IMG/VR virus record: IMGVR_UViG_3300032331_001703
Span: 1-29,939 of that record
Origin: a virus
Length of the DNA stretch: 29,939 bases
Strand: one strand, 5' to 3'
The notes beneath the pieces were generated by a model. That model saw only the letters and a list, made by a program, of their open reading frames with translations. It ran no database searches and was not told where the DNA came from. Position numbers and translations under genes: made by a program. The first letter of the stretch is position 1. Every line of letters begins with the position of its first letter. Positions 1-29,939 of the stretch are shown here, in pieces.

Positions 1-168
1 GGCAAGACAATCATCACTTACCTGAGTACGCACAACTTCCAATACATTCATAAATTGCTCAACATTTTCACATTGTACAATCTTTTCGTTACCTTCACTG
101 GAATAAAGATAGAACTTTCGTGCCAGAGTATCTACTACGCAACGACTCAAGAACTCTTCGGTTTGCAT
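1..168 (-). CDS. Conserved phage hypothetical protein, C-terminus cut off by window edge
   Basis: The minus strand is open from an ATG at 168 to the window edge, giving 56 visible codons that begin MQTEEFLSRCVVDTLARK. The rest of the protein lies outside. The visible part looks like a compact small cytoplasmic protein with a beta-strand (RKFYLYSSEG) followed by a helix (VEQFMNVLEVVRTQV). I do not recognise a characterised family. A strong sigma70-type promoter (194-222) sits just upstream and would give a leader of about 20 nt, so this gene is probably read by host polymerase independently of the late fibre genes to its right. It could be an early or middle gene. The start is the first in-frame ATG after the promoter. 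Confidence 0.65.
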   Translation of the reverse strand, partial: MQTEEFLSRCVVDTLARKFYLYSSEGNEKIVQCENVEQFMNVLEVVRTQVSDDCLA

Positions 169-193
169 TCGGTCTTTGATTGATTACCTAAGT

Positions 194-222
194 ATCATAA
201 GGCATCTGGGGATGCTTGTCAA
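194..222 (-). promoter_or_regulatory. Sigma70-type promoter for the leftmost minus-strand gene
   Basis: On the minus strand the sequence is TTGACA (217-222), a 17-nt spacer, then TATGAT (194-199). The -35 box is a perfect match and the -10 box has one mismatch. The predicted start of transcription lies near 187, about 20 nt before the ATG at 168. It lies between the S74 gene (stop at 252) and the partial gene, where a new transcription unit is expected. Confidence 0.75.
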
Positions 223-235
223 GGGGGGTGTGACA
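217..235. repeat. Inverted repeat overlapping the -35 box
   Basis: TGTCA (217-221) and TGACA (231-235) form a 5-bp inverted repeat around a 9-nt G-rich centre. The left arm is part of the -35 hexamer of the promoter at 194-222, so it could be an operator. A second small palindrome, GCATC-TGGG-GATGC (202-215), lies inside the promoter spacer. Both are short and could be chance. Confidence 0.35.
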
Positions 236-251
236 GTTTGAAAAGTGTCCC

Positions 252-599
252 TTATTGGGAAATTGCATCCAATCTAGTCTTTAAGTCAGTGATGACAGAT
301 TGTTGCTCTTTAATTGCGGCAATCAAAACAGGAACAAGTCTATCATACTTGACTGCAAGATATTCATTATTTCCTGGCAATGGTGCAACCGCTTCTGGAA
401 GGACTGCTTGAACTTCTTGAGCAGAAACACCTAAATTAGTTTCTCTTCTTGCACCTAAACCTATTGCAGTTGAATTATGATCATATGTAAAAGCACTCAA
501 TGAACAAATTTTTTCCAATGCGTTTTCGATTGGAGCAATGTTTGTTTTCAATCTATCATCAGAAGCTTGTGGATGATTTTCGTATTGATTAAAAGACAT
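252..599 (-). CDS. Stand-alone S74 intramolecular-chaperone domain protein
   Basis: This 115-residue protein is almost entirely a Peptidase_S74 domain, normally found fused to the C-terminus of phage tail fibres, where it drives trimer folding and then cuts itself off. The hallmark SDDRLKTNI lies at residues 13-21, followed by LGVSAQEVQAVLPEAV and YLAVKYDRLVPVLIAAIKEQ, then a C-terminal coiled coil. Ser13 and Lys18 are placed as the Ser-Lys pair of self-cleaving members, so cleavage would free only a 12-residue leader. The start is the ATG at 599; a longer reading would need a TTG at 611. It follows the glycine-rich adhesin gene after a 55-bp gap holding a late-promoter-like octamer, so it is a separate gene and not a broken fibre end. 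Inference: it may act in trans on a neighbouring fibre, or be a remnant. Confidence 0.85.
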   Translation of the reverse strand: MSFNQYENHPQASDDRLKTNIAPIENALEKICSLSAFTYDHNSTAIGLGARRETNLGVSAQEVQAVLPEAVAPLPGNNEYLAVKYDRLVPVLIAAIKEQQSVITDLKTRLDAISQ

Positions 600-632
600 A
601 GTAATTTTCAAATAAATTTACATTTGTACTGA

Positions 633-640
633 TATTTAGT
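633..640 (-). promoter_or_regulatory. Late-promoter-like octamer ACTAAATA upstream of the S74 gene
   Basis: The minus strand reads ACTAAATA in the 55-bp gap between the glycine-rich protein gene and the S74 gene, 33 nt before the ATG at 599. The same CTAAATA core precedes three other late-type genes in this window (24289-24296, 24316-24323, 25315-25322). T4-like cyanophage late promoters are described as NATAAATA-like, so this is a near match. Confidence 0.5.
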
Positions 641-654
641 ATTTAATTTTAAGA

Positions 655-1590
655 CTATACTTTTGTAATGGTCAAATATCCATGACTTTGATTATATCCA
701 ATTACTGATATAGTGCTTTGAGAATAACTTCCACCACCACCAGCAATAGTATCTGATGAACTTTGATTACTTCCCCCACCACCAGAATATCCTCCACCTC
801 CTCCTCCACCACCAGTGTTTCCGTGTGTTCCAGCACCACCACCAAAACCCCCATAAGCAGATGTTGCAGTATTACCACCAATTCCCCCACCACTCATTAA
901 TCCATATCCTAATCCACTATATCCATATCCAGAAGCATAATATGCAGCGGTTCCATTTCCATATAATCCACCTCCCCCACCACCATAACCACTAGCAGAT
1001 CCATATCCACCATTTCCACTAGATCCTCCAGTACCAGATCCATCACTACTATTAGAACCAGATGTTCCAGATTGACCATTCGAAGAAGAATATGTAGTAT
1101 TATATGGATCATAACTATATCTTGCCCCACCGCCACCGCCAGCGATAATAATTGGATCCCAATAATATTCTGTCATAAATGTTCCTCCACCCCCTCCACC
1201 AGATCCCGTGCTATACACTGTTCCCATTTGACCAACCAGTATTCTATACAACATTCCTTTAGTTAAAGTTATTGTAGATTCAATTATAATTCCCCTACAC
1301 CTATTCGAATAATATCCACCTTGCCCTGCAGCACCTGCAGCACGAATAGTATAAGATCCAGTAGTTGGGGCATACCAATATTGTATCCCAGAACTTACAG
1401 AAAAATATGTAGAATACCAAGATTGTGAAGTATAACTTGAAACCGATGAAAAAGATGTTGGACCGTTTTGACCAGTAGCACCACCATTTGTAAATGTAAA
1501 GGATGAAAATGAATATAAATCTCCAACAACATCCATATAAGGAGAATAAAATATAGATTTTCCACCAAAAAACATCTGTTGAATAGACAT
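655..1590 (-). CDS. Glycine-rich adhesin, ALK/LTK-type glycine-rich domain
   Basis: The 311-residue product has a short hydrophobic/aromatic N-terminal region (about 1-100) followed by a glycine-rich domain. That domain has the signature TGSYTIRAAGAAGQGG, then ILVGQMG, GGGGGGTF and PIIIAGGGGGARYS. This is the pattern of the Gly_rich domain of ALK/LTK receptors and of bacterial and phage surface proteins, which fold as bundles of polyglycine II helices. The last 150 residues hold many runs of 4-8 glycines separated by Tyr, Ser and Asn loops, ending in a beta-strand (HGYLTITKV). In T4-like phages, polyglycine-II adhesins (gp38 of S16-like phages) cap the long fibre and bind the host. Inference: a fibre-tip receptor-binding protein. 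It is adjacent to, and 1 nt downstream of, the 1134-residue fibre gene and is followed by the S74 gene. Confidence 0.75.
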   Translation of the reverse strand: MSIQQMFFGGKSIFYSPYMDVVGDLYSFSSFTFTNGGATGQNGPTSFSSVSSYTSQSWYSTYFSVSSGIQYWYAPTTGSYTIRAAGAAGQGGYYSNRCRGIIIESTITLTKGMLYRILVGQMGTVYSTGSGGGGGGTFMTEYYWDPIIIAGGGGGARYSYDPYNTTYSSSNGQSGTSGSNSSDGSGTGGSSGNGGYGSASGYGGGGGGLYGNGTAAYYASGYGYSGLGYGLMSGGGIGGNTATSAYGGFGGGAGTHGNTGGGGGGGGYSGGGGSNQSSSDTIAGGGGSYSQSTISVIGYNQSHGYLTITKV

Positions 1591-1591
1591 T

Positions 1592-4500
1592 TTAAGACAA
1601 TCCTGCTCCAGAGATTACAAATTCATTAGATCCTACACAAAGAACAGTACATATACCTCTTTGTGCCAATGTTCTATTTCCAGTTACCGAAGTTCCAGCA
1701 AGATACATTGTTACTGATCCCTGAGTAATTGTTTGTGATGATGAAGAATTATTATAAATTGTAATTGCATCTCCAGCATTAAAGATTCCTGCGGGAACAG
1801 TAACACCACCCGTAGATGTATTAATTAACTCTCCAACATCTTCTGCAGTAAGAGCATAAGAACTACTCTTAGAATTATTAAAAAGTGAATTAGCAGAAAA
1901 ATTTGCAAATATTGATGTGAATGCCCAGTTATCAGTTCCATAATAATATGAAGTTTGTGCGACTTGCAAATAAACTCCAGATACTAATTTAGCTCCTGTA
2001 GGAATATCTGCAGTAATTGGTGTCCAAACATTTGTAGTGAGATCTGCAGGAAGTATAGTTTTAAATGTTGTCCAAGAACTTGCATTAGTGGAATACTGTA
2101 ATAATAAATTATCACCACTATCTGGTACATCCAACCATGCGCCGCCCTCATTAACATAAAATTTTATACTATTTACAGTATTCAAATATACCTTTTGAGT
2201 TGTATAAACAGATCTAGATCCATTGCTGGATACTGACAGGGCACCATCAAAAACTGCGATTGCTGTTCCTGTAGGTACTGGTATTGATGTACTAATTCCA
2301 CTATAAGTTCCAACAGAAGATAAAGTGGTTCCATTCGAAACTGTAAGATTATTTGTTTCTGTAAGATTTAAAAGAACCGTATTTAACGATCCAGTATTAT
2401 TTGCATTTCCACCAGGTTGTCCAAATCCAGGCATAAGAGTCGTAAATGCCCAGTTATCACTTCCATAATAATATGAAGTTTGGCGAATTCTTAAATAAAC
2501 ACCATTAAAATTCTTTGCTTCTGCTGGAAGTCTGATTGTTCTTAAAGTCCAAACATTTGCTGATGCAATATCAATGGCGTTTACTGTATCTAAGTTGGTC
2601 CATGAAGATCCATTAACACTATAATCAACTAAAAGATTATCATTTTCATAATATTCTGGAATATCACCCCATGCACCTCCACCCATGTTAACGTAATAAT
2701 ACAGAAAATCCGTGGCAGTTAAATATACTCTTGTATTATTTTGAATAAGTCTAGTTCCATTGGCATATAATGCCAAATATCCATCAAAAACAGTAATTGG
2801 AGTTCCTGTTGGTACAGTGTTTATAGAAGAACTTATTCCACTATAAGAACCAACAGAAGTTAATCGAGTTCCATCACCAAGTGTTAAAGTATTTGAATTT
2901 GTAAAATTCATCAAAGATAATATAAGGTTACCACTACTACTTGAAGTACTGGTATTTCCGGGTTGACCAAATCCACCAACTAATGTAGTAAATGCCCAAT
3001 TATCTTGCCCATAATAATATGAAGTCTGGCGAATTCTTAAATATACTCCAGAAAAATTCTTTGCTACATCTGGTATAATAATAGTTCTTAAAGTCCAAAC
3101 ATTAGCTGTTATAGTAAGAGCATTTACTGTATCCAAATTAGTCCATGAAGATCCATCAACACTATAATCAACATAAAGATCATCATATTCATAATATTCA
3201 GGAATATCACCCCATGCACCTCCACCCATATTGACATAATAGTAAATATAATCAATAGTTGTCAGATATACTTTGGACAAATTTTGAACAATTCTAGTTC
3301 CATTGGCATATAATGCTAAATATCCATCAAAAACTCCGATTGAACTTGAGGATGGAACTTTTGTTGATGATGAAATTCCACTGTAAGAACCCACAGTAGT
3401 TATTCTGGTTCCATTTCCAAGAGATAAAGTCAATGTATTTGTGAAATTCATCAAAGAAACTGTGAGATTTCCCGCTGCCCCAATATCACTTGTGTTTGAT
3501 CCACCCCCTCCACCAAAAGATGCTAAAAGTGATGTAAATGCCCAGTTATCTGATGTAGAATAAAAAGAAGATTGGCGAGCTCTTAGATAAACACCACTAT
3601 AATACTTTGCCCCGGCAGGAATAGTAATCGTCCTTTGAGTCCAAACATTTGATGATGCTATATCAATGGCGTTTACTGTATCCAAATTATACCAAGTAGA
3701 TCCGTTAACACTATATTCGATTATGAGATCATCATATTCATAGTATTCTGGGAGGTCTCCCCATCCACCGCCACCTTTATTGACATAATAATAGAGATAA
3801 TCTACTGTTGATAGGTAAATTTTACTATAATTTGTTAAAGTTCTTGTTCCAGCAGTTGAACCAGTAAAAACACAAATATCTGTTGAACTGGGAACTTGAG
3901 TACTTGAACTTATTCCAGAATAGCCTCCAACTGTTGTTAAATTGGCACCTGCTCCAACTGTAAACAATGTTGGATTTGATAGATTCATGGCAGCAATAAT
4001 TAAGTTGCCATTGCCGCCACCCGAGGAACCACCAGCTGCTGATGCACCTTCTGGAACTATTGATGTAACTGCCCAGTTATCATCTGCATTACTATAAGTA
4101 GCTTGATAGAATCTTACATAGACTCCAGAATAATATTTTGCAGCATCAGGGACTCTTACTGATACTTGAGTCCAAACATTTTCACTATAATCATCAGGAC
4201 TTAATGTAGTCCAAGTAGTCCAAGTTGATCCATTAACACTATATTGTAAAAGAAGATTATCATTTTGATATCCTTCTGGAGGATCTCCCCAAGTTCCAGC
4301 TTTATTCACATAGAAATATACAAATCCCGTAGATGCAAGATAAGATCTAGTTCTGTTCTGTACAAATCTGGTTCCTGTTGGTGTAGAAGCATAACTCGTT
4401 CCAAAAATAGCAATATTTGTTTGAGTAGGTACTTCAGTTTTGATATTCATATTACTAACATTAGTAATAGTTGTTAATACTGTACCTGTTCCAATTGTAA

Positions 4501-4996
4501 GATTTGCTGCAACTGCTAAATCTAAGAGTGAATATGATGATGATCCAGTATTAGAAATACCCTGAACACCTTGAGTTCCTTGTAAACCTTGAGTTCCTTG
4601 CAGACCTTGAGCAGCTTGACTACCTTGAATTCCAAAACTACCTTGAATTCCCTGTAAACCTTGTCTACCTTGAAGTCCTTGAGTACCCTGACTACCTTGA
4701 AATCCTGTATTACCTTGAAGACCTTGAGCATTTTGAATACCTTGAGGTCCTTGAGTACCCTGACTCCCCTGAAATCCTGTAGTACCTTGAAGACCTTGAG
4801 CATTTTGAATACCTTGAGGTCCTTGAATTCCTTGAAGACCTTGAGAACCTTGTATTCCTTGAGCACCAATATTACCTTTTTCTCCCGCAACAATATTTGG
4901 TACTAATTCCCATCCTTCTCCATTCCACTTCCAAGTTTTAGTTCCTGCAGAAGTAGTAGTTCCTATTGTTGGACTAGTTGGAAATTCAAGCGCCAT
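1592..4996 (-). CDS. Tail-fibre protein: collagen-like stalk plus five jelly-roll modules
   Basis: A 1134-residue virion protein. The N-terminus (about 1-38) is a short WNGEGWEL-type anchor common on cyanophage fibres. A collagen-like stretch of Gly-X-Gln triplets follows (about 42-146). Five tandem modules of about 155-180 residues then occupy roughly 163-1030. Each has a strand with VGSYSGISSS, VFDGYLALYANGTR, YYYVNMGGGAWGDIPEYYE, VDYSVNGSSWTNLDTVNA, NVWTLRTI, and GVYLRIRQTSYYYGSDNWAF. The YSVNGSSW and RQ...DNWAF pattern resembles the jelly-roll of reelin repeats and other carbohydrate-binding beta-sandwiches. The last 95 residues form a beta domain found at the ends of phage fibres. Modules 3 and 4 are most alike. 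A late-promoter octamer lies 20 nt upstream. Likely role: trimeric, multivalent receptor-binding fibre; the ligand is unknown. Confidence 0.8.
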   Translation of the reverse strand: MALEFPTSPTIGTTTSAGTKTWKWNGEGWELVPNIVAGEKGNIGAQGIQGSQGLQGIQGPQGIQNAQGLQGTTGFQGSQGTQGPQGIQNAQGLQGNTGFQGSQGTQGLQGRQGLQGIQGSFGIQGSQAAQGLQGTQGLQGTQGVQGISNTGSSSYSLLDLAVAANLTIGTGTVLTTITNVSNMNIKTEVPTQTNIAIFGTSYASTPTGTRFVQNRTRSYLASTGFVYFYVNKAGTWGDPPEGYQNDNLLLQYSVNGSTWTTWTTLSPDDYSENVWTQVSVRVPDAAKYYSGVYVRFYQATYSNADDNWAVTSIVPEGASAAGGSSGGGNGNLIIAAMNLSNPTLFTVGAGANLTTVGGYSGISSSTQVPSSTDICVFTGSTAGTRTLTNYSKIYLSTVDYLYYYVNKGGGGWGDLPEYYEYDDLIIEYSVNGSTWYNLDTVNAIDIASSNVWTQRTITIPAGAKYYSGVYLRARQSSFYSTSDNWAFTSLLASFGGGGGSNTSDIGAAGNLTVSLMNFTNTLTLSLGNGTRITTVGSYSGISSSTKVPSSSSIGVFDGYLALYANGTRIVQNLSKVYLTTIDYIYYYVNMGGGAWGDIPEYYEYDDLYVDYSVDGSSWTNLDTVNALTITANVWTLRTIIIPDVAKNFSGVYLRIRQTSYYYGQDNWAFTTLVGGFGQPGNTSTSSSSGNLILSLMNFTNSNTLTLGDGTRLTSVGSYSGISSSINTVPTGTPITVFDGYLALYANGTRLIQNNTRVYLTATDFLYYYVNMGGGAWGDIPEYYENDNLLVDYSVNGSSWTNLDTVNAIDIASANVWTLRTIRLPAEAKNFNGVYLRIRQTSYYYGSDNWAFTTLMPGFGQPGGNANNTGSLNTVLLNLTETNNLTVSNGTTLSSVGTYSGISTSIPVPTGTAIAVFDGALSVSSNGSRSVYTTQKVYLNTVNSIKFYVNEGGAWLDVPDSGDNLLLQYSTNASSWTTFKTILPADLTTNVWTPITADIPTGAKLVSGVYLQVAQTSYYYGTDNWAFTSIFANFSANSLFNNSKSSSYALTAEDVGELINTSTGGVTVPAGIFNAGDAITIYNNSSSSQTITQGSVTMYLAGTSVTGNRTLAQRGICTVLCVGSNEFVISGAGLS
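1905..4510 (-). repeat. Five tandem copies of a jelly-roll module
   Basis: Approximate copies on the minus strand: 4510-4040, 4005-3515, 3465-2975, 2925-2425 and 2385-1905. They share encoded blocks such as NGSSW, NVWT, GVYL and DNWAF at fixed spacing. Copies 3 and 4 are closest, also at DNA level around 2450-2530 and 2990-3070, which suggests a recent tandem duplication. Copies 1 and 5 are the most divergent. Confidence 0.85.
4560..4868 (-). repeat. Collagen-like 9-bp-periodic repeat in the 1134-residue fibre
   Basis: The DNA repeats a 9-bp unit (plus strand ccttgaagt-like) that encodes Gly-X-Gln triplets. Within it, a larger block encoding GIQNAQGLQG and GFQGSQGTQG occurs twice in tandem (about 4690-4820). 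Gly is replaced by Asn in the QNAQ triplets without a change of register. Confidence 0.9.
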
Positions 4997-5016
4997 AATT
5001 ATATCTCTTTAAATGT

Positions 5017-5024
5017 TATTTATT
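5017..5024 (-). promoter_or_regulatory. Late-promoter octamer AATAAATA before the 1134-residue fibre gene
   Basis: The minus strand reads AATAAATA, a match to the T4-like late consensus NATAAATA, 20 nt before the ATG at 4996. It lies in one of the few intergenic gaps in this region (4997-5056). It would let the distal fibre genes be transcribed apart from the giant fibre upstream. Confidence 0.6.
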
Positions 5025-5056
5025 TTATGTTTGGTTACCATAATCATGAACTAAAG

Positions 5057-5932
5057 TTATCCCCACTTAGCTTTAAGACTAGTTATAACTGATGCTCTTT
5101 CTGTTGAATCCATACTTCTATTGTAGAATGCAAATTCACATGCAACTAATGCTGGATAAGTAGTATTAGATGTGTAAGTTACTGGTCTAATTTGAAAATA
5201 TCTATTTGCATCTACTTGTGTAGAATAAATTGGTGTAGTGACTGTACCTGAAGCAGTACTTGTAGTACCTAAAGTAGTATTATATGAAATTCCATATGTA
5301 GCTCCAGTAACTGTGACAATATCATAATGAACAATAGATGTTGATCCTCTGTTGCTACTACTGGAAATAGCCGCAAATCTTTGTGCAGCGGAATAATTTA
5401 AAATATCAAGTTCATCTGTATTAGCAGTGGAATTAACCCAATAAGTTGCATCGTTAAAATCATAACTATAACCAGCCAAATACCACCTATACATTCTAGT
5501 ATAATTGGAAAGCGTTGTTGAGTGTCTCCAAACAGCAATCCAAGTATAAGAATCTGATACTCCCACATTTGGAAAAGCATTTCCATCAGAATTTAAAAAT
5601 GCTCCTTGATTTGCTGTTCCACTGCTTAATGCCAGAGACAAACATTTTCTTCCATTTTGAGTACTAATTGTACTTGAAAAAGTACCAGTACCAGATCTTT
5701 TATGATAAAGTTGTGGAGTTGTAGGTGATCCTCCAATAGAATATCCAGATGCTGAAGTAATTGCAGTACCATCACTAGTATAAGTAGTTCCAACAGCATC
5801 TGCTAATACAGAAAAATCCCAATGAGAATATAAATTATTTGTTGGTATTACTCCAGAATATGGTATAGATGATACTTTTTTTCTAGCATTAAATCCAAAA
5901 CTTGAACTAATTCTATTAGCAATTGGAGACAT
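5057..5932 (-). CDS. LamG/ConA-like lectin-fold virion protein
   Basis: A 291-residue protein that shows the signature of a laminin-G/concanavalin-A-like beta-sandwich over about residues 33-291. It has LYSHWDFS near the start, SYTWIAVWRH in the middle, and near the end LVACEFAFYNRSMDSTERASVITSLKAKWG-type features: an Ala-Cys-Glu strand, Tyr-Asn-Arg, Ser-x-Glu-Arg and a final helix. This ending is typical of LamG-like domains in phage and bacterial surface proteins, which often bind sugars. The first 32 residues look like a virion-docking tail. The start overlaps the stop of the 553-residue collagen-like gene by one base (TAATG), so the two are co-translated and probably work together. Inference: an adhesin attached to a collagen-like fibre. 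No catalytic motif is seen. Confidence 0.7.
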   Translation of the reverse strand: MSPIANRISSSFGFNARKKVSSIPYSGVIPTNNLYSHWDFSVLADAVGTTYTSDGTAITSASGYSIGGSPTTPQLYHKRSGTGTFSSTISTQNGRKCLSLALSSGTANQGAFLNSDGNAFPNVGVSDSYTWIAVWRHSTTLSNYTRMYRWYLAGYSYDFNDATYWVNSTANTDELDILNYSAAQRFAAISSSSNRGSTSIVHYDIVTVTGATYGISYNTTLGTTSTASGTVTTPIYSTQVDANRYFQIRPVTYTSNTTYPALVACEFAFYNRSMDSTERASVITSLKAKWG

Positions 5933-7593
5933 TATCTAAATCCTCCATTCACAATCCCAAGAATTTCATAATTTATTGTTGTACTTGCAGATCCAATTGT
6001 ATTGATACCAGTAAAATTGTAAATATCATATCCTCTTGTTGTCGTTACACCAGAAATTGCTGCAGAAAGAGATCCACCAGACCATCTAATTGTTCTTGAT
6101 ACTCCGTTTAAACTAACAGCAGTACAAGATCTTGCAGTTCCAGTTTGGTTTACAATTACACTAAAAGTAATTGAATAGTTGTCAAAAGAACTATCTGTCG
6201 GTATATTAGTTACTGCAAGACTAATATCTCCAGTTGGATTAGTGCATAATCCAGTATTTGCACTATTTGAACTATAAGTAATAGAAACAAGATTTCCATC
6301 TGTTCTTATGAGTTTTTCTGCAACATTTTGAATTCTTATCTCAGAAACTGTTGTTACTCCAGATACTGAAAGTTGAGTAACTGATGCAATACCACCTATA
6401 ACACTAGTGGATATTCCTGCATAAGTTGATATACCTGCTGTTGTAGCATATGTTGCAATACCAGCATTACTAGAATATCCTGCATTTATTTGCTGAGGTG
6501 TTGGTCCAAATTCGACCCATTGATAACTATTACCATCATCATAATAAAAGTAAGTAATACCATTATCTTCATCTACCCAATAATCTCCAACAGATGCTGA
6601 TTCTGGTGGTGTAGATTGACGATAAACTGTAAAATTACCAACAACTCCTTGAAGTCCTTGAGTACCTTGAATACTTTGAGTACCTTGAGTACCTTGTCTG
6701 CCTTGAATTCCCTGAGAACCTTGAAGTCCTGTACCACCTTGAATTCCCTGCAGACCCTGAGTACCTTGAAGTCCTTGATTACCTTGAAGACCTTGACGAC
6801 CTTGTAGTCCTTGAGTGCTTTGAGTACCTTGAAGACCTTGAGTACCTTGAAAATTACTTAATTGTCCCTGAACACCTTGAAGACCTTGTGTACCTTGTCT
6901 ACCCTGAGTGCCTTGAAGTCCTTGATTACCTTGAAGACCTTGAGATCCTTGAAGACCTTGAGTATTTTGTACACCCTGAGTACCTTGAGCATTTTGAACA
7001 CCTTGACTTCCTTGAACACCCTGACTTGCTTGTGTTCCTTGTGTTCCTTGAGTACCTTGGAAGTTACTTAAAGTTCCTTGAAGTCCCTGTCTACCTTGAA
7101 GTCCTTGAGTTCCTTGAAGACCTTGAGTTCCTTGAAGACCTTGAACACCTTGAGTACCTTGTCTACCCTGAGTACCTTGAAGACCTTGAGTGCCTTGGAC
7201 AGAAGTTCCTTGAGTACCTTGAAAGTTACTTAATTGCCCCTGAACACCTTGAAGACCTTGTGTACCTTGAAGTCCTTGAAGACCTTGTATTCCTTGACCT
7301 CCTTGAGTACCCTGGAAGTTACTCAAAGCACCTTGAATACCTGCTCCACCTTGAAGACCGATTCCATTAATTCCAGATGTAGGAATCCAATATCTTTTTC
7401 CAATATTTCCAGCAACTGCAGTTAAAACATATTGATCTCCAATTGGATATGGATTGGCAGTAGTTGATGCAACACCAACTACAGGATCTCCCAAATCTGG
7501 TTCTGCTTGCTCTAATCCAAGAAATTGATATCTATCGGAAGTAATGCCCGCTTGATCAAATCTTTTAACTCTTCCTGAATTATATTTTGCCAT
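5932..7593 (-). CDS. Collagen-like tail-fibre protein (553 residues)
   Basis: The N-terminal 75 residues are a globular anchor (KYNSGRVKRFDQAG... RYWIPTSGING). Residues about 76-322 are Gly-X-Gln collagen-like triplets, interrupted four times by the hinge LSNFQGTQG. The C-terminal 230 residues begin with STPPESASVGDYWVDEDNG, a beta hairpin seen on many cyanophage fibres, then an Ala/Thr-rich ATYATTAGISTYAGIST stretch and a beta-rich tip ending GIVNGGFR. Collagen-like segments in phages form rod-like trimers without hydroxyproline, so this is probably a thin trimeric fibre. It lies between a 119-residue structural protein and the LamG-like adhesin. Host-binding role is inferred from architecture and position. 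Confidence 0.8.
   Translation of the reverse strand: MAKYNSGRVKRFDQAGITSDRYQFLGLEQAEPDLGDPVVGVASTTANPYPIGDQYVLTAVAGNIGKRYWIPTSGINGIGLQGGAGIQGALSNFQGTQGGQGIQGLQGLQGTQGLQGVQGQLSNFQGTQGTSVQGTQGLQGTQGRQGTQGVQGLQGTQGLQGTQGLQGRQGLQGTLSNFQGTQGTQGTQASQGVQGSQGVQNAQGTQGVQNTQGLQGSQGLQGNQGLQGTQGRQGTQGLQGVQGQLSNFQGTQGLQGTQSTQGLQGRQGLQGNQGLQGTQGLQGIQGGTGLQGSQGIQGRQGTQGTQSIQGTQGLQGVVGNFTVYRQSTPPESASVGDYWVDEDNGITYFYYDDGNSYQWVEFGPTPQQINAGYSSNAGIATYATTAGISTYAGISTSVIGGIASVTQLSVSGVTTVSEIRIQNVAEKLIRTDGNLVSITYSSNSANTGLCTNPTGDISLAVTNIPTDSSFDNYSITFSVIVNQTGTARSCTAVSLNGVSRTIRWSGGSLSAAISGVTTTRGYDIYNFTGINTIGSASTTINYEILGIVNGGFR
6625..7366 (-). repeat. Collagen-like 9-bp-periodic repeat in the 553-residue fibre
   Basis: About 740 bp of near-continuous 9-bp units (plus strand ccttgaaga/ccttgagta) encoding Gly-X-Gln. 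The same units and the same longer blocks encoding LSNFQGTQG recur in the giant fibre gene (13305-14935), so the loci share long stretches of similar DNA. Confidence 0.92.
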
Positions 7594-7601
7594 TTATTTC
7601 A

Positions 7602-7961
7602 TTACTGTTTTGCAGTTTCAAGAACACTTAAAATAAGATTTAAAACTCCATTTGCATTTGATTGAATTTTAATAATATCATTAGTTTCAAGAGCCATTCT
7701 TCCATCCGAAACTAAATTAAATGAATCATTTGGAGGTATTAAAACTTTATTGGCAAATGTATAATCTGATGGTGATTCATTAGGCCTAGAATGAACAGCA
7801 GTTACATTATATGTACTACTTGCTGCACCAGATGAAACATTTATAACCTGGGATAAAATAACAATTGATGCTACACCAATTGGGCAAGTGTAAATGCCAA
7901 CATTATTTGTTGTAATTCCTACTCTAATTGTTCTAAATTTATTAAGTGCAATTGCTGCCAT
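7602..7961 (-). CDS. Small beta-rich virion protein, probable fibre-associated
   Basis: A 119-residue protein with a predicted all-beta fold: FRTIRVGITTNN, GIYTCPIGVASIVILSQV, and the ending NGVLNLILSVLETAKQ. Alternating strands such as TYNVTAVHSRP and NKVLIPPNDSFNLVSDGRMAL suggest a small jelly-roll. Similar small proteins accompany fibre genes in cyanomyoviruses and are usually annotated only as structural. It is squeezed between two collagen-like fibre genes with gaps of 3 and 8 nt, so it is co-expressed with them. It could be a fibre-base connector or a small decoration protein. There is no signal peptide or membrane segment. Confidence 0.65.
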   Translation of the reverse strand: MAAIALNKFRTIRVGITTNNVGIYTCPIGVASIVILSQVINVSSGAASSTYNVTAVHSRPNESPSDYTFANKVLIPPNDSFNLVSDGRMALETNDIIKIQSNANGVLNLILSVLETAKQ

Positions 7962-7964
7962 TTT

Positions 7965-10900
7965 TTATCTACCTAACGCAATGATCAATGGTGTTACTGT
8001 ATTTAACAGACTTTGACTAAATGATCTTCCAGAAATCGTTCCAGTTGATTGATTAATGACAACTCCTTCACCAATTTGGAAGTTACCTGCTTGATTTGTG
8101 CTGGTATAAACAACTTGTCCACCATTGCGCTTATCAACTTCATTTGCTTGAATGGTTACCCCACCCAATGCAGGTTTTGCCGTATTAATATCTGTACCAG
8201 AACCAACCCATTCAAGTGAAATTGATGTTGCAATCTGCAGACTTATTCTAGAAAAATAAACTGTAGATCCAGCACTGACTGTATTATTTAGATTCTGGAC
8301 CAAAACAACCGTAGAAATTCCTGCAGAAGGAAGTGTTGCATCTTGAATGGAATAGTATAGGGGATACATAATTGCCGATGCTGCAGCACCCACCCCATTA
8401 CCACCAGCATTTTCAGTAATTGTAATATTTGGAGTTGTTAAATATTGATTTCCATTACTAATAACATCAACAGAAACCACAGAACCATTTACAACATTTG
8501 CCGATCCTTCTGCTCTAATTCCATTTGGACCTACAGGAAAATCAATAGTTACGAATGGTGGATTTGTATCACTATATCCACTACCACCATTAGTTATCTC
8601 AATTGTATTTACTTGGTAATATAATTTATCAAAATAAATTGCTTGTCCGTCATAAGGTCTTTGCGTTCCAATACCAGATATTACTACAGTATCTGTTTTT
8701 GCTGCAGGATCATCAACATTTACTGTATCTACAGTTTTTCCAGTATAACGATAAATTGATTTTGTTTTATAATCCCCAACACCATCAGAAACTAGACCAT
8801 AATTACCAAAAGAAGCATTTGAGTTAGTAATATCACATTGCCCACCAGATTGAGTGAAGATGCCAATATCATCACAAATAGTAAAGATAGAAACCAACTG
8901 AGAATATGCACCATTTGTAATCGAAACTCCAATACCACCTTGATTATATTGAGTATAAGAGTCAACACTCATTGTACCAGTAACGCCAATATCTGGTTGA
9001 TCTCCTGGTTCTGCATTAAATCCATCAACTTTCATTCCAATACTATCTGGAATAAAGTTTGTACAGTTTCTAATGTATGGACCCTGTGTAATTGGACCAA
9101 CACCTTTAGAATATGGTGGAAGAACAACTCCACCAGCAACATAAGTATGACCAATTCCACTTGTTCCGACATTGACGGTGAAAGTATTACCAGATCCAAC
9201 CACACTCAGTACTCTAAAATCATATCCACTATTTCCTGTTGGGAATATTGTTGTGGTTCCAGCACCACTAGAACATGCAAATTCTAAATCACGAAGAGTT
9301 ACAATATCACCAACTCTAACATTTAATCCAGGAGCAACAATGGTAGTGATTCCAGTTGTATTATTATAAGATGCTTGGAATACATCTAAGGCACGATTAA
9401 TAACATAACCACCAGAAACATATGTATGAGGAATCGTAGTAATTCCTGTATAAATGTCAAATGATCCATCAGAATTGACTTTTTCAATATAAAATTCATT
9501 TCCATATCTTCCAGATGGAAATAGTTGCGTTGATGTTGGTCCACCAGATGAACAAGAGAATAACAGATCACGAACTTCAATGATGTCACCTTTTTTCAAA
9601 GAGAATCCATCAGCAGTAATTGTTGTTTTACCACTCTTTTCATCATAAATTGCGTTGGTAATATTCCTTAATGTATTGAAACCAGATCCCCTATTTCCTG
9701 GATATGAAGTAGTAATTCCCGCAGTAGATCCTAATCCAACAATCGTAGTTACAACACCAACACAAGATCTGAGTGCAGAAGTAACATCAGCACAGGAACT
9801 AATCACATTGTTAAATCCAGTTTCTGGATCAACTTGCATTGCAAGATCTTTAATTTGTGTAAATTCTTCTTGATAATTTGTATATTTTTGAACAGTTCCA
9901 CCAGAAACATAGGTATGGGGAAGAACAGTTTTTCCACCAACAAATTCGAATGTATTTGGTCCTACAACAGATTTAACTGGGAAAATATAATTAAATGTTC
10001 CATCTGGGAAAGTATTTGTTGTATAGTTTGCAGTGATTCTTCCTCCAGTTACATATTGATGAGAGAGAGTTGAAACACCAACATTAACTTTAACTTTATT
10101 TGAAGAATATAATGCAGGATAAGAACTTAAATTTCCATTCGTAACTACAGTAGTAAGAATTGAAATCAAGTTATCAATGTTTGTTTGCACATCGGCACAA
10201 GAAGATGGTGATGTATTAAATCCAGTCAATGGATCAGCACTAATTGTTAGATCTTTAACATTTAATTGATTAGTAATTGCTTTTTTAGCATAGTCACGAA
10301 CAGCATTGAATGCGGTTACACTTTGTGCTTCTTCGCCAACCAATCCATTTGAAATTGGAGTGCCATCTTTGTTAAAATATGCTCTGGTTGCTTCACGAAT
10401 GTATTTGTTGGTTCCATATTTAACATCTTTGATTAGAGCATCAACAATGTATCCAATGTCTCTACGGCACTTATTCTCACCAGCAACAAAAATTCCAGGA
10501 TTATTGCGAATTGAATTTAAAGAAGATTGAGATTGTGCATCAATAACTGTTGTAATAATTAATGTAAGAGTATTTACAGTGCTTTGGACATTAGAGCATG
10601 ATAATGCCGATGTGTTCGATCCTGTTACTGGATCTGCAGTTATTGTTAAATCTTTGATTGTAAGTTGATTTGTAATTGCACTCTTGATCAGATCTCTAGA
10701 CTGATTAAATGCAAAAACATATGCACCTTTTTGGATAGATGGTATGATAGAGGTATTGCCATTAAAATATTGTCTTACAAATGAAATCGAATAAGAGTTT
10801 CCACCAGTAAAAACATCAGTGGATACTGCATCAATAAAATATCCAAGTTCTGTCTTATATTTTGATTGTAATGATGAAATAAATGGAAATTCTGCTACTG

Positions 10901-13900
10901 TTGCCGTCCAAGTACTATTAATAATTTCAGTTTTATTTTGTTGAATTAGGCGATATGAATCTCTAAATCTTGAGAATCTTGTAGTTTGAATATCATTTGG
11001 GAAATAGAAGTCTGGATATGAAATTGCAATTGAAGCAAGAGATTTGTCAATGATTTCAGTTCTATTTGCTTGAATTAAGTTTGATGCATCAATATAACGA
11101 TTATCTGCTGTGGCGATTACTGTGAAATCATATCCAAGATTTCCTGATGGATAATATGCTGTTGAAGGACCACCACCACTATTACATACCCATACAAGAT
11201 TTTCAAGTTTAACTTTTTGTCCTGGTTCGAGATACATTGCTGCACCCGAAGTTGTACCTAATCCAACAGCAGTGATCGTTGCAATTCCTGTTGTATTTGT
11301 ATAAATTGCTGTAGAAATACCAAATACTGGAGTATAAAGTCTGGATGCTTTTCCTCCAGTTACATATTGATGACTTAAAGTTGAAATTCCAACATTAACT
11401 AAGAATGTAGTTGAATCAAGAACATCTTGAACTGTAAAATCATATCCAAGATTTCCTGATGGATAATATGCTGTCGAAGGACCTCCGCCACTATTACATA
11501 CCCACACAAGATTTTCTAATTTAACTCTGTTTCCAGAAGTAATATTAAGTGATGATGTAGTTTGAATTGTAGCAATTCCTGTTATTCTATTATAAGATGC
11601 AGTTACAATACCAACTGGGAAACCTGCAGATCCTGAAGTGCATTCATACTTAAGACCTTGAACTTTAACAGGATCATCTATTGAAAGTCCATGATTAATA
11701 GCAGTAACTGTGGTTATACCAGTATTTGCATCATACACAGCATTTACAACAGTAGTTCCAAGTCCAACAGGATACCCACCCCAAGAACAATTATTAATTA
11801 TTGAACGAGCAATATTGAATGAATAATCAAATGTTGATATTGTTTGTTGAACTTCTCCAGGATTGTGAAGAATTTGTGGAATTAAATTCCAATCAGAATC
11901 ATAATAAGCTTTACCTGCAGAAACTGATTTGGAGTTTCCACCTCTTGTAATATCATAAATGATACATTTCCACAATGATTTGACATCAGCAGAACATTTA
12001 TCACTTTCAAGTACAACTCCATAACGAACTGGAGGAGCAGTTGATGTGCTCGCTGCACCAATCATTGTGGTTACAATACCTACAAGTTGACGAATTGTTG
12101 TTCCTACTCCAACACAACCACCATCTACGAGAATAACAGATGCATTTTTGATTTGAGCAACACTATTTCCAATTCCTTGATATGAAATGGGAGGAGTGTA
12201 GTTATTGATCACATGAGTTGCAATTCCTGCAGCATAATCTAATGCAGCAATTGTTGCCTGCTGAGTTGCAATACCAGTAATATGAATTAATCCACCAGAA
12301 CTATTAAAATATGAATAACCTGCACCAATTGATTTGCGATTACTATTTGCCTTAAGATCATAAGAAACTGCACTCATGATGCTCACAATATCTTCTTTGC
12401 AGTTTGTATAATCACTATTATTGAGTGTAAAATTATAACCAGAAGGAGATGTTAGGAATCCAACTGCTTCTGCAGCAATATAATTAAGATTGCTATCAAT
12501 TAATTTTGCAGCATCTTGTTCTCTATGATTTCCAGCAAATCCACTAAATCCACTTGTTAAAAATCCGACTGATTCTTTTGCAATGTAATCTAGATTCAAA
12601 CGAATCATTCTTGAAGCATCAAAGAATCTATCAGTGGATACACCAAGTAAAGGTTGAAGTGCTACTATAGCAGCTCCATTTGTTGAGTTTGGACCAATAA
12701 AACTTATATTAGTAATATGGCATCCATTGTTTACATAAAATAGATCTTGATCAGGATATTGTGGTGTTACTACACAATTACGCAGTTCTGTTCCCTGTAC
12801 TGATACAGTTTTTGCCAGAACAATTGGGTTATTTTCAACATATACACCTGGGAATACTTTAATTGTATCTCCAAATAAAGCAACGGAAGCCGCTGCTTTA
12901 ATTGTTTTCTTTGGATAATTTTCTGCTAATCCTGTATTATCATCATTACCTGTTTGGGAAACATAAATTGTCTTTCCGATTGGACGATATGCATCGACAG
13001 TTACTTTACCTTTTCCTGGACTTTGTGTTGCAGTAATATCAATACCAATTCCAGGTACTAATTGTGTTACAATTCCAACTAAATTTACACCACTACCAAA
13101 ATACTCAGTAGCAGTTGCTGTTCCAACAACTGTTAAAGTATCTGTTATTGCAGTTGTTCCAATACCCAAACTTCCCGAAGAAGGATTATAGACCAGTTTT
13201 TCTGAAGAAACATATGCAGTTCCTATTGATCCACTTATTGTTTTTGAAAATGTTGGATAAGTAATTTCATTGCTTGTTAAATCATCCTCTACTTCTAGAA
13301 AAGATTGTGCTCCTGCACCTTGAATACCTTGAGTACCTTGGGTTCCTTGTACTCCTTGTACTCCTTGAGCATTTTGTATACCCTGATTACCTTGAGTTCC
13401 TTGTACTCCTTGAGTACCTTGGACACCTTGTGTTCCTTGTACTCCTTGAGTTCCTTGAGCATTTTGTATACCCTGAGACCCCTGCAGACCCTGTATTCCT
13501 TGTGAACCCTGCAGACCCTGTGTTCCTTGAGAACCCTGATGACCTTGAAGACCTTGAGTTCCTTGAGGTCCTTGAGGCCCACTTCCCTGAATACCTTGAT
13601 TTCCTTGTGTAGCTTGAAATCCTTGAGTACCTTGAAGACCTTGTGTACCTTGGAAATTACTTAACGGACCTTGAAGACCTTGAGTTCCTTGATTTCCCTG
13701 AAGTCCTTGACTACCTTGAAGTCCTTGACTACCTTGAAGTCCTTGACTACCTTGATGACCTTGAAGACCTTGCGATCCTTGAAGACCTTGGACTCCTTGT
13801 AGACCTTGAGTACCTTGATAACCTTGAAGTCCTTGATGACCTTGCGTACCCTGAAGTCCTTGAACACCTTGAACCCCCTGAACACCTTGAAGACCTTGCG

Positions 13901-15062
13901 TATGTTGGACACCTTGAGTGCCTTGTCTTCCTTGAAGTCCTTGGACTCCTTGTGTTCCTTGGAAGTTACTTAATGGACCTTGGAGACCTTGAGTACCTTG
14001 ATTGCCAGTTTTAACAAAATGAACAGATACTCTTTCAGCATGTGGTGGTCTAGAATTTCCACTAATATAATTAACAGATATTCGATAATAACTATATGAA
14101 GTACCTGAAAATGGACCATTGTATACCACTGAAGTTACATTAGTTACTCCAAAAATATTTACAGTAGTTCCTGAAGATGTTGATGAAGTAATTATCAAAT
14201 ATCCTCTAGGAAAACTAGAAGATGTATTCCAAGTGTCATACCAAGAATTTTGAGTATTGTTAAATGAATCTTGATTACTAAAAAGAATCTCTGTTACTGC
14301 AGATACATTAGTAGTACTAGGATATCTTATTTCTCCAGTTGCAAGGGTATCTACTGGAGCACTAACTCCACTTTGAGATGGATAATTAGTATTAACACCA
14401 TTAAAAAAGTATGGAACTCCACCAATAGCACCAATAATACCTTGAGTACCTTGAAAGTTACTTAATGGACCTTGAAGACCTTGAACACCTTGAGTACCTT
14501 GTCTACCCTGAGTGGCTTGAAGGCCTTGTGGACCTTGTGTACCTTGGAAATTGCTTATTTGTCCTTGAAGACCCTGAAGACCTTGTATACCTTGAGTGCC
14601 TTGGCGACCTTGAAGACCTTGAGTACCTTGAGATCCTTGAAGACCTTGAACACCTTGAACACCTTGGTGACCTTGAAGACCTTGGGTTGCTTGAAGTCCT
14701 TGATTTCCTTGAACACCCTGAGTATTTTGTATACCTTGATTACCTTGAACACCTTGTGATGCTTGTGTACCTTGAAATCCTGTAGAACCTTGAAGACCTT
14801 GAGTACCTTGAGCATTTTGAACACCTTGCGTTCCTTGAGAACCTTGAAGACCTTGGGTGCCTTGGAAGTTACTAATTGGACCTTGAGTACCCTGGAAATT
14901 ACTTAATGTTCCCTGAACACCTTGAGTACCACTACCACCAGATCCAGATCCAGAAACTACTCCTTCTTCATTTACAATATCACCATAAACCTTTATCCCC
15001 TTAAAAAAGGTTGCTTTTTCGTTAAAATATGCTTCCTGCCCTGTAGTAATAATATCTGACAT
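7965..15062 (-). CDS. Giant collagen-like tail-fibre/structural protein (2365 residues)
   Basis: Order of parts: a short N-terminal anchor (1-42); collagen-like Gly-X-Gln segment 1 (about 43-208); a beta-rich inserted domain of about 140 residues (SGVSAPVDTLATGEIRYPS...); collagen-like segment 2 (about 351-585); then a 1780-residue body. The body starts near residue 690 with a pectin-lyase-like beta-helix (KTIYVSQTGNDDNTG, then GDTIKVFPGVYVENNP). It continues with repeated helical units (ASRMIRLNLDYIAKE-type), four units with DIGYIVDALIKDV- or SYFNSSGG-type sequence, and several CNSGGGPSTAYYPSG modules ending in HTYVSGG. A GGSGY...NPPFVTI module lies near 2157-2220. The C-terminus (FQIGEGVVINQSTGTISGRS) is typical of cyanophage structural proteins. 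It directly follows the spike gene, so it probably attaches to the baseplate. The body is conserved among cyanomyoviruses; the collagen segments look like the variable part. Confidence 0.82.
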   Translation of the reverse strand: MSDIITTGQEAYFNEKATFFKGIKVYGDIVNEEGVVSGSGSGGSGTQGVQGTLSNFQGTQGPISNFQGTQGLQGSQGTQGVQNAQGTQGLQGSTGFQGTQASQGVQGNQGIQNTQGVQGNQGLQATQGLQGHQGVQGVQGLQGSQGTQGLQGRQGTQGIQGLQGLQGQISNFQGTQGPQGLQATQGRQGTQGVQGLQGPLSNFQGTQGIIGAIGGVPYFFNGVNTNYPSQSGVSAPVDTLATGEIRYPSTTNVSAVTEILFSNQDSFNNTQNSWYDTWNTSSSFPRGYLIITSSTSSGTTVNIFGVTNVTSVVYNGPFSGTSYSYYRISVNYISGNSRPPHAERVSVHFVKTGNQGTQGLQGPLSNFQGTQGVQGLQGRQGTQGVQHTQGLQGVQGVQGVQGLQGTQGHQGLQGYQGTQGLQGVQGLQGSQGLQGHQGSQGLQGSQGLQGSQGLQGNQGTQGLQGPLSNFQGTQGLQGTQGFQATQGNQGIQGSGPQGPQGTQGLQGHQGSQGTQGLQGSQGIQGLQGSQGIQNAQGTQGVQGTQGVQGTQGVQGTQGNQGIQNAQGVQGVQGTQGTQGIQGAGAQSFLEVEDDLTSNEITYPTFSKTISGSIGTAYVSSEKLVYNPSSGSLGIGTTAITDTLTVVGTATATEYFGSGVNLVGIVTQLVPGIGIDITATQSPGKGKVTVDAYRPIGKTIYVSQTGNDDNTGLAENYPKKTIKAAASVALFGDTIKVFPGVYVENNPIVLAKTVSVQGTELRNCVVTPQYPDQDLFYVNNGCHITNISFIGPNSTNGAAIVALQPLLGVSTDRFFDASRMIRLNLDYIAKESVGFLTSGFSGFAGNHREQDAAKLIDSNLNYIAAEAVGFLTSPSGYNFTLNNSDYTNCKEDIVSIMSAVSYDLKANSNRKSIGAGYSYFNSSGGLIHITGIATQQATIAALDYAAGIATHVINNYTPPISYQGIGNSVAQIKNASVILVDGGCVGVGTTIRQLVGIVTTMIGAASTSTAPPVRYGVVLESDKCSADVKSLWKCIIYDITRGGNSKSVSAGKAYYDSDWNLIPQILHNPGEVQQTISTFDYSFNIARSIINNCSWGGYPVGLGTTVVNAVYDANTGITTVTAINHGLSIDDPVKVQGLKYECTSGSAGFPVGIVTASYNRITGIATIQTTSSLNITSGNRVKLENLVWVCNSGGGPSTAYYPSGNLGYDFTVQDVLDSTTFLVNVGISTLSHQYVTGGKASRLYTPVFGISTAIYTNTTGIATITAVGLGTTSGAAMYLEPGQKVKLENLVWVCNSGGGPSTAYYPSGNLGYDFTVIATADNRYIDASNLIQANRTEIIDKSLASIAISYPDFYFPNDIQTTRFSRFRDSYRLIQQNKTEIINSTWTATVAEFPFISSLQSKYKTELGYFIDAVSTDVFTGGNSYSISFVRQYFNGNTSIIPSIQKGAYVFAFNQSRDLIKSAITNQLTIKDLTITADPVTGSNTSALSCSNVQSTVNTLTLIITTVIDAQSQSSLNSIRNNPGIFVAGENKCRRDIGYIVDALIKDVKYGTNKYIREATRAYFNKDGTPISNGLVGEEAQSVTAFNAVRDYAKKAITNQLNVKDLTISADPLTGFNTSPSSCADVQTNIDNLISILTTVVTNGNLSSYPALYSSNKVKVNVGVSTLSHQYVTGGRITANYTTNTFPDGTFNYIFPVKSVVGPNTFEFVGGKTVLPHTYVSGGTVQKYTNYQEEFTQIKDLAMQVDPETGFNNVISSCADVTSALRSCVGVVTTIVGLGSTAGITTSYPGNRGSGFNTLRNITNAIYDEKSGKTTITADGFSLKKGDIIEVRDLLFSCSSGGPTSTQLFPSGRYGNEFYIEKVNSDGSFDIYTGITTIPHTYVSGGYVINRALDVFQASYNNTTGITTIVAPGLNVRVGDIVTLRDLEFACSSGAGTTTIFPTGNSGYDFRVLSVVGSGNTFTVNVGTSGIGHTYVAGGVVLPPYSKGVGPITQGPYIRNCTNFIPDSIGMKVDGFNAEPGDQPDIGVTGTMSVDSYTQYNQGGIGVSITNGAYSQLVSIFTICDDIGIFTQSGGQCDITNSNASFGNYGLVSDGVGDYKTKSIYRYTGKTVDTVNVDDPAAKTDTVVISGIGTQRPYDGQAIYFDKLYYQVNTIEITNGGSGYSDTNPPFVTIDFPVGPNGIRAEGSANVVNGSVVSVDVISNGNQYLTTPNITITENAGGNGVGAAASAIMYPLYYSIQDATLPSAGISTVVLVQNLNNTVSAGSTVYFSRISLQIATSISLEWVGSGTDINTAKPALGGVTIQANEVDKRNGGQVVYTSTNQAGNFQIGEGVVINQSTGTISGRSFSQSLLNTVTPLIIALGR
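11119..11214 (-). repeat. 96-bp direct repeat, copy A, within the giant fibre gene
   Basis: This stretch matches 11431-11526 with about 7 differences in 96 bp by eye, and both copies encode the same residues (VKLENLVWVCNSGGG then PSTAYYPSGNLGYDFTV). Four or more of the differences are in third codon positions. The copies are 312 bp apart, start to start. Confidence 0.9.
11431..11526 (-). repeat. 96-bp direct repeat, copy B, within the giant fibre gene
   Basis: Partner of the repeat at 11119-11214, in the same orientation and reading frame. More divergent relatives of the module are encoded near 9230-9300 (LEFACSSGAGTT) and 9510-9590 (LLFSCSSGGPTS). This points to a module family inside one gene. 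Confidence 0.9.
13305..14005 (-). repeat. Collagen-like repeat segment 2 of the giant fibre
   Basis: About 700 bp of 9-bp units encoding Gly-X-Gln triplets, with two LSNFQGTQG hinges and several Gly-to-Asn triplets (QNAQ). A shorter run encodes GVQGTQ repeated in tandem near 13390-13450. Confidence 0.92.
14430..14935 (-). repeat. Collagen-like repeat segment 1 of the giant fibre
   Basis: About 500 bp of 9-bp units encoding Gly-X-Gln triplets, with four (L/I)SNFQGTQG hinges. It is separated from segment 2 by a non-repetitive insert at about 14006-14430. Confidence 0.92.
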
Positions 15063-15063
15063 A

Positions 15064-15630
15064 TTATAAACCTATAATTGATGTTATTCCACCACTAAAG
15101 GCAGTTTTTACAATATCAGCACCAACATAAGTTCCGGCAAAGACAATCTCTCCAAAACTAGATCCTGGTGGAGCAAGATTTCCATCCAATGCATCACAAT
15201 CTGCCTTATTTGCTTTAATTAAAAGTCTTCCAGATCCAGAATCCAATGTAATATTTCTTCCTGCTTTGATATCTACATCTTCGTCAGCATCAATCATAAT
15301 GTTCTGACCACGAATTCTTACTCTTCCATTTTTTTCTGCAGTAATACAAACATCACCATTTCTTCCAGTAATTACAATATCTACACCATTAGACTGACTT
15401 TTTTGTCCCGCAATCAATTCTATTGAATGATCATTGTAAATCTTATAAGTTCCACCTTCACTCAACCCAGTAATACAAACATCTTTACTATCTGTTACTG
15501 CATAAAGATTATAGACATCAGTACCATTTGATCCCATTGTGGGATTATTCATGTCCAATCTAAACTTTGGACCAAAACTGGTTATACTTCTTCCTTGCCA
15601 ATTTTGCTTATCAAGGGGTCTTTCTGCCAT
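15064..15630 (-). CDS. Baseplate central spike, beta-helical (gp5 C-terminal-like)
   Basis: A 188-residue protein whose middle (about 70-150) has a short, regular beta period: GVDIVITGRNGDVCITAEKN, GRVRIRGQNIMIDADEDVDI and KAGRNITLDSGSGRLLIKAN. This is the pattern of the trimeric beta-helix of T4 gp5C and of VgrG spikes. A short N-terminal part would join it to the hub, and a small C-terminal domain ends SFGEIVFAGTYVGADIVKTA. It lies one base downstream of gp5, which lacks this needle, so in this phage the hub and the spike are separate polypeptides. Role: membrane-puncturing tip at the centre of the baseplate. A separate PAAR tip was not seen. Confidence 0.72.
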   Translation of the reverse strand: MAERPLDKQNWQGRSITSFGPKFRLDMNNPTMGSNGTDVYNLYAVTDSKDVCITGLSEGGTYKIYNDHSIELIAGQKSQSNGVDIVITGRNGDVCITAEKNGRVRIRGQNIMIDADEDVDIKAGRNITLDSGSGRLLIKANKADCDALDGNLAPPGSSFGEIVFAGTYVGADIVKTAFSGGITSIIGL

Positions 15631-15631
15631 T

Positions 15632-17653
15632 TTATGTTACACAATCTATGCTTTGCTTAACTTCACCTTGGAATTCTGTAGGACTTATATCAAGTATTGC
15701 TCTAAGTATAACTCCAGATCCAGTATCAGATTTAACCGTTAAAATTGGCAAATCATTTACGATAACAGTATTTATTTCAGTTTGTTGTGCCGTCGTTGTT
15801 GGTGTTAGTGATGAAGTTCCAGGAATACTTGGGGTTACTTTAATGACTGAACCATTAAAGATTTTTGTAGGATATTGGTTACCAAAATTATCAACCACTA
15901 CATCATTAGGTGAATAATTTTCTCCAGGATTTTCAATCAATATATCTTTTACGACATAATTTTGAATTGTGTCAATTGGATAGTTTTCTCCCTCAGATAC
16001 AATATAAATTGAATCAACTTCTCCAGCATCATTAACAGTTGCTCTTGCTACAGCACCATATCCTTGATTACAATTATCAACTATTTCTACAAATGGTGGG
16101 AATCTATATCCAGATCCACCACCAGTTAATTTTGCACCAATAACACTCCCAGTTAATCCATTAATTGCACCCATTAGTGGAATTGCAGTTGCACCAGATC
16201 CTCCACCACCAAAAATAGTACATGTAGGAGATCCGCATCTTGTAGGTTTTCCTGTATAACAATTACCAACTGTATTGGGAATATTATTTACAGCACTAAA
16301 TGCACCAGCAACTCCGCCAATAACATTCTGTGCCTCACCTAACAAATTACTAGCAGTTGAGGCAATATTTGCATTTTCTAAAATTTTTGAAAAATCTGGT
16401 GCTGGAGCATTTGAAGGTCCTTGTCCAATTATCCATTGATCAACAATGCCATTTGCTTTTCCTTTACTTTGATTGCAGTCAAATAATCCAACAAGACCTT
16501 TGATTGCATCAGAACTTGTTCTTAAGAAACTATCAACACCAAAGGAAGGAAAGAATTGAAGAATTTTTTGAACTCCTCCAATTGCAGAACTTAATCCACT
16601 TGTTATTTTTCCAATAATATCATTGACGAGTGCTCCCGTAAATTGTTGGGCTGCACAACTTACAAAATTTTGCACATTATTAACTACAGAATTGAGAATA
16701 TTTTGAATGACACTTCCCAATCCACTAATAATTGCTCCAGAAACACAAGGAATTGCTTTCTGCAATGCTTTAACTGCTGGAACCATTACAGTTTGTGCCG
16801 CTACTCCAGCAGCATGTGCAATTGCAGGATTTAAAGTTGCAGATAAAATTAAACCATAAATCTGTTGATACAATAACTTTAATCCTTGATTGAGTAATGG
16901 TGCTAGTTTTGTGAATAATTTATTCACCATATTACCAACTAATCCATTGGTAATTGCTTGAATTTTATCAGTAACACGTTTAACTTCATTTGCAATATTT
17001 GTAAAAATTGCAGGTGCTTTGATTTTATTGACCAAATTACTAACTTCAGTCGAAATTTTATTAACTGTTGTACTACCTACCGTGTTTGCAAGTTGAATCT
17101 TGTCACCGATTGCACTAAAATATGAAATCTCATCGTCGGCAATATTTTTCGCTTGTTCTGGAGATACATGTCTCGGAGATTTTTGAGACTGTGCATTCTG
17201 TTCATTTGATTGATCAGGTTTCAGTGTACCATTTGGTTTTTTGACTTTACCAGTATATCCAGTGAATGGTTGAAAAGGTCCTGGAGTATTAGAAGTAAGA
17301 ACCTGTGAAGTTCTTCCAAAACATCCCATAATCACAGGAGTCTGTGCATTATCAGTATCCAAGAAAAATCCAAAAACAACATCACCAGGAGAAATTTTTA
17401 CACTAGTTGCATTATTACCAGCACCTGTTCCAGAAGTTGTTGGAAGTAAACATTGTGCCCAGGGTAAATCTTCATCTGGAAGTTCAGTAAGATCATAAGG
17501 ATGATACCCCATGATACGAACTTTAAATCTATTTCCCCAACCTGCTCCATTAATTTGTCCACCATGAGCACTCTCTGGCGGAATCTGCCCGATCCACCAA
17601 CGAAATCCGTCTCTTCCTAGAAAATTAGTCTTTAGTAAGGATTCTTGTATCAT
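15632..17653 (-). CDS. gp5: Baseplate hub protein gp5, without lysozyme domain
   Basis: A 673-residue hub protein. Residues about 12-120 match the gp5 OB-fold: GRDGFRWWIGQIPPES, WGNRFKVRIMGYHPYD, LPWAQCLLPTTSGTGAGN, then ISPGDVVFGFFLDTD and PVIMGCFGRT. The middle (about 180-420) is helical with several hydrophobic, Ala/Val-rich stretches, unlike T4 gp5, where a lysozyme domain sits. The C-terminal third has a GGGSGYRFPPFVEI...VYIVSEGENYP-type beta module that recurs in the giant fibre. No lysozyme catalytic sequence is visible. Its ATG overlaps the gp27 stop (ATGA), matching the gp27-gp5 complex of T4. Longer than T4 gp5 (575 residues). Role: binds gp27 and carries the spike. Confidence 0.85.
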   Translation of the reverse strand: MIQESLLKTNFLGRDGFRWWIGQIPPESAHGGQINGAGWGNRFKVRIMGYHPYDLTELPDEDLPWAQCLLPTTSGTGAGNNATSVKISPGDVVFGFFLDTDNAQTPVIMGCFGRTSQVLTSNTPGPFQPFTGYTGKVKKPNGTLKPDQSNEQNAQSQKSPRHVSPEQAKNIADDEISYFSAIGDKIQLANTVGSTTVNKISTEVSNLVNKIKAPAIFTNIANEVKRVTDKIQAITNGLVGNMVNKLFTKLAPLLNQGLKLLYQQIYGLILSATLNPAIAHAAGVAAQTVMVPAVKALQKAIPCVSGAIISGLGSVIQNILNSVVNNVQNFVSCAAQQFTGALVNDIIGKITSGLSSAIGGVQKILQFFPSFGVDSFLRTSSDAIKGLVGLFDCNQSKGKANGIVDQWIIGQGPSNAPAPDFSKILENANIASTASNLLGEAQNVIGGVAGAFSAVNNIPNTVGNCYTGKPTRCGSPTCTIFGGGGSGATAIPLMGAINGLTGSVIGAKLTGGGSGYRFPPFVEIVDNCNQGYGAVARATVNDAGEVDSIYIVSEGENYPIDTIQNYVVKDILIENPGENYSPNDVVVDNFGNQYPTKIFNGSVIKVTPSIPGTSSLTPTTTAQQTEINTVIVNDLPILTVKSDTGSGVILRAILDISPTEFQGEVKQSIDCVT

Positions 17654-18999
17654 TTATCGTTAGTTCCATGTGCTCCAAAGGTATCTCTAATCAACTTCAT
17701 TGAAGTATATGATGCATCAGTATCAAAATGATGACATAATTCTTTTATCATATATAGACCACTTTGATCCTTATCATATTCCTCACTATCACCTCTTGAA
17801 ATTTTTGGAAATTTGCATTCAATGATGTCACCCGCTTTTAAATTAGTATTTGAAGGTACAACTATACTTAATGTTTGAGTAAAAAGCATGTTGTATCTCA
17901 TAATCGCCTGAGATTGATACTTGAAAGGATCCGAATTTACATCAGTAGATACATCCTTTTCCATTGTTCCAATGTCCAACACTTGAGTTAAAAATCTGGT
18001 TGGTATGTGACCAAGATCAACATTTGAACTATTTGAAATTTTTGGTAACTCAAGTTTTTGTCCAAGATTTTTTACGCCACTTACATAGTCATCAGTTGTA
18101 AATGTACCTTTCTGAGGATCTGTAAATTCAAATGTTAACGGATTATAAAACATACGATAACTTGCATAAGATCCGAGTCTTAATTTTTCAAGTAAATTTT
18201 GATTTCTTTCCGTTTTATAATTGAGAATCTTAAAATCATTATCTCTATCAATTCCAGATTTATTAACCTGCGTATAAGTATATGTTGGAATTTTATCAGG
18301 TTTTTGTGAAATTAAACTATCAATAGATCTGAATTGAAATCCTTCCTTTGTTTGATAAAATACAAATCCTGCTGTTGCATCTCCAGAAATTTCTGCAGGA
18401 ACACCTTTAGATGCTAACCATACTAAAATTGTAAATGGTTTTCTCAAATTTCCAATAAATCCATATTTGTTTTGAGTCTTATCAATTTTACCAATCTTTT
18501 CGGTCTTTAGATAGTTTTTAAGGATATCTTCTACCGAAGCATCAATTGTCGAACTTGTTTTATATTTTTTTCCAACTCTTGAGGTCTCATTTGTAATTGC
18601 TTCTCTGGAGGTTAAATTCAAAAGAAATGTTTCTCTCTGAGATTCTGTTACAATATCCGTAATACTTGAGACATATAAGTAATCCTTTTCATTGGTTGCA
18701 AAATCCAATCCTGGATTTTTAGTAGAGTTTCCTTTGATCTTCAATGAGACTCTCTCACCACCACGAAGAGGAAGACCATTATAAATTGATTGCTTTTCTC
18801 CATCAAGATTCCCCTCTTTGTCAGGTGCCTGAATAGCATCTCCAGTATTAACTATTCTAATTTTTGCAGTAATTGTTGGCGAAAAAATATCTTCATAATA
18901 ATCAATAGCCACAGCACCCTGTCTAATATCAGCAGTTCTTTTTTGGTCGTTCGATTCTATGGTCAATTCTTCATAAATTGACTTATTAATTGCTGCCAT
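17650..18999 (-). CDS. gp27: Baseplate hub protein gp27
   Basis: A 449-residue protein that resembles T4-type gp27, the trimeric hub forming a torus between the tail tube and gp5. Characteristic stretches are AVAIDYYEDIFSPTITAKIR near the N-terminus (tube-like domain), TRFLTQVLDIG in the middle, and YNMLFTQTLSIVVPSNTNLK, AGDIIECKFP and QSGLYMIKELCHHFDTD near the C-terminus. It is somewhat longer than T4 gp27 (391 residues). The start overlaps the stop of the upstream 612-residue gene (TAATG) and the stop overlaps the gp5 start (ATGA), giving strict co-expression. Confidence is high because of the sequence signature together with the adjacency to gp5. Confidence 0.85.
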   Translation of the reverse strand: MAAINKSIYEELTIESNDQKRTADIRQGAVAIDYYEDIFSPTITAKIRIVNTGDAIQAPDKEGNLDGEKQSIYNGLPLRGGERVSLKIKGNSTKNPGLDFATNEKDYLYVSSITDIVTESQRETFLLNLTSREAITNETSRVGKKYKTSSTIDASVEDILKNYLKTEKIGKIDKTQNKYGFIGNLRKPFTILVWLASKGVPAEISGDATAGFVFYQTKEGFQFRSIDSLISQKPDKIPTYTYTQVNKSGIDRDNDFKILNYKTERNQNLLEKLRLGSYASYRMFYNPLTFEFTDPQKGTFTTDDYVSGVKNLGQKLELPKISNSSNVDLGHIPTRFLTQVLDIGTMEKDVSTDVNSDPFKYQSQAIMRYNMLFTQTLSIVVPSNTNLKAGDIIECKFPKISRGDSEEYDKDQSGLYMIKELCHHFDTDASYTSMKLIRDTFGAHGTNDK

Positions 19000-20837
19000 T
19001 AGGTATACGCTAACTCTAGAAGTATTTGATTCTTAATAAGACTATTTAACGAATCTTCAACGGGCATTGGTTCTGAACCTCCCCCACTACCAGAAGAAAC
19101 TTGTTGTGGTGCAGATGGTTGACGATCATCCACAACCACAACTTGCTGACCTTTTTTATTTTGAGTAACTGAAGGAACATTTTGTCCTGGTTGAGTTGTT
19201 GATGATATTTGTGCTGATGGTGTCGATTGTGGAGCACTGACATCAGCAATACCAAGTTCTTTATCACTCTTAAGTGCAGTATCGGCAGACTTTGTAAACC
19301 CAACATGTAAATGATTATGGTGGCCACCATATGCTTCTCTTTTATAATCTTTCATTCCAGTGAACCAATAACCAATAGGATCAAAGATTAAGGCCTTAAT
19401 GCCATATCTTTGTCTACTTGCATATAATGATAGGAATAAACTCTTTAATCTTGGAATTCCTGATGCTTCTGTTCCTTTCCAATCTGTAACATCAAGAGCA
19501 TTAGTTCCATGATCTTTAGAATTATGTCCACCAACTGGAGAATCTCCCTTTGGATTAAATCCTTTAAATTTAGTAAAATACTTATTTTCTGCTACAGAAA
19601 ATCCTTGATTAAGAATTCCTTTACCAACAGTGATCACATTTCCAGATGCTCCAGGTGCTTCAGTCGATTTTGTAGGAGAACTTACAAAAGATGGTACAGT
19701 TCCAGGTGTACCACCAACAACCTCTTCATTTAAAAACTGATTATCAGATCTACTTCCTCTCCAAGTAACATTTCTCAAATTATTTCCAGTATTTTGAGGA
19801 CTTCCTCTAAAACTTGTTCTTGTACCAACAAATTCTCTGGCAGATGTTTGTTTGCTAGGATCTTGAATTGCAGAAATTGTGCTAAGAACTGCTCTTTCTG
19901 CCGTTGCTCTATTTTCTCCAGTCTTTTTCATTCTATATTTTACAGCATCATCAAAAGTTCTAATATTTTTTGATTCTGGGTCAATACCTCCACCTTTTCC
20001 GAAGAAAGGTTGATATTGACCAGGAGATGTAGTCACATCAACAACACCTTTTCCACTTTTTTTCATTCTATTATAAATTGATTGAGCAACATCTGCTTGT
20101 CCTTGTGCATATCCACTTTCTAAACCAGATATTGTTGCAAGAGTGTAAAGATCTTGCCCACCACCAGTAGTAGGGCCAGGTTGAGTATAATCAGTATTCA
20201 ATGGTGCAGGTGGTTCTTCCCCAGGGCCCTGTCCAAGAGGAGTTGTGAGTAATTTAAATCCATCTTCAAATTGATCGTGCATTGCATCAACATTTGCACC
20301 CAGATCATCCATTGCACTTTGAACTCTTTTTGATTGATCAGTAAAATCAAAATGAGTAATATCATAATATACACCAGAAAGAAGTTGTCCAAAATTTTGA
20401 AATGTATTAGTAATATTAGATACAAACTCAGTTAATATCCCATACAAAGATTTAATTCTAGTAATCAAATCTTCAATTGCTGTTATAATTGTTGGCAGAT
20501 TATAAAGTAACCAACCAAGCAAAAGACTAGATGCAAAATCTAATATTCTACCAAGAAATCCTTTTGTACTGTCAGCAATTACCGATCCAGTTCTTTTAAA
20601 TGCACCACTAATACCAGAAGCTTCAATTACACTTTCCTGATCTTTTCTTCTAACTGCTTCCTCTCTCATATTAGTGAGCATTCTATCTCTAAAAATAGAT
20701 TCTCTTTTTATTCTTGTTCTGTTAAGAGTGACAGTTTTTACAGTATTTGCAGATTGTTTTAATTGATCCAATCCAGTATTGAGAGATTTTATTCCACTCG
20801 ATACTTTAGTCAAATTAATTGGAGATGCAATTGCCAT
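18999..20837 (-). CDS. Tape-measure-like tail protein with two predicted cell-wall-cutting domains
   Basis: A 612-residue protein. Residues 1-90 are charged and helical; 93-121 form a hydrophobic segment (FLGRILDFASSLLLGWLLYN). Residues about 229-348 resemble SleB/Hydrolase_2 wall hydrolases: a Glu at 240 (TISGLESGYAQG), DVAQSIYNRMKK, then TTSPGQYQPFFG. Residues about 402-520 resemble LAS/M15-type metallopeptidases: HGTNALDVTD (His443, Asp449) and GGHHNHLHVGF (His509, His511) as likely zinc ligands. The His443-Asp449 spacing is one shorter than the usual HxxxxxxD, so the exact ligands are uncertain. The tail is Pro/Ser/Gln-rich, ending in a helix. T4 has gp29 (tape measure) in this gene neighbourhood and a lysozyme on gp5; here the wall-cutting activity appears to sit in this protein. 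It is usually annotated only as structural in related phages. Confidence 0.68.
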   Translation of the reverse strand: MAIASPINLTKVSSGIKSLNTGLDQLKQSANTVKTVTLNRTRIKRESIFRDRMLTNMREEAVRRKDQESVIEASGISGAFKRTGSVIADSTKGFLGRILDFASSLLLGWLLYNLPTIITAIEDLITRIKSLYGILTEFVSNITNTFQNFGQLLSGVYYDITHFDFTDQSKRVQSAMDDLGANVDAMHDQFEDGFKLLTTPLGQGPGEEPPAPLNTDYTQPGPTTGGGQDLYTLATISGLESGYAQGQADVAQSIYNRMKKSGKGVVDVTTSPGQYQPFFGKGGGIDPESKNIRTFDDAVKYRMKKTGENRATAERAVLSTISAIQDPSKQTSAREFVGTRTSFRGSPQNTGNNLRNVTWRGSRSDNQFLNEEVVGGTPGTVPSFVSSPTKSTEAPGASGNVITVGKGILNQGFSVAENKYFTKFKGFNPKGDSPVGGHNSKDHGTNALDVTDWKGTEASGIPRLKSLFLSLYASRQRYGIKALIFDPIGYWFTGMKDYKREAYGGHHNHLHVGFTKSADTALKSDKELGIADVSAPQSTPSAQISSTTQPGQNVPSVTQNKKGQQVVVVDDRQPSAPQQVSSGSGGGSEPMPVEDSLNSLIKNQILLELAYT

Positions 20838-20838
20838 A

Positions 20839-22494
20839 TTACATTACCACATTATAATTAATTTGTGAATATAATGTATAGAAATTATCAGGATTGGAAG
20901 AAGGAATAGCAGGAACATCACTCGCAGCACCACTCTTTAATGGTTGTTGCGGTGGTGGACTAGAAGAACCAGAAGATGTATATACAATATTTGGTTTTGG
21001 TTCAGGTTCTGGTCCAACATTAACTGGTGCAGTTGGAACTTTTGATGTTTCTGCTGGTGTTATTTTTGGAGTAGAAGGTTTAGATGAAGTTTCTGCTGGT
21101 GTTGTAGTTTCTTTATCTTTAGGATATGGTGGTAATTGTGAAGTTTGTTCTGTTGAAGATGTAGATGTTTTTGCTGGTGTTGTAGTAGGTGTTGGTGTAG
21201 TTTCTGGTTGAGTTGCAGTTGGTTGAGATGGTGCAGTTAATAATGGTTGCGAAAATGCCAATTTAGTTTTATCAACTTTAGGTTGAAGATCAGTAGATTG
21301 AGAAGCCTTTGCAGTTGTTGGTGTAGTTATTTTCTTGGGTTGAGGTTTTTGCCTTTCCTTTTCCTTTTCTTTTGGTTTATCTACTCCCGTGAGAATATCA
21401 GCACCTTTTCCACCAAGAAAATATCCCGTACCAGCACCAATTAAAGTTGCTGGAAGTTTTAACATTCCCGGAAATTTTGATCCCAGTTTTGCACCAGCTT
21501 CTGCTGCAATAAGACTACCAGATGCTCCTGCTCCTGCCTGAATATTTGTTTGTCCTTCACCTTTTCTTTGGAGAAAGTCAAATCCACCAAGAGCAAGATT
21601 AAATCCAGTTTTAGCAATTCCTTTACCAATTTTACCAATACCACTAAGAAGTCCTTCTCCAGCACCTTTTTCAGCACCTGATGTAACTGCTTTTGTTCCA
21701 GCCTCTGCTTCTTTAGCACCACCACCAGTTACTGCTCTTGTTACACCCTTTGCAAGACTTGCCATTCCTTGAAAAAGTTTTCCAAGTGTATTTGCAATTA
21801 CAAATTTTCCAATTTTTCCTGCAAGTCCAAAAATAGTACCAATAACACGACCTATACCAAGATTAATAATAAGAAATATGCCACCAGCAATTCCAAGTGT
21901 TTTAATTACAGAATCTTTAATCTCATTCAGTTGTTTCTTATCACCATCTTGATAAGCTTTAATTGCCTTTATTCCTTCAAGAGTTAACCATCCTCCAAGT
22001 AATGTCCCTATAAATGACATTAAATTTTGGAATCCAAATGAAACCTTATTTCCAATGCGATTTATTGGTTCTGATAAGGCACTTTGAATTTTGGATTCTA
22101 ATAAACTTTCTTTTCCTCCTCTCGCACCTGCTTCTGCTAATCTTTTTTCTTTTTCTTGCTCATAAAGATCCTTTTGCTTTTCAATAGCACTCTCACTTGC
22201 AGTGATTGTTGCAATTGATTCTAAGGTTTCATTAACTTTACCTAATTGAAGTCTTACAGTATCAATCTGAGTAGCAAAAGATTGTTGAAAATTTGCAAAA
22301 ACTCCAATATTGGTGATATTATTTTTATTTAATTCATTAACTTGATTTTGTAATGATGCTACTGAAGATGAAAGTGATTGTAATGTAGATTTGGTTTCAG
22401 GATCTGGTTTGTTTCCACCAAAAACACTTCCCGATACGGTACTTTCATTAATACCCTGAATTGAATTGGAAAGTGGCGATGGTAAAACTGCCAT
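20839..22494 (-). CDS. Tape-measure-like tail protein with membrane segments (gp29-like candidate)
   Basis: A 551-residue protein with no enzyme motif. Residues about 35-155 are a coiled-coil region (LQSLSSSVASLQNQVNELNK, IEKQKDLYEQEKEKRLAEAG). Residues about 160-270 hold two or three hydrophobic segments (FQNLMSFIGTLLGGWLTLEG; TLGIAGGIFLIINLGIGRVI). An Ala/Gly-rich region (about 320-370) ends LIGAGTGYFLGGKGADILTG. Residues about 375-545 are a Pro/Thr/Ser-rich linker. Its length and build suit T4 gp29 (590 residues), the tail-length determinant in the hub, and it sits between the gp26/gp51-like genes and gp27 as gp29 does in spirit. It and the following 612-residue protein share the plan of coil, membrane segment and disordered tail, so either could be the ruler. 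Sequence identity to gp29 was not recognised. Confidence 0.55.
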   Translation of the reverse strand: MAVLPSPLSNSIQGINESTVSGSVFGGNKPDPETKSTLQSLSSSVASLQNQVNELNKNNITNIGVFANFQQSFATQIDTVRLQLGKVNETLESIATITASESAIEKQKDLYEQEKEKRLAEAGARGGKESLLESKIQSALSEPINRIGNKVSFGFQNLMSFIGTLLGGWLTLEGIKAIKAYQDGDKKQLNEIKDSVIKTLGIAGGIFLIINLGIGRVIGTIFGLAGKIGKFVIANTLGKLFQGMASLAKGVTRAVTGGGAKEAEAGTKAVTSGAEKGAGEGLLSGIGKIGKGIAKTGFNLALGGFDFLQRKGEGQTNIQAGAGASGSLIAAEAGAKLGSKFPGMLKLPATLIGAGTGYFLGGKGADILTGVDKPKEKEKERQKPQPKKITTPTTAKASQSTDLQPKVDKTKLAFSQPLLTAPSQPTATQPETTPTPTTTPAKTSTSSTEQTSQLPPYPKDKETTTPAETSSKPSTPKITPAETSKVPTAPVNVGPEPEPKPNIVYTSSGSSSPPPQQPLKSGAASDVPAIPSSNPDNFYTLYSQINYNVVM

Positions 22495-22664
22495 TAGGAT
22501 TGTTGATTTCTAAGATTTTCTTCTTCAATATATTGTTGTAATAGAGTAATATAAATTTCCTTTTCCCAAGGAATCATATTTTCAAGCTCTGTTAATGAAT
22601 ATTTATGGTGTTGCATCAAAGAAAAATTAGTTCGGAAGTATGACGCAAGATCATTATGCGCCAT
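22494..22664 (-). CDS. gp51: gp51-like baseplate hub assembly protein (56 residues)
   Basis: A small gene of 56 codons. It starts 2 nt after the gp26 stop (ATG at 22664) and its TAA overlaps the ATG of the next gene (TAATG at 22494). The product starts MAHNDLASYFRTNFSLMQ and continues HHKYSLTELENMIPWEKEIY, then LLQQYIEEENLRNQQS. The FSLMQHHKYSLTELENMIPWE pattern is common to short cyanophage proteins next to gp26 that are annotated as the baseplate hub assembly catalyst gp51. T4 gp51 is larger, so this is an assignment by position and short-motif recognition. The product is soluble and mostly helical. Perfect packing between its neighbours argues that it is a real, translated gene. Confidence 0.7.
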   Translation of the reverse strand: MAHNDLASYFRTNFSLMQHHKYSLTELENMIPWEKEIYITLLQQYIEEENLRNQQS

Positions 22665-22666
22665 AC

Positions 22667-23386
22667 TTACACGAAAAAAGCAGGAAGTCCCTCCAATACG
22701 ACTTCACTTTGAATACCAGTATTTGGATTTTTAATTTTAATATTATGAGAAAGTTTGGGCATTGTTTCAAAGAATTTTTCGATTTCTTTGAATTGCTTCG
22801 AACTTAATTGCTCAACAAATTCTGAAAGTTCTTTTTTTGAACATTCACTTCCAATCCATGACTCTTCTTCAGAATATACTTGATCGATACATGAACAAAT
22901 CAGGTCAAAGGATTCATTAACACCAATTCCCTCTCCACTATTAAAATTATTTTTAATGAATTCTGCCATGGAAGGATACTTCATTCTCATGGTCAAAGTA
23001 TCATCTAATTTAATATCTTTATTATGACCTTCTTGCTCTTGTACTAAAATTTCATCCAGATTAATGCTGACAGGAACTTTTGTTGTATTATCATCTGGGC
23101 ATGTAATTAATATATCAACAGTTTCACCAACAGATTTGCCACGAATATTTAAAAACAAATATTCAATATCAAATGTTGAAAGATCATCAATCTTAATTCC
23201 TTTGCTTAAAATGCAGTTTGAAATTACTGTTTTAACTGCATTTGCAATTTGTTTGCTATCCTCACTTTCCATTGCAATAATGAGGATTTTTTCTTCTTTA
23301 ACTAAAAATGGGCGATATCTAATTTTTTTCTTTAATGAAGGTATTTCCAACTCATAAATTGGAGTCGCAATTGTTGGTAAAGGCAT
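22667..23386 (-). CDS. gp26: Baseplate hub subunit gp26 (T4 baseplate family)
   Basis: A 239-residue protein beginning MPLPTIATPIYELEIPSL, with the conserved motif of an edge strand plus KKKIRYRPFLVKEEKILIIA and helix ANAVKTVISNCI, then FDIEYLFLNIRGKSVGE. This matches the T4-type baseplate protein family that includes gp26, needed for hub assembly. It is slightly longer than T4 gp26 (208 residues). It is the first gene after a late promoter (23413-23420), at the head of the hub operon gp26, gp51-like, two tape-measure-like genes, gp27, gp5, spike. The C-terminal part (KEIEKFFETMPKLSHNIKIK) may be a flexible contact arm. It is soluble, with no membrane segment. Confidence 0.82.
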   Translation of the reverse strand: MPLPTIATPIYELEIPSLKKKIRYRPFLVKEEKILIIAMESEDSKQIANAVKTVISNCILSKGIKIDDLSTFDIEYLFLNIRGKSVGETVDILITCPDDNTTKVPVSINLDEILVQEQEGHNKDIKLDDTLTMRMKYPSMAEFIKNNFNSGEGIGVNESFDLICSCIDQVYSEEESWIGSECSKKELSEFVEQLSSKQFKEIEKFFETMPKLSHNIKIKNPNTGIQSEVVLEGLPAFFV

Positions 23387-23412
23387 AATATCCTATAAAG
23401 TTCAGGTGCTTT

Positions 23413-23420
23413 TATTTATA
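23413..23420 (-). promoter_or_regulatory. Late promoter TATAAATA before the hub operon
   Basis: The minus strand reads TATAAATA, a perfect match to the T4 late -10 consensus, 26 nt before the gp26 ATG at 23386. It overlaps the stop codon of the preceding gene (23416-23418). The position at the head of a run of late tail genes supports it. Confidence 0.8.
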
Positions 23421-24288
23421 GTGTTCTGAACCAACTAGCATTATTTGGATTAGTGCTATTAGAAACTGCCTTTGCATCTGGATTAGAATTAATAGGTCCA
23501 CCAATTCCCCTAGGTCTTGGATCATCTAATCTTCCAGTACCTTGATTAAGATTTCTCCAAATCATTTCATCTCTTCCAGTTGCAAGTCTATCAGAATTAT
23601 TATTTACAGATGTAGATGTAGATTCAGATGTAGAAGCATTTACATTTTGAGGTATTAAATTATTACCTCTCAAATAAGTTACATCCAAACTTCTAGTAGA
23701 TCCACAAACATATCTTTCATAATTGAATGATGCGGTTACGGTCAATACTTGAGAATCATTATATGCGATTGTTGGAGAATACATTGAAATTGGAAATAAT
23801 CCATAAAAATTATATTCAATTTCATTCCTATAATCCCTATCAAACTTTAATACTTGAACTTTATCAGATTTATAGTCTATTGGATATTTCATTCTGAAGA
23901 AATATCCCTTTTCCGTATTTAAAACACCAGATCCACTGGCAATAAATTCAATCCAATGTTCCAAAAATTTAATCATTTTATATTCTTTATCAACATAAAA
24001 TGTTAAATCAATTGCAGTAAACATTCTAGTATGAGCCATCTTCTCAGTGACACCTGTAACATCACCAACAATATCTGCAGTTCCAAGAGAACTACCTGGC
24101 AATGATGCGGAAGAACATAATAATCCAGCATTTTCGGCAACAAATCTCCAATCAACACCCCTAACATCCAAATGCTTTTGAAGAGGACGCGGTAATGCTC
24201 CGAAAGAGACTTGGTAGTGAGTAGTTTGTGCAAGATTACCAAAAATTGGTTTAATTTCTGATATTCTGCGAGGGCGGGCGATGGACAC
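23416..24288 (-). CDS. Tail-tube-fold baseplate protein, possible gp54-type tube initiator
   Basis: A 290-residue virion protein with the layout of the gp19/Hcp-type tube fold over about residues 18-200: THYQVSFGALPRPL, then LLCSSASLPGSSLGTADI, FTAIDLTFYVDKEYKMIKFL, LEHWIEFIAS, and EYNFYGLFPISMYSP with VTASFNYERYV. The final 90 residues are Asn/Ser-rich and probably flexible. Tube-fold proteins in T4 are gp19, gp48 and gp54; gp48 is encoded divergently next door, so this may be the gp54-type protein on which the tube starts. It could alternatively be a hub-tube adaptor. The gene has its own late-promoter-like octamer (24316-24323) and its stop overlaps the gp26 promoter. Confidence 0.65.
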   Translation of the reverse strand: MSIARPRRISEIKPIFGNLAQTTHYQVSFGALPRPLQKHLDVRGVDWRFVAENAGLLCSSASLPGSSLGTADIVGDVTGVTEKMAHTRMFTAIDLTFYVDKEYKMIKFLEHWIEFIASGSGVLNTEKGYFFRMKYPIDYKSDKVQVLKFDRDYRNEIEYNFYGLFPISMYSPTIAYNDSQVLTVTASFNYERYVCGSTRSLDVTYLRGNNLIPQNVNASTSESTSTSVNNNSDRLATGRDEMIWRNLNQGTGRLDDPRPRGIGGPINSNPDAKAVSNSTNPNNASWFRTL

Positions 24289-24296
24289 TCTAAATA
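24289..24296 (+). promoter_or_regulatory. Late-promoter-like TCTAAATA, plus strand, before gp4
   Basis: TCTAAATA lies 26 nt before the gp4 ATG at 24323, in a 34-bp gap between two divergent late genes. The same octamer occurs before gp48 (25315-25322) and on the other strand of this gap. Confidence 0.65.
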
Positions 24297-24315
24297 CTCT
24301 TAAGGTCTTATATTA

Positions 24316-24323
24316 TATTTAGA
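24316..24323 (-). promoter_or_regulatory. Late-promoter-like TCTAAATA, minus strand, before the tube-fold gene
   Basis: The minus strand reads TCTAAATA 27 nt before the ATG at 24288. It is almost a mirror of the octamer at 24289-24296: same sequence, same spacing to its own gene. Its last base overlaps the gp4 start codon. Confidence 0.65.
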
Positions 24324-24760
24324 TGTCGTATAAAGGAAAATATCAACCAGATAATCCTAAAAAATACAAAGGTGATCCAAATAATATTATATACAGATCC
24401 TTATGGGAACGCAAATTCATGAAATATTGTGATCTTAATGAAAATATTCTTGAATGGGGAAGTGAAATTTTTGGATTGTCTTACAGATCACCCATCGACA
24501 ACAGAATACACAAATATTTTCCTGATTTTTATATCAAAGTAAGAGAAAGTAATGGTGAAATTAAAAAATGTATCATCGAAATTAAACCTAAGAAACAAAC
24601 AGTGGAACCAATCCCACAAAAAAGAAAGACGAAAGGATATATCTATGAAGTTTATGAGTATGCAAAGAATCAAGCAAAATGGAAGGCTGCGGAAGAGTTT
24701 TGTAAAGATCGGCAATGGGAGTTTAAGGTGCTCACTGAAAGCGAATTGGGGATTAAGTAA
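24323..24760 (+). CDS. gp4: Head completion protein gp4 (TnsA-like nuclease fold)
   Basis: A 145-residue protein with a TnsA/PD-(D/E)XK-like arrangement: RSLWERKFMKYCD (Glu29), HKYFPDFYIK (Asp68), and KCIIEIKPKKQT (Glu86, Lys88). These match the head completion protein gp4/gp50 of T4-like phages, which acts at the head-tail junction after packaging, when the tail joins. Near the C-terminus, AKWKAAEEFCKDRQWEFKVL follows the family pattern. The nuclease residues look intact, though a nuclease role for gp4 is not established. Its stop overlaps the next gene's ATG (TAATG). A late-promoter-like octamer is 26 nt upstream. Length is close to T4 gp4 (150 residues). Confidence 0.85.
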   Translation: MSYKGKYQPDNPKKYKGDPNNIIYRSLWERKFMKYCDLNENILEWGSEIFGLSYRSPIDNRIHKYFPDFYIKVRESNGEIKKCIIEIKPKKQTVEPIPQKRKTKGYIYEVYEYAKNQAKWKAAEEFCKDRQWEFKVLTESELGIK

Positions 24761-25314
24761 TGGCACTTACTGGGTACGAAAAATCATTAGAACAATATAG
24801 TAAAAATGAGTTAGTTGAAATTGCAAAAAAATATACAATATATTATAAAACAGATTCTGGGGAAGGATCTACTAGCAATTATGACAAATTAACAAAGGAA
24901 AAATTAATATCGATTATAAAGTCTGATAGGGATTATCAAAATTCTGCTCCACCAACTAAAAAATTGAGCAGGGTTGAAATGATGATGCAAAGAATTTCAC
25001 AAGCAACTGATAGTCCAGATGAAATTATGGCAGTTATTCAAGAAGTTTTTGATGATACTGAACAATATCCAAGACCAGGAAATATATACACCTTTGTATA
25101 TACGGCAATCACTCCAAGAATTCTTTATGATCAACATCCACTATTAATGGTTGAATCAGTCAATCTTTCTGGATTTAAAGGATTTAATGTTCATTGGCCA
25201 GATCATAGAAATTATCTTTGGGAAAATGTTACTGGAGTTTTTCATAGGGTTCAAAAAGGTGAAGAATTTGATTATCTTCATGATGTACCATATAGAAAAA
25301 TATTGCCAACATAG
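24760..25314 (+). CDS. Unknown virion-cluster protein, SAP-like N-terminus and SH3-like C-terminus
   Basis: A 184-residue protein. Residues about 5-55 form a helix-loop-helix with YSKNELVEIAKKYTIYY and LTKEKLISIIKSD, like small SAP or HeH helical modules that bind nucleic acid or act as docking units. A linker with KKLSRVEMMMQRIS follows. The C-terminal half (about 108-184) is beta-rich with an SH3-like look: RPGNIYTFVYTAITPRILYD, HPLLMVESVN and GFKGFNVHWPDHRNYLWENV. It lies between gp4 and gp48, where related cyanophages carry an unnamed protein. It is not T4 gp3 by recognition. Its position suggests a role in head-tail joining or baseplate assembly; function is unknown. Confidence 0.7.
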   Translation: MALTGYEKSLEQYSKNELVEIAKKYTIYYKTDSGEGSTSNYDKLTKEKLISIIKSDRDYQNSAPPTKKLSRVEMMMQRISQATDSPDEIMAVIQEVFDDTEQYPRPGNIYTFVYTAITPRILYDQHPLLMVESVNLSGFKGFNVHWPDHRNYLWENVTGVFHRVQKGEEFDYLHDVPYRKILPT

Positions 25315-25322
25315 TCTAAATA
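25315..25322 (+). promoter_or_regulatory. Late-promoter-like TCTAAATA before gp48
   Basis: TCTAAATA starts one base after the stop of the preceding gene and lies 14 nt before the gp48 ATG at 25337. It is identical to the octamers at 24289-24296 and 24316-24323. It fills the only gap in the plus-strand block. Confidence 0.6.
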
Positions 25323-25336
25323 GTTAGAAAAGATAA

Positions 25337-26224
25337 ATGGCACTCAAAGGATCTTATAGATATCCATTAAAAAAAATAGACAAATTGGATGATTATTTTG
25401 AGATTCTTGTCGTCAAATATTCTGCTCCAGGTTTGGAGATAAGTGATAACCCAAATATACTTCAAAGAACTTCTACAGAAGCACTAGATGATAGTGGTAG
25501 TTTGAAAGATCCATTGTATCAAATTCTTCTTCCCATGCCACAAGGAATTTCTGATACTAACATGGTTAAATGGGGAGAAGATAGTATAAATCCTTTAGAA
25601 GCTGCTGGAGTTGGTGCGGCGACAGAGGCTATGCAAGGAAAACCAGTAGAGGCTCTTAAAAATTTATTGAATGCTGGAAAATCAGTTCTTACAGGTGGAA
25701 ATGGGCAGGATTTGGCACTTAGTTATATGTCTGCAAAAGCAGTTGGAACTCTTGGTGGAAATGTGACTGCGGAAGGAGTTCTCGCAAGAACTTCTGGTCA
25801 GGTTCTTAATCCAAATATGGAACTGTTGTTTCAAGGAGTGCAATTAAGATCTTTTAATTTTTCATTCAATCTTGCACCAAGAGAAGAAAAAGAAGCAATG
25901 ATGGTTAAAAATATTATAAGAACATTTAAAACCTCAATGGCTGCCAAAACCTCAAGTGGTGCTGGTGCTGGACTCTTCATCAGTTCTCCTGAAATATTTC
26001 AATTGACCTATAAATCGGGAAATAAAAAACATCCATTTCTACATTCATTCAAACCATGTGCATTGGTAAGTATGGGAGTTGATTATACTGGATCTGGTGT
26101 TTATGCAACTTATGAGGATGCAACACCAGTTCATATGAAACTTACACTCTCATTCCAAGAACTGAATCCAATTTACTTTGACGATTATGATAAGATTCCT
26201 TTAACAGATGGAGTTGGATACTAA
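25337..26224 (+). CDS. gp48: Baseplate tail-tube cap gp48
   Basis: A 295-residue protein that resembles T4-type gp48, the protein that caps the baseplate and starts tail-tube growth. Recognised stretches are YRYPLKKIDKLDDYFEILVV, GQVLNPNMELLFQGVQLRSF, then NFSFNLAPREEKEAMMVKNI and LKLTLSFQELNPIYFDDYD. The last has the tube-fold ending shared with gp19 and gp54. An Ala/Gly-rich middle segment (about 85-160) may be an inserted loop. It is shorter than T4 gp48 (364 residues). Its stop overlaps the gp53 start by one base. It probably forms a hexameric ring atop the hub. Confidence 0.85.
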   Translation: MALKGSYRYPLKKIDKLDDYFEILVVKYSAPGLEISDNPNILQRTSTEALDDSGSLKDPLYQILLPMPQGISDTNMVKWGEDSINPLEAAGVGAATEAMQGKPVEALKNLLNAGKSVLTGGNGQDLALSYMSAKAVGTLGGNVTAEGVLARTSGQVLNPNMELLFQGVQLRSFNFSFNLAPREEKEAMMVKNIIRTFKTSMAAKTSSGAGAGLFISSPEIFQLTYKSGNKKHPFLHSFKPCALVSMGVDYTGSGVYATYEDATPVHMKLTLSFQELNPIYFDDYDKIPLTDGVGY

Positions 26225-26877
26225 TGGGATACTTCAGAGAATTACCAGATTTAGAATATCAATCACCTTTTGCCGACAGAGTATCTTCTGATGCTTATGT
26301 TCGTGCAAAAAATTTATTTCGTAGAGTTAAACTTCGTGATGATCTTCAGAATGTTTTTACTCTTTTTAATAAGTATCAAATTCAAGATGGCGCTCGTCCA
26401 GATACTGTGGCAGAAGAACTTTATGGTAGAGCAGATCTTGATTGGGTTGTAATTTTAACTGCAGGAATTGTCAATATTAGAAATGAGTGGCCTTTATCAG
26501 ATAGAGATGTTTATAATTATGCTGAAGAAATTTATGGAACTCAATTAAATGCTTTACATCATTATGAAACTAAAGAAGTTAAGGATTCACAAGGTCGTTT
26601 AATTCTTCCTGCTGGTAAAGTTGTGGATTATAATTTTACAATTCCAGATCCAAATATTCCAACTCAAAATATTACTCCTGCGCCAGTTGTTGGCATTAGT
26701 AATTATGAGTATGAGGTTAGAAAAAATAACGAAAAAAGAGCAATTTATATACTCAAAAAGAATTATTTACAACAATACCTAAATGATATGAGAAAGATTA
26801 TGTATTACGACAAATCTTCACAGTATGTTGATAAGACCTTAATCCGTACTGAGAATACTAGAGTCACTATACCATAA
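26224..26877 (+). CDS. gp53: Baseplate wedge subunit gp53
   Basis: A 217-residue protein resembling gp53, which clamps neighbouring wedges together around the hub. Diagnostic stretches are NLFRRVKLRDDLQNVFTLFN, RPDTVAEELYGRADLDWVVI and VNIRNEWPLSDRDVYNYAEE. The middle holds a LysM-like feature (DTVAEELYGRADLDWVVILT), as in T4 gp53. It is close to T4 gp53 in length (196 residues). It is the last gene of the plus-strand block; the DNA then meets gp32 head-on across a 30-bp gap containing the gp32 terminator. Confidence 0.87.
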   Translation: MGYFRELPDLEYQSPFADRVSSDAYVRAKNLFRRVKLRDDLQNVFTLFNKYQIQDGARPDTVAEELYGRADLDWVVILTAGIVNIRNEWPLSDRDVYNYAEEIYGTQLNALHHYETKEVKDSQGRLILPAGKVVDYNFTIPDPNIPTQNITPAPVVGISNYEYEVRKNNEKRAIYILKKNYLQQYLNDMRKIMYYDKSSQYVDKTLIRTENTRVTIP

Positions 26878-26899
26878 AAAAGGGGAGGTTTCCCTCCCC
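26876..26899 (-). terminator. Rho-independent terminator after gp32
   Basis: GGGGAGG (26882-26888), loop TTTC, CCTCCCC (26893-26899) form a 7-bp GC stem. On the minus strand the stem is followed by TTTTTT (26881-26876). This fits termination of gp32 transcripts. Read on the plus strand, the stem is followed by gttcttatta, a poor T-tract, so it is less suited to ending gp53 transcription. Confidence 0.85.
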
Positions 26900-26907
26900 C
26901 GTTCTTA

Positions 26908-27822
26908 TTATTCAGCAAGTTTTGCAAAATAAGAAAGAGTATCATCTTCATCTTCATCATAGGAAGAAGACTTGGAAGAACTCAGATTACTCAGTTCGGT
27001 GCGAAGATCTTCATCAAGGTCACGAACTGGACCACGAGAAGTTTCTTCCTCATCAGCAACCTCAGGATCTTGACGACGAGCAACTTTGTTACCCAGAACA
27101 TAATCAAGACGCTTCTTCAGTTCATCATAAGACTTGAACTGATCGGGAGCAACAAGTTCTGCAAGAGAATACTGCTTCTTCCACACTGCTTCCATCTCTT
27201 CATCATCATCCAGAAGAGCACCTTGTGCGGCAAACTCACTGGAATCATAGTTACGATAACCAGCAACATTCTTTGCCTTCAGTTTGAAGTTGGCACCCTG
27301 CCAGAAGTCAAACGGATCGATAGGAGTCTCATCCTCAAACTCAGGTTGCATTGCGGCAGTAATCTTATCAAAGATTTTCTTACCGAACTTATAGAGGAAG
27401 ACTTTACCTTCGTTGGAAGGATTAGCAGGGTCTTTGACCACATAGATGTTGCTCACATAAGTCAGTTTGCGCTTCTGCTTACGCGCAACTTCTTTACCAG
27501 CATCAGTACCGTTATTCCACAGTTCAGAGTTCAGTTCTGATACAGGGTCTTTCTGATTGAGAGTAGTAAGAGAATTTTCAATATACCAACCACCAGAACC
27601 CTGGAATGCGTGGGAGTACAGTTTCACAAACGGTAGATCTTCACCGTTAGGAGCAGGGAGGAAACGAATGACGGCATAACCATTGCCGCTCTTATCACAT
27701 TCAAGTTTCCATACACGATCATCACCAGATGATGTATTGTTATTCATTTTTTCAACTTCTTTGACCAGTTTTGCGGTCAGAGAACCAAGTTTAGATTGTT
27801 TCTTAAGATCAGAAAAAGACAT
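26908..27822 (-). CDS. gp32: Single-stranded DNA-binding protein gp32
   Basis: A 304-residue T4-type gp32, which coats single-stranded DNA in replication, recombination and repair. The N-terminal cooperativity region starts MSFSDLKKQSKLGSLTAKLV. The core has YAVIRFLPAPNGEDLPFVKL, SHAFQGSGGWYIEN, SNIYVVKDPANPSNEGKVFL and YKFGKKIFDKITAAM. The C-terminal tail is acidic (DEDEDDTLSYFAKLAE), as required for partner contacts. The zinc-ligand cysteines of T4 gp32 are not present: after WYIEN the sequence reads SLTTLNQKDPVSELN. Only one Cys is visible, near residue 42. It has its own sigma70 promoter and a hairpin terminator, so it can be expressed in high amount independently. Length is about the same as T4 gp32 (301). 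Confidence 0.95.
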   Translation of the reverse strand: MSFSDLKKQSKLGSLTAKLVKEVEKMNNNTSSGDDRVWKLECDKSGNGYAVIRFLPAPNGEDLPFVKLYSHAFQGSGGWYIENSLTTLNQKDPVSELNSELWNNGTDAGKEVARKQKRKLTYVSNIYVVKDPANPSNEGKVFLYKFGKKIFDKITAAMQPEFEDETPIDPFDFWQGANFKLKAKNVAGYRNYDSSEFAAQGALLDDDEEMEAVWKKQYSLAELVAPDQFKSYDELKKRLDYVLGNKVARRQDPEVADEEETSRGPVRDLDEDLRTELSNLSSSKSSSYDEDEDDTLSYFAKLAE

Positions 27823-27859
27823 TTGGATTTGTTGGGTAAATTGGATGTTTTGGATTTAC
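27823..27859 (-). promoter_or_regulatory. A/C-rich gp32 leader with four CCAA/CCCAA repeats
   Basis: From the expected transcript start to the ATG, the minus strand is nearly free of G and carries ATCCAAAACATCCAA, then ACCCAAC and AATCCAA directly before the ATG. No Shine-Dalgarno sequence is visible. T4 gp32 represses its own mRNA by binding an unstructured leader; this leader would suit that role, but the mechanism here is inferred. Confidence 0.45.
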
Positions 27860-27865
27860 TTAGAT

Positions 27866-27894
27866 ATTATAACAAAAATAATATTATTTGTCAA
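27866..27894 (-). promoter_or_regulatory. Perfect sigma70 consensus promoter for gp32
   Basis: The minus strand reads TTGACA (27889-27894), 17 nt, TATAAT (27866-27871): both boxes perfect and ideal spacing. The -35 box lies in the last codons of the DUF1825 gene. It would give a leader of about 37 nt. T4 uses a MotA-dependent middle promoter here; this phage seems to use the host sigma factor alone. Confidence 0.88.
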
Positions 27895-28216
27895 TAAATT
27901 GTTTGAGAGATTCAATCGTTTTATTCATACTATTGAAAAGCAAATTCATATCTGTGTCGGGAGGGAATCCCATAATTGCCACAGATTTACGCAGATTCTC
28001 TTTCATCTCAATCGCTTGTGGATCATCAGAAAGAGAAAGTCTTGTGTACATAATGCGTTGCTTTTCTAATAGCAAAGTCATTTTTTCAATATGTTCCAGT
28101 TTATCTTCACGATTCATTGAACCAAAAGTAAGAATACTTCCATAAATGAACTTTTGAAGTTCATTTATTTCTTCAAGTTCTTCTCTAATTAGTTCAGAGT
28201 CAAAGAATTTACTCAT
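27884..28216 (-). CDS. DUF1825 family protein
   Basis: A 110-residue protein matching DUF1825, a family found in cyanobacteria and their myoviruses. It has FFDSELIREELEEINELQKF, then MNREDKLEHIEKMTLLLEKQ, RIMYTRLSLSDDPQAIEMKE, and DMNLLFNSMNKTIESLKQF. It is predicted to be all helical and soluble, with no known function. Its start overlaps the gp59 stop by 8 bases and its end contains the gp32 promoter. The place between gp59 and gp32, both single-strand DNA replication factors, hints at a role in replication or in modulating host metabolism at that stage. This is inference. Confidence 0.85.
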   Translation of the reverse strand: MSKFFDSELIREELEEINELQKFIYGSILTFGSMNREDKLEHIEKMTLLLEKQRIMYTRLSLSDDPQAIEMKENLRKSVAIMGFPPDTDMNLLFNSMNKTIESLKQFIDK

Positions 28217-28796
28217 TTACAATTTCCCGCAGAAGTTTTTTATATTGGAACACATCGATATTTAGAAATGGTTTATACTTTTTGATTTTTAAACTTACGG
28301 TTTCCCACACTGGGTCCAGAAGTTTCTTATCAAACACATTCCCGAACTGGAATATTATATCATAAATCACCAGAACTTCAGGAGAAATCTTTCCTCCTAG
28401 AAATTTTTTTAGAACTGGTGGATGACCTTTCGAACAATTGAACGCATCTTCTAATTTTGTTTCCAAGAGTAATTGTTCCGATTGTTCTTTGAACAAGTAA
28501 GTCAAACTCTGCTGTCGTTTCATCCACTCTGTGTATGTTCTTTCTCCAGAATTGATAATTTCGCCAATCCATATATTCTGTGGGTTGTCTGTGGCAACAA
28601 AATTTGATACAAGAAAATCTACGATTTCTTTATCAGAATATTTTCTTGAGGATTTTTCGAAAAAATATTTATCTTTGCGTTTGTTGAAGGAAGTCAGAGT
28701 TGCTCTTGTTTTTTTATATTTAAAGTAATCATATTTGGGATTGGTGAAATGATTCTTAATTCCCAAATATGCTTGATAAGTTTCAAATGGAGACAT
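28209..28796 (-). CDS. gp59: Helicase loader gp59
   Basis: A 195-residue protein resembling T4 gp59, which binds fork DNA and gp32 and loads the gp41 helicase. Recognised stretches are MSPFETYQAYLGIKNHFTNP, KRKDKYFFEKSSRKYSDKE, IVDFLVSNFVATDNPQNIWI and VWETVSLKIKKYKPFLNID. The start is taken at the ATG at 28796, which yields the usual gp59 length; a longer reading to a GTG at 28889 would overlap the upstream gene by 77 bases and add a non-family N-terminus. A purine-rich GGAGGAAAG lies about 20 nt upstream, further than usual. Next to DUF1825 and gp32, its natural partner. Confidence 0.88.
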   Translation of the reverse strand: MSPFETYQAYLGIKNHFTNPKYDYFKYKKTRATLTSFNKRKDKYFFEKSSRKYSDKEIVDFLVSNFVATDNPQNIWIGEIINSGERTYTEWMKRQQSLTYLFKEQSEQLLLETKLEDAFNCSKGHPPVLKKFLGGKISPEVLVIYDIIFQFGNVFDKKLLDPVWETVSLKIKKYKPFLNIDVFQYKKLLREIVNE

Positions 28797-28812
28797 AATT
28801 AATAATAAAGAT

Positions 28813-29457
28813 TTACTTTCCTCCGTATGTCTTATATCTTGATTTTTCAGTATCATTCCATTTTTTAGTAACGAAGTCTTTACCAACACCAGTTCCCTCT
28901 ACACCTTTTAATTTGGAAAGAACTCTTAGTCCAGATGGAAGTGCTGTTGGAGTCGGTGTTGCTGCTATTTTTGGTTTAATTTCAGATTTTGAGGGTCTAC
29001 TGCCCGAATCATAAGAAGCATATCTAGCAGGATGGACACCATCTCTTCCTGGTTTGAATCCACCTCTAAAATTAGCACCATAACTTGATGAAAGGGATGC
29101 TAATCTAGCATTTTCTTTATCATAACGACCTTGAGCAGCACCAAGAACATTTACTTTAGCACCAGACTTTTGGAGAAGAGCGAGTTGTCTCTCAATACTT
29201 TTAAAATCACTTGGGTTGTTACTTACACCAGTTGATACATTGATAGTTTGTCCTTTAAATTTATTTGGATTATCTTTCATATCTCTCTCAAGATATCCAA
29301 GAACTTCTGAAGGACTTGCTCCAACTCTTCTAGATCCTGGAGATTTTCCACCATACCCAACAGCAATACTATCCCCATAATAATATTCTTTCAAATCACC
29401 AGCAAGGGATGCTGAGGCAAGTGAAGAGGCAAGTAAAAACTGTCCGAAAGTTTTCAT
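28813..29457 (-). CDS. Secreted SGNH-type hydrolase
   Basis: A 214-residue protein with a Sec signal peptide (MKTFGQFLLASSLASASLA, likely cut after residue 19). The mature part has SGNH hydrolase blocks: YYGDSIAVGYG (nucleophile Ser30), VSTGVSNNP (Gly77, Asn80) and GRDGVHPARY (Asp139, His142). SGNH enzymes are esterases or lipases. The C-terminal 60 residues (PTPTALPSGLRVLSKLKG onward) are a Pro/Lys-rich, lectin-free extension. The start at 29457 gives the best signal peptide; an ATG at 29472 is possible but lies very close to the promoter. A late promoter (29481-29488) is directly upstream, so it is made late although it sits among replication genes. Likely role: removal of acyl groups from the host envelope, or help in lysis. 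The substrate is unknown. Confidence 0.75.
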   Translation of the reverse strand: MKTFGQFLLASSLASASLAGDLKEYYYGDSIAVGYGGKSPGSRRVGASPSEVLGYLERDMKDNPNKFKGQTINVSTGVSNNPSDFKSIERQLALLQKSGAKVNVLGAAQGRYDKENARLASLSSSYGANFRGGFKPGRDGVHPARYASYDSGSRPSKSEIKPKIAATPTPTALPSGLRVLSKLKGVEGTGVGKDFVTKKWNDTEKSRYKTYGGK

Positions 29458-29480
29458 TAACTTACTTATCATTGTAAAAT

Positions 29481-29488
29481 TATTTATC
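29481..29488 (-). promoter_or_regulatory. Late promoter GATAAATA before the SGNH hydrolase
   Basis: The minus strand reads GATAAATA, matching NATAAATA, in the 31-bp gap between gp33 (stop at 29489) and the hydrolase start at 29457. Transcription would begin around 29474, which leaves room for a leader only if the ATG at 29457 is used. Confidence 0.65.
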
Positions 29489-29749
29489 TCAAAGGGGAAG
29501 TTTTGCTCTCGAAGTTTTCTTCATAAAGTTAAGATTGATAGCATCATACTTTAATCTTTCTTTAAGTGGTTTTGATACAAGTTTTGTAATCGAATCCACT
29601 TCAATATTATTCATTTCACAATAGTGAACGATTGCATCAATATAATTACATTTTTCTTCCGCAACAATTTTCTCTACTTCCAGTGCAAACTTGGAAGGAG
29701 TTAGAAACTTATCCTCTATTGCTTGTTCTAATTCTTTACTTGGTTCCAT
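29489..29749 (-). CDS. gp33: Late transcription coactivator gp33
   Basis: An 86-residue protein recognised as cyanophage gp33, which links RNA polymerase with the sliding clamp at late promoters. The core is FLTPSKFALEVEKIVAEE, CNYIDAIVHYCEMNNIEVD, TKLVSKPLKERLKYDAINLN, ending RAKLPL. The start is taken at the ATG at 29749, since the longer reading from a GTG at 29854 overlaps the upstream nuclease by 119 bases with low-complexity sequence. The remaining overlap is 14 bases. The hydrophobic clamp-binding C-terminal motif of T4 gp33 is not evident. Its presence fits the late octamers seen in the window. Confidence 0.75.
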   Translation of the reverse strand: MEPSKELEQAIEDKFLTPSKFALEVEKIVAEEKCNYIDAIVHYCEMNNIEVDSITKLVSKPLKERLKYDAINLNFMKKTSRAKLPL

Positions 29750-29939
29750 AGAGTTCCAGTTTATCTCTAACAAATGTTCTAATATATTCGGAGAGTAATT
29801 TGATGTACTTTCCTTTGTCGTATTCTTCATAAACAACACATTCTCCATTTTCACATGCCATGATAATGACTAATTTCTTTACCATTATACCAGTAATTTC
29901 GTATAACATACAACCATATGCCATACACTGAACAAAATA
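29736..29939 (-). CDS. C-terminus of a PD-(D/E)XK-type phage exonuclease, N-terminus beyond window
   Basis: The reading frame is open to the right window edge and ends at 29736. The visible 67 residues begin YFVQCMAYGCMLYEITGIM and continue VKKLVIIMACENGECVVYEE, then KYIKLLSEYIRTFVRDKLE. QCMAY is the QxxxY motif near the C-terminus of RecB/Cas4-like PD-(D/E)XK nucleases, and the following IIMACENGECVVYEE strand pair matches the family ending. The catalytic Asp, Glu and Lys lie outside the window. It is followed by gp33 with a 14-base overlap. An ATG at 29924 is internal and should not be taken as the start. Confidence 0.65.
   Translation of the reverse strand, partial: YFVQCMAYGCMLYEITGIMVKKLVIIMACENGECVVYEEYDKGKYIKLLSEYIRTFVRDKLELYGTK

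Follow-up and report, generated by a model that had tools for sequence, protein, structure and literature searches.

Few viruses of marine and fresh water are as common as the T4-like cyanophages, and in T4 itself the usual wall cutter is the tail lysozyme carried on gp5. How, then, does a T4-like cyanophage whose gp5 lacks a lysozyme profile open the wall of its host? We addressed this question in a window (the whole stretch of DNA analysed) of 29,939 bases from an IMG/VR virus record. It covers part of the genome of a T4-like cyanomyophage (Kyanoviridae), and the annotated isolate with the closest gp27-like protein (64.5% identity) is S-SRM01, which came from a reservoir in Singapore. The answer proposed here centres on a 612-aa protein, referred to as slot 14, which is likely to be a virion tail protein at the hub or tape position. 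Its conserved structural ends would flank two modules, a lytic transglycosylase of SleB type and, after it, a LAS zinc peptidase of MT3 type.

Slot 14 lies in the baseplate-hub gene cluster

A sequence-only reading of this DNA had described an open reading frame at 18999..20837, and the frame exists with all of the strings quoted from it, on the minus strand. In reading direction the cluster runs from the tail tube gene through gp26, the baseplate hub assembly protein (22667..23386, minus strand; PF12322, E 4e-73), a small gp51-like ORF of 56 aa (22494..22664, minus strand), recognized by frame translation at the gp51 position as in relatives, slot 13 (551 aa; 20839..22494, minus strand), slot 14, a gp27-like hub protein (phrog_350; 17650..18999, minus strand; E 2e-107), gp5 (15632..17653, minus strand) and a 188-aa protein (15064..15630, minus strand; phrog_3363, E 4e-66). 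The same order, with minor variations, is found in P-SSM2, S-SRM01, S-SCSM2R, S-CAM22 and S-SZBM1, and the slot-14 gene sits between gp51 and gp27 in the hub cluster of all relatives examined. Along positions 17650–20839 (minus strand), stop codons overlap the following starts or lie almost next to them, the stop of slot 14 overlapping the start of the gp27-like gene, which suggests that slot 14, the gp27-like gene and gp5 are translationally coupled. Three putative fibre proteins of the window (1592–4996, 5932–7593 and 7965–15062, minus strand), one of them 2365 aa long, contain very long collagen-like G-x-x (GLQGTQG) repeats.

Profile searches found the Gp5_OB domain alone in the gp5 of the window, in agreement with the earlier claim that this protein has no lysozyme. 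Among 38 gp5 homologues, Gp5_OB was matched in 35 and a lysozyme or peptidase family profile in none. A lysozyme hidden in the C-terminal part of gp5 was also considered and rejected, as no profile matched there. Database records nevertheless name cyanophage gp5s 'baseplate hub and tail lysozyme', although the lysozyme domain was not found. The 188-aa protein that follows gp5 may be a spike tip split from it; its S-SRM01 homologue gives a weak match to DUF2345.

Slot 14 is built from two enzyme-like modules and two conserved ends. Its N-terminal structural module (aa 1–217; 20187..20837, minus strand), conserved in the alignment and containing a hydrophobic segment at aa ~94–140, is homologous to the N terminus of slot 13 (hhalign probability 98.2%, E 5.8e-14), so the two proteins are paralogues. 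No enzyme profile was detected in the slot-13 protein of the window; in some relatives, slot 13 contains SleB, LAS or lysozyme-like modules. A C-terminal tail (aa 553–612, ...NSLIKNQILLELAYT; 19002..19181, minus strand) is conserved in the alignments of relatives.

A SleB-like module with a candidate catalytic glutamate

The first module (aa 226–374; 19716..20162, minus strand) is a predicted lytic transglycosylase, identified by an AlphaFold2 model, a structure match and intermediate sequences. It contains the strings on which the sequence-only reading had based its SleB/Hydrolase_2 proposal, namely E240, DVAQSIYNRM at 249 and SPGQYQPFFG. The expected profile match was obtained only in part: with the single sequence, Hydrolase_2 (PF07486) scored 13.4 bits over aa 245–306 (E=0.12), below the cut-off of 27, and we therefore name the module SleB-like and do not count it as a member of PF07486. 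The relatives bridge this distance, the best of them, L025, reaching 23.0 bits (E 1.3e-4) and L040 an E-value of 0.005; both, together with the slot-13 protein of S-SCSM2R (annotated as SleB), have the SleB-like module in common with the window protein. Single-sequence PDB and Pfam searches gave no usable assignment for this module or for the second one, and a PDB profile search with the SleB module alone gave no match.

For structure prediction, a full-length alignment misaligned the modules and was replaced by two-module and SleB-only alignments. The SleB-only AlphaFold2 model was confident (pLDDT 82.5, pTM 0.83). Foldseek against the PDB returned nothing at E 0.001 or better for the SleB-only and two-module models, and a second structure comparison (VIA) separated the true relatives. 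In that comparison the SleB-only model matched the SleB catalytic domain 4fet_A with Z 8.8 (rmsd 3.3, 110 of 122 residues aligned), the next row being at Z 2.8. In an alignment of ten SleB-module relatives, E240 (codon at 20118..20120, minus strand) and the Q/NR/Q positions are invariant. SleB itself has a known essential glutamate (PMC12331253), and E240 is the candidate catalytic glutamate of the window module.

An MT3-type module with a putative zinc site

The second module (aa 396–525; 19263..19652, minus strand) is a LAS metallopeptidase-like module of MT3 type, defined by the two-module model (pLDDT 81), a match to VldE and 77 related viral loci. The strings quoted for it earlier are present (HGTNALDVTD from 443, HHNHLHVGF from 506). 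The M15 profile expected by the sequence-only reading was not found: single-sequence Pfam searches with the window protein gave no M15 or VanY match, aa 410–519 matched a PHROG of unknown function, and profile searches with the module returned hedgehogs as their only matches (E about 0.05–0.1). The predicted structure aligned with the C-terminal domain of the MT3 L,D-endopeptidase VldE (9flh/9flm) at Z 8.8–9.4 over 96–97 residues (rmsd 2.6), the next unrelated row being at 6.5; further down the list came hedgehog (Shh) and MepA at Z 3.6–3.9. Hedgehog and MepA are LAS-type folds as well. Among viral structure models, the search returned SleB proteins, slot 14 of S-SM2 and the tape-measure protein of Synechococcus phage S-CBWM1, and matched Gordonia and Mycobacterium phage tape-measure proteins weakly. 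The folds proposed for the two segments were thus both recovered in confident models, placing two different wall-cutting folds on one tail protein of the hub cluster, with the LAS segment now specified as MT3 type.

Across 34 aligned relatives, D449, H506, H509 and H511 are invariant. H506, H509 and H511 reproduce the HxH motif with upstream His of MT3 domains (H370/H373/H375 in VldE), H509-L-H511 (19305..19313, minus strand) being the candidate zinc/catalytic motif. The first two candidate zinc ligands, H443-GTNAL-D449 (19491..19511, minus strand), are spaced as H-x5-D, one residue off the H-x6-D register that is standard for the family and present in 32 of the 34 relatives; Asp442 takes the place usually held by His, and in the AEH motif the otherwise near-invariant His is replaced by Asn. 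Both changes are limited to the window protein and the relatives L007/L097 and L098. The MT3 module is 91% identical to that of L007 with a dN/dS of 0.13, so that no other part measured is more strongly constrained; the SleB module gave 0.22 (window versus L005) and the N-terminal part 0.25–0.30. Because dN/dS is 0.22 and 0.13, both modules are conserved by selection. By predicted structure the second module has a LAS fold and may be a zinc peptidase, its putative zinc site being off register.

Enzyme modules are exchanged among related phages

Alignment of the five nearest relatives revealed conserved ends and replaced middles, with either enzyme exchanged. L005, whose gp27 is 97% identical to that of the window, retains the SleB module and has a different LAS module, L007 retains MT3 and has a lysozyme-like module instead of SleB, and L009 combines a lysozyme-like module with VanY/M15. 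Module identities are discordant with descent: L009 and L023 are 85% identical in the lysozyme-like module, 31% in the N-terminal part and 63% in gp27; L005 and L023 share 89% in the LAS module, 30% in the N-terminal part and 64% in gp27; and for L025 and L040 the corresponding values are 72% (SleB module), 22% and 61%. The slot-14 protein is modular, and its enzymes are swapped between related phages. In one relative (L026:10513-12369) the order of the slot-14 enzymes is reversed, with M23 first and an SLT-like module second. Elsewhere in the window (28813–29472, minus strand) lies a 219-aa SGNH/GDSL-like protein with a signal-like N terminus and no Pfam match; over 129 aa it shares 40% identity with a module that forms part of the L085 slot-14 tail protein, and this module therefore occurs both free-standing and as a tail-protein cassette.

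We then counted enzyme types over the slot-13 and slot-14 pair in 52 phages (the window, cultured isolates and IMG/VR contigs), some modules being assigned by motif alone. Glycosidase-type and peptidase-type modules were both present in 31 of the 52, one type only in 2 and no recognizable enzyme in 19, so that 31 of the 33 enzyme-bearing phages carry both. When the phages were dereplicated on their N-terminal parts at 50% identity, a step that does not fully remove relatedness, 19 with both types were left, 2 with one and 12 with none (Fisher p 4.6e-7). Where slot 14 has a single enzyme type, the other is often on slot 13 (the S-SCSM2R group, S-SZBM1 and L085). S-H34 (L196:2439-7456) and S-CREM2 (L195) have, by Pfam, a GH19 chitinase-class module on slot 13 and a GH24 lysozyme on slot 14; with two glycosidases in these phages, the pairing of glycosidase and peptidase is not a universal rule. 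Since 19 of the 52 have no recognizable enzyme at the locus, the lineage can do without the device.

Tentatively, and with somewhat less than even confidence, we read the paired tape/hub locus of T4-like cyanophages and their relatives as an exchangeable two-enzyme cartridge, in which a glycosidase slot and a peptidase slot are refilled by recombination from unrelated families and which may tune wall entry to the chemistry of the host wall, and hence host range. The pool for such a cartridge would comprise SleB, GH24, GH19 and SLT-like modules on one side and M23, MT3, VanY/M15, HYSNQAFDI-type LAS and CHAP modules on the other.

A possible tape-measure role and the probable virion location

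The description of slot 14 as tape-measure-like stands in part. In its favour are the position in the hub cluster, the N-terminal module shared with slot 13, and the lengths of the pair in two phages of one cluster: 1565 + 1456 aa in S-CREM2, with a tail of 418 nm, and 936 + 735 aa in its cluster mate S-H34, with a tail of 129 nm, gp26 and gp27 being equal in size in both. This near-doubling suggests a tape-measure role for the slot-13 and slot-14 proteins. Against it, homology to T4 gp29 was not found with the single sequence, and profiles of slots 13 and 14 reached an hhalign probability of at most 1.3% against a six-sequence gp29 profile; tape proteins diverge fast. S-CRM01, moreover, has a single such protein (864 aa; tail 140–170 nm), and simple tape-length arithmetic at 0.15 nm per residue was rejected because it misfits this phage. 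A 'putative tail tape measure' protein of HTVC008M matched the slot-13 profile weakly (32% probability).

The S-CREM2 proteins ORF208 and ORF209, which occupy exactly the slot-13 and slot-14 positions, were detected in virions (73 and 71 unique peptides; PMC10665884). By analogy with these orthologues, the slot-14 protein of the window would be located in the hub or tape of the virion. S-CREM2 has the longest reported cyanomyovirus tail, and its two long-tail proteins (L195:4484-13555) are extended by S/T/N-rich stretches and also by many copies of a ~14-residue repeat that has regularly spaced Phe (FQQSMGSVAPAGG...).

Proposed mechanism and alternative explanations

We suggest that the N- and C-terminal ends would keep slot 14 anchored in the hub or tail tube. 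As the sheath contracts, the spike would open the outer membrane, and the slot-14 protein would exit together with the DNA or before it; the SleB-type glycosidase would then cleave glycan strands and the MT3-type peptidase stem peptides, and the combined cuts would open a localized gap in the wall through which the DNA could enter. This proposal builds on the two folds, the conserved residues, purifying selection, the location in the hub cluster, cassette exchange and a gp5 without a lysozyme profile. Swappable modules of this kind are probably how T4-like cyanophages cut the host wall without an enzyme on gp5.

Three other explanations were weighed. Orthologues recorded as endolysin, lysozyme murein, chitinase or M23 family metallopeptidase would fit an endolysin responsible for lysis from within as infection ends. 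We regard this as very unlikely, given that the gene lies inside the baseplate-hub cluster in every relative examined and its stop overlaps the gp27-like start, that long N- and C-terminal parts are conserved and non-enzymatic, that certain orthologues have no enzyme at all, and that those of S-CREM2 are abundant in virions (PMC10665884). The altered zinc site raises a different question, namely whether slot 14 is a structural tape-measure or hub protein in which the SleB-like module alone is catalytic and MT3 serves as a peptidoglycan binder or spacer. The H-x5-D spacing and the lost AEH histidine, confined to the window protein and the relatives L007/L097 and L098, speak for such a role; with D449 and HxH intact, 91% identity to L007 at a dN/dS of 0.13 and a model in the LAS fold, it seems rather unlikely.

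The sequence-only reading had also linked the two modules to a thick cyanobacterial peptidoglycan, and most freshwater and coastal Synechococcus phages examined do have both enzymes. That an unusually thick wall requires both modules is nevertheless improbable. P-SSM2, with no enzyme detected in the slot-13/14 pair or gp5, and P-SSM7, with M15_3 and a glucosaminidase-like match, are both listed on Prochlorococcus NATL1A; as the two differ on one listed host strain, wall thickness was rejected as the driver. Phages of Gram-positive hosts, too, combine enzymes on tail proteins. We retain a two-enzyme virion tail protein as the preferred explanation.

Comparison with known systems

Wall opening by T4-like cyanophages is misannotated or unannotated, gp5 being called tail lysozyme and the slot-13 and slot-14 tail proteins endolysins. 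The slot-13/14 locus offers a concrete, testable answer to how these phages open the wall, and the enzyme exchanges that have occurred naturally in its conserved carrier could be used to find out whether host range is set by the enzymes of entry. The concept itself is already known. The earlier description of the device as overlooked finds no support in that form, as the hub of the Anabaena myophage A-1(L), the nearest experimental precedent in a cyanobacterial phage, is an experimentally tested glycosidase-plus-peptidase, with endoglucanase and peptidase domains of gp15 acting on Anabaena cells (PMC10966104), and the orthologues at the present locus have been annotated piecemeal as endolysin, SleB, M23 and chitinase. 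With the A-1(L) hub and the TM4 tape protein as precedents, the well-supported window feature would belong to the tail-associated lysins.

The likeness to the gp5 tail lysozyme and gp29 of T4 is one of proposed functional role, the local opening of the wall from the hub, and of hub gene neighbourhood; in the window phage the enzyme is not on gp5, and neither sequence nor profile comparison detected similarity to gp29. With the SleB catalytic domain (4fet; Hydrolase_2, PF07486) the window module shares the predicted fold, the Glu and the NR/Q motifs, but it falls below the Pfam cut-off, has no spore-cortex context and sits on a virus tail protein. The MT3 domain of VldE is named after motif 3 of the mycobacteriophage TM4 tape-measure protein (PMC11667670), whose Mt3 hydrolyses peptidoglycan and aids infection of stationary-phase cells (PMC1796659). 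TM4 Mt3 and pneumococcal VldE have the LAS/MT3 fold and the HxH with upstream His of the window module, and TM4 Mt3 is likewise embedded in a phage tail protein, whereas the window module has a first zinc-ligand spacing one residue shorter, a SleB-like glycosidase partner and a contractile T4-like tail.

Among nearer relatives, the slot-13 and slot-14 proteins of S-SRM01, S-CRM01, S-CAM22, S-RIM8, ACG-2014f, S-SCSM2R, S-H34 and S-CREM2 share the orthologous locus and the modular build but differ in their enzymes (SLT+M23, GH24+MT3, lysozyme-like+MT3, GH24+M23, SleB+CHAP and GH19+GH24). A-1(L) gp15 is a tail hub protein of a cyanobacterial myophage with glycosidase-type and peptidase domains, a build predicted for the window protein as well. 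Its lysozyme, endoglucanase and peptidase domains, however, are part of the barrel-domain hub protein, whereas the window phage is T4-like and has its enzymes, of SleB and MT3 type, on a separate protein beside gp27. The new element is a dedicated T4-like carrier locus that bears two enzymes in an exchangeable arrangement, next to a gp5 that is enzyme-free.
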